Part shown: positions 1-64,000 of the stretch, piece after piece
How positions within the stretch are numbered: the stretch's first letter is position 1
Layout: every line of letters begins with the position of its first letter
Assembly: GCF_001447995.1 (NCBI RefSeq)
Contig: NZ_LDPE01000002.1
Coordinates: 124,001-188,000, forward strand
Length of the DNA stretch: 64,000 bases
Source: Maribacter dokdonensis DSW-8
GTDB lineage: Bacteria; Bacteroidota; Bacteroidia; Flavobacteriales; Flavobacteriaceae
Direction: 5' to 3'
The notes under the pieces: generated by a model
Database searches by the model: none
Told to the model about the DNA's origin: nothing
The model's input: the letters and a program-made list of their open reading frames with translations, nothing else
Translations under genes and position numbers: made by a program

Positions 1-800
1 GCATATACTTTATCGGAATTAGACGGACTAACGGCAATAGCCATTTTCCCTTTTTCCTCAGGTAGTCCATTGTGTATTTTTCGCCATGTTTCACCTGCAT
101 CGGTAGATTTATAAAGTCCGCTACCCGGTCCGCCACTTACCACCATATTGGGCATACGTTGATGTTCCCACATGGCAGCATACATAATTTCTGGATAATT
201 GGCATCCATAGACAGTTCAGAGGCACCGGTTAAGTTGTTTACGAACAACGTATTTTTCCACGTTTTGCCTCCATCCGTAGATTTATAGATACCACGCTCC
301 GCATTGCCTTCAAAAAGAGCTCCTTGGGCGGCAACATAAACAATATCTGGATTTGTAGGATGAATGATAATTCGTGAAATATGCTGGGTTTTTTCAAGTC
401 CCATTTTCTTCCATGTTTTTCCAGCATCCGTAGATTTGTATACACCGTCTCCGTAAGATGTCATCACCCCACGTGGCGCATGTTCACCCATACCAACATA
501 TACAATATTAGGGTTAGATGCCGATACCGAAACAGCACCAACGGAACCCATTTCAAAATATCCGTCAGAAATATTTTCCCACCGTTGCCCTGCAGATTCT
601 GTTTTCCAAACTCCGCCACCTGTCGTACCCATATAGTACGTCATGGGGTCGCCAATAACGCCCGTAGCAGTTACCGATCGCCCACCCCTGAACGGACCAA
701 TATTTCTAAATTTTAAAGGCTCAAAGTAATCATTGGCAGTTTGTGCAAAAGTTAAGGTCGTTGCCAGTATCGTTACAAAGTAGAGTAATTGTTTTTTCAT
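1..800 (-). CDS. Secreted BNR/VPS10-like beta-propeller protein, C-terminal part cut by window edge
   Basis: The reading frame starts at the ATG complementary to 798-800 and runs off the left edge, giving 266 visible residues. The first 19 or so residues form a signal peptide ending near FAQ. It then carries the motif GPFRGGR and a series of Asp-box (BNR) turns of the form DxGxTW, as found in sortilin/VPS10 and sialidase-like propellers. The protein is a clear paralogue of the next gene (873-4037), sharing the same opening ([16 protein letters not shown], WxNISDGYF). Both lie on the minus strand in tandem, with a terminator between them. Bacteroidota annotate these as VPS10 or glycosyl-hydrolase-like proteins, but no catalytic residues are visible and the substrate is unknown. 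Confidence 0.85.
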
Positions 801-829
801 GTGTGGCTGTTAGATTTTATTTGAAAAGT

Positions 830-860
830 AAAAACCTCCCTAAAAAATAGAGAGGTTTTT
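830..860 (-). terminator. Rho-independent terminator of the 1054-aa propeller gene
   Basis: Read on the minus strand, a 13-bp stem (including one G-T pair) closes a TTTTT loop and is followed by a T-rich tail. It begins 13 bp after the stop of the 873-4037 gene and lies before the start of its paralogue. The symmetric A/T flanks would also allow termination on the plus strand. Confidence 0.75.
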
Positions 861-872
861 GTTGATGGATTT

Positions 873-3800
873 TTACTTTCCCTCTTCAATAAACAAATAG
901 TTCAAGTTCAATTCATTAAAACCTTTGTTGAATTCTTTAAGTTCAGATGATATTACCTCGTTAAAAATTTGAAGCTCTTTATTGATTTTGGCCGTTAGTT
1001 CATTCTTTACGGCAATATCTTGTTCAGTTGGTGGAAAGTCTCCTATAGAAACCAAACTGTTCAAATGACCCAATTTATTGGTCAACTTAATAGGGAAGTT
1101 CAAAGGATCTTGTCTACTTCTATTTTTGGTCTGATACAGCGCCTTCTCTACCTCGCCAAGTTTCTCTTTCATCACTTTTGCCTTTTTGATCAAATCCTTG
1201 GTTCTAGCGTCATCTTTATACTGCTCCGTAAATGAATTCAGTTGCTTGGTAACATCTCTAATCTTCTTTATAGATTGATGCGCATTTTCAATGGTAGTAT
1301 TGATATCGGTAATAAAATCGAATTGCTGTTGCATTTCTGCCACTGAACTTTCCGCTCTTGGGTCTGGCAAAATGGTAAACGTTTCGCTACTATTGGTACC
1401 ATTTACGTTCAAATGCACTTTATAATCACCAGGCACTGCTTTTGCCCCGTCTAAACTAGCCCACCAGAAAATCATACCATCCAATATGGTAGCTCCTTTA
1501 CCTCGCGTATCCCAAACAAAAGTATTCCCGCCTTTCTTAACTTCAAGTTTTTTCGCTTCGACTCCGCTCAGCGACCCATCTTTCTTCAAATGATTTTTAT
1601 ATAGCGCCAAGGTATCACCTGCCATACTGGTATAGGTCAACTGAACCGTATCTTTCTCTGAATAATTCTTAAGTAAAAAATGAGTAATTACACCGTTCTC
1701 TAAATTCTGTCCTGATGTTTTGGAGGGCTTTTTAGCTGCCATACCCTTAGTTCGGTAAGAATCCTTTGGCTTGAATAATACGGTACTTGCACTTTTCTTA
1801 GATTCATCTAACTGATGTAAAACAGTAAGGTCATCAATAATCCATAGACTTCTACCTTGTGTAGCTACTATTAAGTTATCATCTTTTATCGTTAAATCCG
1901 TAATTGGCACAATTGGCAAATTCATTTGAAAAGAAGACCAGCTTGCCCCGTCATTGAACGAAACATACATACCGGTTTCTGTACCGGCATATAACAAACC
2001 TTTCTTTTTAGGATCTTCACGAAGCACCCTTGTGAAATGTTCAGCAGGTATACCGTTCGTTATTTTTGACCATGTTTTACCATAGTCCGTTGTTTTATAA
2101 AGGTAGGGTTGAAAATCGCCCAGCTTATATCTCGTTGCCGCAACATAGCAGGTACCCTCATCAAAATTAGAAGGTTCAATACTATTGATCATATTCCACT
2201 CTGGCATATTCGGCGGAGTAACATTTTCCCACGTTGCACCGGCATCTTTTGAAACATGTATTAATCCATCATCACTACCTACCCAAAGCAAACCTTCTTT
2301 TAAAGGACTCTCGTTTGCCGTAAAAATGGTACAGTAATATTCAACACTGGTATTATCTTGAGTAATAGGACCGCCACTTGAACCTAATTTTGTAGGGTCA
2401 TTTCTTGTAAGGTCACCACTTATAACTTCCCAGCTTTGGCCTTCATTTTCCGTTACATGTACATAATTGGAGAAGGTATATAGTTTCTTAGGATTATGTC
2501 TACTGAACAGAATAGGGAAATTCCATTGAAAACGGTACTTCATTGCTTCTGCTCCGGCTCCCATAGGATTGTCCGGCCATACATTGACTCCTCTTACAGA
2601 ACCCGTTTCATGATTAACACGAGTTAGAAATCCGTCATAACTACCACCGTATACAATATCATCATTGGTTGGGTCTACGGCAATCCATGCAGACTCACCT
2701 CCTGCAGTTTCCTCCCAGTTGTTATCATCAATAGTACGACCATCACTTCTATGCTCTATCCGCAAGGTTGAATTATCTTGTTGTGCCACATAAATTCTAT
2801 ACGGGAAAGAATTGTCCGTAGTGACCCTATAAAATTGAGCTGTGGGCTGATTGTAGTAGGTACTCCACGTTTCTCCGCCATCATAGGAAATTTGTGCACC
2901 ACCATCATCACCAATGATCATACGTTGAGAATTTTCAGGAGAAATCCACAGATCATGGTGATCCCCATGCGGAGCATTGAAGGTATTGAACGTTTTACCA
3001 CCATCGGTAGACTTATGGTAGTTTACATTCAGCACATAAACAACATCTTCATCTTGAGTATCGGCGTACACTCTAGTGTAATACCATGCGCGCTGACGAA
3101 TTTTACGTTCTTCATTTACAAGAGACCATGTTTTACCTCCATTTTCTGAACGATATAATCCACCTTTATCTTTGTTTTCAACAATTGCCCAAACTTTTTC
3201 CGAGTTTTTTGGCGAAACAGCTACTCCTATAATACCTAAAGTATCGGTAGGAAAACCATCATTCTTGGAAATCTCTGTCCAGGTCTCACCACTATCCATA
3301 CTTTTCCAAAGCGCAGATCCATCGCCACCACTAATTAAACTGTAAGGCGTACGTTGTGCATGCCATGTAGATGCATATAAAATCCTTGGGTTGTTAGGAT
3401 CAAAAGTCAAATCTACCGCACCGGCCTGTTCGTTTACAAAAAGTACCTGCTTCCAATTTTTTCCGCCATCGGTACTTTTATATATACCACGGTCTTTAGT
3501 TGGTTTATAAATATCACCAAGCACAGCAGCATAAACTGTATTATAATCTGTAGGGTGCACGCGAAGACGAGGTACGTGCCTGCTTTTTTCCAATCCGGCG
3601 GTAGCCCAAGTTTTACCACCATCCTCGGTTTTCCACACTCCGTAACCAGAAGATACATTACCTCTTAAGGTTTTTTCACCACCACCAACATAAATGACAT
3701 TAGGGTCGCTTTTTGCAACTTCTACGGCTCCAATACTTCCACCAAAATATCCATCGGAAATATTATCCCAAGTACGCCCGCCGTCCAGTGTTTTCCATAC

Positions 3801-4037
3801 TCCGCCACCAGCTGCGCCAAAGTAAAACAAGTTTGGTTCCCCGGGTACTCCCGTTACCGCTGCAGAACGACCACCACGAAACGGACCTATCAATCTATAA
3901 TCTAAACTAGAATATAATTCTTCTGGGTAGGTCGGTAAAGTACTTTGTGATTTGTTTCTTCTTTGAGATAGTACCGATAACGGCAATAGCAAACATGCCA
4001 GCAAGAGTATGCCAGCATTGGTAAGGTGCTTTTTCAT
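873..4037 (-). CDS. Secreted BNR/VPS10-domain beta-propeller protein (1054 aa)
   Basis: Residues 1-24 form a signal peptide (hydrophobic run LLLACLLLPLSVLS). About ten Asp-box turns (GGRTW, GGKTW, GGKNW, SGETW, GGETW, AGATW, YGKTW) are spread over residues 50-750, as in sortilin/VPS10 and Ycf48-like propellers. The last ~270 residues are a separate tail: a beta-sandwich-like part containing FTILPDPR, then a charged helical segment. The family is common in marine Bacteroidota, usually annotated as VPS10 domain or glycosyl hydrolase, and its role is not established. Binding or trimming of extracellular polymers or proteins is only an inference. It has a tandem paralogue downstream. Confidence 0.88.
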   Translation of the reverse strand: MKKHLTNAGILLLACLLLPLSVLSQRRNKSQSTLPTYPEELYSSLDYRLIGPFRGGRSAAVTGVPGEPNLFYFGAAGGGVWKTLDGGRTWDNISDGYFGGSIGAVEVAKSDPNVIYVGGGEKTLRGNVSSGYGVWKTEDGGKTWATAGLEKSRHVPRLRVHPTDYNTVYAAVLGDIYKPTKDRGIYKSTDGGKNWKQVLFVNEQAGAVDLTFDPNNPRILYASTWHAQRTPYSLISGGDGSALWKSMDSGETWTEISKNDGFPTDTLGIIGVAVSPKNSEKVWAIVENKDKGGLYRSENGGKTWSLVNEERKIRQRAWYYTRVYADTQDEDVVYVLNVNYHKSTDGGKTFNTFNAPHGDHHDLWISPENSQRMIIGDDGGAQISYDGGETWSTYYNQPTAQFYRVTTDNSFPYRIYVAQQDNSTLRIEHRSDGRTIDDNNWEETAGGESAWIAVDPTNDDIVYGGSYDGFLTRVNHETGSVRGVNVWPDNPMGAGAEAMKYRFQWNFPILFSRHNPKKLYTFSNYVHVTENEGQSWEVISGDLTRNDPTKLGSSGGPITQDNTSVEYYCTIFTANESPLKEGLLWVGSDDGLIHVSKDAGATWENVTPPNMPEWNMINSIEPSNFDEGTCYVAATRYKLGDFQPYLYKTTDYGKTWSKITNGIPAEHFTRVLREDPKKKGLLYAGTETGMYVSFNDGASWSSFQMNLPIVPITDLTIKDDNLIVATQGRSLWIIDDLTVLHQLDESKKSASTVLFKPKDSYRTKGMAAKKPSKTSGQNLENGVITHFLLKNYSEKDTVQLTYTSMAGDTLALYKNHLKKDGSLSGVEAKKLEVKKGGNTFVWDTRGKGATILDGMIFWWASLDGAKAVPGDYKVHLNVNGTNSSETFTILPDPRAESSVAEMQQQFDFITDINTTIENAHQSIKKIRDVTKQLNSFTEQYKDDARTKDLIKKAKVMKEKLGEVEKALYQTKNRSRQDPLNFPIKLTNKLGHLNSLVSIGDFPPTEQDIAVKNELTAKINKELQIFNEVISSELKEFNKGFNELNLNYLFIEEGK

Positions 4038-4309
4038 TTTGATAGTTTGAAGTTAGTCTTCTCTAAAATTAAACAATTAGTTGAGCAAATGTTGATTTTA
4101 AGATTTTATTAGCATCTCTAGAACAGGATTATTATCAAAATGAAAATTTACTAGGCATTTACAAATTCAATCTTCAAAAAGAAGGCTAACTATTCCTAGT
4201 TAAATAATTAAGTATTCCTAGAAAGGAAAAAAAACAGTTCTGTAACATTAACAATAAAATATGCGAACAATTAAAGTATTCTTATATTTAGAGCAACAAA
4301 CTAACAATT

Positions 4310-5614
4310 ATGAAATTTAGAGCACTATTATTTTCGGCATCGTTAATTGCCATTCTATTCAACGGATTGACAATAAATACGGTTAATGCCCAAACCAATG
4401 ATTTTCTTTACGGAGACCAATTACCAGATGCACCAGAACTAAGTGCCAGAGGGGAATATAAGGTAGGTGTAAAGACGGTAAACCTTGTTAACCCCAACCA
4501 AGTAGATATTTTAAATTCAAAAGAAGGTAACGACCCAACGTATGACAGACCAATTACGATTGAAGTTTGGTATCCTGCCAATGTAGGCTACGATGCTAAA
4601 ACCGTTGTATATGATGAAGTCATGGGGACTAGGGGAGATTCGTTAAGACCTTTAACCCCATTTACCTTTAAGGGACGCGCATACAGAGATGCCACACCAA
4701 AGACCGGAAATAAGTTTCCTTTAGTTGTTGTTTCTCACGGTTATGTTGGCTCTAGATACTTAATGACCTATTTAACCGAAAACCTTGCATCTAAAGGGTA
4801 TATCGTTGCCGCCATAGATCATACCGATTCTACTTTCAAAGACGCCAATGCATTTCAAAGCACATTATTGAATAGACCAAAGGATATTCGTTTTGTAATC
4901 AATGAAATGGAAAAAATGGGTGCAAAAGGCTCTAAAAATAATTTAGAAGGTGTAGTAGACGCTAACAATACCGCAATTATAGGGTACTCCATGGGAGGCT
5001 ACGGCGTATTAAATGTTGGCGGGGCCGGTTATAGCACTGGTCTGGCACAGTTCTTTACAGGAATGACCGGTGGCAGCACTGCAATCTCAGTACATACAGA
5101 CGGAAATGCTGCATACGAAAAAATGACCGATGCCAGAATTAAGGCAATCGTAGCATTTGCACCATGGGGAATGGAACGTGGTGTTTGGGATGCCGAAGGA
5201 TTAAAAGGATTAAAAACCCCTACTTTCTTTATTGCCGGCAGCCAAGATGATATCTCTGGTTATGAAAAGGGAATTAAAGCCATATACGAAGGTGCAGTAA
5301 ATGCCGACCGTTATTTGCTGACCTATATGAATGCGAGACATAATGTAGCCCCTAACCCACCACCAGCAGAAGCTTTGGCTCCAGGTCTACATATAGATGA
5401 ATATTACAGATACGCAGAGCCATCTTGGGATCAGCGCAAAATGAACAATATAAACCAGCATTTTGTAACTGCCTTCATAGGTAAGCATTTAAAAAACCAA
5501 GACAGCACCAAGTTTTTAGAAGTTCAGGAAGATTCCAACGAAAAAGACTGGACAGGTTTTAAACCTAGGTCATCTACCGGAATGGAATTGTTACATGCAC
5601 AACCTGCAAACTAA
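4310..5614 (+). CDS. Secreted alpha/beta hydrolase (PAF-acetylhydrolase / dienelactone-hydrolase-like)
   Basis: A 434-aa protein with a signal peptide (cleavage near residue 27, after VNA). The alpha/beta-hydrolase core is visible: the oxyanion region VVSHGYVGSRY (140-150), the nucleophile elbow GYSMGGYG with Ser227, an acidic residue around Asp313-314 (SQDD), and a likely catalytic His344 (NARHNV). The DHTDST segment after the second core strand resembles platelet-activating-factor acetylhydrolases and other secreted esterases. It is monocistronic, with a 272-bp upstream region against the divergent propeller gene. An ester or lactone substrate is inferred; the exact one cannot be read from sequence. 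Confidence 0.85.
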   Translation: MKFRALLFSASLIAILFNGLTINTVNAQTNDFLYGDQLPDAPELSARGEYKVGVKTVNLVNPNQVDILNSKEGNDPTYDRPITIEVWYPANVGYDAKTVVYDEVMGTRGDSLRPLTPFTFKGRAYRDATPKTGNKFPLVVVSHGYVGSRYLMTYLTENLASKGYIVAAIDHTDSTFKDANAFQSTLLNRPKDIRFVINEMEKMGAKGSKNNLEGVVDANNTAIIGYSMGGYGVLNVGGAGYSTGLAQFFTGMTGGSTAISVHTDGNAAYEKMTDARIKAIVAFAPWGMERGVWDAEGLKGLKTPTFFIAGSQDDISGYEKGIKAIYEGAVNADRYLLTYMNARHNVAPNPPPAEALAPGLHIDEYYRYAEPSWDQRKMNNINQHFVTAFIGKHLKNQDSTKFLEVQEDSNEKDWTGFKPRSSTGMELLHAQPAN

Positions 5615-5615
5615 C

Positions 5616-5756
5616 CTAATTTCTCAATTTAGCTGCTTTAGGAACTTCTTCCTTTAGCAGCTTCATATATGTGTTTTGATTGGAAATCAACTCTTTCAAT
5701 TTCCATACCAATAGAAATATGGCAACCGCAATTAATTGTGATAAAATAAAAATCAT
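5616..5756 (-). CDS. Possible 46-aa single-pass membrane peptide
   Basis: An ATG complementary to 5754-5756 opens 46 codons ending in TAG. The translation starts with a hydrophobic helix (MIFILSQLIAVAIFLLVW) followed by a charged, Lys/Glu-rich tail, a layout typical of real small membrane proteins. An in-frame stop lies ten codons upstream, so the start is well bounded. It lies 69 bp downstream of the MATE gene on the same strand and converges with the hydrolase gene. Against it: an imperfect hairpin at 5631-5662 sits inside its 3' half, and the region could simply be a convergent terminator. Function unknown. Confidence 0.45.
   Translation of the reverse strand: MIFILSQLIAVAIFLLVWKLKELISNQNTYMKLLKEEVPKAAKLRN
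5631..5662. terminator. Imperfect hairpin between convergent hydrolase and MATE-side genes
   Basis: Arms AGCTGCT and AGCAGCT pair perfectly; after two mismatches AGGAA and TTCCT continue the stem around a CTTC loop. It begins 16 bp after the hydrolase stop codon. There is no strong T-tract, so termination is only a possibility, and the hairpin may instead reflect the coding sequence of the 46-aa peptide. Confidence 0.35.
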
Positions 5757-5768
5757 ATTCGTATTCTT

Positions 5769-5785
5769 TAGCGTTTCTAACGCTA
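5769..5785. repeat. Perfect 7-bp hairpin downstream of the MATE gene
   Basis: TAGCGTT and AACGCTA form a perfect stem with a 3-nt loop, between the MATE stop codon and the possible 46-aa gene. No T-run follows on either strand, so it could be an mRNA 3'-end stabiliser or a weak attenuator. Confidence 0.4.
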
Positions 5786-5825
5786 CTTACGGAATATGTT
5801 TTGTAAGGTTTGATTTACTATTGAA

Positions 5826-7202
5826 TTAAACCAAATTCTTATCAATTTCCTTTTTCAAAAAATACCCCGTAACAATGGTTGCAAGTACATCTGCAATGGG
5901 GAAGGAAATCCAAACACCTAGTTCGCCTAGAAAATTTGGTAGGATCAGTATTAAGGGAATAAAGAAGAACCCTTGTCGGCATAAGGTCAATAACAATGCC
6001 GGCACAGCTTTACCTATGGCTTGAAAGTATGCCGCACCAATAAGCTGTAAGGCAATAATGGGAGTAGCGGCAAATACCCATCGCATGGCAGAAGGGGTAT
6101 TCTCCAAAACAAATGCATTGGTTGCCAATTCCAATTCGCTCATATTTGGTTTATGGCTTAAAAAGAGTCCGGCTATTTCAGCAGGAAAAATCATGAGTCC
6201 GGCGAAAACGATTGTTGCCAATATTGCCGCATATTTTATAGCGGTGTATATAGATTCTTTTACCCTATCGTACTTTTCAGCACCATAATTAAACCCTGCA
6301 ATAGGCAAAAAGCCTTGTGTAACACCGAATACCGGAAAAAGGGCGAACATTAACATTCTACCAATTATAGCATATACCGCTACCATTGCCTCACCTCCCA
6401 AATCAAAAAGAATGTTATTCATCAATAGATATATCACGCTCACTACAGCCTGTCGAGAAAGGGTCACCATCCCAAGTGAGCTTATTTCCTTGATTATTGA
6501 AAACTTGATGCGTAAATATTTTGGACTCAGTTTTAATTCTGAATTATGGGACAGAAAAAAATAAACGATGTACAGAAAACATAGCAAGTAACTTATGGTT
6601 GTGGCCCAAGCGGCCCCTTCCATACCGTAATCCATTACGTTAATAAGCAAATAATCCAAAATCAAATTCCCAATTGACGGAATTATCATGGCGATCATGG
6701 CAAATTTGGGTTTGCCTTCCGATCGGATCACATTATTGCCCATCATATTAAGACCCAAGAAAGGGACACCATACAGTACAATAACATAATAGATTTTAGC
6801 CAACTCAAAAATAGAGCCCTTACCGCCAAATGCAGGGATTAGGGTATCTACAAAAGTAAGCCCTACGGCAACCATTGTTGTGGTGATCAAAATGGTAAAT
6901 GAAATTTGATTACCAAAAGTGCGTAATGCCTTCTCTTTATTTCCGGCACCCAAGGCCCTTGAAATAATACTGGCACCGCCAATACCAATGGCCATACCTA
7001 AAGCACCTATAAAAAAAGAAATGGGTAAAACTACGTTTATAGCTGCAATAGCAATGGACCCTATCCAATTACCAACGAAGATAGAATCTACTAGAACATT
7101 GAGTGACATTACCAAAATACCGATACTGGCAGGTAATGCTTGTTTTATAAGCAAACTAGATATTGATTCCGTTCCTAATTGTTCTGCGGAAACGTTTGCC
7201 AT
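5826..7202 (-). CDS. MATE-family multidrug/toxin efflux transporter
   Basis: A 458-aa integral membrane protein with about twelve hydrophobic helices in two similar halves, the normal size for MATE cation-coupled exporters. N-terminal features fit the family: SISSLLIKQALPASIGILVMSLNVLVDSIFVGNWIGSIAIAAINVVLPI, shown here only as its opening helix LIKQALPASIGILVMSL, and the GGASIISRALGAGNKEKALRTFG-like loop after helix 2 (key residues G-x-x-x-x-I-S-R-A-L-G). It is third in a minus-strand unit after hemH and DUF3050 (50-bp gap), so it could export a porphyrin or a toxic compound, but this is inference. The specific drug or metabolite cannot be predicted. Confidence 0.88.
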   Translation of the reverse strand: MANVSAEQLGTESISSLLIKQALPASIGILVMSLNVLVDSIFVGNWIGSIAIAAINVVLPISFFIGALGMAIGIGGASIISRALGAGNKEKALRTFGNQISFTILITTTMVAVGLTFVDTLIPAFGGKGSIFELAKIYYVIVLYGVPFLGLNMMGNNVIRSEGKPKFAMIAMIIPSIGNLILDYLLINVMDYGMEGAAWATTISYLLCFLYIVYFFLSHNSELKLSPKYLRIKFSIIKEISSLGMVTLSRQAVVSVIYLLMNNILFDLGGEAMVAVYAIIGRMLMFALFPVFGVTQGFLPIAGFNYGAEKYDRVKESIYTAIKYAAILATIVFAGLMIFPAEIAGLFLSHKPNMSELELATNAFVLENTPSAMRWVFAATPIIALQLIGAAYFQAIGKAVPALLLTLCRQGFFFIPLILILPNFLGELGVWISFPIADVLATIVTGYFLKKEIDKNLV

Positions 7203-7252
7203 TGCATTGAGTTTTAACTTTTAATTTTTCATTCTTAGAAGAAATAATGGTG

Positions 7253-8026
7253 CTACACTACTGATGCTTGGTTCTTAACAATGGAATCTGCTATATGATC
7301 CCACAAATTAATACGCTCTTTTAATGCCTTTTCAGAACATTCTAATACTTCGTGCCATTTGGCTTCATTATCACCACACAATTCTTGAATCATTTTTAAA
7401 GAAAGCGGACCGTGTTCATCCCCATCCAATTCTATATGCCTTCTTAGATAGTATTCTAATTTAGGGTATGCATTATTACCAGCCTGATCTACAATTTTCA
7501 AGAACATATCAGGTATTAAATCTTCCCTACCAAAAGTAAATGCAGCTGCAATTTTATGTGGTTCTTGCGTTTGTATCGTTTTAAAAGTAAATGACAAAAA
7601 TGATTGTACGGCATCATTTAAATTGGCATTACCAATTGTTGCTAAAACCGTATCAAGCGAATCAATTTTACTTAGGAAATCAGTTATTTTACTAGTATCC
7701 GCACCTACTTCTACCATAGCATCCAAGTACATTTCATAGTGACTTTTTAATGCTCCCAATTCATTTACGTCTGTTTCCTCTTCTAAAACAATTTCATTAA
7801 TAAACCGAGCGGTATTTGTATTCTTTACCGGTTTCCACGGTAATGTTGTGCAGGTAAGGTTAATTTGTAACACTTTCAAGAGCGACATAAAATCCCATAC
7901 GGCATATACATGGCTTTCCATGAATATTTGGATATCCTCAACAGACTTCAATTTGTTATAAAGGACATGATTTCTTAATTGTTCTCTTAAAGGCTCTAAT
8001 ATAATTTCTATTTCTTCGATTTTCAT
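7253..8026 (-). CDS. DUF3050 protein, heme-oxygenase-like fold
   Basis: A 257-aa soluble, mostly helical protein matching DUF3050 (MESHVYAVWDFMSLLK near the start; TLPWKP; YYLRRHIELDGDEHGP near residue 200). Such proteins are placed in the heme-oxygenase-like superfamily, many members of which are non-heme diiron enzymes. Candidate metal ligands visible here are Glu37/His39, Glu82-84, His96, His197, Asp201 and His205. The gene sits 28 bp downstream of hemH, on the same strand, followed by the MATE gene. A role linked to heme or iron handling is suggested by the context but not shown; an unrelated oxygenase is equally possible. Confidence 0.75.
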   Translation of the reverse strand: MKIEEIEIILEPLREQLRNHVLYNKLKSVEDIQIFMESHVYAVWDFMSLLKVLQINLTCTTLPWKPVKNTNTARFINEIVLEEETDVNELGALKSHYEMYLDAMVEVGADTSKITDFLSKIDSLDTVLATIGNANLNDAVQSFLSFTFKTIQTQEPHKIAAAFTFGREDLIPDMFLKIVDQAGNNAYPKLEYYLRRHIELDGDEHGPLSLKMIQELCGDNEAKWHEVLECSEKALKERINLWDHIADSIVKNQASVV

Positions 8027-8054
8027 AGCGGTGATTTCTTAGAATTATTAAAAT

Positions 8055-9098
8055 TTACGTACTTGGAACAACATCTAACTTACTGGTCTCTTCCCAATTA
8101 TTGACCCATTTGGCCATGACCTTTACCCAAGCATCATTATCGTTCAAACAAGGTATATGTTTGTAGTCAGCTCCACCAGCTTCTAAAAACTGTTCTTTGC
8201 CTTCCATAGCTATTTCTTCTAACGTTTCAAGACAATCGCTCACGAAAGCGGGAGTAATAACAGCCAATTTCTTCTTGCCTTCTTTCGCCAATCGTTCAAA
8301 CTCATAATCGGTATAAGGCTTTAGCCATGGGTCACCCGCCAAACGCGACTGAAAAGAAGTACTCACTTGTTCTTCTTGTAACCCTAAATATTCCTTGACC
8401 ATTTTGGTTGTGTCATAAACTTGGTGCCTATAACAGGTATTATGAGCTACGGAATTAACATTACAACATGTACCATCTATTTTACAGTGAAAACTGGTTG
8501 GATCGTTCTTACGGATATGGCGTTCTGGAATACCGTGGTAAGAGAATAATACGTGGTCGTAATCAAAGCCTTCCAGCCCGTCTTTAATACTTTCCGATAA
8601 CACTTTGATAAACTCCGGATGTTTATAGAAAGCAGGCAAGGTAGTTATTTTCATTCCAGGAAATGAAGCTTCTTGCTCTTCAAGTACCTTTACCACTACC
8701 GTTTCAAAACTAGACATGGCATAATGAGGGTAAAGTGGTACTAAAAGCACATCATCCACACCTTTATCCTTTAATTCTTGCATGGCGTTTTTAATGGTCA
8801 TGGTGCCATAGCGCATACCCAAGGCAACTGGCATTTTGGTCTCTGTCTTTAATTTATTGGTAAATCGTTCAGAGATTACTATTAAAGGAGAACCTTCTTC
8901 CCACCAAATTTTAGCATAGGCTTCAGCAGATTTTTTTGGTCTGGTCTGTAAAATAATTCCCCTTACCAAAATTGTTCTTAGCCATTTGGGCGCATCTATA
9001 ACGCGCTCATCCATTAAAAATTCATCTAAATAAGGCTTAACATCTTTTGGGGTAGGACTATCAGGCGAACCTAAATTAACCAATAAAACTCCTTTCAT
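8055..9098 (-). CDS. hemH: Ferrochelatase
   Basis: Inserts ferrous iron into protoporphyrin IX, the last step of the protoporphyrin route to heme. 347 aa, normal length. Seen: the N-terminal signature LLVNLGSPDSP, the PLYPHYAMSS strand, the catalytic loop SYHGIPERH with His188, and the acidic DCLETLEEI helix near residue 290. A Cys-rich loop follows the catalytic His (Cys205, Cys211, Cys212, Cys222), in the position where some bacterial ferrochelatases hold a [2Fe-2S] cluster. First gene of a minus-strand unit with DUF3050 and MATE; the other hem genes of the window lie separately on the plus strand. Confidence 0.95.
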   Translation of the reverse strand: MKGVLLVNLGSPDSPTPKDVKPYLDEFLMDERVIDAPKWLRTILVRGIILQTRPKKSAEAYAKIWWEEGSPLIVISERFTNKLKTETKMPVALGMRYGTMTIKNAMQELKDKGVDDVLLVPLYPHYAMSSFETVVVKVLEEQEASFPGMKITTLPAFYKHPEFIKVLSESIKDGLEGFDYDHVLFSYHGIPERHIRKNDPTSFHCKIDGTCCNVNSVAHNTCYRHQVYDTTKMVKEYLGLQEEQVSTSFQSRLAGDPWLKPYTDYEFERLAKEGKKKLAVITPAFVSDCLETLEEIAMEGKEQFLEAGGADYKHIPCLNDNDAWVKVMAKWVNNWEETSKLDVVPST

Positions 9099-9123
9099 AG
9101 CGTATGTGTTTATTTTTCAAATG

Positions 9124-9131
9124 CAAAAATA
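9124..9131 (-). promoter_or_regulatory. Candidate -7 element of hemH
   Basis: On the minus strand the octamer TATTTTTG fits the Bacteroidota -7 consensus TAnnTTTG and lies 25 bp before the hemH start codon. No convincing -33 TTG was found at the usual distance. Confidence 0.35.
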
Positions 9132-9274
9132 ACACTTGAACATAGATGATATTTTAATTTTTGACAATAGTTTTTCTATACTTCTATAAAGCAAACTAAT
9201 AACAGGCCAATAAATTTTTAGTGTTATTTTGTTTTAGTAAGTTGTAGAGCATAGAGATCTATAACCCATTTTAT

Positions 9275-10345
9275 ATGAATACTTTTTTTGATACGGTACC
9301 AAAAAGTGCACTTTACTTCTTTATAGCTTCTACCCTTGGCGTTCTAATTGCCTATTGGGTCATTTCCTTTTTCATCAAAAAATATGGTAAAGACCCTAAA
9401 TATCTACTACCAAACGGAGCATTCAAAAAAATTAGTAGACCCATTTTCTTGATCATATTCTCGATTTGGTTGCGATCGGAGTCTATACGAACTTTATTAC
9501 AATTAGAAGAGCATGATTACTGGTTTAAGAAAACAAGTACTATTCTCTTTATTGCATCTTTAACCTGGTTGTTGCTCAATTTATTAAAGATTATAAAAAC
9601 TGTAATTGTCAGTAACTATGATGTTCACGTAGAAAATAATTTGAAAGCCCGAAAAATCTACACACAGTTCAACATACTGGAACGTATATTTATTTTTACC
9701 ATCATTATATTGGCCATTGGCGCAGTTCTTATGAGCTTTGAAAGTATACGTGAGCTGGGTGTCAGTATTTTTGCCTCTGCAGGTGTTGCTGGTATTATTA
9801 TAGGTTTTTCAGCACAAAAAATGATAGGTACCGTTTTGGCAGGTATTCAAATTGCCATTGCGCAACCCATAAAAATTGATGATGTGGTCATTGTAGAAGG
9901 TGAATGGGGGCGTATTGAGGAAATAACATTGACCTATGTTGTGGTTAAAATTTGGGATAAGCGAAGGTTGATCGTACCCACCACGTATTTTATTGAAAAA
10001 CCATTTCAAAACTGGACCAAAACCTCATCTGATATTTTAGGAACCGTTTTTCTTTATACCGACTATACTGTACCTTTTGATGCCTTGCGTGAAGAACTGA
10101 CCAAGATTTTAAAAAGTACAGATTTATGGGACAAAGAGGTTAATGTACTTCAAGTAACCGATAGCAAACAAAATTGTGTAGAAATAAGAGCCCTTATGAG
10201 CGCTAAGGACTCGCCCACTGCTTGGGACCTACGTGTTCATGTTCGTGAAAAGCTCATTACCTTTTTACAGGAAAATTATCCTGAGAGTATTGCCAAGAAT
10301 AGGGTTTTATTGGAAAAATCTACGGAAGAAAATAACAATTCATAA
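9275..10345 (+). CDS. Mechanosensitive ion channel, MscS family
   Basis: A 356-aa inner-membrane protein that would open on membrane tension to release solutes. N-terminal transmembrane helices cover about residues 10-155. The pore helix and beta domain follow: FASAGVAGIIIGFSAQK, the start of the MscS signature, then AQPIKIDDVV and GEWGRIEEI, and a soluble C-terminal cage region to the end. The length is larger than E. coli MscS (286 aa) because of additional N-terminal helices. The next gene starts 9 bp downstream, so the two are probably co-transcribed. Tension threshold and selectivity cannot be deduced. Confidence 0.92.
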   Translation: MNTFFDTVPKSALYFFIASTLGVLIAYWVISFFIKKYGKDPKYLLPNGAFKKISRPIFLIIFSIWLRSESIRTLLQLEEHDYWFKKTSTILFIASLTWLLLNLLKIIKTVIVSNYDVHVENNLKARKIYTQFNILERIFIFTIIILAIGAVLMSFESIRELGVSIFASAGVAGIIIGFSAQKMIGTVLAGIQIAIAQPIKIDDVVIVEGEWGRIEEITLTYVVVKIWDKRRLIVPTTYFIEKPFQNWTKTSSDILGTVFLYTDYTVPFDALREELTKILKSTDLWDKEVNVLQVTDSKQNCVEIRALMSAKDSPTAWDLRVHVREKLITFLQENYPESIAKNRVLLEKSTEENNNS

Positions 10346-10354
10346 TTTAGCTTA

Positions 10355-11194
10355 ATGAAACATATATTCTTGATTCTTTTTCTTTGTGTGTGCATTTCAG
10401 TTCAAGCCCAACAAATCACCTGCTCCCCAAAAGACAGAGCGGCCGTTGAGAGTAAACTAGTTGAAATAGACGGTATGTTTCAGAATGATATTGGCGCCAC
10501 CATGGTCAGCGTTGGTAAAACGTTTTTGAAAACACCGTATGTTGCCAAAACCTTAGAAATTGGTGATACAGAAACCTTGGTTGTAAATCTACAAGGATTG
10601 GATTGCACCACTTTTGTGGAAAACGTGCTTGCATTTACACTTTTACTTCGCCAACATGAAAAATCGTTTGATGCCTACTTAAAAAATCTCGAAATTATTA
10701 GATATAAAGATGGTTCTTTAAATGGTTATGCTTCTCGCCTTCATTATTTCTCTGAGTGGATTGCCAACAATGCCGAAAAAGGACTTCTTAAAGACATAAC
10801 AGGCGAAATTGGTGGCGCAGCAATCACAAAGGATATCAATTTTATGAGTACGCACAGGGATTTATATCCCTTCTTGGCAGATGATTCCAATTTCTCAAAA
10901 ATTAAAGCTTCAGAGAACTATTTAAATAATCAGGCTATTTGTGTACTGGCCCAGGATGATATTGCAGCCAACGAACATTTAATACAAACAGGTGATATTA
11001 TTGCTTTAGCAACTTCCATTAACGGTTTAGATGTAACCCATACGGGTATTGCCACCAGAGAAAAAGATGGTAGAATTCACTTACTACATGCATCAACCGG
11101 GTCTATGGAGGTTGAAGTATCAAAAAAACCGCTGGCAGATTATCTAAAGGGCATTAAAAGCAATACGGGTATTATGGTGGCAAGACCTCTTTAA
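10355..11194 (+). CDS. DUF1460 secreted amidase/peptidase-like protein
   Basis: 279 aa with a signal peptide (MKHIFLILFLCVCISVQAQ). It matches the DUF1460 (N-acetylmuramoyl-L-alanine amidase-like) family, which adopts an NlpC/P60-like cysteine-peptidase fold. Visible catalytic candidates are Cys84 in GLDCTTFVEN and His229 in DVTHTGIA; His242 and His245 follow nearby. A periplasmic cell-wall role is inferred from the family. It follows the MscS gene by 9 bp. Its TAA stop overlaps the stop of the convergent AraC gene by 4 bp (11191-11194), so no separate terminator fits between them. Confidence 0.85.
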   Translation: MKHIFLILFLCVCISVQAQQITCSPKDRAAVESKLVEIDGMFQNDIGATMVSVGKTFLKTPYVAKTLEIGDTETLVVNLQGLDCTTFVENVLAFTLLLRQHEKSFDAYLKNLEIIRYKDGSLNGYASRLHYFSEWIANNAEKGLLKDITGEIGGAAITKDINFMSTHRDLYPFLADDSNFSKIKASENYLNNQAICVLAQDDIAANEHLIQTGDIIALATSINGLDVTHTGIATREKDGRIHLLHASTGSMEVEVSKKPLADYLKGIKSNTGIMVARPL

Positions 11195-12087
11195 GCAGTA
11201 CCACCCGCCAAGGCCAACAAGTATTTTTTAGGTGTTGTATTATACTTTTTCTTAAATGCCGCAATAAAATGACTAGAGGTGCTATACCCAACCCTTAACC
11301 CTATTTCATTCACATTATACTGACCGGTTTCTAATAACCGCTTTGCATAATCCATCTTATGATCAAATAAAAAGCTGTATACAGAATCGCCGTAAATTTG
11401 TTTAAAACCTTCTTTTAAACGTTTTAAACTCAGTCCTACTTCACTTGACAGTTCTGCCAATGTTGGTGGTTCGGCCATATTCGCCAAAATAATTTCTTTG
11501 GCTTTCTTGATTTTCTTTACATTCTCCTCATCTGCCAAATACGGGCATTGTTCAATATCTGCATTAGGACTTCTATTAAAGTACAAGGCAATCAATTCAT
11601 AAATCTTACCTTTTACGTACAACGATTTTATAGAAGGATGTAGATTATAATTCACAATCTGACTTAATATAACGGCAATAGAGGGTGAAAAAGGTTCTTG
11701 CGCATAGTACTTTTTTTCTTTGTTATCTGCACTTAAAAACGGAATATAATCTGCCTCTGCCGTAAAGAGGGAGTGAAATTTTCGTAAGGTCATCACCACA
11801 GAAACCAATGAGGATTTTGGATTAAGGTCCAAATTTAAAGGAAGGTCTAATTGGGTGTTATACAACAGTAAAGAATTCTCTTCCTTAACATCTAGGCTAT
11901 AATTTCCTTGATTAAAATTATAGGCTCCGCTTCCCTTAAGACAGAAGTGAAACTGTATGAACCGCTTATTGATATCACGGGTATACTGTACCATCCTATC
12001 CTCCTCATTCTGAAACTTTAGCACATAAAATCCGTCTTCTATCAAAACCTCATCGTATGACCCTTGAGCGTTACTTTTATCTTCCAT
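11191..12087 (-). CDS. AraC-family transcriptional regulator, divergent from the heme operon
   Basis: 298 aa. The C-terminal ~100 residues hold the two helix-turn-helix units of AraC regulators (ANMAEPPTLAELSSEVGLS, then LETGQYNVNEIGLRVGYST and FKKKYNTTPKKY). The N-terminal ~190 residues form a sensor domain without an obvious ligand motif. It is transcribed away from hemA with 192 bp between the start codons, and this arrangement makes it a candidate regulator of the heme operon, though AraC proteins also often act elsewhere. The stop codon overlaps that of the convergent DUF1460 gene. Confidence 0.9.
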   Translation of the reverse strand: MEDKSNAQGSYDEVLIEDGFYVLKFQNEEDRMVQYTRDINKRFIQFHFCLKGSGAYNFNQGNYSLDVKEENSLLLYNTQLDLPLNLDLNPKSSLVSVVMTLRKFHSLFTAEADYIPFLSADNKEKKYYAQEPFSPSIAVILSQIVNYNLHPSIKSLYVKGKIYELIALYFNRSPNADIEQCPYLADEENVKKIKKAKEIILANMAEPPTLAELSSEVGLSLKRLKEGFKQIYGDSVYSFLFDHKMDYAKRLLETGQYNVNEIGLRVGYSTSSHFIAAFKKKYNTTPKKYLLALAGGTA

Positions 12088-12237
12088 TTTTCAATTTCTA
12101 TTTTTATTCTATTTAGAAAGCATCTAAATAAAACACCTACTATTCGCTGATAACACTATAAAATTATAGCTAATTAACTGATAAATGTCATTTTTTATCT
12201 AAAAATTCGGCAGACGACATTAATTGTACCTCTAGCG

Positions 12238-12269
12238 TTGTTTTTATTGAATTGATGACCATATTTTTG
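12238..12269 (+). promoter_or_regulatory. Candidate promoter of the heme operon
   Basis: A TTG (12238-12240) lies 21 bp before TATTTTTG (12262-12269), matching the Bacteroidota sigma-factor pattern TTG-N17-23-TAnnTTTG. The hemA ATG is at 12280, so the leader would be only a few nucleotides long, that is nearly leaderless. Confidence 0.45.
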
Positions 12270-12279
12270 TACCCGCTTT

Positions 12280-13536
12280 ATGAAGGACTATCACATTTCT
12301 AAACACAACTCCTTTTACACCATTGGCCTTAACTATAAAAAGGCCGATGCCGAGGCCCGTGGTAAATTTAGTTTAGACGAAATTGCCATTGGTAAATTAC
12401 TTACCGAAGCTAAAAAGCAGGGAATAGATGGTTTATTGGCCACCTCTACGTGCAACCGAACCGAGTTACACGGTTTTGCCCAACACCCTTTTCAATTGAT
12501 CAAACTTTTATGTGATCATTCTAATGGTACCGTTGAAGCTTTCCAAGAAGTAGCTTATGTGTATAAAAATAAAGAAGCGATCAATCACTTGTTTCGTGTA
12601 GGTACAGGTTTGGACAGTCAGATACTTGGGGATTTTGAAATCATTAGCCAACTAAAGCAAAGTTTTAAGCGATCTAAAGAATTTGGTATTGCCAATCCGT
12701 TCATTGAGCGTCTTTGCAATAGCATCATACAAGCCAGTAAACGTATTAAAAACGAAACTGAGATTTCTTCCGGAGCCACATCGGTAGCCTTCGCGTCCGT
12801 ACAATACATTATGCGAAACGTTGAAAATGTATCGGATAAGAACATCTTATTATTTGGTACTGGTAAGATTGGCCGCAATACGTGCGAGAATTTAATAAAG
12901 CACACCAAAAATTCACATATCACCCTTATCAATAGAACCAAAGGTAAAGCTGAACAAATTGCAGGGAAGTTCAACCTTATGGTAAAAGATTATGGCGATT
13001 TACAATCTGAAATAAGAAAATCGGATATTCTGGTGGTTGCCACAGGTGCACAAAAACCAACGATTACCAAAGAATTGATCTATACCAATAAACCTTTATT
13101 GATATTAGATTTGTCCGTTCCTAAAAATGTTGATGCTTCCGTTTCCAATATGGAAAACGTAACCGTAATCCATTTAGATCATTTATCTCAAATGACAGAT
13201 GAAACCTTGGAACGCAGAAAACAATACATTCCAGATGCAGAAGCTATAAATGAAGAAGTAAAGCATGATTTCAACCAGTGGTTAGAAACCAGAAAATTTG
13301 CTCCTGTTATTAAAGCTTTAAAAAAGAAATTGAAGACCATTAAAGATGAGGAGCTTGACTATCAATCTAAAAAAACGGTAGATTTCAATTCGCACCAGGC
13401 AGATGTGGTTACCAATCGCATCATTCAAAAAATAACCAAACAATTTGCAAATCATCTTAAAGATGACTCGGTAGATTCCAATTCAAGTTTAGAATTTATC
13501 CAAAAAGTTTTTCAATTAGAATTGGACGAGAAATGA
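12280..13536 (+). CDS. hemA: Glutamyl-tRNA reductase
   Basis: Reduces glutamyl-tRNA(Glu) to glutamate-1-semialdehyde with NADPH, the first committed step of C5-pathway tetrapyrrole synthesis. 418 aa, typical size. Seen: the catalytic-cysteine motif STCNRTE with Cys58, the HLFRVGTGLDSQILGD stretch that contacts the tRNA end, the NADPH-binding Rossmann loop FGTGKIGRN near residue 193, and a helical dimerisation tail from ~310. It heads the hem operon and overlaps hemCD by 4 bp (ATGA), implying translational coupling. The next enzyme, HemL, is not in the window. Confidence 0.96.
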   Translation: MKDYHISKHNSFYTIGLNYKKADAEARGKFSLDEIAIGKLLTEAKKQGIDGLLATSTCNRTELHGFAQHPFQLIKLLCDHSNGTVEAFQEVAYVYKNKEAINHLFRVGTGLDSQILGDFEIISQLKQSFKRSKEFGIANPFIERLCNSIIQASKRIKNETEISSGATSVAFASVQYIMRNVENVSDKNILLFGTGKIGRNTCENLIKHTKNSHITLINRTKGKAEQIAGKFNLMVKDYGDLQSEIRKSDILVVATGAQKPTITKELIYTNKPLLILDLSVPKNVDASVSNMENVTVIHLDHLSQMTDETLERRKQYIPDAEAINEEVKHDFNQWLETRKFAPVIKALKKKLKTIKDEELDYQSKKTVDFNSHQADVVTNRIIQKITKQFANHLKDDSVDSNSSLEFIQKVFQLELDEK

Positions 13537-15113
13537 GTAAAGTAATACGATTAGGCACACGCGATAGCGAGTTAGCGCTATGGCAGGCAAATACCGTAAA
13601 AGACCAACTACAAGCATTAGGTCATACCGTAAAATTAGTCCCTGTAAAATCTACGGGAGATTTAATTTTAGATAAGCCTTTGTATGAATTAGGTATCACC
13701 GGGGTGTTCACCAAAACATTGGATGTTGCCATGATCAATGGTGATATTGATATTGCCGTACACTCCATGAAAGACGTACCCACTGCCCTGCCGCAAGGGA
13801 TTGTAAAGGCCGCCGTTTTAAAACGTGGCAATTACATGGATATCATGGCATTTAAGGACAATGAAGAGTTTTTGGGAGCACGCGATGCCGTTATCGCTAC
13901 CGGTAGTTTACGTAGACAGGCACAATGGCTCAACAGATACCCAACACACACTGTTGTAGATTTAAGGGGCAATGTAAACAGCCGTTTGGAAAAGTTGTAC
14001 AATAATAAATGGAACGGTGCCATTTTTGCCGCTGCAGGCTTGGAACGTATTGGTTTAGAACCGGAGAATACCATTGGTCTTACCTGGATGTTGCCCGCAC
14101 CTGCCCAAGGAGCTATTATGGTAGTAGCCATGGAGGACAATGAAGAAGTTCGTGAAGCATGTGCACAACTGAACCATGAGGAAACCGATACCTGTGTTAC
14201 CTTGGAAAGACAATTTCTTAGGGAACTGGAAGGTGGTTGTAGCGCACCTATAGGGGCACTATCCTATATCAACAAAGAAAATATTGTAACGCTAAAAGGC
14301 GTATTGTTAAATGTTGATGGAAGTAAAAAATTAGAAACAGAGCTAACTGCACCACTAGGCAAACACCAAAATTTAGGTATAGATTGTGCCAAGACGATTT
14401 TAGCACGTGGTGGTAGACGTTTAATGACAGAATTGGCAAGTGCCGGAACCGAGGTAAACATTTTTTCTACAAAGAAACTTACACCTCAACAGCAACTTAG
14501 CCTTAATATTTCTGTACATGCGGATTCAGATGATTTCATAAAAATCAATTTTAATCGTATTTCTCCGATTGTTCTCAAAAAGGAGCATAAGAATGTAGTC
14601 TTCACCAGCAAAAATGCCGTTGAAGCAGTATTGGCAAGTAGAGATGTGTCCGAATTAAATTTTGAGAATATCTATTGTGTAGGTAGAAAAACAAGACGAT
14701 TTATAAAAAATAAGTTTGGCAAAATAACGCATTACGAAAACAATGCGAAAGACCTGGCCAATCACTTAGTGGAATTTATTGATGGTACAGAAGTAACCTA
14801 TTTTCACGGAAATCTTAGCTTGGAAGAATTGCCTGTTATTTTAGAGGAAAACAATATTACGGTCAATGCCATTGAAGCATATAGAACAAAATTATCCGGT
14901 AAGTCCATATCAGAATCCGTAAAAGGCATCATGTTCTTTAGTCCGTCTAACGTTGAAAGTTATTTAAAAGAAAATTCAGCAGATAAAATTGCGTATTGCA
15001 TAGGCGAAACCACTGCAAAAGCGGCCAGGGAACATTTCACAGAAGTAAAAGTTGCCAAAATACCAACGGTAGAAAGTGTTATTGAATTGGTGAATGCGGA
15101 TTATGAAGATTAG
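13533..15113 (+). CDS. hemCD: Fused hydroxymethylbilane synthase / uroporphyrinogen-III synthase
   Basis: A 526-aa bifunctional protein. Residues 1-~305 are porphobilinogen deaminase: RLGTRDSELALWQA, the catalytic Asp81 in HSMKDVPT, TGSLRRQAQ, and the dipyrromethane-carrying Cys236 in EGGCSAPIG. Residues ~320-526 are a HemD-type domain (VVFTSKNAVEAV; FFSPSNVESYL; CIGETTAKAA). It makes linear hydroxymethylbilane and closes it to uroporphyrinogen III. Fusion of these two steps is known in Bacteroidota and would help channel the unstable bilane. Overlaps hemA by 4 bp. The HemD half is weakly conserved in general, so its limits are approximate. Confidence 0.94.
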   Translation: MSKVIRLGTRDSELALWQANTVKDQLQALGHTVKLVPVKSTGDLILDKPLYELGITGVFTKTLDVAMINGDIDIAVHSMKDVPTALPQGIVKAAVLKRGNYMDIMAFKDNEEFLGARDAVIATGSLRRQAQWLNRYPTHTVVDLRGNVNSRLEKLYNNKWNGAIFAAAGLERIGLEPENTIGLTWMLPAPAQGAIMVVAMEDNEEVREACAQLNHEETDTCVTLERQFLRELEGGCSAPIGALSYINKENIVTLKGVLLNVDGSKKLETELTAPLGKHQNLGIDCAKTILARGGRRLMTELASAGTEVNIFSTKKLTPQQQLSLNISVHADSDDFIKINFNRISPIVLKKEHKNVVFTSKNAVEAVLASRDVSELNFENIYCVGRKTRRFIKNKFGKITHYENNAKDLANHLVEFIDGTEVTYFHGNLSLEELPVILEENNITVNAIEAYRTKLSGKSISESVKGIMFFSPSNVESYLKENSADKIAYCIGETTAKAAREHFTEVKVAKIPTVESVIELVNADYED

Positions 15114-15146
15114 CCAATGGCTGTTGGCTAAAAAATTAAAAATTAA

Positions 15147-15234
15147 CGTCTTTGCGAGCATAGCGAAGCAATCTGTTTCTTAGGAACACCAACAAACAGA
15201 TTGCTTCGGAGCAAAAAGGCTCCTCGCAATGACG
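15147..15234. repeat. 88-bp intergenic palindromic repeat between hemCD and hemE
   Basis: The outer arms CGTCTTTGCGAG / CTCGCAATGACG pair with one mismatch. The inner arms CGAAGCAATCTGTTT / AAACAGATTGCTTCG pair perfectly over 15 bp, and a smaller hairpin GGAGC-N6-GCTCC sits inside. The sequence resembles mobile intergenic palindromes seen in many copies in bacterial genomes. Located inside the operon, it could form a strong mRNA hairpin upstream of hemE. No other copy was noticed in this window. Confidence 0.75.
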
Positions 15235-15247
15235 AACAACATAAACT

Positions 15248-16279
15248 ATGAGCTTAAAAAACGACCTATTTTTAAAAGCATTAAAAGGTGAGACTGTAGA
15301 AAGACCACCAGTGTGGATGATGCGCCAAGCGGGTAGATATTTACCTGAGTTTATGGCAATCAAGGAAAAATATGATTTCTTCACAAGATGTCAGACTCCT
15401 GAATTGGCATCTGAAATTACGGTACAACCTATTCGTAGATATGGCATGGATGCCGCTATTCTTTTTAGTGACATTTTAGTGATACCACAGGCCATGAACA
15501 TTCATGTGGAGATGAAACCGAATTTTGGTCCGTATTTGCCAAATCCTATTCGTAATCAGAAAGATTTGGATAGCGTTATTGTTCCAGATGTTCATGAAAC
15601 CTTAGGGTATGTAATGGAAGCTATAAAAGCAACCAAAGAAAAGCTGAACGATGAAGTTCCCTTGATCGGTTTTGCAGGTTCCCCTTGGACTATTTTATGC
15701 TATTGCGTACAAGGTCAAGGAAGCAAAACGTTCGACAAGGCTAAAGAATTGTGTTTTACACAGCCCGTGGTTGCTCATGAATTGCTTCAAAAAATTACCG
15801 ATACCACCATTGCCTATTTAAAGGCTAAAGTAGCTGCTGGTGTAAATGCAGTACAGGTATTTGATTCTTGGGGTGGCATGTTATCACCAACGGATTATCA
15901 AGAATTTTCTTGGCAGTACATTCAGCAGATTATAGATGCTTTAAAAGACGAGGCTCCGGTCATTGTTTTTGGTAAGGGATGTTGGTTCGCTTTGGGCGAT
16001 ATGGCAAAATCAGGTGCATCTGCATTGGGTGTGGACTGGACCTGCTCGGCAAGAAACGCACGTTATTTAAGTGGTGGCAAAATTACCCTTCAAGGAAATT
16101 TTGATCCTGCCAGATTGCTTTCTCCACCGGCAGAAATCAAGAAAATGGTTCACCAAATGATTAACGAGTTTGGCAAGGACAGCTATGTGGTTAATTTAGG
16201 GCACGGTATTTTACCCAATGTTCCAGTAGAAAACGCGAAAGCCTTTATTGACGCCGTAAAAGAATATAAGCCGGCTTAA
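15248..16279 (+). CDS. hemE: Uroporphyrinogen decarboxylase
   Basis: Converts uroporphyrinogen III to coproporphyrinogen III by removing four carboxyl groups. 343 aa, normal size. The signature [17 protein letters not shown] (residues ~19-35) contains the substrate-binding arginines, and the second signature region [16 protein letters not shown] is visible around residue 140, with the Asp-containing [13 protein letters not shown] strand near 72-84. The ATG at 15248 aligns with family N termini. It follows the palindromic repeat and probably continues the same operon; 42 bp separate it from the GNAT gene. Confidence 0.96.
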
Positions 16280-16321
16280 TTCCAATCATTTGTAACATAT
16301 AGCCGAAATTACAGTAGCATC

Positions 16322-16864
16322 ATGAATTCTTTTCAACTACCAGATTTCGAAATCAATCCTATATCTGAGCGAGACGGGTGGCGATTATGTGATTTTTGCT
16401 GTGCAAACGAAAATCACTTAAGCAGATTTTTCCCTAGTACACTTGCGTCAAATTTAAATCCGACCCTGTCCAATCTCTTTGTTGAAAAGAAAGTCAGAGA
16501 GTTTATTAAACACGAGGAATATCTATTCACCCTAAAAGAGCCTCAAAACCGTAAAATAATAGGGCTGGTGTATGTAAAAGCTATTGATCTTGCTAAAAAT
16601 GAAGCAGAATTAGCCTATTGTATAGATTATAACCAAGCCAATAAAGGATACACCACTATTGCGGTAGAAACCATTTCTAAATGGGCATTACAAGTACCGA
16701 ATATGAATACGTTACGGATTCTTGTACACAAAACGAATATTGGTAGCATTAGGGTCGCAGAAAAATGTGGTTATCTTTGGAAAGAAACCTTAAAAAAATC
16801 CTTTACCCCACCTAACGAAGAACCGTTAGATATGGAACTTTACGTTTTAGAAAATGAAAGATAA
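16322..16864 (+). CDS. GNAT-family N-acetyltransferase
   Basis: 180 aa with the RimJ/RimL-like layout: an acceptor-side N terminus, then IIGLVYVKAIDL and ELAYCIDYNQANKGYTTIAVE (acetyl-CoA site region, residues ~100-118), and the motif NIGSIRVAEKCGY near the end, which is typical of this subgroup. Likely cytoplasmic and transferring acetyl groups to an amine, perhaps a protein N terminus or a small molecule. It lies between hemE and hemF and overlaps hemF by 11 bp, so it is co-transcribed with heme genes. No heme-related substrate can be claimed from sequence. Confidence 0.88.
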   Translation: MNSFQLPDFEINPISERDGWRLCDFCCANENHLSRFFPSTLASNLNPTLSNLFVEKKVREFIKHEEYLFTLKEPQNRKIIGLVYVKAIDLAKNEAELAYCIDYNQANKGYTTIAVETISKWALQVPNMNTLRILVHKTNIGSIRVAEKCGYLWKETLKKSFTPPNEEPLDMELYVLENER

Positions 16865-17756
16865 ATTTTACGCATACATACAACAACTTCAAGATACGAT
16901 AACCGCCAAATTAGAAGAAGTAGACGGTAAAGCTACTTTTCAAGAAGATATCTGGAAACGACCGGAAGGTGGTGGTGGTAGAACCCGTGTTATAGAAAAT
17001 GGGGCAGTGTTTGAAAAAGGAGGGGTAAATATTTCTGGTGTTCATGGCGAATTGCCCGATAGCATGAAGGCATATTTTAAAGTGAAGGAAGGTAATTTCT
17101 TTGCATGTGGATTAAGCTTGGTCTTGCACCCAAAAAATCCTATGGTGCCTACCGTTCATGCCAATTGGCGTTATTTTGAATTGTATGATGAGCAAGGTGA
17201 AATTGTAGATCAATGGTTTGGTGGTGGTCAGGATCTGACTCCGTATTATCTTTTTGATGAAGATGCCGTTCATTTTCACCAAGTATGCAAAACAGCATGC
17301 GACAAACATCAGCCAACATTTTATGATACCTATAAAAAAAGGTGCGATGAGTATTTTTGGAACACCCATAGAAATGAGGCACGTGGACTAGGCGGTTTAT
17401 TTTTTGACTATTGCAAAGCTACTCCTGAGATGAATATGCAACAGTGGTATGACTTTGTTACGGAAGTTGGCAACAGTTTCCTATCATGTTATGTACCAAT
17501 CGTTATAAAACGTAAAGACCTTGACTACACCAAGAAACAAAGAGATTGGCAAGAGATTAGAAGAGGAAGATATGTAGAATTTAATCTAGTCCATGACAAA
17601 GGAACTTTATTCGGACTAAAGACGAACGGAAGAATAGAAAGTATCTTAATGAGCTTGCCACCGCATGTACAATGGCGTTATGATCACCAACCCGAAAAAG
17701 GCAGTGAAGAAGAACGTTTACTACATGTTTTAAAAGCACCAAAAGCATGGGTTTAA
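16854..17756 (+). CDS. hemF: Oxygen-dependent coproporphyrinogen III oxidase
   Basis: Oxidatively decarboxylates coproporphyrinogen III to protoporphyrinogen IX using O2. 300 aa, the expected size. Signatures seen: GGGGRTRVIE, the substrate-binding stretch HANWRYFE, WFGGGQDLTPYY with its conserved polar residues, and RRGRYVEFNLVHDKGTLFGL. Presence of HemF rather than only the radical-SAM HemN fits aerobic growth. Overlaps the GNAT gene by 11 bp and the following DUF4421 gene by 10 bp, a tightly packed stretch of the operon. Confidence 0.95.
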   Translation: MKDKFYAYIQQLQDTITAKLEEVDGKATFQEDIWKRPEGGGGRTRVIENGAVFEKGGVNISGVHGELPDSMKAYFKVKEGNFFACGLSLVLHPKNPMVPTVHANWRYFELYDEQGEIVDQWFGGGQDLTPYYLFDEDAVHFHQVCKTACDKHQPTFYDTYKKRCDEYFWNTHRNEARGLGGLFFDYCKATPEMNMQQWYDFVTEVGNSFLSCYVPIVIKRKDLDYTKKQRDWQEIRRGRYVEFNLVHDKGTLFGLKTNGRIESILMSLPPHVQWRYDHQPEKGSEEERLLHVLKAPKAWV

Positions 17757-18691
17757 GGGTACTGCTTTTTTTGGGTATATGTTGCTCAATTAGCTGGTGT
17801 ACCGCTCAAAACTCTCATTACAAGGAAGACTTCCCTGATAAAATTACACTTCGACTAGCGTTACAGACAACTTCCAATAGTTTTACGCTTAGAGATAAGA
17901 TAACACGTAACAAAACGGAGTTTATACCCAATGACAAGAGCTATTTGGGCTTGTCCATTTTATTTCGGTTTTTAGAAGTTGATTTGGGTTATGCCCCCAA
18001 TTTCCTCTCGGAAAATAAGGATAACGGAGACTCCAAATTAATCACCTTTAATATTAGAACATTCTTTGGGCAGTACATGCAGACCATAGATTATTACAAG
18101 CAAAAGGGGTTCTTTATACGCACGCAAGATATTACCTTGCCCATAGATGACTTAAAGACCTTAAAAATAGGCGGAAGTTCTAGCTACATATTTAATCCGG
18201 ATTTTTCATTTAGAGCCATCGGTTTTCAGAACGAATGGCAAAAACAAAGCGTCGGTAGCTTTATTCCCAGCATAACGTATTACTATACCAAATTTAAATT
18301 GGAAGATCCGCTGATAGAGAATCAACTGGAAAAATCGTTCAAAATGGCTATTGGTCCGGGGTACTATTACAACTGGATATTTGACGAAAATTACCTGCTT
18401 TCGGCTGGTGCAACCGGTGGTTTAGGTTTCAATTATTCAAGTACGGACGGTGAGAAATCTTTTAACGGCTTGGCACAATTAGTTTTCAGAATGACGGGCG
18501 GATATAATTCCGAATCCTTCTTCGGCGGTGTAAATATCAATACGCAATTATTGAGTCATACTTCCGATGAGAATTTTATTTTGGACGATTCCATCAGTTT
18601 TTTAGAGTTTTATGTAGGGTATAGATTTGATGCCCCTAAAAAATGGATCGCTAAAGCCGATGAGATAAGTCGTAAATTTGGTATAGAATGA
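17747..18691 (+). CDS. DUF4421 outer-surface protein
   Basis: 314 aa with a signal peptide (about 20 residues, ending CTAQ). The body alternates short beta segments with aromatic ends (RLALQTTSNSF, SYLGLSILFRFLEVDLGYAPN, GFNYSS), and the last stretch FYVGYRFDAPKKW looks like a barrel-type closing strand. It fits DUF4421, a Bacteroidota outer-membrane-associated family of unknown role. The reading frame begins inside the hemF 3' end (10-bp overlap), so expression is linked to heme synthesis. No catalytic motif is visible. Confidence in the DUF assignment is moderate, higher for a secreted beta-rich protein. Confidence 0.7.
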   Translation: MGLRVLLFLGICCSISWCTAQNSHYKEDFPDKITLRLALQTTSNSFTLRDKITRNKTEFIPNDKSYLGLSILFRFLEVDLGYAPNFLSENKDNGDSKLITFNIRTFFGQYMQTIDYYKQKGFFIRTQDITLPIDDLKTLKIGGSSSYIFNPDFSFRAIGFQNEWQKQSVGSFIPSITYYYTKFKLEDPLIENQLEKSFKMAIGPGYYYNWIFDENYLLSAGATGGLGFNYSSTDGEKSFNGLAQLVFRMTGGYNSESFFGGVNINTQLLSHTSDENFILDDSISFLEFYVGYRFDAPKKWIAKADEISRKFGIE

Positions 18692-18704
18692 TAATCTTTA
18701 TCCC

Positions 18705-19493
18705 ATGAAGCAAAAAATTTATCAGATCGATGCGTTTACTACCACATTATATGGTGGCAATCCTGCAGCAGTTTGTATTCTTGAAAAATGGTTAGCAAAT
18801 GATACCATGCAAAAGATAGCCGCTGAAAATAATTTAGCCGAAACTGCTTTTGCCGTTGCCAAAGATGATCATTATGAGTTACGCTGGTTTACACCAGAAG
18901 TTGAAGTTGATCTTTGTGGTCATGCCACGTTGGCAACAGCCTTTGTACTCTACAACTACTATGCTTTCAAAGAAAATACCCTACGGTTTATTTCCCCAAG
19001 AAGTGGGGAATTATTGGTGCAAAAAGACGACTCGGGTTTGTTAACAATGGACTTCCCTACTGACGTTATAACTTCTGTTACAGAACAACCAAATATCACG
19101 GAAGCAATAGGAAAAAAACCTTTGGAAATTTTTAAAGGCAAAACCGATTACATGATTATTTATGAAACCCAGGAGGAAATAGAAGCCATGCAACCAAATT
19201 TTCATTTGTTGAACGAGTTGGATTGTAGAGGTGTCATTATTACTGCAAAGGGTAACGATGTAGATTTTGTATCACGCTTTTTTGCTCCGCAATGTGGTAT
19301 TCCAGAAGATCCTGTTACCGGATCTGCACATACCACCTTAACCCCATATTGGTCAGAGAAATTGAACAAGAAAAAATTAACTGCCAAACAATTGTCTGAG
19401 CGTGGTGGCGATTTACAATGTGAATATCATGGAGACCGCGTAAAAATATCGGGTAACGGGGTTTGTTATTTGGTAGGTGAGATTACAACCTAA
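18705..19493 (+). CDS. PhzF-family isomerase/epimerase-like protein
   Basis: 262 aa matching the PhzF/diaminopimelate-epimerase-like fold: the opening IDAFTTTLYGGNPAAV, the acidic residue in NLAETAF (Glu46 region), EVDLCGHATLATA, and PEDPVTGSAHTTL near the C terminus. PhzF itself isomerises an intermediate of phenazine synthesis, but most family members stand outside phenazine loci, and none of the other phz genes is here. It ends the heme operon strand, 14 bp after DUF4421, so the two are probably on one transcript. Substrate unknown. Confidence 0.88.
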   Translation: MKQKIYQIDAFTTTLYGGNPAAVCILEKWLANDTMQKIAAENNLAETAFAVAKDDHYELRWFTPEVEVDLCGHATLATAFVLYNYYAFKENTLRFISPRSGELLVQKDDSGLLTMDFPTDVITSVTEQPNITEAIGKKPLEIFKGKTDYMIIYETQEEIEAMQPNFHLLNELDCRGVIITAKGNDVDFVSRFFAPQCGIPEDPVTGSAHTTLTPYWSEKLNKKKLTAKQLSERGGDLQCEYHGDRVKISGNGVCYLVGEITT

Positions 19494-19503
19494 TAATTGA
19501 ACT

Positions 19504-19534
19504 AAAAAAAGCCTGCTTTAAATTTAAAACAGGC
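19504..19534 (-). terminator. Terminator between convergent PhzF and metalloprotease genes
   Basis: GCCTGCTTTAAA and TTTAAAACAGGC pair over 12 bp with one mismatch and no real loop bases at the centre. Read on the minus strand it is followed by seven T residues, so it best serves the 822-aa metalloprotease gene ending at 19556. Confidence 0.7.
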
Positions 19535-19555
19535 CGCAACTTAATTTCCATTAAA

Positions 19556-22024
19556 TCAAATTTCTTTAAATAATGCATCAATACGAGCTATTATATCTTC
19601 GTAATGGTATTTCGTTACTTTATCTATAGTATTATTTTTAGCGGACCTTAACTTTGTTCTAACGGCTGTTAATTCACCTCTTGCCAAAGCTCTTACATCA
19701 GATGTATTAACATCGTAAGAAAGGGCACCTTCAAAACCTGTTCTTACATTCCCGCGTTTTATTTCCTCTTTCATTAAAAACTCCATTCTATCTATATAAG
19801 AACGTTGCAAGTTTCTTCTAAACAAATCAACACTTTTATCTCTATAAGATTCTTTCCAAATACCAGCCCTAATATCCGTTAACATTTCTAAAGCACTATA
19901 ATATTTTTGCTCTCCAAAACTTTCAGCATCTATTAATCTTCCTATACGTTCAAAAGACAAAAGTGAATTTAATTGTCTTACCTGTACCTTTCTTATTTTT
20001 TCGGAATATCCTGAATGATCTATATTTTTTAATATATCTTTTTCTAAGAGCCATTTTGGAGTTTGGAACAAATTAACATTTAACCATTTTACCGCTTCCT
20101 TTTGTTTGCTAGCATCATAGTGGCTATAAACGACACCTCCCTGTTCAGGAGTTTTTAAATTTTCAAACACCCCACCAACTGTAGTAGTCACATGACCTAC
20201 ATACCTATTGAACACTCCCAATAACTCTCCGTACAATTCTTCCAAATCTTGATAATCATTGGTAATATCCGATGTCCAGTTTGGAAGGTTAGTCATCACA
20301 TACTTTAAATTATTTATACCATATGTACTAGCCTTAAGTGGATCGTCGCCAATAGCTTCTGTTTGTGATTGAGGGTCAAAACGGCTGCTTTGTCTCCCAA
20401 ATTTATATTTGGGGTCGTTCGCCTTTTCAATAACCCAAGAATTAAGTACATCCCTTTCATCCTTATCTTCTGAAAACCAGTGATACCCCCAATTGACTGA
20501 ATAATAATCATATGGTCCAATTTGTCTGATAAAACGAATATTCTCATCACCTGGTTGAGCTATATAATTGTATCTGGCATAATCCATAATACTTGATGCA
20601 ATTCCATATTTTTGGGTAAATGCTCCATTTCTTAAGGAGTCTACTGGATAAGAAAAGCTCGCTGCCATATTATGTGGAAAACCTAAGGCATGACCAATTT
20701 CATGAGCAATTACCATACGCATCATCTCTCCTATCTCCTCTGGATCAGTATTTAAAGTTCTTGCAGAAGGGTTTGCGGCTCCCGTTTCCAATAAATAGCG
20801 ATTTCTATAGCTTCGTAAATGATTATGGTACCAAATAATATCACTGGAAACAATTTCACCGCTACGCGGGTCAGATACACTTGGTCCAACGGCATTTCTA
20901 GTTGTACTGGCCACATAACGTACCATATTGTAACGAACATCCTCTGGACTAAAATCAGGATCTTCTTCTTTTGTAGGAGCCTGTTTAGCTATTATCGCAT
21001 TCTTAAAACCTGCTGCCTCAAATGGCTTTTGCCATTCTTCTACACCTTGTATTATGTACTTTTGTAAATTCTCTGGAGTACCTGGATCTAAATAATACAC
21101 TATTGGTTTTACCGGTTCTACTATTTCCCCTCGCTCATAGGCTTGAATATCTTTAGGCTCCATACGCCACCTTCTGATAAAGGTTTTCTGATCTGCTTTA
21201 AGTGCTTCACTCCCATAATCATACTGTGAAATGGTAAAAAAGCCTACTCTTGGATCATAAATTCTAGGCTTCATTGGCTTTTTAGGTAGCAAAATCATAG
21301 ATTGATTCATTTGTAAACTAATAGCCTGTGCTTGCTCTAAGCTAGGTGGTTCAGCAGCTTCATAGGTAAAATCTTGCTTTACTTCTATATTTTCCGGAAA
21401 ACTATTTACACTATGTATAAAACTTCTAGACCCATCTAATTTTTTTACTTTATACTCTTTTCTCAATTTGGCAGAAAGACCACTAATAGCAGGAATATCA
21501 GAATTAAAAAACTTAGTAACATTAACCACAGCAGCTGTAGAATCTGGAGAAAAGGCCTCTATGTCAAAAGCATAAATGGTTGGTTCATAATTATTTACTT
21601 TCACCGAACTGCTAATTGCCTTAGTACTATCCGCTACATTTATGAACGATTTGGATTTTAGTAAAATTTTATCCCTGAAACGTATCCAATGAACCACTTG
21701 CTCATTAGTTTTGCTACCAGCATTTACATAACCGCCACCAACACCATTTTGTAATTGTGCAATACGGCTAACCCACAACATATCCTGACCTAGTTGGGTG
21801 AAAGGTATTTCGTAAAAATAATCGTCTTTTACCCTAAATACTTTAAATACACCTTCATCGGCGACAGCATCTTTAGTAATTACCTTGGTATACGGCTTAA
21901 TTCCTTTTTTAGCTTTAGGTTCGGCTGTAGTTGTTGATTCAGAATTTTTATTTGATTTTTTTTGGGCGGTGCTGTTTATAGTAAACAGAAAAAGACAACC
22001 GCATAAGAATAGTAACTTTTTCAT
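19556..22024 (-). CDS. Secreted zinc-dependent metalloprotease (DUF5117/DUF5118 type)
   Basis: I chose the start at the ATG complementary to 22022-22024, because it gives a clean signal peptide (MKKLLFLCGCLFLFTINSTAQ) and 822 aa; the open frame upstream adds 47 implausible residues. The zinc motif HEIGHALGFPHN has His441, Glu442, His445 and His451, followed by a Met-turn candidate in SIMDYARYNYI. The large N-terminal domain (residues ~45-300) and C-terminal helical part fit the Bacteroidota DUF5117/DUF5118 metalloprotease architecture. It is predicted extracellular or periplasmic, and probably acts on proteins. The substrate is unknown. It stands alone, convergent with the heme operon. Confidence 0.87.
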   Translation of the reverse strand: MKKLLFLCGCLFLFTINSTAQKKSNKNSESTTTAEPKAKKGIKPYTKVITKDAVADEGVFKVFRVKDDYFYEIPFTQLGQDMLWVSRIAQLQNGVGGGYVNAGSKTNEQVVHWIRFRDKILLKSKSFINVADSTKAISSSVKVNNYEPTIYAFDIEAFSPDSTAAVVNVTKFFNSDIPAISGLSAKLRKEYKVKKLDGSRSFIHSVNSFPENIEVKQDFTYEAAEPPSLEQAQAISLQMNQSMILLPKKPMKPRIYDPRVGFFTISQYDYGSEALKADQKTFIRRWRMEPKDIQAYERGEIVEPVKPIVYYLDPGTPENLQKYIIQGVEEWQKPFEAAGFKNAIIAKQAPTKEEDPDFSPEDVRYNMVRYVASTTRNAVGPSVSDPRSGEIVSSDIIWYHNHLRSYRNRYLLETGAANPSARTLNTDPEEIGEMMRMVIAHEIGHALGFPHNMAASFSYPVDSLRNGAFTQKYGIASSIMDYARYNYIAQPGDENIRFIRQIGPYDYYSVNWGYHWFSEDKDERDVLNSWVIEKANDPKYKFGRQSSRFDPQSQTEAIGDDPLKASTYGINNLKYVMTNLPNWTSDITNDYQDLEELYGELLGVFNRYVGHVTTTVGGVFENLKTPEQGGVVYSHYDASKQKEAVKWLNVNLFQTPKWLLEKDILKNIDHSGYSEKIRKVQVRQLNSLLSFERIGRLIDAESFGEQKYYSALEMLTDIRAGIWKESYRDKSVDLFRRNLQRSYIDRMEFLMKEEIKRGNVRTGFEGALSYDVNTSDVRALARGELTAVRTKLRSAKNNTIDKVTKYHYEDIIARIDALFKEI

Positions 22025-22230
22025 CAATCTAAAAATAAATATTATAACTAAGAGCGTTAACCTTTTTAATAAAACATTATAGAAATTCATTAGAAAAAAT
22101 AAAATATAACAACCTATTGAACCACTACTTAAATAAACCTCAAACCTGAACCTACCAAATGACAATTTTTAGAACTCATTAAGTTTTAGAAAGTAAGTTA
22201 ACCACTTCACGTATCTGCACACCTTTAATG

Positions 22231-24876
22231 TTATTTCCAGGTAATGGTCTTTTTAGATACCTCCTCAAATTGATATTTTAGATGGGCAAATCTAGCCTTT
22301 AACAGCACTTTTCTACCTTTTAAGGTTCTCGTAAAAAGTATTTTAGAGCCATCTACATGTGCGTTCCAATGTTTTTGAAAAATCAAAGCTTCGGTTTTGT
22401 TTTTAGCTACTTCCTTTGGAACTACGTAGTAATTTCTAATGTTCAACTTTCGCTTAAACCAATTACTGTTTACCAATAGATAACGTGGATTGTCAACGGG
22501 CGCTATAATCTCTTCTAAAAGAGAGATAAATACATTACTATCATGTTGGCTAGCATCTTTTAAATAGATAGAAAAAGTTCCTTTTAAATCCTGTTCGGCA
22601 TGTATGGTAGCCTTTTTAGATTCAAAGTACGGAGTCTTATCATCTAGCAAATACCCCAACACCGCTTTTGCTATCTTCTTTGTTTTCTTGTATTGATTGC
22701 CAAATAGAAAGTAAAGCTTTAATGCTTTAAATGTTTTGGGTCCAAAACCAAGAAGAAGGGCTGCGCAGAATATATAAAAAACCTGCAAAATGCCTTTGCC
22801 CAAAACGGCACCCATATTTTTAATTAAAAATTCAGGAACAAACATAGACACCCCTAAAACTACTTCTAGCATCACATACTTACCTGCATTTAAGGCATGT
22901 AATTTTTTTGTTTTGGCAAAAGGCTGATCACCGGCAGATGGTATCTTAAGTTCGCGCACCAAAATGGAGCCTTTTTCAATGGCGTGATTCCATCTATATG
23001 CAAAGTCAGATTTCTGTTGTGCCGTTTCTAGCATTTCTGCGTTAATCGTTGCTAAATGGGTAGTTTCATTCCATTTCGGAGGCAATACCAATCGGTCTAT
23101 TCCGTTAGAAATATAAATTTCATCACGAAGCGACACCCCTGTAAAGGCTTCAAAACGTTGCTGCAGTTTTTCCATGTCTTTACCACCATCGGTAGCAGTT
23201 GGGTCCAAACAGGCCAAATGCCATATAGTACCTGTTTTATCAGGATTATTTGCATCTACACGAATGGCGCGACCTCGCATTTGATTGGAAGAAACAAAAG
23301 AACCTACATAAGACGCCAAGATCAAGGTATTAATACAAGGAGCATCCCATCCTTCGCCTAGAAAAGCTTTTGTACCGATCAAGGTTTTTATTGCTCCATC
23401 TTGAAATAACTGCGTAATAGACTCTGCTATTTTATGTTTAAGAGTATCGGGCACTTGTATAAAAAGATACCCTTCAGCACCCTCAACAACCTGCACCTGC
23501 AGCTTTTCAATAGCTAAAAGCGCTTTTAAATTTGGCAAAACAGTTTCATGCAATAGCACCAATGACCCTGTTAACACACCAAGTTGTGTATGATTACTTT
23601 GCTTGGCCAAAATGTATTTGAAAATAGGCACTACCCCAAGCTTGTTTAAAGCTTTAGTATCGCTTCCTTCAAAATTTAAAAACTCCTTTCGGATAAAATC
23701 AGCCAAAATGACCGTTCTAGTAGTATCGCCCAAATTGGCATTGGTACTTTTTACAATTTGATAAATACTTTCAAGCTTGCTAGGGCTATTGGATAAGTTT
23801 CTATACAAAACCTCATCACCAACAAAATTTACCCGCTTATTTTCGAGAACCCCTATACGCTTTAGTTCCTTTTCCAAAGGCAATAAAATTGCTTCAAGAG
23901 CACTAAATGCTTCCCGCTGATCCACCAATAAATGCTGTAACAATGCTTCTGACCATTCATAGGTAAAACTGGGAAAGTTTACATCGTTGTTAGAAAAACC
24001 AAGAATTTTTAAGTTCTGCTCATTTACGGCATAACCACAAGCATTCAGATAAATAATAACCGAACTGAAAAAAGTAGGGTTTTGATAGATATATTCCAAA
24101 GATTCCTTTGGGTGTACATAGAAGTCCTGAGTGATCAATGCTTCTTGTAACTCCTTATTTGTAAGTAGTTGATTGGTAAAATTTAAAATCTGCTCACGGT
24201 AGTTTACAATGTATTTGATCTGTGCCTCCTCAGGCTTGGAGAAATACACAAAATCTTGATGCGGACAAAGGTCTCCGTTCTTAATAAGATCAGGTACTGC
24301 AATTTCATCATCAATAGGACCGCATAAACTAAAATAACGATTGATTTCAGTTGTAGAACTATCGTAAGGCGGAGTTGCGGTCAACGAGACCACCGTTAGA
24401 CCTTCTATTTGCTTTAAATGATAAAGGCATTGCCACCATTCATTTTTAAGGTGATGCGCCTCATCTAAAACCAAGGTTTTAATGCCATGGGATTTGATAA
24501 AATCTAACAGCTGTTGTTTCTCATTTTCATCAAAAGACTTGGTTAAGGCAAATAACGACTGATAAGTTGAAAAAGTAATTAAGCTAGGTTTTTTTAGGTC
24601 TAAGGAATACTGATCAAAATCTTCATGAACCGCAAAAAAATCTAATAACCGAGAACGCCATTGGTTACGTATGGTCAATGTAGGCGCCAAAACCAAAGTT
24701 GGTTTACCTATACGAATTAGAATTTCTAAGCCAAGTATGGTTTTACCCGATCCCGGTGGTGCAACAACATGTAAATGCTCGTCTTTAATATGGCTTTGAA
24801 AACCATCCAAAAATTTTTGTTGATAGCTACGCCATGTATATTTGAACTTTAATAGTTCTCTGAATTTTTGCATCAA
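22231..24876 (-). CDS. SF2 DEAD/DEAH-box helicase-like protein with C-terminal membrane helices
   Basis: 881 aa. RecA-like domain 1 shows Walker A APPGSGKT (Lys45), motif II DEAH at 138-141, and motif III SLTATPP (~164-170). Domain 2 shows GTKAFLGEGWDAP (~501-513) and motif VI NQMRGRAIRVD (531-541). The long insertion between them (about 200-480) is unlike plain helicases. After residue ~665 two hydrophobic stretches (YVMLEVVLGVSMFV and LQVFYIFCAALLLGFG) look like membrane helices, followed by a ~170-residue soluble tail. Family members are often annotated as type III restriction-like helicases. No methylase or nuclease gene is next to it, so a defence role is only a possibility. Confidence 0.8.
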   Translation of the reverse strand: MMQKFRELLKFKYTWRSYQQKFLDGFQSHIKDEHLHVVAPPGSGKTILGLEILIRIGKPTLVLAPTLTIRNQWRSRLLDFFAVHEDFDQYSLDLKKPSLITFSTYQSLFALTKSFDENEKQQLLDFIKSHGIKTLVLDEAHHLKNEWWQCLYHLKQIEGLTVVSLTATPPYDSSTTEINRYFSLCGPIDDEIAVPDLIKNGDLCPHQDFVYFSKPEEAQIKYIVNYREQILNFTNQLLTNKELQEALITQDFYVHPKESLEYIYQNPTFFSSVIIYLNACGYAVNEQNLKILGFSNNDVNFPSFTYEWSEALLQHLLVDQREAFSALEAILLPLEKELKRIGVLENKRVNFVGDEVLYRNLSNSPSKLESIYQIVKSTNANLGDTTRTVILADFIRKEFLNFEGSDTKALNKLGVVPIFKYILAKQSNHTQLGVLTGSLVLLHETVLPNLKALLAIEKLQVQVVEGAEGYLFIQVPDTLKHKIAESITQLFQDGAIKTLIGTKAFLGEGWDAPCINTLILASYVGSFVSSNQMRGRAIRVDANNPDKTGTIWHLACLDPTATDGGKDMEKLQQRFEAFTGVSLRDEIYISNGIDRLVLPPKWNETTHLATINAEMLETAQQKSDFAYRWNHAIEKGSILVRELKIPSAGDQPFAKTKKLHALNAGKYVMLEVVLGVSMFVPEFLIKNMGAVLGKGILQVFYIFCAALLLGFGPKTFKALKLYFLFGNQYKKTKKIAKAVLGYLLDDKTPYFESKKATIHAEQDLKGTFSIYLKDASQHDSNVFISLLEEIIAPVDNPRYLLVNSNWFKRKLNIRNYYVVPKEVAKNKTEALIFQKHWNAHVDGSKILFTRTLKGRKVLLKARFAHLKYQFEEVSKKTITWK

Positions 24877-25024
24877 GAATCAATTATCGGCTAAGCCCAT
24901 AAAAATAAGTAATAACCACTGTAGCTATTCTTCAAATTCCCCTATTTTTGTAAAACTTCAAGAGATGCACGTTTTATGGCATAACAACTAAGGCTTTAAA
25001 GCGATTGAATTTAAATATTCGAAT

Positions 25025-25177
25025 ATGGCAAAAAAAGGCAAGGCCAAAAACACGTTGAACAAAGCAAAGCATGCCAAGCTCATGGATAGAAAGAAGAACA
25101 AATTGAAGAAGGAAGCTGCACTAAGAAAAGAACGGTTAAAGAGCATCATTAAAAAAAGTCAAGAATCTAAAAAATAA
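25025..25177 (+). CDS. 50-aa Lys/Arg-rich basic protein upstream of hemB
   Basis: The ATG at 25025 opens a 50-codon frame ending TAA at 25175-25177. Nearly half of the residues are Lys or Arg (it opens MAKKGKAKNTLNKAKHAK), and no hydrophobic segment is present. The strong composition and the tight spacing of 20 bp to hemB suggest a real gene, translated with hemB. The function is unknown; binding to RNA, ribosomes or nucleic acid is a guess based only on charge. A random AT-rich frame would be expected to carry many Lys too, so confidence is moderate. Confidence 0.6.
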   Translation: MAKKGKAKNTLNKAKHAKLMDRKKNKLKKEAALRKERLKSIIKKSQESKK

Positions 25178-25197
25178 AGGAAACAAAAAATAGAATT

Positions 25198-26187
25198 ATG
25201 TACCCACTTATACGCCCCAGAAGATTAAGAAGTTCAGAAGCTATACGCAGTTTGGTTCGTGAAACCATTATTTCACCAAACGATTTTTTAGTACCGTTAT
25301 TTGTAGTGGAAGGTAAGGGAATTAAGGAAGAAATACCTTCTATGCCCAATTATTACCGACTTAGTTTAGATAATTTGACCAAAGAAGTGAAAGAGCTTTG
25401 GAAAATGGGTTTACATTCGGTGCTATTATTTGTTAAAGTTCCAGATAACTTAAAGGATAACAAAGGTTCTGAGGCCTTAAATGAAAACGGATTAATGCAA
25501 TTGGCGATCAAAACCGTAAAAAATGCATGTCCTGAAATGTTGGTGATGACAGATGTTGCCCTGGATCCCTACTCCTCTTACGGTCATGATGGTATTGTAG
25601 CCGATGGCGAAATATTGAACGACGAAAGTATTGAGGTCTTGACCGAAATGAGCGTATCCCATGCCAAGGCAGGTGCAGATTTTGTTGCCCCTAGTGATAT
25701 GATGGACGGTCGTATTCTCAGCATTCGTGAAGCATTGGAAGACGAAGGTTACTTAAATACCGGTATTATGGCTTACAGCGCTAAATACGCCAGTGCTTTT
25801 TACGGTCCGTTTAGGGATGCCTTGGATTCCGCCCCTGTAGATATCAAAAATGTACCTAAGGATAAAAAGACCTATCAAATGGATTATGCGAATCGGTTTG
25901 AAGCTATTCGAGAAACGCAGTTGGATATTGATGAAGGTGCGGATATCGTGATGGTAAAACCAGGATTGTGCTATTTGGATATTGTTCGTGAAATTAAAAA
26001 TGAGGTTGATGTTCCCGTTGCCGTATACCAAGTTTCAGGTGAATATGCTATGGTAAAAGCAGCCGCAGAAAAAGGATGGTTAGATCATGATGCCGTATTG
26101 ATGGAACAATTGACCGCAATTAAAAGAGCGGGTGCCAATATTATAGCTAGTTACTTTGCCAAAGATGCCGTTAAATTGTTAGGTTAA
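25198..26187 (+). CDS. hemB: Porphobilinogen synthase (delta-aminolevulinic acid dehydratase)
   Basis: Joins two 5-aminolevulinates to porphobilinogen. 329 aa. The two active-site lysines are Lys196 (AYSAKYASAFYGPFRDA) and the Schiff-base Lys254 (MVKPGLCYLD). The metal-site region reads DVALDPYSSYGHDG instead of the Cys-rich CxCxxxxxxHC of zinc enzymes, so this should be a Mg-dependent, zinc-independent type as in Pseudomonas. The gene is about 6 kb from the main hem operon, after the convergent metalloprotease and helicase, and is preceded by the 50-aa basic protein. The following serine-hydrolase gene starts 12 bp downstream. Confidence 0.96.
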   Translation: MYPLIRPRRLRSSEAIRSLVRETIISPNDFLVPLFVVEGKGIKEEIPSMPNYYRLSLDNLTKEVKELWKMGLHSVLLFVKVPDNLKDNKGSEALNENGLMQLAIKTVKNACPEMLVMTDVALDPYSSYGHDGIVADGEILNDESIEVLTEMSVSHAKAGADFVAPSDMMDGRILSIREALEDEGYLNTGIMAYSAKYASAFYGPFRDALDSAPVDIKNVPKDKKTYQMDYANRFEAIRETQLDIDEGADIVMVKPGLCYLDIVREIKNEVDVPVAVYQVSGEYAMVKAAAEKGWLDHDAVLMEQLTAIKRAGANIIASYFAKDAVKLLG

Positions 26188-26199
26188 AGAATAGTTTAC

Positions 26200-27543
26200 A
26201 TGCGTAATTATTTATATATACTTTTCGGTTTATTTTACGCTGTTGGCTTTGCACAGGTTGAGCGCACTACACCGTTGCTGCTTCCGGTGGGTTCTCGTTT
26301 ACAAGAATCTTCCTTCAAGGCCTACGCATTGGATTCTGCCTTTGTATATCGCAAGGTAGATAGTATTATAACAAATGGTATAAAGAATAACGCTTTCCCT
26401 GGTGCACAGGTTTTAGTGGCTAAAGAAGGAAACATCATTTTTCACCATGCCTACGGATTTCATACCTATGACAGCATTCAGCCTGTTGCATTGGATGATA
26501 TTTATGATCTAGCATCGGTCACCAAAATATTAGGTCCCTTACCTGCCATCATGAAATTGGTAGATGAGGGCAAGTTGGATTTAGATGAACCTTTTAGCAC
26601 CTATTGGAAACCTTGGAAAAGGCATAAAGACAAAAGAAACATAACGCTACGGGAGATTTTGGCGCATCAAGCGGGGTTAGCACCTTACATTGTATTCTTA
26701 AGCAAGACCTTAAAAAATAACGGTCGGTTTAAAAATAGGTTCCTTCGTAATAAAGCAAATCGCCACTTCAGCAATAGGGCTTTTGAAGACATCTATGTTA
26801 AAAATAGATTCAACCGAAAAATGTATCGCATCATCAATCGTTCTGAAGTAGCTGCTGACAAAAAATATAAATATTCCGGTTTATCATTTCTCATTTTTCC
26901 AGAACTGATATCTCAACTAACGGGCATGCCCTACGAGCAATATTTGGAGGAGCAATTTTATAAACCACTTGGTATGAAAACCTTCGGGTTCTTACCCAGC
27001 ACCAAGAACTTTAGCAACAACATTGTACCTACCGAGATAGATACCCTATACAGACATACCCTAACGCAAGGTTGGGTGCATGATGAAAATGCATCGCTCC
27101 TAGGCGGTATTTCAGGGAATGCCGGTCTATTTGGTACAGCGCAAGATTTAGCGATCATTATGCAAATGTATGTACAGGGCGGCCTTTTCAATGGCAAGCA
27201 GTACCTCTCCAAGAACACCGTGCAAGAATTTACAAGTGTACAATATCCTGCAAATGATAATAGGCGAGGTTTAGGTTTTGACAAGCCTTATTTAAAAAAT
27301 GATCAGTTTACCCTGGCAAATGCCTATCCGGCGCCAGAAGTGAGTGCCACCAGTTTTGGTCATAGCGGCTTTACCGGCACTTTTGTTTGGGCAGATCCGG
27401 AACATCAATTAGTATATATTTTTCTATCGAACAGGGTATTTCCAACCCGTGAAAACCGTAATATTTACGACCTAAATATACGCCCCGCCATTCAACAAAT
27501 ATTTTATAGCGCATTTGATAGATCAAAACAGCACGATCATTAG
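26200..27543 (+). CDS. Secreted serine hydrolase, beta-lactamase/S12 family
   Basis: 447 aa with an N-terminal signal peptide (MRNYLYILFGLFYAVGFAQ). The S12 motifs are present: SxxK as SVTK with Ser106 and Lys109, YxG as YSG at 225-227, and a C-terminal HSGFTGT loop in the place of KTG. These residues fit class C beta-lactamase-like and DD-peptidase-like esterases. The long Arg/Lys-rich segment around 170-222 (RFKNRFLRNKANRH) is an unusual insertion for a secreted enzyme. It follows hemB by 12 bp, so it is likely co-transcribed. A cell-wall or ester substrate is inferred; antibiotic resistance cannot be claimed. Confidence 0.88.
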   Translation: MRNYLYILFGLFYAVGFAQVERTTPLLLPVGSRLQESSFKAYALDSAFVYRKVDSIITNGIKNNAFPGAQVLVAKEGNIIFHHAYGFHTYDSIQPVALDDIYDLASVTKILGPLPAIMKLVDEGKLDLDEPFSTYWKPWKRHKDKRNITLREILAHQAGLAPYIVFLSKTLKNNGRFKNRFLRNKANRHFSNRAFEDIYVKNRFNRKMYRIINRSEVAADKKYKYSGLSFLIFPELISQLTGMPYEQYLEEQFYKPLGMKTFGFLPSTKNFSNNIVPTEIDTLYRHTLTQGWVHDENASLLGGISGNAGLFGTAQDLAIIMQMYVQGGLFNGKQYLSKNTVQEFTSVQYPANDNRRGLGFDKPYLKNDQFTLANAYPAPEVSATSFGHSGFTGTFVWADPEHQLVYIFLSNRVFPTRENRNIYDLNIRPAIQQIFYSAFDRSKQHDH

Positions 27544-27580
27544 TATATTTATCAATATCTTAGATTTCTAAAACAACCCT

Positions 27581-28705
27581 ATGGGCTTACTTATATTTTA
27601 CGCATTCATATCCATTTTTTTCTCGTTCCTGTGTTCTATTCTAGAAGCAGTATTACTGAGTATTACCCCAACGTTCATCAATGTAAAAATGAAGGAGGGC
27701 AAAAGCTATGCAACAACGCTAGAGGCATTGAAAAAAGATGTGGATCAACCCTTGATCGCTATTTTGACCATCAATACCATTGCCCACACCGTAGGTGCAA
27801 TTTTGGTAGGTGTACAGGCAAAAGCGGCGTATGCGGAGCTGTACGGTAGTGAAACCAGTTCTATTTTTGGCATAGAATTTACTGAGGATGTTATGGTAGG
27901 TGTGGTATCTACCATCATGACCATACTTATTCTTGTAGCCTCTGAAATAATACCGAAGACCATTGGGGCAACCTACTGGAAACAATTGGCGAATTTTTCT
28001 ACCAAGGCATTGAACATTATGGTGCTGGGGCTTAAATACACCGGTCTACTTTGGTTGTTGCGCCTATTTACCAAAATGGTAGGCGGTGGCAATCACCATG
28101 GCAGTGTATTGAGTCGCGAAGATTTCCATGCCATGACAGATATGGCACATGAAGAAGGTGTGTTTGAAAAATCGGAATCTACCATCATCAAAAACCTATT
28201 GAAATTCGATGAAGTATTGGTGAAGGATATTATGACACCACGTGCCGTCATGAAAATTGCATCCGATGAAAAGACCATTGCAGATTTCTTTGAGGACAAC
28301 CCTAAACTACGCTTCTCTAGAATACCCGTGTATACGGACAAAATAGATAACATTACCGGTTTTGTTCTTAAGGACAACGTTCTTGAAGAGATGATCAATA
28401 AGAACGGTGACATTCCTTTAAAGGAGATCAAACGAGAAATCCTGGTTACACGTAGAAGCACGCCTATCCCTACTTTGTTTGAGATATTCATTCAAAAGCG
28501 TGAAGCCATTGCCCTTGTAGTGGATGAATATGGCTCCGTAAGTGGTTTGGTCACTATGGAAGATGTTATAGAAACCCTACTGGGACTTGAAATCATGGAC
28601 GAGAGCGATAATATTGCCGATCTGCAGAGTCTTGCCCGAAAAAACTGGGAAACACGTGCAAAAGCCACGGGAGTGATTGAAAAACCCACGTCGCCGGACG
28701 AATAA
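27581..28705 (+). CDS. CNNM (DUF21) and CBS-domain membrane protein
   Basis: 374 aa. A DUF21/CNNM transmembrane domain fills residues ~1-170 (four hydrophobic helices including LLIFYAFISIFFSFLCSIL). Two CBS domains follow at ~205-340 (LVKDIMTPRAVMKIA; ALVVDEYGSVSGLVTMEDVIETLLG). Relatives include CorC/HlyC-type and Mg/Co efflux proteins, often annotated as hemolysin family; the C-terminal CorC/HlyC domain is absent here, so the protein ends after the CBS pair. A divalent-cation transport role is therefore the best inference. It is followed 8 bp later by ogt. Confidence 0.88.
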   Translation: MGLLIFYAFISIFFSFLCSILEAVLLSITPTFINVKMKEGKSYATTLEALKKDVDQPLIAILTINTIAHTVGAILVGVQAKAAYAELYGSETSSIFGIEFTEDVMVGVVSTIMTILILVASEIIPKTIGATYWKQLANFSTKALNIMVLGLKYTGLLWLLRLFTKMVGGGNHHGSVLSREDFHAMTDMAHEEGVFEKSESTIIKNLLKFDEVLVKDIMTPRAVMKIASDEKTIADFFEDNPKLRFSRIPVYTDKIDNITGFVLKDNVLEEMINKNGDIPLKEIKREILVTRRSTPIPTLFEIFIQKREAIALVVDEYGSVSGLVTMEDVIETLLGLEIMDESDNIADLQSLARKNWETRAKATGVIEKPTSPDE

Positions 28706-28713
28706 TTGGGAAC

Positions 28714-29190
28714 ATGGAGGATATTGCGTACATAAAAACCCCTTTAGGCGTTGCCAAAATTGTAGGCGATGCGGAAGGAGTGTCCGCCATTACCGTACTC
28801 AACTTCGATGAACCTTTAACCGATGTGATTCCGGAATCCTTAGAAGATGCCGTGTTCCAACTCAACGAATATTTTGAGGGGGCAAGAACCGAGTTCAATT
28901 TGACCTTGAACCCCGTGGGTACAGAATTTCAAAAGAAGGTTTGGGTAGAATTACAGAACATACCCTACGGGAAATCAAAATCCTATTTAGAATTGGCAAA
29001 GGCGTTGGGAGATCCCAATGCAACCCGTGCCGCAGCATCTGCAAATGCCAGAAATCCGTTATGGATCGTAGTGCCCTGCCACCGAGTGATCGGTACCGAT
29101 GGTTCACTTACCGGTTACGCCGGCGGTCTACACAGAAAACAGTGGTTATTGAACCACGAAAGCCCCGTAAAACAGCAAAGTTTGTTTTAA
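28714..29190 (+). CDS. ogt: Methylated-DNA--protein-cysteine methyltransferase
   Basis: Repairs O6-alkylguanine in DNA by transferring the alkyl group to its own cysteine. 158 aa, normal for Ogt/AGT. The catalytic motif PCHRVIG carries Cys122, and the DNA-binding part shows YGKSKSYLELAKALG with the helix-turn-helix arginine region RAAASANARNP. The protein lacks an Ada N-terminal domain. It lies 8 bp after the CNNM/CBS gene and probably shares its transcript. It also marks the right end of the conserved block before the AT-rich accessory region. Confidence 0.95.
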   Translation: MEDIAYIKTPLGVAKIVGDAEGVSAITVLNFDEPLTDVIPESLEDAVFQLNEYFEGARTEFNLTLNPVGTEFQKKVWVELQNIPYGKSKSYLELAKALGDPNATRAAASANARNPLWIVVPCHRVIGTDGSLTGYAGGLHRKQWLLNHESPVKQQSLF

Positions 29191-29560
29191 ATCAGCTTCT
29201 TTATTTCATCAAAAAACAAACTACTTGGTTTGTTCCATACCCAAAAAACTCGTTTAACTTCATACATCTAGTATTTTATCGATACAATTGTGATTGCTGT
29301 CGTTACTTTCTGTAACTCTAAACCCTCTTTACAAGCAAAAAACAGACTGGTTGGTTGGTTCGCTGTTTTTAGTCATTTCTTAGGTAGACTCGATCAATTT
29401 ATGGTGATTATGGTTTACAGTATTGGAATATGAGGTGATATTTGTAGGTTTATTCTTAAGTAGTATATTAGTGATGAATTCTACAAATCAATTATATAAA
29501 TACTCATGAATATTTGAGCATATATGTAATTGAACTTATGCATGATCGTTAAAATTAATT
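29191..29560. repeat. Intergenic region with copy 1 of a duplicated leader and two operator-like dyads
   Basis: No gene is seen in this 370-bp stretch. From about 29278 to 29560 it resembles 31368-31672 (shared blocks: CGATACAATT, GATTGCTGTCGTTACTTTC, TGTAGGTTTATTCTT, TATATTAGTGA), about 2.09 kb away. A perfect dyad AACAAAC-N6-GTTTGTT lies at 29215-29234, similar in style to TetR-type operators. A second inverted repeat, AAAAACAG with CTGTTTTT, spans 29338-29370. It is a candidate promoter region for the lipoprotein gene at 29561. Confidence 0.6.
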
Positions 29561-30613
29561 ATGAAACTATCTCAATACCTATTCATCATTCTATCTTTAA
29601 TTCTTGTCTCTTGCACCAATGACAAGGATGAAATAGAGAGTGTCTATCTAGAATATAAAAATGCTCTTAAAATAGACGATGGGCAAAAAATTGTCAATCT
29701 TCTGGACAAGAGTTCTCATGTATATCTTAAAAACTTACATGCTAAAATCATTTCATCCGATTCTTTTGAAATATCAAAAATAAAATATATAGATAGGTTT
29801 AATATACTTTCAGCAAGATCACTATTACCAAACGACTCCTTATTAAGCCTCAAAACAATAGATTTATTTGAAACTTTATTTTCAAATGGTCGTTTTGAAT
29901 ATCAAAAAACTCTTTTCAGAGATTATCATATTATGAAAACAAGTTTCAATGGAAATAAAGGAGTTCTCACACTGAATAATGGGCTAAAATTTGATTTTAA
30001 CAAAGAAAATGATGAATGGAAAATTAACTATAAATCCATTAACGACTCAAAAAATGATGTTATTAAAGAAACTTTGAGTTTTATTAATGTAAACAACCTG
30101 CAGAAACATAATACCAACGCGATAAATACTGTTTTACTTAGAGAAATTGGAAATAAAACTACCAAACCATTCAATTTGCTTTTTTGGCCCTTACATAATA
30201 GTGTAGACGATTTATATTTTAATTATCACTTTTCCGAAAACCTTGAATGTGACCAAAACCAAACTTGGGCCTCAGTTAATAGACCAAGAATATTGTTTTT
30301 TTTATCTGATTCTGAATTGGATAAACAATTTTATTCAACATTTAGGGAGAGTATTGAGTTTAGAAAATTCTGTAAAAATGTTTATAGTGTGACAGCATTA
30401 ACTAAAGATTGTTTTGCCGGTAACACATACTTTAAAAAATTTAATATCAGAACTGTACCTCGCATAATTGTACTAAATGAAGATAACGAAGTGATTCAAG
30501 AATCAGGAGGCTATTTTATTACCCCTGAAATGTTCATTCAAAATATAGACAAATCTGGTGAAATCAATTACGATATATCAAAAATTCAGAAAAAGGCTAA
30601 TGCTGAAAAATAG
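29561..30613 (+). CDS. Lipoprotein with a C-terminal thioredoxin-fold-like domain
   Basis: 350 aa with a lipoprotein signal (LILVSC, Cys18 as acylation site). The middle (30-190) is a charged beta/alpha region of unknown type. The C-terminal ~130 residues resemble a thioredoxin fold: a strand PRILFFLSDS, an alpha region, and the cis-proline loop VPRIIVLNEDNEVIQESGGY, but there is no CxxC active-site pair in the expected place. It might thus bind rather than reduce. It sits alone in the AT-rich block, with a long duplicated leader before it. No family name could be assigned. Confidence 0.7.
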   Translation: MKLSQYLFIILSLILVSCTNDKDEIESVYLEYKNALKIDDGQKIVNLLDKSSHVYLKNLHAKIISSDSFEISKIKYIDRFNILSARSLLPNDSLLSLKTIDLFETLFSNGRFEYQKTLFRDYHIMKTSFNGNKGVLTLNNGLKFDFNKENDEWKINYKSINDSKNDVIKETLSFINVNNLQKHNTNAINTVLLREIGNKTTKPFNLLFWPLHNSVDDLYFNYHFSENLECDQNQTWASVNRPRILFFLSDSELDKQFYSTFRESIEFRKFCKNVYSVTALTKDCFAGNTYFKKFNIRTVPRIIVLNEDNEVIQESGGYFITPEMFIQNIDKSGEINYDISKIQKKANAEK

Positions 30614-30768
30614 GCTTTGTTCTTATGTAACGGTAATTAACTAACATAACAAATACTTTCGGTTTGTACCAAGGTGAAAATTACTCAGAATATAAGAGTT
30701 ATTTACCTTAAACGTTCACTGATAAAGAATATCTGGGATTCAAATATAACCTTTAAAAAACAGGCGAT

Positions 30769-31173
30769 ATGAAACAAAAATTAATATTCGGAATTGCCGC
30801 TATCTTGTTTTTAAACCTTGTATCGTGTGAATCTGATGAGCCTGTTGGTAAATGGGACGACAGTATTAAGCTTTCAAAAAAAGAAGTAAATTTTAGTGCA
30901 CAATCAGATTCTGTGATTATAACAACTGAAGGCACTTGGTGGTGGGTTAGTGAAGTTTCCCTGAATGGAAAAATGCTAGACTTAGATGGCATTGACACAA
31001 CAAAGGAAAATTTCACCATTGAAAAAACGGAATTCTCTTTTGAAAGAAAAAACTCAACGGAGATTTTTATTTCAATGCAACCGAACCCAACTGAATCTGA
31101 AAGGATTCTAATAATTGGACTACAAGATGGCAATTATTTTGATGGCATAAAGATTTTGCAATCAGGAAATTAA
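30769..31173 (+). CDS. Small lipoprotein with BACON-like domain
   Basis: 134 aa. The signal MKQKLIFGIAAILFLNLVSC places the acylated cysteine at residue 20. The mature part has the BACON-type layout: a strand KKEVNFSAQSDSVIITTEGTWWW (key residues NFSA, VII, WWW), and it ends in IKILQSGN, like the closing ITVTQSG strand of BACON domains. BACON domains occur on Bacteroidota surface lipoproteins and are thought to bind or display. The gene stands alone, between two stretches of repeat-rich spacer. Confidence 0.65.
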   Translation: MKQKLIFGIAAILFLNLVSCESDEPVGKWDDSIKLSKKEVNFSAQSDSVIITTEGTWWWVSEVSLNGKMLDLDGIDTTKENFTIEKTEFSFERKNSTEIFISMQPNPTESERILIIGLQDGNYFDGIKILQSGN

Positions 31174-31672
31174 AAATACGGTATAAAATAACAGTAACCG
31201 TTGTACAAGCTATTGATTAGAAATTAATACGATTGCCTCTTCAAGGGGCTTCTTTGGCCTGTTAGTAGTTGAACGTCAATTTTCAGTACACCTAAGGAGA
31301 ACTATTCAGGTATTGAACCAGGTCAAGCTTCCAACATACTTATCTAATTTTTCCATTTAAATGGTTCCGATACAATTACGATTGCTGTCGTTACTTTCAA
31401 CAAATTACAACCCATTTTACGATCAAAAACCGACTACTTGGACGGTTCGTTATTTTAAAGGCAATTCGCTTCAAATTTCTATAATTGACTCATTACTATG
31501 ATAAAATTTATAGCTTTTATGGTTTCCCGTAATGGAGATTAAGATGATTATTGTAGGTTTATTCTTTAATACTATATTAGTGAACAGAAAAACAATTGTA
31601 CATATTCCGCTATATTGGAGAATATGTGCAATTGTGTACATACACAATAGTTAGCAAACATTAAAACCAACA
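31174..31672. repeat. Intergenic region with copy 2 of the duplicated leader
   Basis: About 500 bp with no gene seen. The half from 31368 repeats the 29278-29560 leader. An operator-like dyad AACCG-N10-CGGTT lies at 31428-31447, at a comparable place to the ones in copy 1. Near the end, GTTAGCAAAC (31650-31659) is the left bracket of the next gene unit. The region 31174-31367 shows nothing recognisable. Confidence 0.55.
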
Positions 31673-32589
31673 ATGAGATTAAGAACTATTAGACACAAAA
31701 TTGAGGAGATTTTACCTGAATTAGAAGTTAATGCTACTAAAAGAAATTCTTCACCACCTACATTTCAATTAACGAATCCTGAAGATTTGAAATATGCGGT
31801 TTTGGAAATTGAAGAATTGGACTTGGTGCCTGATTTGTTAAGTGAGCTTCAAGACCAAAGTTTTTATAGTTTTAATGGAGATAACCTTATAATTCAACAG
31901 CAAGAATATAATGTGCTGAATAAAACGATTCCTCAATTAAAAATTATTTTAGAAGCAACAGCTGAATCAATTGAAAAAGCGCAAAATCACGAAATAGATA
32001 GTGCTTTGGTTATTAGTATAAGAATTCCAGAGATTTCTGATTTTGAGGAATTAGAGAAAGTAAGTTCTAAACTAACAAAAATTTTTGGTCAAACATTATT
32101 ATCTAATGAAATTGAAGGTGGATTTAAAATTATAGGTTTTGACTCTGGTTCAAACTGGATTGATATTCTTGCAACTTCTACAGCGATTGTTCAAACTATT
32201 GGAGGACTTGCGTGGTCAGGTGCAGTTGTTTTCAAAAAACTACAAGAAGGTCTATTAGTGCAACAAAAGGTTAGAGAAATGAAAATTTCTAATAATGCAA
32301 TTGAGGAAGTTGTTGAAAAGTCAAAAGAAGGCGTAAATGAAATTGCTGAAAAAGAAGCTCAATTTATTTATAACAAATATTTTTCAGGCAAAGACCCAGA
32401 ACAAATTGCTCGAATAAAAATGGCTCTAAAAGAAATTGCTGATTTGTACAATAAAGGAGGAACAATTAAGCCATCTTTAGAAGCTTCCGAGGAAGTTGCA
32501 GAGGAATTCCCAGACATCTCTGAACTTCCAAGTATTGAATCTAAAGTTAAAAAAATCGAACAAACGAAAAAGAAATAACGTTTGCTAAC
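31650..32589. repeat. Cassette-like unit 1: 10-bp perfect inverted bracket
   Basis: GTTAGCAAAC at 31650-31659 and its exact reverse complement GTTTGCTAAC at 32580-32589 enclose the 301-aa gene, the right half starting 1 bp after its stop codon. The right half is followed directly by AACGTATA. The pattern is seen directly; the reading as integron-like core and inverse core is inference. Confidence 0.7.
31673..32578 (+). CDS. Unknown 301-aa protein with one central hydrophobic segment
   Basis: Not recognised. No signal peptide. An N-terminal alpha/beta part (1-160) is followed by a hydrophobic, glycine-containing stretch at about 168-187 (TSTAIVQTIGGLAWSGAVVF), probably one membrane helix. A long charged, Lys/Glu-rich helical region with likely coiled coil fills the rest to residue 301. 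This is a membrane-anchored layout with a cytosolic tail. It is enclosed by a perfect 10-bp inverted bracket and lies in a spacer-rich accessory block, so horizontal origin is likely. Nothing in the sequence tells its function. Confidence 0.75.
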   Translation: MRLRTIRHKIEEILPELEVNATKRNSSPPTFQLTNPEDLKYAVLEIEELDLVPDLLSELQDQSFYSFNGDNLIIQQQEYNVLNKTIPQLKIILEATAESIEKAQNHEIDSALVISIRIPEISDFEELEKVSSKLTKIFGQTLLSNEIEGGFKIIGFDSGSNWIDILATSTAIVQTIGGLAWSGAVVFKKLQEGLLVQQKVREMKISNNAIEEVVEKSKEGVNEIAEKEAQFIYNKYFSGKDPEQIARIKMALKEIADLYNKGGTIKPSLEASEEVAEEFPDISELPSIESKVKKIEQTKKK

Positions 32590-32782
32590 AACGTATACAA
32601 AAAATAGCGCGAGTCGCTGCTAACAAAAAGGTTCAGGCATTTTTGCGAAGTCGCCAAATTTTTAAATTTGACGATTTCCAAGTAAAAATAAATAGTAAAA
32701 TTTAAAAATTCGGCTTGTGTTTTATCCGAAAAGTTATCGCTTATTTTTAGCGCTACTTTTCATATACCAAACCGTTAGCAAC
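32580..32782. repeat. Spacer E1: long imperfect palindrome, attC-like
   Basis: The ends are TTTGCTAACAACGTATAC-type (32581-32597) and, reversed, TATACCAAACCGTTAGCAAC (32764-32782), which pair imperfectly. Inside, GCCAAATTTTTAAATTT (32653-32669) pairs with AAATTTAAAAATTCGGC (32698-32714), and ATAGCGC (32605-32611 region) pairs with GCGCTAC (32750-32756). The whole spacer could thus fold as one branched stem. Its right part, ATCCGAAAAGTTA and CGCTACTTTTCATATAC, recurs in spacer E2 near 36761-36801. Confidence 0.65.
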
Positions 32783-33418
32783 TATTAAAACAAACCTGCA
32801 TATGAAAATTAAACATCTATTTACAGACAGAAAAATATATGACTTAACAAGTTCTTATATCTCGTCATTAGAGAGTAAAATAAAGAAAATGACTCGTTCG
32901 GATTTTAATAATTCGACAATTGAGGAGCTGACAGAAAAGTTAAGAGCAGAATTTGAAATTTCAATTCCAGAATTATCTAAAGACGAGATTTACACAAAAC
33001 AACCAAAAGATATCAAAATAACTGTGGGAAGAAGAGGTGTTTATGGCGGAGGAACAACAAAAGTAGATGGAACTGAATTTACGTTTGTTATCCCATTTAA
33101 AGGCGACTCATACTATTTTGGAATTACACCAACAAAATTTTTGAGTGTTGTACCATATGGAAATGCTGGAAATAATGAAATCTCAATTAGTTACGAAGTC
33201 CCAAATGGACGAGATAGTTCTGGATTGAGAGCGGAATTTGATAACAATCTTGCTACAATCGAGAAATATTTAGATTTTTTAGATAGTGATTTTAAACAGT
33301 TCAACAATCAATTAGCAAGTGGAATAACTACTTTTTTAGAAAGAAGAAAAGCGAAGTTAGATAGTGACGATGAAACAGCAAGCGGATTTGGATTTCCAGT
33401 AAAATAACAGTTGCTAAC
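32774..33418. repeat. Cassette-like unit 2: 9-bp perfect inverted bracket
   Basis: GTTAGCAAC at 32774-32782 and GTTGCTAAC at 33410-33418 enclose the 201-aa gene, beginning just after ACC and ending 2 bp after the stop codon. The pair is exactly complementary but differs in length and last bases from that of unit 1, as expected for cassette-specific ends. Confidence 0.7.
32802..33407 (+). CDS. Unknown 201-aa protein
   Basis: Not recognised. A soluble protein with an N-terminal charged helical part, a central beta-rich, glycine-rich stretch (VGRRGVYGGGTTKVDGTEF; FKGDSYYFGITPT; ISYEVPNGRDSSG) and a helical C-terminal third rich in Lys and Asp. There is no signal peptide and no catalytic motif. 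The beta part with repeated Gly and aromatic residues could form a binding surface. Enclosed by a perfect 9-bp inverted bracket in the cassette-like block. Codon use is AT-rich like its neighbours. Function unknown. Confidence 0.7.
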   Translation: MKIKHLFTDRKIYDLTSSYISSLESKIKKMTRSDFNNSTIEELTEKLRAEFEISIPELSKDEIYTKQPKDIKITVGRRGVYGGGTTKVDGTEFTFVIPFKGDSYYFGITPTKFLSVVPYGNAGNNEISISYEVPNGRDSSGLRAEFDNNLATIEKYLDFLDSDFKQFNNQLASGITTFLERRKAKLDSDDETASGFGFPVK

Positions 33419-33434
33419 AATTGCTATTACAGGC

Positions 33435-33469
33435 ATATTCTGAAAATTCCATAGGAATTTTCAGAATAT
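33435..33469. repeat. Perfect 16-bp inverted repeat near the IS110 right end
   Basis: ATATTCTGAAAATTCC and GGAATTTTCAGAATAT are exact reverse complements around a 3-nt ATA loop. It lies 17 bp beyond the right bracket of unit 2, so it either belongs to a cassette spacer or is an IS110 target hairpin. Confidence 0.7.
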
Positions 33470-33550
33470 AGTATACTTACAAAAGTCCGTGTTAACCTAC
33501 GCAACTGTTCATAGGTACTGTGTCAAAAAACAAGTTTTTTCTTTAATAAT

Positions 33551-34624
33551 TTAGGAAACAGATTGATTTATCAAGTTGTTATCCCGCGCAGCAAGGGCTT
33601 CATGCTTTTGCTGCTTTTTTATTTCAAATTCAGCATCATAGAACTGTTCGTTCTTCCACAAGGTGTACATCAATATCAATAATTTTCTCTGTACCGCTAC
33701 AAGTGCCACCAAAGGCTTTGCTTTGTTTGGCTTTAGTCTGTTATAGAACTGTTTCAATGTAGGGTTACAGCGTACACAGGTCATCGAGGGCATATGTAGT
33801 ACCGCCCTGATATGGCTGTTCCCTTTTTTACTGATCCTGGTCTTCCCTTTGTAGTTGCCGGACTCCCTCAATACTACATCGTAACCGGCGTAGCTGGCCA
33901 ACTGCTTGGCGTTGACTATCGATTCAAAACCTAAGGTTTCCCCGATTACCGTAGCCGCAGATATGAACGATACACCAGGTATGCTTGTCAAATATTCAAG
34001 TTTCCTTTTCAATTCTTCGTTGTCCGCTATCAATGACCGCATCTCTTCTTCAACTGCCTCTATCTGTGTATTGAGAAGCTTTAACCTGATCTTGTGCCTT
34101 TTTAGTGCTCTTACATTGCTATGCACGCTCGATGCGATCGCTCCTTGCCGATTGGTCTCCATCGTTCTGTCGTTGAGCAATGAACTACGTTCCCTGCTCA
34201 GCCCTTTTAGCTCCTGCAACTCTTCACTGGGCGGGTGCCATAGACGAATGTTTCTTTCCAGGCCCAGCATACTGAGCATCCTACTATCCAACGCATCCGT
34301 TTTGGAGCGTTGGTCCAAACTCTGCGCATAGCGCTTTACACGACCGGACTGCATGACACAAACGCTATGGCCATGTTCGTATAGATAATGTGCTATACCT
34401 TGATGATACACGCCCGTCGCCTCCATCACCACCAACAGTTCCACATCGGGATCTACGGATGTTTTTATCCATTTCAAGAGCATCTTATAACCCTTTGGAT
34501 CATTGGAAACGTCGGGACGGGACTTGAATTCCTTGACCAGCCTTTCATTTAGAAACCCTAGTGACAATGACAGGTTCAACTTTGAAACATCGATACCAAG
34601 ACTCTGTTTTAAACGCTTTTCCAT
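33551..34624 (-). CDS. IS110-family transposase (DEDD plus serine)
   Basis: 357 aa. N-terminal RuvC-like DEDD domain: Asp12 in GIDVSKLN, Glu68 in VVMEATGVY, Asp110 and Asp113 in KTDALDSRML. A charged helical linker runs through 140-210. The C-terminal Tnp domain begins SIPGVSFISAATVIGE (214-229), and GNSHIRAVLHMPS carries the conserved serine (Ser270). IS110 enzymes recombine DNA with the help of a structured non-coding RNA from the element. The reading frame is intact, so the element may be active. A short AT-only hairpin (33525-33540) lies after its stop. Confidence 0.93.
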   Translation of the reverse strand: MEKRLKQSLGIDVSKLNLSLSLGFLNERLVKEFKSRPDVSNDPKGYKMLLKWIKTSVDPDVELLVVMEATGVYHQGIAHYLYEHGHSVCVMQSGRVKRYAQSLDQRSKTDALDSRMLSMLGLERNIRLWHPPSEELQELKGLSRERSSLLNDRTMETNRQGAIASSVHSNVRALKRHKIRLKLLNTQIEAVEEEMRSLIADNEELKRKLEYLTSIPGVSFISAATVIGETLGFESIVNAKQLASYAGYDVVLRESGNYKGKTRISKKGNSHIRAVLHMPSMTCVRCNPTLKQFYNRLKPNKAKPLVALVAVQRKLLILMYTLWKNEQFYDAEFEIKKQQKHEALAARDNNLINQSVS

Positions 34625-34742
34625 TTATTCGGTTTTTAAGCTATAATTCCCTTTATCATCCTTGCTCGCACTTGATTCGGTCTCTATCCAAAGGACCTAG
34701 GTACTGTCCGGATTCCAAGAAAATTATAGAAGGGCGGGATTT

Positions 34743-34803
34743 CTATGAAACGATATCACCCTAAAGTGTATCTAGCCGAGACCTCTCTGTCCCTCCTATT
34801 TTA
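34743..34803. repeat. Direct repeat A in the IS110 left end
   Basis: Starts CTATGAAACGATATCA and ends CCTATTTTA. It matches repeat B (34866-34927) with roughly three quarters identity, offset 123 bp, same orientation. Confidence 0.6.
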
Positions 34804-34819
34804 GCTGTTGTTAATATTC

Positions 34820-34849
34820 AAGCTACTACTTTTATAAAAGTAGTAGCTT
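34820..34849. repeat. Perfect 30-bp palindrome between direct repeats A and B
   Basis: The half sequence AAGCTACTACTTTTA is followed directly by its exact reverse complement TAAAAGTAGTAGCTT, with no loop. It lies in the gene-free IS110 left end. Confidence 0.75.
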
Positions 34850-34865
34850 AAGAAGATTTGTCAAT

Positions 34866-34927
34866 CTATGAAACGACATCATCGAAAAATGTATCTAGCT
34901 CAACCTCTTAATCTCTCTCCTTATTTA
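34866..34927. repeat. Direct repeat B in the IS110 left end
   Basis: Starts CTATGAAACGACATCA and ends CCTTATTTA. Partner of repeat A (34743-34803). Shared core GTATCTAGC. Confidence 0.6.
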
Positions 34928-35007
34928 TATAATTAATAGTATATTCAAACTGAAAATCAAACATACGAGCCGAGACCGTTGTGCGTCATGTCGAAAAACC
35001 AATATAG

Positions 35008-35643
35008 ATGAATAACCAAAAAACATTAAAAGAACAAAATGCAAAATTGATTTGGACATTTTTTTCCTTCAATGCTTTATTATTTTACACTTTAGCTATT
35101 GTACCTAGCTTCGAAATAAATGAATTTGATTGGGAAGAATTTGTTACAGGCAAAGGTATTTGGCTTTTAATAACTCCACTATTATTATTTATAATAAATG
35201 GCTTGATTAGTAGTAATCAGAAAGCTATAATTACATTTTGGAGAATTAAAAATCCTTTACCTGCCTGTAGAGCATTTTCTCATTATTCCAAAAAAGATGA
35301 TAGGATTGACCTAAATAACCTCGAATTAAATTATAGTCCTCTTCCTCAACTTGCAAAAGAACAAAACTCATTATGGTATAAAATTTATAAAACCTATCAA
35401 GAAGAACCTTTAGTAAAAAAGAGTCATAAAGACTTCTTACTTGGTAGAGATATGTGTTCAATCGCTTTATTGTTTTTAATTTTTGGAGGTATAATTGGAT
35501 TATTTATGATGCCAAGTAATACCAAATGGTGGTATTTGTTTTTTACTATTTTTCAATTTTTCATTTTGGCTATTGTGACTCAGAACCATGGAAAAAGATT
35601 CGTTTGTAACGTTCTTGCTCTTGAAACATCTAATAAAGTATGA
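35008..35643 (+). CDS. Unknown four-TM membrane protein, partner of the MBL protein
   Basis: 211 aa, not recognised. Four hydrophobic helices in two pairs are visible at about 13-33, 50-68, 150-168 and 174-192. A polar central loop (70-148) carries charged clusters such as HYSKKDDRIDLNN, and faces the cytoplasm if both ends do. Its stop codon overlaps the start of the metallo-hydrolase gene by 4 bp (ATGA), so the two are translated together. The four-TM plus partner-enzyme layout resembles some pore-forming defence effectors, but that is only a resemblance in architecture. Confidence 0.78.
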   Translation: MNNQKTLKEQNAKLIWTFFSFNALLFYTLAIVPSFEINEFDWEEFVTGKGIWLLITPLLLFIINGLISSNQKAIITFWRIKNPLPACRAFSHYSKKDDRIDLNNLELNYSPLPQLAKEQNSLWYKIYKTYQEEPLVKKSHKDFLLGRDMCSIALLFLIFGGIIGLFMMPSNTKWWYLFFTIFQFFILAIVTQNHGKRFVCNVLALETSNKV

Positions 35644-36671
35644 TAGATATAAGTATAGATATGCTTTCTTTAGGGAATGCAGATTCAATAATTGTTTGGC
35701 TCAAAGACCATAATAATAACAATTTTGTAATTCTCATTGATGGTGGAAATAAAAGCGATGGTGATAAGGTAATTGACCATATGGACAAATACATTTTGAA
35801 AGATGCAGGTAAGTTTGCGCCAGATTTAGTTATTTGCACTCATCACGATAAAGACCATATTGGAGGACTTATTAAAGTTGTTGAACATTATGGTAATAAG
35901 ATAAAGCAAGTATGGATAAATAATCCAGCGGAACATGTTAGTTCAGCAACCTATCAAACTCTTAAAAAACATTTTCAATTAAAATCTGCAAATAAACAGT
36001 ATCAAGTAATACTTGAATCCTTAACTAATGTAGATGATTTTATCAATTTAGTTGATTCCAAGGGTATTACTAGAGAAAATGCTCTTTATGGTCAATCGCT
36101 TTTCAACGGTGTAATAAAAATATTAGGACCTTCGAAAGAATTTTATGACTCGCTACTTCCTGGTATGGGAAATATAGAGAATTACGTTTCATCTGAAGCG
36201 TCTTATGCATTCAACTCAATTTTTGGAACAGCGATAGTTAACGAAACTTTAGAAAAAAATTCGCCATGTCCAATAGTTGATGAGGAAAATTCCACTTCGG
36301 CTACAAATAATTCAAGTGTTATACTTGAAATAATCGCAAAAGAAAATAGTCGATATTTATTTACTGGAGATGCAGGAGTACAAGCATTTGAAGATGTTGA
36401 AAATAGATTTAATCTGGAAAATATTCATTGGTTAGATGTTCCTCACCATGGTTCTAGAAGAAATCTATCCTCGAGACTTATTGAAACTATGTCACCTAAT
36501 GTATGTTATGTTTCAGCCAAAGGAGGACATAAACATCCGAGAAGAGCTTTAGTCAATTGTCTAAAAAAGCATGGAGCAAAGGTATATAGTACTCATAAAG
36601 GAGGAGACAAATGGCATCACAGAGGGAATTTTCCAGATAGAGAAAACTATTCGTCAGCACCTGAAATATAG
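35640..36671 (+). CDS. ComEC-like metallo-beta-lactamase-fold hydrolase
   Basis: 343 aa of the MBL fold, without the membrane parts of ComEC. Metal-binding motif THHDKDHIGG (His68, His69? in the HxHxDH-like run: His68, Asp72, His73), then the ComEC-like core NSSVILEI (224-231), TGDAG with Asp244, and VPHHGSRRN with His269/His270. The last part is VSAKGGHKHPRR and a His-rich end. ComEC-type domains cut single-stranded DNA during uptake, and free-standing ones also occur in defence islands. It is coupled to the four-TM gene (4-bp overlap) and the pair is bracketed by a perfect 8-bp inverted repeat. Confidence 0.88.
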   Translation: MIDISIDMLSLGNADSIIVWLKDHNNNNFVILIDGGNKSDGDKVIDHMDKYILKDAGKFAPDLVICTHHDKDHIGGLIKVVEHYGNKIKQVWINNPAEHVSSATYQTLKKHFQLKSANKQYQVILESLTNVDDFINLVDSKGITRENALYGQSLFNGVIKILGPSKEFYDSLLPGMGNIENYVSSEASYAFNSIFGTAIVNETLEKNSPCPIVDEENSTSATNNSSVILEIIAKENSRYLFTGDAGVQAFEDVENRFNLENIHWLDVPHHGSRRNLSSRLIETMSPNVCYVSAKGGHKHPRRALVNCLKKHGAKVYSTHKGGDKWHHRGNFPDRENYSSAPEI

Positions 36672-36682
36672 AATAAACACGA

Positions 36683-36820
36683 ACGCACAAAAACGTATAT
36701 AAAAAATAGCGGTTTAATCGCTTAATCATTACAAAATGAACAAATTAAAGGTTAGTTATAATCCGAAAAGTTAGTACTTAAAATCCGCTACTTTTCATAT
36801 ACAAGACCGTAGACGCTAAC
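36683..36820. repeat. Spacer E2: attC-like palindrome shared with E1
   Basis: Left part ACGTATATAAAAAATAGCGG (36693-36712) pairs with right part CCGCTACTTTTCATATAC (36785-36802). ATCCGAAAAGTTA (36761-36773) and CGCTACTTTTCATATAC recur in E1. The right end reads ACCGTAGACGCTAAC. The weak 4-bp pair AGAC / GTCT (37308-37316 region) is the only bracket seen for the next unit. Confidence 0.6.
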
Positions 36821-36843
36821 TGAAAAAAACCAATCTGAAATAA

Positions 36844-37296
36844 ATGATATTTAAAGGAATTAATGACCAAACTGTTGAATTTAGCATAACTAACTACCAG
36901 TTTCCTGAAATAAGTGATTGCGAATATGACTCAAATTGGTTGTTGGTTTATTTAAAAGTAAAAAGTGATTATGGAAATTGGGAAACGATTGATCCTTCAC
37001 TTTTGGTAAAAGATTTAAAAGAAATAATCGAATGGTTTGAAAAACTTTCAAATGACATTGAAACGGATTCTGATTCGCTTGTGTTTATGGAACCGAATTT
37101 GAAATTTGAATTAATAAAAAATCAATCAGATTTAAAAACTGTCCGACTAATATTTGACTTGGAATCTCGACCGCAAAATGCAAATGATAATAAAGAATAT
37201 TATGTTGACTGCGAAATGGACAATGCGGAATTAAAAAAAGTTGCGAAGGAATTGACGAAAGAATTAGAATCGTTTCCCGAAAGAATAATCGGATGA
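36844..37296 (+). CDS. WapI-family immunity protein
   Basis: 150 aa, acidic, soluble. It matches the WapI-type immunity family by its opening MIFKGIN and the stretch FPEISDCEYDSNWLLVYLKVK (key residues NW, LLVYLKV), followed by NWETIDPSLL and a helix EIIEWFEKL. Family members protect producers from contact-dependent WapA-type toxins. No toxin gene is nearby, so it would be an orphan immunity gene in an accessory cassette. The function is inferred from the family only. Confidence 0.75.
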   Translation: MIFKGINDQTVEFSITNYQFPEISDCEYDSNWLLVYLKVKSDYGNWETIDPSLLVKDLKEIIEWFEKLSNDIETDSDSLVFMEPNLKFELIKNQSDLKTVRLIFDLESRPQNANDNKEYYVDCEMDNAELKKVAKELTKELESFPERIIG

Positions 37297-37618
37297 AAAA
37301 AGCCAGCAAACAACAAAGTCTGAACGTAATGCAGAGTTTAGAGCTTAATCGAAAAGTCTGTATATATTTATAAAGTCGCTACCCCGATAGCTGTCGGGAA
37401 TAGATTTAGCTTTGGATAAGAAAAAATAAAACTAAACAATAAGCTTTAGCTGCGTGCTAAGAAGGTAACATAAGGTTTCCTTGCCCATGTACTAAACTTC
37501 ACCAAACGGATGGCTACAAGCTAAAAACCTAACAAGATTTAGAATTCAGGCAACCATTTAATTAGATTTTGCGTCTTTATATATACAAAGGCACTTGAAA
37601 TCTAAAACTTTAAAGGAC
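37297..37618. repeat. Spacer E3 with a Bacteroidota-style hairpin
   Basis: About 320 bp without a gene. It begins with GTCTGAACGTAATG (end of the WapI unit), and ends with GAAGGTAAC (37461-37469), the left bracket of the next unit. Between them a hairpin CCCGA-TAGCTG-TCGGG (37383-37398) of a kind common in Bacteroidota intergenic DNA is seen. 37470-37618 contains no feature I can name apart from the gene's leader. Confidence 0.5.
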
Positions 37619-38051
37619 ATGTTAGAAAACCCAAAGGTGAATATCAAAATTAAACTTGCTGCTTTATGGGCTTCAGCAACTTTCTGTTATTTATATGGAG
37701 ATTATTTTGAACTCTACACACCAGGAAAAATAAACAGTTTACTTACCGGAGAAAATATTCTAGATAGTCCCACTAAATTATTATTAGCCTCAATGATTTT
37801 GGCAACTTCATCAGTAATGGTTGCACTTTCAATTCTCCTAAAACCGAAAATAAATCGTATTCTAAATATTGTATTTGGAATATTGTTTACAACAATGATG
37901 CTATTTATTGGCTTCAATTCAAATACCGAGTGGTATAGTTTCTATGTGTTCTTGGCATTTTTAGAAAGTATCATTACCGCATTAATTGTTTGGTATGCTT
38001 GGAAGTGGCCTAAAGAAAAACAAATACTTTAAAAAAAAGCCAGTTACCTTC
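37461..38051. repeat. Cassette-like unit 4: 9-bp perfect inverted bracket
   Basis: GAAGGTAAC (37461-37469) and its exact reverse complement GTTACCTTC (38043-38051) enclose the DUF6326 gene. The right half is followed directly by AACGTA (38052-38057), as in units 1 and 3. The left half lies 150 bp before the gene, further away than in the other units. Confidence 0.65.
37619..38032 (+). CDS. DUF6326 small membrane protein
   Basis: The ATG at 37619 gives 137 aa (MLENPKVNIKIKLAALWAS); a TTG 24 bp upstream would add 8 residues, but the ATG matches the family start. Four hydrophobic helices are visible, beginning with IKLAALWASATFCYLYGDYFEL and ending LESIITALIVWYAW. DUF6326 proteins are integral membrane proteins of unknown role, found widely in bacteria. 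Enclosed by the 9-bp bracket of unit 4. Confidence 0.75.
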   Translation: MLENPKVNIKIKLAALWASATFCYLYGDYFELYTPGKINSLLTGENILDSPTKLLLASMILATSSVMVALSILLKPKINRILNIVFGILFTTMMLFIGFNSNTEWYSFYVFLAFLESIITALIVWYAWKWPKEKQIL

Positions 38052-38180
38052 AACGTAAATAATTTATTGCTGGTTCTAGTCTACTTACCAAAATTCATAC
38101 AGATTGCCTATTCAGTTTTTATTTTCTAATTTAGGTACTTAACCACGCAGCAAACCATAGCCAAACACGTTGAGCGTCAT
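38043..38180. repeat. Spacer C1: attC-like, related to C2
   Basis: After the right bracket GTTACCTTC and AACGTA the spacer runs to CACGTTGAGCGTCAT (38167-38180). Its 38068-38180 part aligns by eye with 38565-38676 (shared blocks: GCT-GTTCT-GT-TACTT, TTTTTATTTTCTAATT-like, AACCATA/TACCATAC). The similarity is moderate. Confidence 0.5.
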
Positions 38181-38191
38181 TTGAGGAACCT

Positions 38192-38425
38192 ATGAAAAAA
38201 GCAAATTTTAATCTAGCATTTCTGATTTTAATTATAATTCTATTTTCATTATTTGTGTATAGCGGAATAGAAATCTCTGAGGGCAAATCAGAAAACATAG
38301 AATGGAAAACTGGACGTTTTATAATAACCGATTTGACTAAAGTAATCGGGATTTTATTAGTTCTGACCTTGCCAACTTATGTTTACTTAAAGAAAAAATA
38401 TTACTCTACTAGCCAAAAGATATAA
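38192..38425 (+). CDS. Unknown 77-aa membrane protein
   Basis: Two hydrophobic helices (about 8-26 and 49-66) flank a charged loop rich in Glu and Lys (ISEGKSENIEWKTGRF). No known family. The start is the ATG at 38192, 11 bp after the C1 end CGTCAT. Only moderate confidence that it is expressed, since it is short and lies in the accessory block, but the helix-loop-helix layout is convincing. Confidence 0.55.
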   Translation: MKKANFNLAFLILIIILFSLFVYSGIEISEGKSENIEWKTGRFIITDLTKVIGILLVLTLPTYVYLKKKYYSTSQKI

Positions 38426-38782
38426 GTTGTGACATTGTAGTTTATAATTCTGGACAAAATATCTAAACTACATCTAAAAATGTTAGATTACTCCACTGAG
38501 ATATTGAATTTGATTGAATCTGAACTGCAAGAGAAAGAATAAAGGAAGTACAAGAACGTATATAGCTAGTTCTCGTATACTTCTGAAAATCATCTAGTAT
38601 TTTCTATTTAATTTTTGTTTGTCTAATTACGTACTAATCCACAAAACATACCATACCCGGTTCCATTGTATGCACCGCTATAAAGTCAAAAACAGTAAAT
38701 TGATTTAAACAATCAGTAATCTGCTTAATTCCTTTCAATAAAATGCCTGCAATTTTGTGGTATAAAATCACAAACAGTTGAA
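38426..38782. repeat. Intergenic region with copy C2 of the spacer and a 20-codon remnant frame
   Basis: No firm gene in this 357-bp stretch. A 20-codon frame starts at the ATG at 38480 (MLDYSTEILNLIESELQEKE) and stops at 38542; it may be the decayed end of a gene. C2, at 38556-38676, begins with AACGTATATAGC and resembles C1. The remaining sequence to 38782 shows nothing I recognise. No perfect bracket was found for this spacer. Confidence 0.4.
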
Positions 38783-39256
38783 ATGGCAAATTCAAAGTTA
38801 ATTTCTTTCGAACTTTCACACTTCTATCCAAATATAGAACTTCAAAAATTCTGGGAGTTCTTTGTTGACCATAGATGGTATTCTCAATCTGATATTATGG
38901 CAGGAGAAGTTGTTGTTGTTAAAGAAGGTAAAGACCATCCACAGGGATTGGGAGCCGTTAGAAAAATTTTGATTGGAAATATAAATCTTACCGAAGATAT
39001 TGTTGGTTTTGACCCACCAAATTATTTCAGTTATGCCGTACATGAAGGCGGTATGCCCGTAAACAGATACCGAGGAGAATTTTTCTACGAATCCAAAAAT
39101 GGCGGTATGTTATGGAAATACAAAGGAAGCTTTGAGCCAAAATATTTTGGTACAGGTTGGTTTTTTAAATGGTTTCTAAAATCCAGGATGAAATCACAAC
39201 TTCCTGTATGGGAGAAAGGATATAATGCATATCACAATGTAAATAGCCAACCATGA
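38783..39256 (+). CDS. SRPBCC-superfamily protein (polyketide cyclase/dehydrase-like)
   Basis: 157 aa with the START/SRPBCC layout: opening strand-helix (ISFELSHFYPNIELQKFWEFFVDHRWYSQS, key residues FWEFF and WYS), central beta strands with GLGAVRKIL and YFSYAVHEGG, and a C-terminal helix (GTGWFFKWFLKSRMKSQLPVWEKGYN). Such proteins bind hydrophobic ligands or cyclise polyketides. It overlaps the SDR gene by 4 bp, so they form an operon. The ligand is not predictable. Confidence 0.8.
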   Translation: MANSKLISFELSHFYPNIELQKFWEFFVDHRWYSQSDIMAGEVVVVKEGKDHPQGLGAVRKILIGNINLTEDIVGFDPPNYFSYAVHEGGMPVNRYRGEFFYESKNGGMLWKYKGSFEPKYFGTGWFFKWFLKSRMKSQLPVWEKGYNAYHNVNSQP

Positions 39257-40197
39257 AATTAATAAGCGCAAAGACGCGAATTTTACTCAAACTTTTTCTT
39301 CCTCAGCGAAAAAAAGCCAATCCTAAATATGCAATTCCCGAGTCAGATAAAAATCTGTCCGGGAAAACCATTGTCCTCACAGGTGGAACAGACGGCATAG
39401 GAAGGGTAGCCATTGAAATGCTTTATAAAATGAATGCTAACCTTGTATTGTTAGCTAGGAATCGCAAGAAAGTCCAAAAACAAATTGAAGAATTGAAGTT
39501 GCCAAAAAGGCAAAATACAATAGATTTTGAAGTTTGTGATTTGGCATCTATGAGCAGTGTAAAAGATTGTGCCCATCGTATTTTAAAGAAATACGGCAAC
39601 ATAGATGTTCTGGTAAATTGTGCAGGGATCAATTCTACCGATAAATCAGTTAGTAAAGATGGTTTTGAATTGAATTGGGCTATCAATTATTTAGCGCCAT
39701 ACCTTTTGAGCAATCTGCTTTTAGAAAGGCTGAAAGAATCGGCACCTGCCCGAATAGTGAATGTAACTACCAACACCGATTTTTTGGAAAAAATCAACTT
39801 CGATGACATTGAAAAACAATCTGATTTTGATACGGACGATAACTATTCCGCATCTAAATTATCATTGAATATGTTCTCCATTGATCTAGCTGAAAGACTT
39901 AAAAATACTGCTGTCACGGTAAATTATCTTTATCCAGGCTACATTAAATCGAACTTATTGCGACACCTGAAAGGAGGAGCGAAACTAATGCAATTTATGA
40001 TGAATATTATGGCATCACCAACCGAAGTGGGAGCAGACAGAATCGTAAGACTAGCCATATCTTCTGAATATAAAGATGTTACAGGAGTATATGTAACAGA
40101 AGACCAAATTACGCCACCACATAGCGAAGCTCAAATAAAATCAAAAAGAGAAAAGCTTGAACAAATTACTGTAAAGGCATTAAAACAATGGTTATAA
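39253..40197 (+). CDS. SDR-family NAD(P)-dependent oxidoreductase
   Basis: 314 aa. Rossmann motif TGGTDGIGR (43-51), VNCAG at 121-125, and the active-site YxxxK with Tyr198 and Lys202 (DDNYSASK). The usual catalytic Ser position falls in VNVTTNTDF (169-177), where Thr replaces the standard SS. The C-terminal loop follows the retinol-dehydrogenase-like SDR pattern (LYPGYIKSNLL). Probably oxidises or reduces a hydrophobic alcohol or ketone. Coupled to the SRPBCC gene, in the same direction as the following NTF2-like and AraC genes. Confidence 0.92.
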   Translation: MKLISAKTRILLKLFLPQRKKANPKYAIPESDKNLSGKTIVLTGGTDGIGRVAIEMLYKMNANLVLLARNRKKVQKQIEELKLPKRQNTIDFEVCDLASMSSVKDCAHRILKKYGNIDVLVNCAGINSTDKSVSKDGFELNWAINYLAPYLLSNLLLERLKESAPARIVNVTTNTDFLEKINFDDIEKQSDFDTDDNYSASKLSLNMFSIDLAERLKNTAVTVNYLYPGYIKSNLLRHLKGGAKLMQFMMNIMASPTEVGADRIVRLAISSEYKDVTGVYVTEDQITPPHSEAQIKSKREKLEQITVKALKQWL

Positions 40198-40237
40198 AAT
40201 TACAATTGAACAATTTTTAATATAAAAATCTAACTAA

Positions 40238-40642
40238 ATGGAAAATCTAAAAAACACTGAAGCTAATAGAGTGTTAGCACAGAAAGTCATAGCAGCAATT
40301 AGTAATGACAATTGGGAATACGTGAATGAAGTTTTTGCAGAAGATGCTGTGGTCTGGGTAGCTGGTAGTATGCCCATTTCAGGTACACATACCAAAGATT
40401 TTGTAATCGTAGCTGGTAAAAGAACAAGAGAAGGTTTTCCTAAAGGTCTAATTCTTACTGCAAAAGCCATGACCGTAGAAGGTAATCGGGTTGCCATTGA
40501 AGCTGAATCTCTTGGAAAACATATTAGTGGTAAAACGTACAACAACCATTTTCATATTCTAATGGAAATTAAAGACGGAAAGGTTTGTACATGGAAGGAA
40601 TATATGGATACCATGCACGCAAATGATGTGTTTTTCGGATAA
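40238..40642 (+). CDS. NTF2-like (SnoaL-type) protein
   Basis: 134 aa with the cone-shaped alpha+beta fold pattern: an opening helix (NRVLAQKVIAAISNDNWEYVNEVFAEDAVVW, key residues DNWE and DAVVW), then beta strands (KTYNNHFHILMEIKDGKVCTWKEYMDTMHA). The closing ...EYMDT... segment is typical of SnoaL-like/limonene-epoxide-hydrolase relatives. The likely role is binding or transforming a small hydrophobic molecule with the SDR and SRPBCC proteins of the same cluster. No precise substrate can be named. Confidence 0.82.
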   Translation: MENLKNTEANRVLAQKVIAAISNDNWEYVNEVFAEDAVVWVAGSMPISGTHTKDFVIVAGKRTREGFPKGLILTAKAMTVEGNRVAIEAESLGKHISGKTYNNHFHILMEIKDGKVCTWKEYMDTMHANDVFFG

Positions 40643-40685
40643 TTGATTCAAAGAAATCTGATGTGTAAATCATTATATTAACAAG

Positions 40686-41591
40686 ATGAAAGAATTTAGG
40701 GAAATAAAATCAATTAGTCAGATGCATCACCTTTTAGGATTGAACAAGCCTATGCATCCGGCAATTTCATTAGTAAATATGAAGGATGTAAAACTCTCTA
40801 AAGAGCTGTTCAATCAAAAATACATCTGGGATTTTTATATGATTTCTTTAAAATTCGAGAATTGTGAACTTCAGTATGGCAGACAATACTACGATTTTGA
40901 AGAAGGAACGTTGGTCTTTAGTTCTCCCGGACAAGTATTCGAAGCAAAAAAACAACCCGAAACATTAAATGAAAACGGTTGGGCATTATACTTTCATTCA
41001 GATTTAATTCAAAAATCTGATTTAGGCAAGAACATAAAATCTTATGGATTCTTTTCTTATAAGTCCAATGAAGCCTTACATCTATCGGAAAAGGAAAAGG
41101 AAAAAATCTCACGATGCATAGATGCAATAGAAGACGAATGTCAGCAAAATATAGACAAGCATAGTCAAACCGTAATTGTTTCAAATTTGGAATTATTACT
41201 TAACTATTGCAATAGATTTTATGACCGGCAATTTTATACCCGTAGTACACACCAACAAGATGTCGTAGAAAAAATCGAAGAATTATTGGTCAATTTCTTT
41301 AATACGGACAATTCCATACAACAAGGGATTCCAACTGTAAAATTTTGTGCAGACCAAGTGAATCTTTCACCAAACTATTTGAGTGATTTACTGAAAAAAG
41401 AGACAGGAAAGAATACGCAAGAGCATATCCATTTTCACCTTATTGAAAAAGCTAAAAATCTATTATTATCATCAAATGCATCCGTAAGTGGTATTGCTTA
41501 CGATTTAGGTTTTGAGTATCCACAGTCTTTTGGAACCCTTTTTAAAAAGAAAGTTGGTATGTCACCAAATAAATACAGACAATTAAATTAA
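40686..41591 (+). CDS. AraC-type regulator of the redox cluster
   Basis: 301 aa. N-terminal sensor part with a short beta barrel (CELQYGRQYYDFEEGTLVFSSPGQVFEA, key residues GTLVFSSPGQ), and a C-terminal AraC DNA-binding domain (VKFCADQVNLSPNYLSDLLKKETGK, then SVSGIAYDLGFEYPQSFGTLFKKKVGMSPNKYRQ). It sits in the same direction inside the SDR/NTF2/EthD cluster, so it is the natural candidate to control it. It is unlike the first AraC gene of this window (11191-12087) in its N-terminal half. Confidence 0.92.
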   Translation: MKEFREIKSISQMHHLLGLNKPMHPAISLVNMKDVKLSKELFNQKYIWDFYMISLKFENCELQYGRQYYDFEEGTLVFSSPGQVFEAKKQPETLNENGWALYFHSDLIQKSDLGKNIKSYGFFSYKSNEALHLSEKEKEKISRCIDAIEDECQQNIDKHSQTVIVSNLELLLNYCNRFYDRQFYTRSTHQQDVVEKIEELLVNFFNTDNSIQQGIPTVKFCADQVNLSPNYLSDLLKKETGKNTQEHIHFHLIEKAKNLLLSSNASVSGIAYDLGFEYPQSFGTLFKKKVGMSPNKYRQLN

Positions 41592-41609
41592 TTCTAAAGC
41601 AAAAAAACA

Positions 41610-41975
41610 ATGGTAAAATATTTAACCTTCGCAAAGCGAAAAGACGGAATGTCGCACGAAGATTTTGCAAACTACTATGCAAATCAACATACACCTCTAT
41701 GTGTTGAACTTCTTCCTATTTTAAAAAAATGTACAATAAGAAGAAATTTTCTTCTGGGTAACCAGATAATTTATCCTCAAGGCTTTTCAGGTGAATTAGA
41801 ATATGACGTGGTAACAGAATCTATTTGGTCTAACCCAGAAGCATTCAATCAATTTCTAGAAGACATTAATAACACGGAAATTCAGGCAAAGATCAATGAA
41901 GACGAAAAGAACCTTTTTAAACCAGGCTCTATTAGGGTAGTTATGGTCGAAGTTTCCGAACATAAAAACGAATAG
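41610..41975 (+). CDS. EthD-domain protein
   Basis: 121 aa with the EthD/ferredoxin-like dimeric barrel pattern: KYLTFAKRKDGMSHEDFANYYANQH, whose key residues are F, K and the His of QHTP, followed by PILKKCTIRRNF and the downstream beta strands. EthD-type proteins are small dimeric barrels, often linked to ether or aromatic degradation; many have no proven activity. Starts 19 bp after the AraC gene and ends 3 bp before the NAD(P)H-binding gene, in a continuous operon. Confidence 0.83.
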   Translation: MVKYLTFAKRKDGMSHEDFANYYANQHTPLCVELLPILKKCTIRRNFLLGNQIIYPQGFSGELEYDVVTESIWSNPEAFNQFLEDINNTEIQAKINEDEKNLFKPGSIRVVMVEVSEHKNE

Positions 41976-41978
41976 ATC

Positions 41979-42641
41979 ATGAAAGTAATGATAACAGGGT
42001 CTACGGGAATGGTAGGTAAAGGGGTTTTGTTAGAATGTTTGGATGATAAAAACATTAAAGAAATTCTTTTGATCAATAGAAGCTCCATAACTATAGATCA
42101 TCCTAAAATCAAAGAAGTGTTACATGACAATTTTACGGATTTTAGCCCTATTCAAAGTGAGTTTGAAAATCTCGGTGCCTGTTTTCATTGTATGGGCGTT
42201 TCATCTGCAGGATTAAGTGATGAAGCCTATTATAAATTGACTTATACCATTACCGAAGAATTGGTGAATACCACCTATAATGCTAGCCCTAACATACTAT
42301 TTACCTATGTCTCAGGACAAGGCACTGATAGCAGTGAAAAAAGTACCACCATGTGGGCAAGAGTAAAAGGCAAAACCGAAAACATGATTTTCAACAAAGG
42401 TTTTAAAGATGCCTATGCTTTTAGACCCGGAATGATATTACCGGAACGCGGAGTAAAATCAAAGACCAAAATATATAACCTCATGTATGTGATCACTAGA
42501 CCTATTTTTCCATTGTTCAGGAAAATGAAATCTGTTACCACGACCACAAGAATAGGTAAGGCCATGATCAATCTAATAGATCACCCGCAAGAGTTAAAAT
42601 TATTGGAAGGCAATGATATCAATACCATTGCAAAAATATAG
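41979..42641 (+). CDS. NAD(P)H-binding Rossmann protein (epimerase-like)
   Basis: 220 aa. Opens with the nucleotide-binding loop MITGSTGMVGKG (residues 3-14), followed by an atypical-SDR body: YVSGQGTDSSEKSTTMWARVKGKTE replaces the usual YxxxK and ends with AFRPGMILPERGVKS. It resembles NAD-dependent epimerase/dehydratase or NmrA-like relatives without the complete catalytic triad. Starts 3 bp after the EthD gene and forms the end of the redox cluster. Confidence 0.85.
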   Translation: MKVMITGSTGMVGKGVLLECLDDKNIKEILLINRSSITIDHPKIKEVLHDNFTDFSPIQSEFENLGACFHCMGVSSAGLSDEAYYKLTYTITEELVNTTYNASPNILFTYVSGQGTDSSEKSTTMWARVKGKTENMIFNKGFKDAYAFRPGMILPERGVKSKTKIYNLMYVITRPIFPLFRKMKSVTTTTRIGKAMINLIDHPQELKLLEGNDINTIAKI

Positions 42642-42757
42642 GGAGTACCTTATTATACACTTGCTTTAAACCTATACCGGAATTAAAAAACAGCTATTGT
42701 AAGTAAGACGATCATGAAATTACCATAATTTCTTACTTATTAGTATCTTACCTTTCT

Positions 42758-43477
42758 ATGCCCGATAAAATACATCTTGAAAATATCTTGTTTTTAGATA
42801 TTGAGACCGTGCCAGAAAAAAGTGCTTTTGACCAGTTGGATGATACCACCAAAGAACTGTGGGCTCATAAATCTCAATACCAACGAAAAGACGAAATTAC
42901 GGCAGAGGATTTTTATGAACGTGCCGGTATTTGGGCGGAGTTTGGTAAAATCATTTGTATTTCGGTAGGTTATTTTATTATTCAAGGTGACCGAAGAAGT
43001 TTTAGGATCACCACATTTTACGGTGAAGAAAACAAGCTTCTACAGGATTTTAAAGACCTATTGGACGAGCATTTTAACCATGCCAAGCATGTGCTTTGCG
43101 CCCATAACGGTAAAGAGTTCGATTTCCCCTATATTGCCCGTAGAATGATTATTCACGGCATATCATTGCCCCAGAAACTAGACTTGTTCGGCAAAAAACC
43201 CTGGGAAGTACCACACATAGATACCATGGAGCTTTGGAAGTTTGGTGATTACAAGCATTATACCTCCTTAAAATTAATGGCACATGTGCTGGGCATTCCA
43301 TCACCCAAAGAGGATATTGATGGCAGTATGGTACGCGTGGTCTATTATGAACAGAACGATTTAAACCGCATTATCACCTATTGCGAATTAGATGTGCTTA
43401 CTACTGCCCAGGTCTATTTACGACTAAGAAACCAACCGGTATTAAAAGATGATGAAGTAAAGAAAGTAGCCAAATAA
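42758..43477 (+). CDS. Predicted PolB-like 3'-5' exonuclease
   Basis: 239 aa of the DnaQ/PolB-type exonuclease fold. Exo I: FLDIETVPE with Asp14 and Glu16. The middle motif is CAHNGKEFDFPYIARR with a catalytic Asp in EFDFP, and Exo III YCELDVLTTAQVYLR with its Tyr/Cys and Asp. The N-terminal part has no polymerase region, so it is a free-standing nuclease, probably in DNA repair or RNA turnover. It stands after the accessory and redox blocks, with a leader of 116 bp. Confidence 0.88.
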   Translation: MPDKIHLENILFLDIETVPEKSAFDQLDDTTKELWAHKSQYQRKDEITAEDFYERAGIWAEFGKIICISVGYFIIQGDRRSFRITTFYGEENKLLQDFKDLLDEHFNHAKHVLCAHNGKEFDFPYIARRMIIHGISLPQKLDLFGKKPWEVPHIDTMELWKFGDYKHYTSLKLMAHVLGIPSPKEDIDGSMVRVVYYEQNDLNRIITYCELDVLTTAQVYLRLRNQPVLKDDEVKKVAK

Positions 43478-43571
43478 TAGATTTGAGTTAAAAAAAGCAT
43501 CTAACGATATAAATACATGACTAATGATGTAATTTTGTTTGTACCATCATTGTTTTAAAAGCGACTTATTT

Positions 43572-44081
43572 ATGAAAAAGTGCATCCTATTATTCTCGAT
43601 AATTGTCTTAGTAGCAAGCTGTGTGCAAGAAAAGGAAATAAGCTCTATAAATCCTGAAAACTGGACCAAGAGAAAAGCGACTATAAAAACGGTGGATTCT
43701 TTAGAACATGGTAAATCTTACTTATCTATCTATTCCCAAATATATAGCAGCTCTGAACATAAGACCCATAATTTAACGGCTATGGTAAGTTTACGCAATA
43801 CCAGTGATGTAGACACCATATACTTGACCAAAGCCGAGTATTTTGATACCCATGGCGTATCATTACGCAACTACTTTAATCACCCAATATATTTGGCACC
43901 TCTTGAAACCGTAGAAATCATTATTGATGAAATGGATGTTGAAGGCGGTACAGGTTCTAATTTTATTTTTGAATGGCATGCACCCAAAAATTCCCCAGAA
44001 CCATTATTTGAAGGCGTAATGAATTCCACTGTTGGGCAACAAGGACTTTCGTTTACCACACAATCCAGAAGAATTAACTAA
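43572..44081 (+). CDS. DUF3124 lipoprotein
   Basis: The ATG at 43572 yields a lipoprotein signal (MKKCILLFSIIVLVASC, Cys17), whereas the 11 codons upstream add no signal features. The 169-aa product contains the DUF3124 body: SYLSIYSQIYSS, MVSLRNTSDVDTIYLTKAEYFDT, PLETVEIIIDEMD and NFIFEW. DUF3124 proteins are secreted or membrane-anchored, with a beta-rich fold of unknown role. It ends 6 bp before the stop of the convergent subtilase gene. Confidence 0.82.
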   Translation: MKKCILLFSIIVLVASCVQEKEISSINPENWTKRKATIKTVDSLEHGKSYLSIYSQIYSSSEHKTHNLTAMVSLRNTSDVDTIYLTKAEYFDTHGVSLRNYFNHPIYLAPLETVEIIIDEMDVEGGTGSNFIFEWHAPKNSPEPLFEGVMNSTVGQQGLSFTTQSRRIN

Positions 44082-44087
44082 AGCTAT

Positions 44088-46286
44088 TTAGTACTTATAG
44101 AACTTAGTACTCTTATTAACATCAAAATCTTGAATCTGTAAAACGTAAAGACCAGAAGGTAGGTCTGAAACATTGATTCTTGAGTTTGTGGCCGCATCCA
44201 TTTTTAATTCCACACCGCTAGTGCTCATTATTCTATAAACCGCCGTATCCGATGTTTTTACGTTCAACTGAATTTCATCTACCGCAGGGTTAGGGTAAAC
44301 ATTAAAAGGAATTTGAGAATCGGCACTTAAAGCGCTTAACGTTTCCAATTGGGTCTCCTCACCCATAAAAGTAAACGTAGCTACATCACTATATTCAGAA
44401 GCAATGTTCTGTGAGCAGAATGTTCTTAATCTAAAAGAGTAGGTTTGATCTAATGACAATCCCTTCCAAATAAAGCTATTGACAGAAATATACTTGGTAG
44501 TCCATTCTTCCTGATATATTTCTTTGTACTGAATTTCATATAAGGCATCATCACTATCATTCCAATTTAATGTTACTTGAGCTGCTTCTGCTTGTTCTAA
44601 AGCAACTTCAGGGGCATCAATAGAACAAGAAGTCATTAAAACGCCAGATACTATCAAGGAAAAATCTTGAGCATCGTTAACAAGTTCTCCTTTATGGGTA
44701 ACCGTAATGGTATACGTACCACTTGCATTGGGGATTTCAATTCTTTCAAAAGGATCTACTTTATTATCCCCTTTGGTAGCTGCACTATTGGCTTGAGCCG
44801 GGTTCAATTTCCAAGGTAAAAAGGTTTGTCCGTTTTTTGTAACTCTTATATCAAGATCGTTTACCAAGGCAGCCGTTGTGCTGTTCAGCTCACCCGTATT
44901 TACAACGCTAGATTGTACATCTGTCCAAGAAATAGAAGCGATCAATGTGTCATCACCATTGGCAGTAACCTCAAATGAAAAAGAATCGCCGTTTTGTAAA
45001 GACTCTTCTGCCACGTAGCTTGTAAAATCTTTATTGTTCAATAACTCGGCAGCACTTTTAGCATTCATGATACCCCATCCCATTTTGTAATCAGGACCTT
45101 CAGCATCTATATCATCTGCAGTATGCAAAGCCAAACCCTTTAATGTAGCGGCTTTCATGTACGCACCGTAAAGCTCTTCATGATATTGTTGCAACAATAA
45201 TAACGAGCCCGTAACCCCAGGTGTAGCCATTGACGTACCCGAAGATGTTTCATAACTAGTATTGCTGGCAGCATCTGTAGACAACACAGCACCACCGTTA
45301 CCTGCCAAATCTGGCTTAATTCTACCATCATCAACAGGACCAAAGCTACTGTATGCGGAAACATCGGCACTTTTAAGGTTTCCGTTGTTATCTATTTTAG
45401 AATTGGCACCAGCAACCGTAATATTGTTCTTAGAAATTGTAAAACCCAATAACACATCAAATCCGTCTGCAGTTTTACCGTATGTAGGTGTGTCATTATC
45501 CATGCTTTTTTGAGCATTTCCAGCTGCGGTAACCATTAAATAATAAGGAGCGTTGTACATAATTTTATCCCAGTCCTGAGCAACTTTGGTATAGGCACCA
45601 AAATACCAATCTGGTACACGATCAGCCTTAATCCCGTAAGAATGGTTAGAAAGCAAAAGACCATTGGCAGCTGCTTCTGCTACCTCTATTTTATCTCTTG
45701 TCCAATCGTGAGAAATAACATTGGCCTTATTGGCAACACCTCTAGCATCTTTTTTAAGACCTGTAGAGATAATACTGCCCGTAACATGGGTGGCATGGGT
45801 ATCTACTTCAGAATTCTCATCTCCGATCGCAATTCTAGAAGTATACTCTACATGATGTTGTAATGCAATACCGGCATCCCAAACCCCAACCTTCATACCA
45901 TCACCGTTTAAATCCAAACCCATTACACCATCTGTATTTAAAGTACTTGCTCTTGACACCAAACCTGCTTCATCTGAATATGTTTCATAGTATAGCGGAC
46001 TACCATCAGCACCTATACCCTGTAATTCAATTTTTTTACCATTGGCCAACGTTTCTTTAATTTTCCAATTGTTCAGTTTGGCCACCTCTTTTAATTTTGT
46101 TCTTTCAAGAGCGTATTCAGAAATTAAGTTAGACCTGAAACTTGCCAAAGCCGTTTTCTTATTGTTTTCCGAAATTTGCAAACGTTGTTGAGAGGTTTGT
46201 GCCATGGCCATTTGGCCCATAGTGAACACAAATAATAGTAGCAAAAGTATACTACTAGCACGGTAGGTAGATTTGTAGGTAGTCAT
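44088..46286 (-). CDS. Subtilisin-like serine protease with T9SS sorting domain
   Basis: 732 aa. A signal peptide (cleavage near residue 30, AMAQ) precedes a pro-region. The S8 catalytic set is complete: Asp137 in VGVWDAG, His164 in THATHVTG, Asn257 in TAAGN, and Ser352 in SGTSMATPG. After a second beta-sandwich comes a fibronectin-III-like domain (~560-650, VALEQAEAAQVTLNWN), and the C-terminal ~75 residues form a type A T9SS sorting domain (FNVYPNPAVDEIQLN to KFYKY). It should be exported by the type 9 system and anchored or released at the cell surface. Confidence 0.95.
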   Translation of the reverse strand: MTTYKSTYRASSILLLLLFVFTMGQMAMAQTSQQRLQISENNKKTALASFRSNLISEYALERTKLKEVAKLNNWKIKETLANGKKIELQGIGADGSPLYYETYSDEAGLVSRASTLNTDGVMGLDLNGDGMKVGVWDAGIALQHHVEYTSRIAIGDENSEVDTHATHVTGSIISTGLKKDARGVANKANVISHDWTRDKIEVAEAAANGLLLSNHSYGIKADRVPDWYFGAYTKVAQDWDKIMYNAPYYLMVTAAGNAQKSMDNDTPTYGKTADGFDVLLGFTISKNNITVAGANSKIDNNGNLKSADVSAYSSFGPVDDGRIKPDLAGNGGAVLSTDAASNTSYETSSGTSMATPGVTGSLLLLQQYHEELYGAYMKAATLKGLALHTADDIDAEGPDYKMGWGIMNAKSAAELLNNKDFTSYVAEESLQNGDSFSFEVTANGDDTLIASISWTDVQSSVVNTGELNSTTAALVNDLDIRVTKNGQTFLPWKLNPAQANSAATKGDNKVDPFERIEIPNASGTYTITVTHKGELVNDAQDFSLIVSGVLMTSCSIDAPEVALEQAEAAQVTLNWNDSDDALYEIQYKEIYQEEWTTKYISVNSFIWKGLSLDQTYSFRLRTFCSQNIASEYSDVATFTFMGEETQLETLSALSADSQIPFNVYPNPAVDEIQLNVKTSDTAVYRIMSTSGVELKMDAATNSRINVSDLPSGLYVLQIQDFDVNKSTKFYKY

Positions 46287-46450
46287 CGTTAGGTTATTAT
46301 TGTAAGATTTGGACTACAAATATAATAACCATGGGCAGTGTTCGGTGAATGAACACTTTTATTCGATGAATTACCTAAACATTACAGCGAACCTGTTGTG
46401 AAAACGCTATTTTTTGATGTGTAAGATTTTTCTTTCTAATTATTTCCCTG

Positions 46451-47428
46451 CTAAGAGTTGAAAGTAAACATAGCATAGACCGGAAAGTGATCGCTATAAC
46501 CCCCTAGATATTTGTCAGAAACGAACGTTCTATACGGAGTACCTTTATATTTTCCCTTCTTTTCCCGAAGCGATTTATGGTCAAAAATATCCGCCTTATC
46601 AAAACTATGGGTGTTCTTTTCATAATTGAAAAATGAATTGGAGACCAAAATTTGATCGAACATATTCCACTTGCTTCCATACACGGAAGACCCTCGGCTA
46701 TTTGGAATATGCAAAGTTTCCATAGGGTTAAATAGTCCGGCTTCATCTTTTAAGGTTTGCATACTTAAAGAAGATGGATCATCATTAAAATCGCCCATGA
46801 CAATAATATTGGGGTCCAATTCTTCCATTTTAATAGCTTCAATACGCTGAATTATTTCCTTTGCCGCAATTACGCGTTTATATTCCGTCTCAACACCGCC
46901 ATCTCTTCTAGACGGCCAATGATTTACAAATACATGCACCAACTCTTTATTCAACTCTCCCTTTACATATAGTATATCCCTAGTGGTATCCCTTACGCCC
47001 CCAACATTATCTACCAACAAAGCCAATGGTTCTGCATGCAACACTTTAAAAAAGCGTTTACGGTAAATTAGTCCAGTATCTATACCACGTTCATCGGGAG
47101 AATCAAAATGTATAAAACCATAGTCCACATCATCTAAAGGATCGGTATCTAACAATGCCTTGAGCACACTATTGTTCTCTGCTTCTGCCACACCTATTAA
47201 GGCAGGTGGGTATGGGTGTTCCTCATCCCCTATCTTAAAAATAGTTTTTGCAAGTTTTTGAAGTTTACGTTGGTATTTTTCAACGGTCCATTTTTTTACT
47301 CCATTAGGGGTAAAATCCTTGTCCAAAATGTTCACGTTGCGTTCTGGATCAAATAGATTTTCTAAATTGTAGAAAGCAACCGTGTAGCGCTGTTTTTTAG
47401 TCTTTTTCTTAAAAAATGGTAATCGCAT
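46451..47428 (-). CDS. Endonuclease/exonuclease/phosphatase-family protein
   Basis: 325 aa. EEP-fold motifs are visible: FYNLENLFD near residue 20, the acidic VAEAEN (~74-79), VNHWPSR (~177), GDFNDDPSS (~220) and the terminal SDHFPVYA with its catalytic Asp-His pair. The family hydrolyses phosphodiester bonds in DNA, RNA or lipid headgroups with Mg2+. There is no signal peptide: the N terminus is Lys-rich (MRLPFFKKKTKKQR). The gene is divergent to hflX and follows the subtilase on the same strand. Substrate unknown. Confidence 0.88.
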   Translation of the reverse strand: MRLPFFKKKTKKQRYTVAFYNLENLFDPERNVNILDKDFTPNGVKKWTVEKYQRKLQKLAKTIFKIGDEEHPYPPALIGVAEAENNSVLKALLDTDPLDDVDYGFIHFDSPDERGIDTGLIYRKRFFKVLHAEPLALLVDNVGGVRDTTRDILYVKGELNKELVHVFVNHWPSRRDGGVETEYKRVIAAKEIIQRIEAIKMEELDPNIIVMGDFNDDPSSLSMQTLKDEAGLFNPMETLHIPNSRGSSVYGSKWNMFDQILVSNSFFNYEKNTHSFDKADIFDHKSLREKKGKYKGTPYRTFVSDKYLGGYSDHFPVYAMFTFNS

Positions 47429-47516
47429 GTATAATATTAATGAGTAAACTACTTCCGAGCACGTACTCTTGATTATCGAGTCAATAAAAATACGAAATAG
47501 CTTATGGGTAATTGCT

Positions 47517-47524
47517 TAATTTTG
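47517..47524 (+). promoter_or_regulatory. Candidate -7 element of hflX
   Basis: TAATTTTG fits TAnnTTTG and lies 14 bp before the hflX start codon at 47539. No -33 TTG stands at the usual distance, so this is a suggestion only. Confidence 0.35.
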
Positions 47525-47538
47525 CACTTTAAGGTATT

Positions 47539-48750
47539 ATGATAGAAAAGAAGAGTATAGATTATGAAAAAGCGGTTCTTATTGGTATTATCAATAAGGA
47601 ACAGAATGAGGAAAAGGTAACTGAGTATTTAGATGAGTTAGAGTTCCTTACCTACACCGCTGGTGGAGAAGTAACCAAAAGGTTTGTACAACGTATGGAT
47701 GTACCTAATCCAAAAACACTGATCGGCAGTGGTAAAATGGAAGAGGTAGAACGTTATGTTCAAGAGAACGAAATTGGTTCTGTTATTTTTGATGACGAAC
47801 TATCACCTGCACAGCAACGTAACATTGAAAAAATATTACGCTGTAAGATCATTGATAGAACAAGTTTAATCCTGGACATTTTTGCACAACGTGCACAGAC
47901 CAGTTATGCCCGTACCCAAGTAGAGCTGGCACAATATGAATATTTGCTGCCAAGACTTACCGGACTTTGGACTCACCTTGAACGACAAAAAGGTGGTATA
48001 GGTATGCGTGGACCCGGAGAAACCGAAATTGAAACGGATAGACGTATTGTACGTGATCGTATAACACTGCTTAAAAAGAAGTTGGCGAAAATAGACCGCC
48101 AAATGGAAACCCAAAGAGGTAACCGTGGCGCTTTGGTACGCGTTGCTTTGGTAGGGTATACCAACGTGGGCAAATCTACCCTAATGAACGTTATTAGTAA
48201 GAGCGATGTTTTTGCCGAGAACAAACTGTTTGCCACCTTGGATACCACGGTAAGAAAGGTAGTTCTGGGCAATTTACCCTTTCTTTTAAGTGATACGGTA
48301 GGATTTATTAGAAAACTACCTACGCAATTGGTAGAAAGCTTTAAAAGTACCTTAGATGAAGTTCGTGAAGCAGATTTGCTTTTACATATTGTAGATATCT
48401 CTCATCCACAGTTTGAAGAGCATATAGACTCTGTAAACAATATTCTATCGGATATTAAAAGTTCGGATAAAAAAACTATCATGGTCTTTAATAAAATTGA
48501 TCAGTATGAGCATGAAACCATTGATGAAGACGATTTAGTTACCGAGCGTACCGGAAGGCATTTTACCATTAATGATTGGAAACATACCTGGATGGAAAAA
48601 GTGGGTGACCGTGCTATTTTTATCTCTGCATTGAACAAAGAAAATTTAGATGAGTTTAGAAAACGTGTTTATGATGAGGTAAGAGACATTCATGTAACCC
48701 GTTTTCCTTATAATAATTTTCTTTATCCAGAGCATTTGGACGAATACTAA
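47539..48750 (+). CDS. hflX: Ribosome-associated GTPase HflX
   Basis: 403 aa. N-terminal HflX glycine-rich part ending in GGIGMRGPGETEIE (the family signature), a helical linker (RDRITLLKKKLAKIDRQ), and a GTPase domain with G1 GYTNVGKST (~208), G3 DTVGF and G4 NKID. HflX binds stalled ribosomes and splits them, mainly under stress. Complete, with normal length. It is followed by a strong bidirectional terminator. Confidence 0.96.
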   Translation: MIEKKSIDYEKAVLIGIINKEQNEEKVTEYLDELEFLTYTAGGEVTKRFVQRMDVPNPKTLIGSGKMEEVERYVQENEIGSVIFDDELSPAQQRNIEKILRCKIIDRTSLILDIFAQRAQTSYARTQVELAQYEYLLPRLTGLWTHLERQKGGIGMRGPGETEIETDRRIVRDRITLLKKKLAKIDRQMETQRGNRGALVRVALVGYTNVGKSTLMNVISKSDVFAENKLFATLDTTVRKVVLGNLPFLLSDTVGFIRKLPTQLVESFKSTLDEVREADLLLHIVDISHPQFEEHIDSVNNILSDIKSSDKKTIMVFNKIDQYEHETIDEDDLVTERTGRHFTINDWKHTWMEKVGDRAIFISALNKENLDEFRKRVYDEVRDIHVTRFPYNNFLYPEHLDEY

Positions 48751-48967
48751 ATACCAATTTTAATAGAATTGATGTAGTTCATCGATGAAATGAAACCGAT
48801 GGTAAATCTCACCACACAATGCGATCAGTTCACAACATAAATTGTTTTCAGCAAGACCTTATGCATTAATTTTACAGTGTACTTAAGCAAAGGTATTGAC
48901 CCCAAATCGATATTTTACTTATGAAAACAAAAAGTAAAACCCCAAATTTTACGATAATTACTTAACC

Positions 48968-48998
48968 AAAAAAAGCCCTCTAAACAGAGGGCTTTTTT
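48968..48998. terminator. Bidirectional terminator between hflX and the DUF3078 gene
   Basis: GCCCTCT and AGAGGGC form a perfect 7-bp stem with an AAAC loop. Seven A residues precede it and six T residues follow, so it can serve both the plus-strand hflX side and the minus-strand gene ending at 49026. Confidence 0.88.
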
Positions 48999-49025
48999 AA
49001 TTTGTACACTTAAAACTTCTTATAC

Positions 49026-49946
49026 TTAGAACGCATAGTTAAGACCTACCAAGAAGTATGTCTGTAACTTGTTATCTACAGTATCAAACGTTTCAGCAGG
49101 GTTGTCAGCTAATGCGAAATTTAAAGCTTCTTGCTTGTTATCACGTAAACCAAATTCAAAACCTAAACCAATACCGTTCCATAACGTGTAACCAAAAGAA
49201 TTGATCCAAGTTAAGTTAGAAAGGTCTCCGCTCTTGTAGCTTTGAAACATAGAAAGGTTAGACTTGAAATTGATCGCTCCAAATTTTTTGGTATAATCGG
49301 CAACGATCTTAGCACCTAAAGAAGACTCAAAAACTGCATCGTTATCACTAAATACAAAGTTGTAGTTTAATGGGTGAATTACAACCACCAAATTGGCATT
49401 AGGGTTCCAAGTAGCACCAACCCCTAAATCAAGGTATCCTGGATCGTTGAAGTTATCTAATATAGTTGTTCTATATTCACCTAAACCAGAAATGGCCCAA
49501 GTTTTGCTAATATTTCTACCGTAAAGAGATGTGATGTTAAATACATCGGTACCTTTTTGAAAGCTATCATCATCGGTATCGTCGTTCTTATCATCGAACT
49601 TTACCCATCCAAGGTTTACATTAGCAGAATTTCTCCAAAAGAATTTTTCTTCCTTTAAGTTGGCAAACGCATTTACGGTTACACCAATGTTACCAGAAGC
49701 TAAATCTGGAGTTCCTTGACCATACCAGTTGTTAAAGCTGCTCAAGTTTGCACCAATAGTACCAAAGGCACCTTTTTTCCAACCTGGCAAGGCGTCAATT
49801 TTACCTTGTATAGCATCTGCTCTACCTTGTATAGCCGCTATTGAATCTTTAGCTGCACCTAACTGCGTTTTTAATTCCTCTTCCGTTTGAGAAAAACCAA
49901 CGGTTGCTACAAAAGCAAGAGCTAGGGTTAATACAATTTTCTTCAT
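49026..49946 (-). CDS. DUF3078 outer-membrane beta-barrel-like protein
   Basis: 306 aa with a signal peptide (MKKIVLTLALAFVATVGFSQ), then a short coiled-coil-like stretch (LKTQLGAAKDSIAAIQGRADAI), and many amphipathic strands ending in aromatic residues (SFNNWYGQG; NVNLGWVKF; TYFLVGLNYAF). It fits DUF3078, a family of outer-membrane proteins found in Bacteroidota. It closes the suf-strand gene row, 71 bp after the DUF2480 gene, but may be a separate transcript. Function unknown. Confidence 0.83.
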   Translation of the reverse strand: MKKIVLTLALAFVATVGFSQTEEELKTQLGAAKDSIAAIQGRADAIQGKIDALPGWKKGAFGTIGANLSSFNNWYGQGTPDLASGNIGVTVNAFANLKEEKFFWRNSANVNLGWVKFDDKNDDTDDDSFQKGTDVFNITSLYGRNISKTWAISGLGEYRTTILDNFNDPGYLDLGVGATWNPNANLVVVIHPLNYNFVFSDNDAVFESSLGAKIVADYTKKFGAINFKSNLSMFQSYKSGDLSNLTWINSFGYTLWNGIGLGFEFGLRDNKQEALNFALADNPAETFDTVDNKLQTYFLVGLNYAF

Positions 49947-50017
49947 AATACTTAATGTTTATAGTTTATAGTGGCGCAAAGGTAATATTATTGACGCCAT
50001 CTATAAAAATGAAAATG

Positions 50018-50524
50018 TTATTTTCTTTTGTATAAAGGCACAGAAGAGCATGCCTCACCGTACATGATAGACTTTGCTACAGGCTTTAAACGCTCAGCCA
50101 GAAAAAGATATGCGTTGGCAGGAACAGGTTTTTTACTACAACCTTTTATAATAATTAATCTATCTTGATATTCTGATATATCTATATTTTCAATTACGGA
50201 TTGATATATACTGGTTTCCAGATCTACCAATGAACCCTGTACCGCCTTTTTGGCAATACCGCTAAGCTTTACACTTAGCAATAAGTAAGCCCAGCCAGGA
50301 ATTATAGCATCTGTGGAACAATGCATGGCAACGTATGCATCTTTATATTGCGACCAGTCATGGGCATCAACAAAGGCTCTAAATTCTTTTTCTTTGAGAA
50401 TAAAGCCTTCATACAGCCAATCTTTGATGTCCAAAACCATTCTTTCACCTTTTGGATAGTAATCCTCAAGATTAAAGGTGATCAATTTGCTCTGGGCAAC
50501 TTTATTTACAATTTCATCTTCCAT
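50018..50524 (-). CDS. DUF2480 family protein
   Basis: 168 aa soluble protein beginning MEDEIVNKVAQSKLITFNLEDYYPKGERMVLDIKDWLYEG, whose key residues (LE-DYYP-GERM, DIKDWL) fit DUF2480. It is known from Bacteroidota, where it is often next to suf genes, and has no proven activity. It follows the SufT-like gene by 29 bp, so it is likely an accessory protein of Fe-S cluster assembly. No Fe-S ligand motif is present: a single-cysteine pair (CSTD, GCSKKP) is not enough. Confidence 0.8.
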   Translation of the reverse strand: MEDEIVNKVAQSKLITFNLEDYYPKGERMVLDIKDWLYEGFILKEKEFRAFVDAHDWSQYKDAYVAMHCSTDAIIPGWAYLLLSVKLSGIAKKAVQGSLVDLETSIYQSVIENIDISEYQDRLIIIKGCSKKPVPANAYLFLAERLKPVAKSIMYGEACSSVPLYKRK

Positions 50525-50553
50525 AGAAGCACATTATCAATTGCTTGGTCTAA

Positions 50554-50886
50554 TTAAAGTAGACCTAATTCTAATTTAGCCTCTTCGCTCATTAAATCTT
50601 GGGTCCAAGGTGGATCAAAAGTAATTTCAACCTCTGCATCTTTAATGGCATCCAAAGATTTTACTTTCTCTTCAACCTCTGCAGGCAAGCTTTCCGCTAC
50701 AGGGCAGTTAGGAGAAGTTAGGGTCATTAAAATCTTTACTTCATTGTCCTCGTTCACCAATACATCATAAATTAAGCCTAATTCATAGATGTCCACAGGA
50801 ATTTCCGGATCATATATTGTTTTTAAAATACGAACAATTTTCTCCCCTAATTCTGCACTATCCTCTGCTATATTTTCGTCACTCAT
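50554..50886 (-). CDS. SUF-system assembly protein of the DUF59/MIP18 (SufT-like) type
   Basis: 110 aa. The DUF59 signature is seen: DPEIPVDIYELGLIYDV (26-42), followed by LTSPNCPVAESLP with Cys61. Related SufT/MIP18 proteins help deliver Fe-S clusters to target enzymes. The gene starts 5 bp after sufE on the same strand and precedes DUF2480, which gives a reliable functional context. The family is present in many suf operons. Confidence 0.88.
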   Translation of the reverse strand: MSDENIAEDSAELGEKIVRILKTIYDPEIPVDIYELGLIYDVLVNEDNEVKILMTLTSPNCPVAESLPAEVEEKVKSLDAIKDAEVEITFDPPWTQDLMSEEAKLELGLL

Positions 50887-50891
50887 AATTT

Positions 50892-51317
50892 CTATTCTTC
50901 AATTTGTGTTTGATACGCCACTGCGTATAACTTCAGTTGTTTGATCATACTCACCAAACCATTTGCCCTTGTGGGCGATAAATGCTCTTTTAATCCAATT
51001 TCATCAATAAATTCTGTGTCCGCATCTAAAATATCTTGAGGCTTTTGATTGCTGAACGCCCTAATTAAAATGGCAATAATACCTTTTGTAATAATGGCAT
51101 CACTATCCGCAGTAAAAACCAACTTATTATCTTCAAGCTCCGCATGTACCCAAACCTTGCTTTGACAACCCTTTATAATATTATCATCGGTCTTGAATTC
51201 TTCTTTGATCAATGGCAAAGATTTGCCCAACTCGATCATATATTCATACCGTTGCATCCAATCATCGAACATGGAAAATTCGTCTATTATCTCTTCTTGA
51301 ATCTCTTTTATTTCCAT
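50892..51317 (-). CDS. sufE: Cysteine desulfuration protein SufE
   Basis: Accepts sulfur from the SufS persulfide and hands it to SufB. 141 aa, the normal length. The sulfur-accepting Cys51 is in KGCQSKVWV, and the SufE helix LGKSLPLIKEEF precedes it. It follows sufS on the same strand (gap 73 bp) and is followed 5 bp later by the SufT-like gene. No SufU-type zinc motif is present, so this is the SufE class. Confidence 0.95.
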   Translation of the reverse strand: MEIKEIQEEIIDEFSMFDDWMQRYEYMIELGKSLPLIKEEFKTDDNIIKGCQSKVWVHAELEDNKLVFTADSDAIITKGIIAILIRAFSNQKPQDILDADTEFIDEIGLKEHLSPTRANGLVSMIKQLKLYAVAYQTQIEE

Positions 51318-51390
51318 TGCTTTATTTTATACAAAAATACGATAACAATTGATGCATTTCAAACCTTTACATTACCAATGAAACTTTGTG

Positions 51391-52605
51391 TTACAACAAC
51401 ATGCTTTTAGCTTTTAAAACACCGGCGATAAGCACATCTACTTCATCTCTGGTATTATAAAATGCAAAACTTGCACGCACCGTGCCCGGTATTTTAAAGA
51501 AGTCCATTATGGGTTGAGCACAATGATGACCTGTACGTACCGCAATACCCAATTTATCTAAAATGCTACCCATATCATAAGGGTGTATACCTTCTATATT
51601 GAATGATATCACAGAAGTTTTGTTCTTAGCTGTACCATAGATTTTAAGTCCGTCTATCTTCAATAGTTCTTGCGTAGCGTACTCTAATAATGCTTGTTCA
51701 TACTTGGCAATTTCCTCAAAACCTATGGCATTCATATAATCCAATGCCGCGCCAAAAGCAATACCACCACAAATATTAGGCGTACCCGCTTCAAATTTAT
51801 GTGGCAAATCCGCATAGGTAGTTTTCTCAAAAGTAACCTCCGCGATCATTTCGCCACCACCTTGGTATGGTGGTAACTTATTCAACCATTCTTCTTTACC
51901 GTATAGCATACCAACTCCCGTTGGTCCACATATTTTATGAGCGGAGCAGGTATAAAAGTCAACATCTAAAGCTTGTACATCTGCCACTAAATGCGGAGCT
52001 GCCTGTGCCCCATCAATTAATACGGCAGCGCCAACCTTATGTGCCTTTTCTATTATTTCTTCAATAGAATTAATGGTACCTAACGCATTTGAAATATGGT
52101 TACAGAAAACCAATTTCGTTTTATTGGACAACAGCTCTTCGTACACATCCATCAGTAATTCCCCTTCTTGATTCATTGGAATTACTTTTAAAATTGCACC
52201 AGTACGCTCGCATAACATTTGCCAAGGCACAATATTGGAATGATGTTCCATGGCAGAAACTATAACCTCATCACCTTTCTTGATCAATGCAGAGAATCCG
52301 TTGGCAACAAGATTTATACTATGCGTTGTTCCGGACGTGAATATGATTTCATAAGATTTGGCGGCATTAAAATGCTTCTGAATCTTTAATCTAGCCTGCT
52401 CATATTTATCTGTGGCCTCTTGTGAAAGCGTATGCACCCCACGATGTATGTTGGCATTATAGTTCTGATAATAATCTACAATAGCATCAATAACCTGTTG
52501 TGGCGTTTGCGATGTAGCGGCATTGTCCAAATAGACCAATGGCTTACCATTTACCTCACGCTTAAGAATTGGAAAATCTTCTCTTATCTTTTTAATATCT
52601 AACAT
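51391..52605 (-). CDS. sufS: Cysteine desulfurase SufS
   Basis: PLP enzyme that takes sulfur from cysteine for Fe-S cluster assembly. I used the ATG complementary to 52603-52605 (404 aa, MLDIKKIREDFPIL) because it fits the family start; a 7-codon upstream extension is open but unlikely. PLP-lysine is Lys224 in SAHKICGPTG, and the catalytic Cys362 lies in TGHHCAQP. The spacer upstream holds a dyad overlapping a candidate -7 element. It is separated from sufD by an outer-membrane protein gene. Confidence 0.95.
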   Translation of the reverse strand: MLDIKKIREDFPILKREVNGKPLVYLDNAATSQTPQQVIDAIVDYYQNYNANIHRGVHTLSQEATDKYEQARLKIQKHFNAAKSYEIIFTSGTTHSINLVANGFSALIKKGDEVIVSAMEHHSNIVPWQMLCERTGAILKVIPMNQEGELLMDVYEELLSNKTKLVFCNHISNALGTINSIEEIIEKAHKVGAAVLIDGAQAAPHLVADVQALDVDFYTCSAHKICGPTGVGMLYGKEEWLNKLPPYQGGGEMIAEVTFEKTTYADLPHKFEAGTPNICGGIAFGAALDYMNAIGFEEIAKYEQALLEYATQELLKIDGLKIYGTAKNKTSVISFNIEGIHPYDMGSILDKLGIAVRTGHHCAQPIMDFFKIPGTVRASFAFYNTRDEVDVLIAGVLKAKSMLL

Positions 52606-52623
52606 AGTCAATCTTCTTATATA

Positions 52624-52657
52624 CAAAGATACCCGATAATGAAAACATATCGGGTAT
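52624..52657 (-). promoter_or_regulatory. Candidate sufS promoter overlapped by a 10-bp dyad
   Basis: ATACCCGATA (52629-52638) and TATCGGGTAT (52648-52657) are exact reverse complements around a 9-nt loop. On the minus strand the dyad runs into TATCTTTG (complement of 52624-52631), a match to TAnnTTTG 18 bp from the sufS start. It may be an operator, or the terminator of the upstream barrel gene. Confidence 0.5.
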
Positions 52658-52680
52658 GAAGGGTATTGTAATATGTAATT

Positions 52681-53274
52681 TTAGAATCTAAATCCTACTC
52701 CTATTTTTAGGCGATCTATATTTTCTCTAAAATCAATGTTTATTCTTTCATTATCAAATACAACCTCATCTTTAACTTGAAGTAAAATCATATCATATTT
52801 TAATTGTAAAAAGAATCTTGATGATATATCATAGGAGATTCCGATATCAAAATTGAATCCTCCATCAGCACCACTGCGATCTGAAAAATCTGTACCTGAA
52901 ATTGATCCACTAAAATTATTACTCACAACAGAATAACCAACACCGACCATAGGATGCCATTTTGGTGCAAATGGCACACTAAACTCCGCAAACAACTTCG
53001 GTTGAAAAAGATATGTTTTAGACTTGAACGTATCTTCATTATTATTACCTGCTTTGTCATATACAAAACCACCATTAAGGTCTAAACCCAAACGAACTAA
53101 GTCTGTTCTAAAAAAGCGGTATTTTATACCTAAATCAATTGCTCCATCATTATTGGAAAATGTACCATCATCTAATGTGAATGGGTAATTAGCCTCAACA
53201 CTCCATTTCTGATCTTGAGCATGTAAAACAATACAGGTAAAAGCTAAAAATGAGGTAAGTAAAAGTCGTTTCAT
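52681..53274 (-). CDS. Outer-membrane beta-barrel protein inserted in the suf locus
   Basis: 197 aa with a signal peptide (MKRLLLTSFLAFTCIVLHAQ) and beta strands of OmpW/opacity-type barrels: SVEANYPF, GIKYRFFRTDLVRLGLDL, FLQLKYDMILLQ and a closing LKIGVGFRF ending in Phe. It lies between sufD and sufS on the same strand. There is no known role for a porin-like protein in Fe-S assembly; a hairpin at 53334-53366 may stop most of the transcript before it. It could be a chance insertion. Confidence 0.82.
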   Translation of the reverse strand: MKRLLLTSFLAFTCIVLHAQDQKWSVEANYPFTLDDGTFSNNDGAIDLGIKYRFFRTDLVRLGLDLNGGFVYDKAGNNNEDTFKSKTYLFQPKLFAEFSVPFAPKWHPMVGVGYSVVSNNFSGSISGTDFSDRSGADGGFNFDIGISYDISSRFFLQLKYDMILLQVKDEVVFDNERINIDFRENIDRLKIGVGFRF

Positions 53275-53333
53275 AAAATTCCAGTTAAATATTTATAAGA
53301 CGAAAATAGCTTAATAGCAGTGTAAGAAAATAC

Positions 53334-53366
53334 AACGGCTCGTTAAGAATAACCTAACGAACCGTT
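53334..53366 (-). terminator. Hairpin between sufD and the barrel gene
   Basis: AACGGCTCGTTA and TAACGAACCGTT pair over 12 bp with one mismatch and a 9-nt loop. The tail GTATTTTC on the minus strand is T-rich but not a clean run. It would lower expression of sufS-side genes relative to sufBCD if it terminates. Confidence 0.5.
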
Positions 53367-53396
53367 AATTTTAAATAATCTTGAATTGAAAATATA

Positions 53397-54713
53397 TTAC
53401 AAATCAAACCCAAGGTTCACCCCTAGCTTCTTTGCTATCAATTTATTTATTCTAATCTTTAATTCCGGAATACGAACAGAAGACAATACGTTATTTGCAA
53501 AGGCATACATTAATAATGCTCTTGCTTCTTTCTGTGGAATACCTCTAGATTGCAGGTAAAACAATGCATCTTCATCTAACTGACCAATAGTACAACCGTG
53601 AGAACATTTTACATCATCGGCAAAAATCTCTAATTGCGGTTTTGTATTGATGCTAGCCTTGTCACTGATTAAAATATTGTTATTCTGCTGAAAAGCATTG
53701 GTCTTTTGAGCAATTTTATCAACGATAATTTTACCATTAAACACCCCAGTTGAACTATCACCATAAATACCTTTGTAATCTTGGTGACTTTCACAATTAG
53801 GTTCAATATGATGCACTAAGGTATGGTGATCTACATGTTGCTTTTCACCTAATATAGTAACACCTTTCATGGTAGAATCTATATACTCCCCATTCTGATA
53901 AAAATTAAGGTTGTTACGAGTTAATTTACCCCCAAAGGAGAAGGTATGAACCTTAACAACACTCTTGTCTTTTTGATCAATATAGGTATTGTCGATTAAT
54001 GACGCAGATTCAACATCGTTCTGAATCTTATAAAAATCTACGATAGCACTTTTAGCGGCAAAAATTTCCGTAACCGCATTGGTAAGTACCTCGTTTGAGG
54101 TTAAACTCTGGTGACGTTCAATTATTTGTACTTCGGCATTTTCTTCAACAACGATCAAATTACGTGGTTGTAGCATTAGTGAAGCCTCATTACCTGTGGA
54201 GAAATGTAAAATTTCAATAGGTTTTTTAGGCATCTTGTTCTTAGGAATATAGATATATGCCCCTTCTCTACTAAATGCAGTATTCAAAGATGTCAATGAC
54301 TCGTCTTTAGATGCAATTTTATTGAAATACACATCTATAACCGGTTTGTACATTGGTTTAGTAAGTGCAGCACTCATTAAGCAGATATCTACACCGTCAT
54401 GCGTGGTCTCAGAAAGGTAAGAACTGTAAATACCATCTACGAAAACAATCTTATAAGAATCGATCTCGTGTAAAAAGTAACGCTTTACATCTTTATATTC
54501 CAACGCATTATCCTCCTTTGGAAAAATGCTAAAATCAATTTTCTGTAAGCTATTAAGCGAAGTATATTTCCATGCTTCCTCCTTTTTGGAAGGAAACCCT
54601 TTTTCCTCAAAGTTCTTTATAGCCGCCATACGAACATCGTGTACCGGATGCTCTACATCCACGTTGTTCTCAAACGCCATAAAAGAGGAAATCAATTTAT
54701 CTTTTAAATCCAT
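53397..54713 (-). CDS. sufD: SufD, part of the SufBCD scaffold
   Basis: 438 aa. The SufD C-terminal core is visible: DVKCSHGCTIGQLDEDALFYLQSRGI, with the conserved His of the CSH motif. Earlier part holds the right-handed beta-helix (HHTLVHHIEPNCESHQDYKGI). It forms the SufBC2D complex that builds Fe-S clusters and is matched by sufC 76 bp upstream. The length is normal. It lacks the SufB-type Cys in the region near the end, as expected for SufD. Confidence 0.94.
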   Translation of the reverse strand: MDLKDKLISSFMAFENNVDVEHPVHDVRMAAIKNFEEKGFPSKKEEAWKYTSLNSLQKIDFSIFPKEDNALEYKDVKRYFLHEIDSYKIVFVDGIYSSYLSETTHDGVDICLMSAALTKPMYKPVIDVYFNKIASKDESLTSLNTAFSREGAYIYIPKNKMPKKPIEILHFSTGNEASLMLQPRNLIVVEENAEVQIIERHQSLTSNEVLTNAVTEIFAAKSAIVDFYKIQNDVESASLIDNTYIDQKDKSVVKVHTFSFGGKLTRNNLNFYQNGEYIDSTMKGVTILGEKQHVDHHTLVHHIEPNCESHQDYKGIYGDSSTGVFNGKIIVDKIAQKTNAFQQNNNILISDKASINTKPQLEIFADDVKCSHGCTIGQLDEDALFYLQSRGIPQKEARALLMYAFANNVLSSVRIPELKIRINKLIAKKLGVNLGFDL

Positions 54714-54719
54714 ATATCT

Positions 54720-54785
54720 TTAGTATTAAGTCCTTAGTACAAAGTAATAAGTACTCTATACTAAGTACTTTGTACTTAGTACTAA
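54720..54785. repeat. AAGTAC-rich spacer between sufC and sufD
   Basis: A 66-bp stretch with AGTAC recurring several times. CTAAGTAC (54761-54768) and GTACTTAG (54772-54779) form a perfect dyad around TTT. It could fold as mRNA hairpins between two genes of one operon. No terminator tail is present. Confidence 0.55.
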
Positions 54786-54789
54786 TTTT

Positions 54790-55542
54790 TTAAACCGCTG
54801 TTTCTTGCTTTAACCAGTCGTATCCTTTCTCTTCTAGCTCTAAAGCAAGTTCTTTACCACCAGATTTTACGATTTTACCATTATGCAATACATGTACATA
54901 ATCAGGCACTATATATTCCAACAAACGTTGGTAGTGTGTAATTAAGATAACTGCATTGTCTTTGCTCTTTAACTTATTTACACCACTAGCAACAATTCTT
55001 AGGGCATCAATATCCAAACCAGAATCGGTTTCATCTAAGATAGCCACCTTTGGTTCTAACATTGCCATTTGAAAAATTTCGTTTCTCTTTTTCTCGCCAC
55101 CAGAGAAACCTTCGTTCAAAGATCTAGATAAGAACTTACGGTCGATTTCCAATAATTCAGATTTCTCACGAATTAATTTCAACATATCCTTGGCAGGCAT
55201 GTCCTCTAAACCTTTTGCCTTACGAGATTCGTTAATGGCAGTTTTCATAAAGTTGGTTACAGAAACGCCTGGAATTTCCACTGGGTATTGAAAAGAAAGA
55301 AAAACACCTTTATGCGCTCTTTCTTCTGGAGATACATCCTCTAAATCTTCTCCACTTAGTTCAATAGAACCTTGGGTAACTTCAAAGTTCTCATTACCTG
55401 CAATTACAGAAGCCAATGTACTCTTACCTGAACCATTTGGTCCCATGATAGCATGAACTTCTCCTGCTTTAACTTCTAGATTAATTCCTTTTAATATTTC
55501 CTTATCCTCTACACTAGCATGTAGATCTTTAATTTTCAACAT
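54790..55542 (-). CDS. sufC: SufC, ATPase of the SUF complex
   Basis: 250 aa ABC-type ATPase without membrane domain. Walker A GPNGSGKST (35-43), signature LNEGFSGGEKKRNEI, Walker B VAILDETDSGLD, and the H-loop in ILITHYQRLL. It powers SufBCD conformational changes during cluster assembly. Located between sufB and sufD on the minus strand, in the order B-C-D. Confidence 0.96.
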   Translation of the reverse strand: MLKIKDLHASVEDKEILKGINLEVKAGEVHAIMGPNGSGKSTLASVIAGNENFEVTQGSIELSGEDLEDVSPEERAHKGVFLSFQYPVEIPGVSVTNFMKTAINESRKAKGLEDMPAKDMLKLIREKSELLEIDRKFLSRSLNEGFSGGEKKRNEIFQMAMLEPKVAILDETDSGLDIDALRIVASGVNKLKSKDNAVILITHYQRLLEYIVPDYVHVLHNGKIVKSGGKELALELEEKGYDWLKQETAV

Positions 55543-55598
55543 AATATGTTACTTTAAATATTCTGGTGCCTATGGCTTTTTTTTAATATTGACTTTTC

Positions 55599-57044
55599 TT
55601 ATCCTACAGAACCTTCTAAACTAATTTCCAATAGCTTTTGGGCTTCTACAGCAAATTCCATCGGTAGTTTGTTCAGTACCTCTTTACTGAAACCGTTTAC
55701 GATCAATGCAATTGCCTTTTCAGTATCTATACCTCTTTGGTTACAGTAGAAAATTTGATCTTCACCAATTTTACTTGTTGTAGCCTCGTGCTCTATCATG
55801 GCGCTTTTGTTCTTTGCCTCAATGTACGGGAAGGTATGTGCACCACACTCGTTACCCATCAACAAAGAATCGCATTGAGAGAAATTACGTGCACCTTCTG
55901 CACGGCTGTTCACCTGTACCAGTCCACGGTAACTATTTTGGGATTTACCTGCAGAAATACCTTTAGAAATAATAGTACTCTTGGTGTTCTTACCAATATG
56001 AACCATTTTAGTTCCCGTATCTGCTTGTTGGTAATTGTTTGTTACTGCAATAGAATAGAATTCCCCTATGGAGTTATCTCCTTTTAAGATACAGGAAGGA
56101 TATTTCCAGGTAACGGCAGATCCTGTCTCTACCTGTGTCCAAGAAACTTTGGCGTTCTTTTCTACCAATGCTCTTTTGGTAACAAAATTGAATACTCCGC
56201 CTTTACCATCTTTTCCTCCAGGGAACCAGTTTTGTACCGTTGAGTATTTAATTTCCGCACCATCTAAAGCAATAAGCTCTACAACGGCTGCATGTAATTG
56301 GTTTTCATCTCTAGAAGGTGCAGTACAACCTTCAAGGTAACTTACATAACTATCTTCATCCGCAATAACCAAGGTACGCTCAAACTGACCTGTACCTGCT
56401 TGATTTATTCTAAAATAAGTAGAAAGTTCCATTGGGCAACGAACACCTTTTGGAATGTAACAGAAACTACCATCAGAGAAAACCGCAGAATTTAAGGCTG
56501 CGTAAAAATTATCTCTTTTTGGAACTACAGAACCAATATACTTTTTCACCAATTCTGGGTGATCTTTAATAGCTTCAGAAATGGAACAGAAAATAATACC
56601 TTTTTCTGCCAAGGTCTTCTTAAATGTAGTTGCTACGGATACCGAATCCATTACAATATCTACCGCTACATTTTGAAGTTTCTTTTGCTCATCTACAGAT
56701 ATTCCCAACTTTTTGTACATCTCCAACAACTCTGGATCAACATCATCTAAAGTTTTGTTCGGATCTGCTTTCTTTGGGGCAGAGTAGTACGATATCGCTT
56801 GAAAATCTGGTTTTTGATAATGTACATTAGCCCATTCTGGCTCTTCCATTTCTTTCCAGTACTTAAAAGCCTCTAATCTCCAAAGCGTCATCCATTCCGG
56901 CTCTCCTTTTTTCTTAGAAATAGCAATAACGATCTCTTCGTTTAAACCATTGGGAAACGTTTCGGACTCAATATCTGTATAGAAACCGTATTCATATTCT
57001 TTGGTTTCCAGTTCTTTCTTTAATTCTTCTTCTGTATATGCCAT
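55599..57044 (-). CDS. sufB: SufB, scaffold subunit of the SUF complex
   Basis: 481 aa, normal size. Seen: the N-terminal helical part ([16 protein letters not shown]), the beta-helix core ([25 protein letters not shown]), and the cluster-related C-terminal stretch [24 protein letters not shown], with a Cys near residue 433 equivalent to the conserved SufB cysteine. It accepts sulfur from SufE and assembles the cluster with SufC and SufD. It follows a four-helix gene and precedes sufC by 56 bp. Confidence 0.96.
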
Positions 57045-57083
57045 ATATTTATAGTTAATAAGTTAAAAGATAACGAGTTAAAA

Positions 57084-57455
57084 CTAACTACATCTCTTCT
57101 TAACATATTTAATATAGTTTGCTAGCTGCCTTGAAATAACCACAATTTGCGCTCTATACTCTATTAATTCCCTTTTATCAAAATATCCTATTTCCTCCAT
57201 TACATTGAAAATATTTCTCACTTCTCCTGAAGATCCTTTCGCAAAATATAGGAACCTAATCAATTCCTTATCCGTTTCTCGTTCAAAACCTTCGGAAATA
57301 TTATTTGAAATTGAAATTGTTGCTCTTCTTAATTGATCAACCATTGCAAAATCATTTTTCAGAGGTTGCCTTTCTAGCAAACTATAGATATTCCCTGTAA
57401 ACGTTATCGATAATTTGTATACTTCTAAATCTTCAAAAGAACTATACATAAACAC
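57084..57455 (-). CDS. Four-helix bundle protein (S23/intervening-sequence type)
   Basis: 123 aa with the family pattern FEDLEVYKLSITFTGNIYSL, FAMVDQLRRATISISNNISEGFER and RFLYFAKGSSGEVRN, and closing KRCS. Such proteins are known from intervening sequences of 23S rRNA genes and from accessory DNA; their role is not settled. It is found here between the IscA-like gene (36-bp gap) and sufB (39-bp gap). It is not a usual suf gene, so it may have inserted into the operon. Confidence 0.85.
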   Translation of the reverse strand: MFMYSSFEDLEVYKLSITFTGNIYSLLERQPLKNDFAMVDQLRRATISISNNISEGFERETDKELIRFLYFAKGSSGEVRNIFNVMEEIGYFDKRELIEYRAQIVVISRQLANYIKYVKKRCS

Positions 57456-57491
57456 CTTTACTTATTTCCTTTTTTCTCTTTTTACTTTAAT

Positions 57492-57821
57492 TTATAATGA
57501 AAAACTTTCGCCACAACCACAGGTTCTTTGTGCGTTAGGGTTGTTAAAAACAAATCCTTTTCCGTTTAGACCACCTGAGTATTCCAGCACAGTTCCTACT
57601 AAATATAAAAAGCTTTTCTTATCTACGATAATTCGTACATTATTGTCTTCGAACACTTTATCAGCTTCATCTTTCTTATTATCGAAGTTTAACTCGTAAG
57701 ATAATCCACTACACCCGCCACTCTTTACACCAACACGCACAAAATCTTTAGAAGCATCAAAACCCTCTTCTGTCATGAGGCTGATGACTTTCTGTTTAGC
57801 CGTTTCTGATACTTGAATCAT
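57492..57821 (-). CDS. A-type Fe-S carrier (IscA/SufA-like), HesB family
   Basis: 109 aa. The three conserved cysteines are Cys37 in SGGCSGLSYEL, and Cys101 and Cys103 in RTCGCGESF. A-type carriers pass Fe-S clusters from the scaffold to apoproteins. It is the first gene of the suf row on the minus strand, with a dyad over its promoter. Whether it is closer to SufA or ErpA cannot be told by eye. Confidence 0.93.
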   Translation of the reverse strand: MIQVSETAKQKVISLMTEEGFDASKDFVRVGVKSGGCSGLSYELNFDNKKDEADKVFEDNNVRIIVDKKSFLYLVGTVLEYSGGLNGKGFVFNNPNAQRTCGCGESFSL

Positions 57822-57851
57822 AATATCTCGATTTAATCTAAAAATAGTTTA

Positions 57852-57908
57852 CAAATATACGTTATAAGTAGGTTTTTACCATAGAACCTTACATTATTAT
57901 AACGTATA
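57852..57908 (-). promoter_or_regulatory. suf promoter with a 12-bp perfect dyad
   Basis: TATACGTTATAA (57856-57867) and TTATAACGTATA (57897-57908) are exact reverse complements, 29 nt apart. The left copy overlaps the minus-strand -7 element TATATTTG (complement of 57852-57859), 30 bp before the IscA-like start. A regulator binding both halves is a natural reading. It may be an iron or Fe-S sensor, but the factor is unknown. Confidence 0.55.
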
Positions 57909-57944
57909 AGTCAATAGAGAAATCCTATGATCAACTGTTGAAGG

Positions 57945-59291
57945 TTATTTAATTTTTAGAAGTACAAGGTCTGTATTTCCTTTAGAGGTCAAGGTATTAA
58001 AATCAGTACTTGCCGTTTCTCCCACCACCATTACACTTCCGTCCTCATTTTCAATGAGATCATATGCAAAATCCAGTCCCGACCCACCATAGGATTTCTC
58101 CCAGACCAATTCTCCTACACTATTGGTTTTCACCAGCCAAATATCATTTTCACCATAATTAAACGAACTGTCCTTATCATCACTTTTTGAATTACCGGTA
58201 ATGTAGAAACCGCCATCTTTACTCTGCAAAACAGCTTGTGCCAGATCAAACTCCGATCCGCCATAGGTCTGTTCCCATACGAGGTTGCCTTCGGCATCAA
58301 TTTTGATCATCCACACATCAGACCCTCCATGATTGACCAATACATCTCCATTGTTACTAAATGTATTTCCTACCACAACATAACCATCATCTGAGGTTTT
58401 TGCTATATCATATGCAACCTCAATACCATCGCCCCCAAATGAATGCTCCCAAAGCAGATTGCCAAATGCATCTACCTTAACTACCCAGAACTCATAACTA
58501 CCATTGGTGCTGCTAACATCGTAATCATCACTTTCAGTAAAACCGGCCATTACAAAACCGCCATCATTACTCTGAACCACGCTGTGAGCACGGTCATTGT
58601 TTGTTCCACCAAAATAACCTCGCCACTGAATACTTCCATTTTCATCTATTTTGGTGCCCCAAAATTCACCCACACCATGGCTGGTAAGACCGTTTCCTTT
58701 TTCAGTATTGCCGTCGGCCCTGGCCGAGGTAATATCTAAAAAACCCGTAAAAAAGTACCCACCTTGTGACGCCTCAAGAATATCGTATGAATGATCATGT
58801 CCAGAAAAGCCGTAGCTGCTCTCCCATTCCAAAACACCTTGTGCATCTAATTTTAAAATCCAGTTGTCATGAAAACCTTGATTATTGGTAGCATCACCAT
58901 CACTACTCATGGCATAACCCGTTAGCGCATAACCACCATCTGTAGTTTGAACCAAACTCTGACCGATATCGTCCATACTACCGCCATAAGTTTTGTTCCA
59001 TTGTAAAACTCCGTTGGCATCAAATTTTAAAAACCAATAATCATTTTCTTCCTCAAACTTTGCAGCAATATCACCATCAATACTACCTGTATATCCTAAA
59101 ACGGCAAAACCCCCATCGTTTGTTCCAATAATTGCCTGAGCACTTTCGTTTCCACTACCGCCAAAATTTTTGACCCAAACCAACTCCCCTACAAATTCAG
59201 ATTCTAGCCCGTTAAAAGCAACTTCTGCATCTTCTTTTGCACAAGAAAAAACAACACACAGCACCAAGAACAAAAGAATTCGTCTTATCAT
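57945..59291 (-). CDS. Lipoprotein made of seven ~57-residue propeller-like repeats
   Basis: 448 aa. A lipoprotein signal (LVLCVVFSCAKED, Cys near 17) is followed by seven repeats that fill the rest. Each has W-x-K/E-x-YGGS-xxDxA, then DGGY/F-xxxG, and ends in D-xW-xxKxD-xxGxLxW. Seven such units fit a seven-bladed beta-propeller. Repeat 3 is longer and the last is without a full end. It overlaps the choice-of-anchor B gene by 1 bp (TGATG), so they are translationally coupled. A surface-binding role is inferred. Confidence 0.85.
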   Translation of the reverse strand: MIRRILLFLVLCVVFSCAKEDAEVAFNGLESEFVGELVWVKNFGGSGNESAQAIIGTNDGGFAVLGYTGSIDGDIAAKFEEENDYWFLKFDANGVLQWNKTYGGSMDDIGQSLVQTTDGGYALTGYAMSSDGDATNNQGFHDNWILKLDAQGVLEWESSYGFSGHDHSYDILEASQGGYFFTGFLDITSARADGNTEKGNGLTSHGVGEFWGTKIDENGSIQWRGYFGGTNNDRAHSVVQSNDGGFVMAGFTESDDYDVSSTNGSYEFWVVKVDAFGNLLWEHSFGGDGIEVAYDIAKTSDDGYVVVGNTFSNNGDVLVNHGGSDVWMIKIDAEGNLVWEQTYGGSEFDLAQAVLQSKDGGFYITGNSKSDDKDSSFNYGENDIWLVKTNSVGELVWEKSYGGSGLDFAYDLIENEDGSVMVVGETASTDFNTLTSKGNTDLVLLKIK

Positions 59292-60538
59292 CAGTTCGAT
59301 TTTTTAATAATAAAGAAACCGCTATTGATATCGCTTACAACAATATTGGCACTTTCAAAATAAGGATAAACACTCCAAACACCTGAAAACTGCGTATTAT
59401 CATTTTCAGGGTAGGTATCAAAATACCCTGTTTCAACAACCACACTGTTCTCAATTTCAGAAATATCCAAAATTCGCACACCGGCAGTATAATTGGCCAA
59501 GAAAAACTCATCTTGCAATACATAACCATTATGATCTATGGCATTCGTAGGACCTAAATACGTGTGATGCAACACGGGATTCTCTAAATCTGCCATATCA
59601 AAAATTAGCGTACGTGTTTGAAAACCTTGTCTCACCTCATCCAATTCATCACCTAGGATAAAAAAACGCTGATCTTCCGTAAACCAACCTTGGTGTGTAT
59701 ATCCAATATTAGAATATGGCAATGTAGCCAAGGTTATCGGTGCACTCTTGTCCGATATATCCACGACTACCACTAAGTCTTCATTAGCACCCACAAATAT
59801 TTCCGCCCCTTGATAATCAGCATCAGGTCCATTATATGTAATCACCTGGGCATCATGCGTATATCCATTTAAACCCCAACCACCTGCAAGTACAGGAACA
59901 ATAGGATTTTGTAGATCAAGAAAATGCACTCCGCCGTTAAACTCATCATCCCTATCAGTACCGACCGGATAGGCAAAACCAGAGGTTTCATTTATTACGA
60001 TGTTATGTGCATTTCCAAGTCCGGTATAACGCCCGTCCGCCGTAAATTCTTGGGGAGGGCCAACAACATTTCGCAACCGCTTTAGATCAAACACCTGAAC
60101 ACCATGACCATTAGCCTCTGAGACCACATAAGCAAAATCTTCATACACTTTTACATCTCTCCAGGAACTGGCAGTTGTAGCTGTTGGTAGTTTTCCTAAG
60201 TACATAGGGTTTTCAGCATCGGAAATATCTATAAATACCGTACCATTATCCAAGCCCATTATGGCATACTCCTTACCTGTTTCGGCATCGGTCCACCCCC
60301 ATATATCATTAGCCTCGCTAGCAGAAAAATCGTCTAAAGAAATATGCGCTACCAAATCATAGCCATTGCAAGGGTAAATACCTGCCATTCCATTATTGCA
60401 TGGTAAACTTCCTATTTCGTTAGGTATGTTGGAAGGCGTTTCATTTTCTACCTCATCGTCTAGCTCTAAATTGGCGCTATCATCTGAAGAACAGCTAAAA
60501 AGCAAAGAAAATGTTAAAAACCAAATCACCTTTTTCAT
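59291..60538 (-). CDS. Choice-of-anchor B family lipoprotein
   Basis: 415 aa. Lipoprotein signal (FLTFSLLFSCSSDD). Then a run of LVIP-like repeats typical of the choice-of-anchor B family: LGKLPTATTASSWRDVKVYEDFAYVVSEANGHGVQVFDL and similar segments, key residues W-R-D-V and V-x-D. It is predicted to be at the cell surface. It is the upstream partner of the seven-repeat lipoprotein (TGATG overlap). The role is not known; probably adhesive or scaffold-like. Confidence 0.87.
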   Translation of the reverse strand: MKKVIWFLTFSLLFSCSSDDSANLELDDEVENETPSNIPNEIGSLPCNNGMAGIYPCNGYDLVAHISLDDFSASEANDIWGWTDAETGKEYAIMGLDNGTVFIDISDAENPMYLGKLPTATTASSWRDVKVYEDFAYVVSEANGHGVQVFDLKRLRNVVGPPQEFTADGRYTGLGNAHNIVINETSGFAYPVGTDRDDEFNGGVHFLDLQNPIVPVLAGGWGLNGYTHDAQVITYNGPDADYQGAEIFVGANEDLVVVVDISDKSAPITLATLPYSNIGYTHQGWFTEDQRFFILGDELDEVRQGFQTRTLIFDMADLENPVLHHTYLGPTNAIDHNGYVLQDEFFLANYTAGVRILDISEIENSVVVETGYFDTYPENDNTQFSGVWSVYPYFESANIVVSDINSGFFIIKKSN

Positions 60539-60665
60539 GCAATCAATTTATAGTCAACACTTAAAGATACTAAATGCATTCATACAGAATGTATTAAATC
60601 CGTTAACCATTTAAATTTCAAAAGAATTCGATTATCTTCATTACCGAATCAAACAACAACAACTT

Positions 60666-62123
60666 ATGTCAAACAACAAAATCAACGACAAAAAGAACAC
60701 CCGCCGAAAATTTATGAAGAATACCGGTATGGCGGCAGCCGGTTTTATGATCGTACCAAGACATGTACTTGGAGGAACGGGCTTTATTGCTCCCAGCGAT
60801 AAACTTAACATCGCAGGTATTGGCGCAGGAGGTAAAGGGCAAAGCGATATTGCATCGTTTGCCGAGAGCCCCAACGTTAACATTGTTTCGCTTTGTGATG
60901 TAGATGATAGGCAAGCGGTTACTTCTAGAGAAAACTTCCCAAAAGCCAGTTATTACAATGATTTTAGGGAAATGTTAGATAAAGAAGGTAAAAACATTGA
61001 TGCCGTTTCTGTTTCTACACCCGATCACAACCACGCCGTTGCAGCTTATCAGGCAATGTCAATGGGCAAACACGTGTATGTACAAAAACCTTTGACCCAT
61101 GATATTTGGGAAGCAAGAATGTTAACAGAGGCTGCCAAAAAATTCAAAGTTGTTACTCAAATGGGTAACCAAGGTGGTTCTGGTGACGGTGTACGTACCA
61201 TGAAAGAAATTTATGACACCGGAATTATAGGTGAGGTACATACCGTAAAATGTTGGACCAACAGAGCAATTTGGCCACAGGCATTACAAACACCAACTAA
61301 AAAAGATCGCATTCCTAAAGGTCTAAACTGGGATCTTTGGTTAGGTACCGCACAAATGCGAGATTATAACAATGCCTACCTACCATTTGATTGGAGAGGT
61401 TGGTCAGATTTCGGTACAGGTGCACTAGGTGATATGGCCTGCCATATTATGGATCCGGTATATAGAATTCTTCCGATTTTATATCCTGATACCGTAGAGT
61501 GTAGTGTATCTGACTCCTTCAGTGGCAATTTCCAATATAAAGATTACCCTAAAAGTTTCCCAAATTCCAGTAAAATACATTTAAGCTACCCAAGAACGGA
61601 TGGCAAAGGAAAAATAAAAGTGACCTGGATGGATGGCGGACTATTACCTGAAAGACCAGAGGAACTAGGTGATGATGAAGCTTTAGGAAACTGGGATGGT
61701 GGTGTATTGTTCATAGGTACCAAAGGAAAGTTAATGGCAGATTGTTATGGTGCAAATCCGCGTTTACTTCCACTGAGCCTTAACGAACAGTTTGAAGTTG
61801 AACAAACCATTGCTCGTGTACCAGAAGGGCACTACTTACAATGGGTAAACGCTTGTATGGCCGGTTACGGTAATGCAGAGACCAGTTCATCCTTTGATTA
61901 TGCCGGACCATTTACAGAAAGTATCCTAATTGGTAACTTAGCATTAAAATCTTATTTTGAAGTAGACCCTACGGTAGAGAACCAAAGCTTTTGGGGCGGT
62001 GGTAAACAATACCACGGTAGAAAACGCTTACAATGGGATGCCGCAAATATGAAAATCACTAATTTTGAACCCGCAAATAAATACGTAAAACGCACATACA
62101 GAGATGGTTATTCTTTAGGATAA
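60666..62123 (+). CDS. Tat-exported Gfo/Idh/MocA-family oxidoreductase
   Basis: 485 aa. A twin-arginine signal lies at residues 13-14 (NTRRKFMKNTGMAAAGF). A Rossmann NAD(P) domain follows (IAGIGAGGKGQSD; SLCDVD), then VQKPLTHD with the conserved Lys-Pro of the family, and a beta-sheet C-terminal domain (DWRGWSDFGTGALGDMACHIMDP). Probably acts on sugars or sugar-like polyols in the periplasm. It is divergent to the propeller lipoproteins and ends with a terminator. Confidence 0.9.
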   Translation: MSNNKINDKKNTRRKFMKNTGMAAAGFMIVPRHVLGGTGFIAPSDKLNIAGIGAGGKGQSDIASFAESPNVNIVSLCDVDDRQAVTSRENFPKASYYNDFREMLDKEGKNIDAVSVSTPDHNHAVAAYQAMSMGKHVYVQKPLTHDIWEARMLTEAAKKFKVVTQMGNQGGSGDGVRTMKEIYDTGIIGEVHTVKCWTNRAIWPQALQTPTKKDRIPKGLNWDLWLGTAQMRDYNNAYLPFDWRGWSDFGTGALGDMACHIMDPVYRILPILYPDTVECSVSDSFSGNFQYKDYPKSFPNSSKIHLSYPRTDGKGKIKVTWMDGGLLPERPEELGDDEALGNWDGGVLFIGTKGKLMADCYGANPRLLPLSLNEQFEVEQTIARVPEGHYLQWVNACMAGYGNAETSSSFDYAGPFTESILIGNLALKSYFEVDPTVENQSFWGGGKQYHGRKRLQWDAANMKITNFEPANKYVKRTYRDGYSLG

Positions 62124-62151
62124 GCACTCAACAACTTTATAATTTCAGTAC

Positions 62152-62183
62152 TAAGACCGATGCTTTTCAGCTTCGGTCTTTTT
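62152..62183 (+). terminator. Rho-independent terminator of the Gfo/Idh/MocA gene
   Basis: AAGACCGA and TCGGTCTT form a perfect 8-bp stem with a 12-nt loop (62160-62171), followed by T residues. Lies 28 bp after the stop. Confidence 0.78.
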
Positions 62184-62221
62184 TATGCCATACATCTTAT
62201 TTTACTTCTTATTTTTGCAAC

Positions 62222-63265
62222 ATGCTAGAAGATAAAGAACAAGAAAGAACATCATTGGAGAAACTGGGCGAATTTGGGCTCATTGAACACCTTACCAAGG
62301 GTTTTGAAATAAAACAAGCATCTACACTCAAAGGAATTGGTGATGATGCCACAGTTTTAGATTTCAAGGATAAAAAGACTGTAATAAGTACCGATCTTTT
62401 AATTGAAGGCGTTCATTTTGATCTTGCCTATATGCCACTGAAGCATTTAGGGTATAAATCTATCATGGTAAACCTATCCGATATTTATGCCATGAACGCT
62501 ACGGCTACCCAAGTAACCATTTCTATTGCAGTCTCTAATAGATTTCCGCTAGAAGCTCTTGAAGAATTATATGCTGGCGTAGCTACGGCATGCAAAACAT
62601 ATAATGTTGATTTAGTGGGTGGTGACACTACCTCTTCCAAAACAGGTTTAATGATCAGTGTTACCGCAATAGGTATTGCCAATGAAGAAGATATTGCTTA
62701 CCGATCAGGTGCACAACCAAACGATTTATTGGTTGTATCCGGTGATTTGGGTGCGGCATATATGGGCTTGCAAGTTCTAGAAAGGGAAAAAGAGGTTTTT
62801 AAAGTAAACCCTAATAGTCAACCCGATTTAGAACCTTATTCTTATATCGTAGAGCGACAGTTGAAGCCTGAAGCAAGAAAGGATATACCTGAGTTATTAA
62901 AAAAATTGGAAGTTCATCCTACATCAATGATAGATATTAGCGACGGTCTATCCTCAGAAATTCTTCATTTGAGTAAAAGTAGCGGATTGGGAATTGACTT
63001 GTACGAAGACAAAATTCCGTTAGACCCTACCGTAATATCTGCTTGTGAAGAATTCAAGATAGACAGTACCCTTGTAGCGTTAAGCGGTGGAGAAGACTAT
63101 GAGCTATTGTTCACTATTGACCAAAAAGAATTCCCAAAAATTAAAGGCAATCCTAACCTTACCGTCATAGGGCATACCACGGGAAAAGACGAAGGGGCTT
63201 ACTTAATTTCTAGGAATAATACGAAGATTCCGTTAACCGCGCAGGGTTGGAATTCATTTGACTAA
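62222..63265 (+). CDS. thiL: Thiamine-monophosphate kinase
   Basis: Phosphorylates thiamine monophosphate to the diphosphate cofactor. 347 aa, normal. Seen: the ATP/Mg-binding acidic motifs GIGDDATVLD (key Asp-Asp), ISTDLLIEGVHFDL, VGGDTTSS, and SGGEDYELLFT. Starts 39 bp after the terminator T-tract and stands alone. The other thi genes are not in the window. Confidence 0.94.
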   Translation: MLEDKEQERTSLEKLGEFGLIEHLTKGFEIKQASTLKGIGDDATVLDFKDKKTVISTDLLIEGVHFDLAYMPLKHLGYKSIMVNLSDIYAMNATATQVTISIAVSNRFPLEALEELYAGVATACKTYNVDLVGGDTTSSKTGLMISVTAIGIANEEDIAYRSGAQPNDLLVVSGDLGAAYMGLQVLEREKEVFKVNPNSQPDLEPYSYIVERQLKPEARKDIPELLKKLEVHPTSMIDISDGLSSEILHLSKSSGLGIDLYEDKIPLDPTVISACEEFKIDSTLVALSGGEDYELLFTIDQKEFPKIKGNPNLTVIGHTTGKDEGAYLISRNNTKIPLTAQGWNSFD

Positions 63266-63281
63266 TAAATACCTATTATGA

Positions 63282-63503
63282 CTATGCTACCTGTTGTTGC
63301 GTAGCCGTATGTCTTCTTTGGTAAATATGTTCTAATGTTCTATTGATATCTTGTAATTCAGGTGTCAATATAGACAGGTTGCCACTTACGTCTGTGGTTA
63401 CTTCTTTTTGACAATGAATACATTTGTACTCCTTAATGTGAGATGTCACTTTCTTAGAAATGGAATAGTGATGGCCAAAGATGCTGCAGAATATTTTTTT
63501 CAT
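63282..63503 (-). CDS. Small CxxC protein, 73 aa, zinc-ribbon-like
   Basis: The N-terminal half has Cys6, His11, His12, Cys28 and Cys31 (CIHC), a pattern that could bind zinc, and the second half is a polar helical tail. Similar short zinc-ribbon-like proteins are common in Bacteroidota. No known name. It converges with thiL (17-bp gap). Confidence 0.65.
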   Translation of the reverse strand: MKKIFCSIFGHHYSISKKVTSHIKEYKCIHCQKEVTTDVSGNLSILTPELQDINRTLEHIYQRRHTATQQQVA

Positions 63504-63754
63504 GCTGTAGGTTTTATTGCAAGAATTCCGATTTGGGTGATCGAGAAAATGCGGTTAATATATTAGGTTGAAACTCAAGGAAATTAGCATACGCTTATTT
63601 TACTTTTGTTAAAGTACAGTATATTAAAGGACTGAACCACTAATTGTTGTGAGTTTCACCTATGCTGTTGTCAATGCTCTTTTTTTTGCGGTTTCAAAAA
63701 ATGAAAAAGCTTGGCTTACCTGTTATTTAATAATCTTTCACTTAATTTGTACCT

Positions 63755-64000
63755 ATGTTTAAAAAGAAGGAAACCCTTGTAACCGCCTTTGCTCTATTCT
63801 CTCTTTTTTTTGGAGCGGGCAATCTTATTTTACCTCCCCTATTAGGGTTTAATTCTGGAAATCAATGGTTGGTAGTTACTATCGGTTTTGGACTCTCTGC
63901 CGTGGCCATTCCCGTTCTCGGAATTTTGGCTCATGCAAAATTACAAGGTTCCCTTATAGACTTTGGCAATAAGGTCTCACCTATTTTCAGCTTAGTATAT
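63755..64000 (+). CDS. brnQ: Branched-chain amino acid carrier (BrnQ/LIVCS type), N-terminal part
   Basis: 82 visible residues from the ATG at 63755, cut by the window edge. The opening KKKETLVTAFALFSLFFGAGNLILPP contains the FGAGN motif with the family spacing, and further hydrophobic helices follow. Bacterial BrnQ proteins carry Leu, Ile and Val with Na+ or H+. The upstream 250 bp (63504-63754) has no visible gene. Confidence 0.85.
   Translation, partial: MFKKKETLVTAFALFSLFFGAGNLILPPLLGFNSGNQWLVVTIGFGLSAVAIPVLGILAHAKLQGSLIDFGNKVSPIFSLVY

Follow-up and report, generated by a model that had tools for sequence, protein, structure and literature searches.

The window analysed here is a stretch of 64,000 nucleotides from Maribacter dokdonensis DSW-8 (contig NZ_LDPE01000002.1, positions 124,001 to 188,000), and part of it is occupied by consecutive forward-strand units with short inverted ends, which we interpret below as gene cassettes. 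Two repeats lie before them on the same strand. Copy 1 (29278-29550), 3' of ogt, is an orphan attI-like platform with a promoter-like motif of the Bacteroidetes type (TTTG at 29441-29444, N19 and TATATTAG at 29464-29471), followed by a hairpin and by a GTT at 29548-29550. Copy 2 (31368-31652) has TTG at 31551-31553, N19 and TATATTAG at 31573-31580, and ends in a copy of attI (31622-31652); attI is the short dyad and GTT just 3' of the gene of a tyrosine recombinase, and is where arrays begin. This copy shares 28 of 31 nt with the attI that follows the genome's own recombinase gene, it is the sole match in the window at three mismatches or fewer (0 in 100 shuffles), and its terminal GTT is the GTT of the first bracket.

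Cassette 1 (31650-32589; R' GTTAGCAAAC, R'' GTTTGCTAAC) contains an ORF of 301 aa (31673-32578) and cassette 2 (32774-33418; R' GTTAGCAACT, R'' AGTTGCTAAC) one of 201 aa (32802-33407), neither with a Pfam match; the first attC-like site (32575-32788) lies between them. The site model recognised no complete site behind R'' of cassette 2. The reverse strand there encodes an IS110-family transposase (33551-34624), which is taken as an insertion, not as a cassette. Cassette 3 (34978-36690; R' GTTGTGCGT, R'' ACGCACAA(A)) carries two ORFs (35008-35643 and 35640-36671), the second with a metallo-beta-lactamase fold (PF00753), and ends in a second site (36677-36823); then comes a decayed cassette (36844-37314) with a WapI-like immunity ORF (36844-37296, PF24716) and an R''-like end at 37300-37314, assigned by eye. 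Cassette 4 (37461-38054) has the bracket GAAGGTAAC / GTTACCTTC, an ORF at 37595-38032 (PF19851) and a third site (38037-38183). The bottom strand of the three sites is predicted to fold better than the top strand (-35.5 vs -33.0, -14.0 vs -12.5 and -11.0 vs -9.4 kcal/mol, respectively). All sites and cassettes are on the forward strand.

A sequence-only reading of the window had reported four exact inverted pairs (31650-31659/32580-32589, 32774-32782/33410-33418, 34979-34986/36683-36690 and 37461-37469/38043-38051). All eight halves were found again, together with AACGTA(TA) 3' of three right halves; the matches are as it described, but not their full extent, the pairs being longer. In units 1 and 2 the match consists of 10 nt starting at GTT, one A versus G mismatch and three further matches; the bracket of unit 3 has 8 matching nt and a mismatched first base, and unit 4 has an intact 9-nt bracket with a degenerate left GTT. 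Between 31600 and 38100 there are 232 exact inverted pairs of 8 nt spaced by 500-1800 nt (first-order Markov mean 282), 57 of 9 nt (mean 79) and 17 of 10 nt (mean 23); their number in the window alone is not above chance, and it was therefore left out as support for the cassette reading. The non-chance signal is the register, with the halves at unit edges beside conserved palindromic sites and ORFs, together with the persistence of the rule across relatives.

In relatives, a palindrome R''-L''-loop-L'-R' stands between units, and the two ends of one unit match across 10 bp in a fixed register. Matches of at least 8 nt were found in 143 of 189 adjacent pairs of the first locus set (shuffles 2.6%; 3.4% of 148 neighbour-shifted pairs) and in 161 of 181 pairs of loci fetched later (shuffles 2.7%, largest 7.8%; neighbour-shifted 10 of 164), which bears out the earlier claim that ends are complementary within a unit. 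Position 11 is an A/G mismatch in 124 of the 125 pairs whose match is exactly 10, and corresponds to a G.T wobble in the bottom strand; this strand is the more stable one in 263 of 289 sites and, in a second set, in 189 of 208. The L arms align gap-free in A1, with conserved G.T wobbles perhaps taking the place of extrahelical bases. The bottom-strand structure, the conserved wobble and the attI copy at 31622-31652 are absent from the sequence-only reading.

Sites are present in 264 of 299 Flavobacteriaceae genomes. Cassette orientation is uniform within each of 19 loci (two of them single-site); 115 of 140 cassettes have an ATG ORF of at least 50 aa, and the longest ORF is in sense in 112 of these. 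PADLOC, run on 96 cassette ORFs, returned 22 models with one ORF per model, HerA foremost. Exact exchange of units was seen in part: among 20 cassette pairs in differing contexts, six have both ends within 25 nt of unit borders, for example at two places within genome G159 (99.6% over 756 bp) and between two genera (95.3% over 744 bp), and the remaining 14 were not counted as bounded on both sides.

The co-occurring recombinase that the earlier reading had suggested looking for was found beside arrays in relatives and, in the Maribacter genome itself, outside the window. It is a tyrosine recombinase of 375 aa, whose gene directly precedes attI at the array start; in Maribacter it is encoded on another contig, where no site was found beside the gene; attI, a single ORF and an IS110-type gene are all that lies between it and the contig end. 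Among 80 loci chosen on the recombinase alone, the sequence extends 2 kb or more past the gene in 35, and sites follow in 32 of these; L193, L207 and L227 have more than 2 kb there and zero sites. The 149 distinct sites of the 80 loci are all oriented as the recombinase, 145 of them downstream, and a divergent zinc-finger ORF lies upstream of the gene in 58 loci. A GTT box close 3' of the recombinase stop, mostly after a dyad, was seen by eye in 11 of 12 loci; a regular expression recognised attI in 50 of 78 loci (shuffled mean 8.4 of 78, largest 16) and left 28 unrecognised, six segments being shorter than 70 nt. One kind of attI carries different cassettes at different loci.

The ogt-linked attI repeats number 35 copies, with the GTT box at 47-73 nt in 26 and 25 distinct boxes. 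A relaxed promoter-like motif (TTG-N18-20-TAnnTTnG) occurs in 29 of the 35 (raw count); PMC2483708 gives TAnnTTTG/TTTG as the Bacteroidetes promoter consensus. The idea that these repeats of about 270 nt are the attL/attR of a genomic island was dropped because the copies end in attI, GTT and different cassettes.

The recombinase scores 208.3 bits with TIGR02249, below the cut-off of 265, and in the tree it is placed outside the IntI group (100/99); the 48-row group reaches only 80/64, with seven divergent relatives outside it and long branches flagged. The spacing between two motifs is 58-59 residues in all 79 of the 89 new proteins that have both motifs readable, and 100 in the 2 of 13 IntI for which this is so. 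Judged by its sequence, the enzyme is without the IntI insertion, which is held essential for IntI. It has in addition an N-terminal domain of about 95 residues, present in 100 of 299 genomes and with no convincing match among Pfam and PDB sequences, for which the damage- and fork-recognition domains of UvsW, XPB and SMARCAL1 (HARP) serve as comparison. In a plasmid search, the best record was from Persicobacter (42% over 99%) and, among at least 5000 records, 11 have a query coverage of 80%; most of the 40 matches listed are IntI1, aligned to residues 119-375.

Real cassettes might be moved by another recombinase, either the host XerC/XerD or IntI/Xer-like variants that lack the N-terminal domain, with the 375-aa enzyme as one of several; we regard this as unlikely, although it is the strongest of the alternatives. 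Since sites occur in 264 of the 299 genomes and the N-terminal domain in only 100, many arrays are without such an enzyme found in the genome, and these may be orphan clusters or may be served by variant recombinases. Variant recombinases are in fact present in array loci (L120, of 305 aa, L115, L116, L111 and L072, with L064 and L155 divergently oriented), and G071 has sites and three PF00589 genes, none near the array, and is not among the N-terminal-domain matches. On the other hand, attI and same-strand sites follow the 375-aa gene in many genera, and the XerC/XerD-type loci of the genome's own (L096, L097) are without sites; unlike XerA, XerC, XerD and XerH, the new recombinase is linked to cassette arrays and attI, and has the N-terminal domain.

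A classical integron or CALIN, whose attC sites are moved by a true IntI located elsewhere, would have the identical topology. As in sedentary chromosomal integrons, the cassette is an ORF with an imperfect palindromic site, cassettes share one orientation and have ends complementary within a cassette, the bottom strand folds better, attI adjoins the gene of a recombinase of the Xer/IntI branch, and arrays reach several tens of kb; as in CALIN, which are attC clusters without integrase, the cluster in the window has no adjoining recombinase gene. The differences are several: (i) the recombinase has the additional domain and is without the IntI insertion; (ii) the R arm consists of 10 bp, a wobble and 2-3 bp, and a cassette-specific stretch replaces GTTRRRY; (iii) the L arms appear gap-free, with conserved wobbles; (iv) the array lies downstream in the orientation of the recombinase, with the zinc-finger ORF upstream; (v) unlike a CALIN, the window cluster begins at an attI copy and the new-type recombinase is elsewhere in the genome. 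The R-box consensus of integrons is RYYYAAC/GTTRRRY, which the earlier reading had found followed only in part; R' fits it in 32 of 474 and R'' in 40 of 472 cases, and both fit in 4 of 452 sites. PMC9892861 gives G|TTRRRY as the R-box form, and describes recombination by IntI1 between attI1 and a site of Polaribacter phage P12002L; P12002L carries sites matched by the present model, and the recombined site may be among them. True IntI above the model cut-off, which had not been in view in the window, was found in 0 of 299 Flavobacteriaceae genomes (14 control genomes were also negative in that search), and a different enzyme precedes the arrays; the same model matched 105 of 395 genomes elsewhere in the phylum. 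In 10 genomes from the phylum, scanning the neighbourhood of IntI gave 0 arrays with a strict RYYYAAC..GTTRRRY pattern and none with a relaxed one (0-2 hits per strand in 40 kb, 0-1 in shuffles); three dense new-type arrays also gave 0 with the relaxed pattern. We consider a classical origin very improbable. In the literature searched, which did not extend to bioRxiv or most subscription journals, no description of these arrays was found, passages of PMC8138268, PMC9024848, PMC9668308, PMC8618304, PMC2426708 and PMC9892861 included.

Still less credible is that the palindromes, which lie 3' of genes and fold well, act as RNA elements such as terminators or small RNAs, or are intergenic REP-like repeats, with incidental brackets: the asymmetry of the wobbles points to the bottom strand, which is non-coding, an Rfam search of 28500-39000 gave zero matches up to E=1, and such elements would not predict unit-specific brackets, attI junctions or exact exchange. 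Chance inverted repeats, compatible with the bracket number in the window, are refuted by the cross-relative comparison, with its excess over shuffles and its fixed register and mismatch.

The window units are thus, very probably, the gene cassettes of a Bacteroidota system akin to integrons, and the 375-aa recombinase would join them to attI; the cassette-array topology first proposed is borne out by complementarity within units, by the recombinase, by some exchange at unit borders and by different cassettes at one kind of attI. Each cassette consists of one or two ORFs and, behind them, an attC-like site. In the excised circular cassette, the bottom strand of the site is predicted to fold into a hairpin, L'' pairing with L' and R'' with R', and the recombinase would cut inside GTT and join the cassette to attI or to alternative targets, the orphan copies of attI, of which 31622-31652 is one. 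The 7 variable nt 3' of GTT would be a property of each cassette, and consequently full pairing of the R arms would be confined to the excised circle; a cassette within an array has the R' of its neighbour instead of its own, by which insertion is proposed to be favoured over excision.

The system is integron-like in its working, yet departs from integrons in two defining features, the IntI insertion and the R boxes, and its arrays stand behind a non-IntI recombinase, in agreement with the new class of mobile cassettes that had been thought possible. We lean, with some reserve, towards a joint reading in which a second integron lineage extends across the phylum Bacteroidota: its recombinases, outside the IntI clade and without the IntI insertion, would have this perhaps replaced by a fork- or mismatch-reading N-terminal domain; a cassette-specific 7-nt stretch within a 13-bp R arm would allow full pairing only in the free circle; and the ogt-linked repeats of promoter and attI would be extra expression platforms in trans. 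If this is true, full R-arm pairing restricted to the circle would let cassettes be captured easily and lost only with difficulty. Integron-like gene capture appears, from the genomes compared, to be widespread in Bacteroidota; if confirmed, it would be a major way in which a dominant group of marine bacteria gains genes, would allow an independent test of the recombinase parts that recognition of single-stranded sites requires, and would offer a testable explanation for array stability.

The four gene units of window 31650..38051 are each closed by an inverted pair, as the sequence-only reading had described: when the window sequence was rechecked, the brackets 31650-31659/32580-32589, 32774-32782/33410-33418, 34979-34986/36683-36690 and 37461-37469/38043-38051 were all exact, and the number of bracket pairs in the window is by itself not above the chance expectation. 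Palindromic sites separate the units; their arms are GTATAnAAAAAATAGCG and CGCTACTTTTCATATAC and their layout is R''-L''-loop-L'-R', where R'' ends one cassette and R' starts the next. A first search pattern, derived from one arm, is present in 56 of 299 Flavobacteriaceae genomes; its reverse gave 0 among the matches listed. A bottom-strand covariance model, trained on 38 sites from relatives, yielded 387 matches at E<=0.01 in 1.43 Mb of regions chosen around sites and recombinases, and 24 in the genome of M. dokdonensis, three of them being the attC-like sites of the window (32575-32788, 36677-36823 and 38037-38183). At E<=1e-5, with 10 candidates scored per genome and stricter filters, sites were found in 264 of the 299 family genomes. 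A 430-kb control set, composed of the surroundings of true integron integrases (IntI) in ten other genomes and of three further recombinase genes of M. dokdonensis, had matches at E<=1 at one locus only, a four-site cluster in G336. This cluster (L293 12828-15515), from another family, has a true IntI gene some 4 kb away, and by eye one ORF between its sites resembles window ORF 30769-31173.

Of 289 sites, 263 fold more stably on the bottom strand, as do 227 of the 251 outside the model-building set and 189 of the 208 sites of a later set. On this strand, stem position 8 is G.T in 54% and position 13 in 57% of 252 sites. The lytic Polaribacter phage P12002L also carries sites of this type (L273 14492-14636, L274 9997-12936), several of them near DNA methyltransferase genes; PMC9892861 reports a predicted attC site of this phage as active with IntI1, on the bottom strand only.

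Complementarity within units exceeds both kinds of control. A first set of 289 sites (288 of the 300 matches listed from the 387, plus one from the own-genome search, low-scoring or truncated sites being omitted) gave matches of at least 8 nt from the GTT in 143/189 measurable adjacent pairs, against 2.6% in shuffled controls and 3.4% of 148 neighbour-shifted ones; a second set (208 of 234 sites on later-fetched loci, the weakest omitted) gave 161/181, against 2.7% and 10/164. In this second set, 125 pairs match over exactly 10 nt, and in 124 of them A faces G at position 11; the 156 matches of at least 9 nt contain 85 distinct 7-nt stretches. The GTT is common to all measured sites because those lacking AAC or GTT in place were discarded (37/289 and 8/208). 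When the two ends of one cassette are joined, the bottom strand folds more stably than in the array in 155/159 cases (by a mean of 6.4 kcal/mol); this is a consequence of end complementarity and adds no independent support. Of 452 sites, 4 fit the classical R-box pair.

Within a set of 260 cassettes, 20 pairs could be aligned over 60% or more of their length, one of them (L113/L214) being a single genome counted twice. Both ends fall within 25 nt of the borders in six pairs, including one within G159, where two places some 1.4 Mb from each other share 756 bp at 99.6% identity, one shared by genera g55 and g84 (95.3% over 744 bp) and one between G286, which like G302 is of the same genus as M. 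dokdonensis, and G036 (87.3% over 1719 bp); in the other 13, at least one end overshoots its border, or stops before it, by more than 25 nt. A survey of 96 ORFs from eight loci (115 were extracted) matched 60 Pfam families, each in at most two ORFs; the 25 families listed include immunity proteins, ParE toxin and thioredoxins.

M. dokdonensis has four PF00589 genes, encoding XerC-sized, XerD-sized, 375-aa and one larger protein. The 375-aa recombinase (contig C7, 1878-3005) passes NF040815 (228.7 vs cut-off 220 bits) and fails the integron model TIGR02249 (208.3 vs 265 bits); the NF040815 name, 'site-specific tyrosine recombinase/integron integrase', is the one given to relatives of this protein in several databases. 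The KGxKDR-to-HxLRH spacing is 58-59 residues in all new proteins with both motifs readable (79 of 89), and 100 in IntI, where both are readable in only 2/13. In a 72-row tree of every second named protein, with long branches flagged, IntI forms one group (support 100/99) and the new proteins lie within a separate 55-row group (98/93), in which 48 rows cluster (80/64) and seven divergent relatives stand apart; three of these seven had been labelled new, so that the label does not correspond to a single clade. True IntI above cut-off occurs in 105/395 genomes of the phylum and in 0/299 of the family, and the N-terminal 110 residues of the 375-aa protein in 100/299 family genomes. Named carriers include Maribacter, Arenibacter, Aquimarina, Winogradskyella, Gillisia and Polaribacter, and also Saprospiraceae, Prolixibacteraceae and Marinilabilia.

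Sites were scored at E<=0.001 in 80 named loci (the best 80 of 536), chosen by recombinase alone. Sites lie behind the gene in 34/80; most other loci are on contigs that soon end, and the fraction is 33/44 with at least 1 kb behind the gene and 32/35 with at least 2 kb. All 149 distinct sites (151 matches, two being mirror images) are in recombinase orientation, 145 of them downstream. Among eight further loci, seven have all 35 sites that were compared downstream on the recombinase strand, and L112 had none. The G159 array, if the contig is circular, runs from about 3.57 Mb through the contig end (3630376) to position 10141, directly before the recombinase (10746-11858). Behind the recombinase stop codon stands a GTT with a differing R box, mostly after a dyad (attI); by eye it lies within about 90 nt in 11/12 loci, and a regular expression finds it in 50/78 (shuffled mean 8.4, maximum 16). 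Upstream, 58/80 named loci have a divergent, conserved zinc-finger ORF of 123-126 aa with CxxC motifs (L098 3089-3460 in M. dokdonensis). It matches nothing in NCBIfam at E<=0.01 and no Pfam family above its cut-off, and might be a partner or directionality factor. The genome G071 has an array spanning about 40 kb (L050, L109), and the searches made found no new recombinase in that genome. Variant recombinases at L064 and L155 have divergently oriented arrays, a feature shared with classical integrons.

The left border of the window units (31622-31652) equals the M. dokdonensis attI at 28/31 positions, a quality reached in none of 100 shuffles; its last three bases are the GTT of the first bracket. 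A repeat behind ogt terminates here, and another copy stands at 29278-29550; in ogt hotspots of Maribacter the repeat recurs, with 35 copies across 22 sequences. Of these copies, 29 carry the relaxed promoter motif TTG-N18-20-TAnnTTnG, and a GTT box follows 26 (25 of the boxes being distinct). The window thus contains cassettes that lie behind orphan attI copies and are partly decayed, one of them preceding an IS110-type gene. Two ORFs without Pfam match between two attI-like repeats (29561-31173) are probably older cassettes whose own sites decayed. Behind the recombinase gene of M. dokdonensis come attI, one ORF and, where the contig ends, an IS110-type gene; no site was found in this interval.

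At several junctions CTTAAG adjoins the L'' arm in place of R'' (L090, L092, L093 (own genome), L053 16368, L087 9593); at L003 of M. dokdonensis an IS110-family gene adjoins such a junction, and the own-genome junction is also present in two other genomes. This looks like an element targeting cassette sites at one position, in the manner of IS1111-attC elements at attC.

It is well supported that the array system works like an integron, with a proposed driver and a proposed chemistry. It fails two of the tests that currently define membership of the integron family, and is therefore judged to be a variant new relative to the defined integrons.
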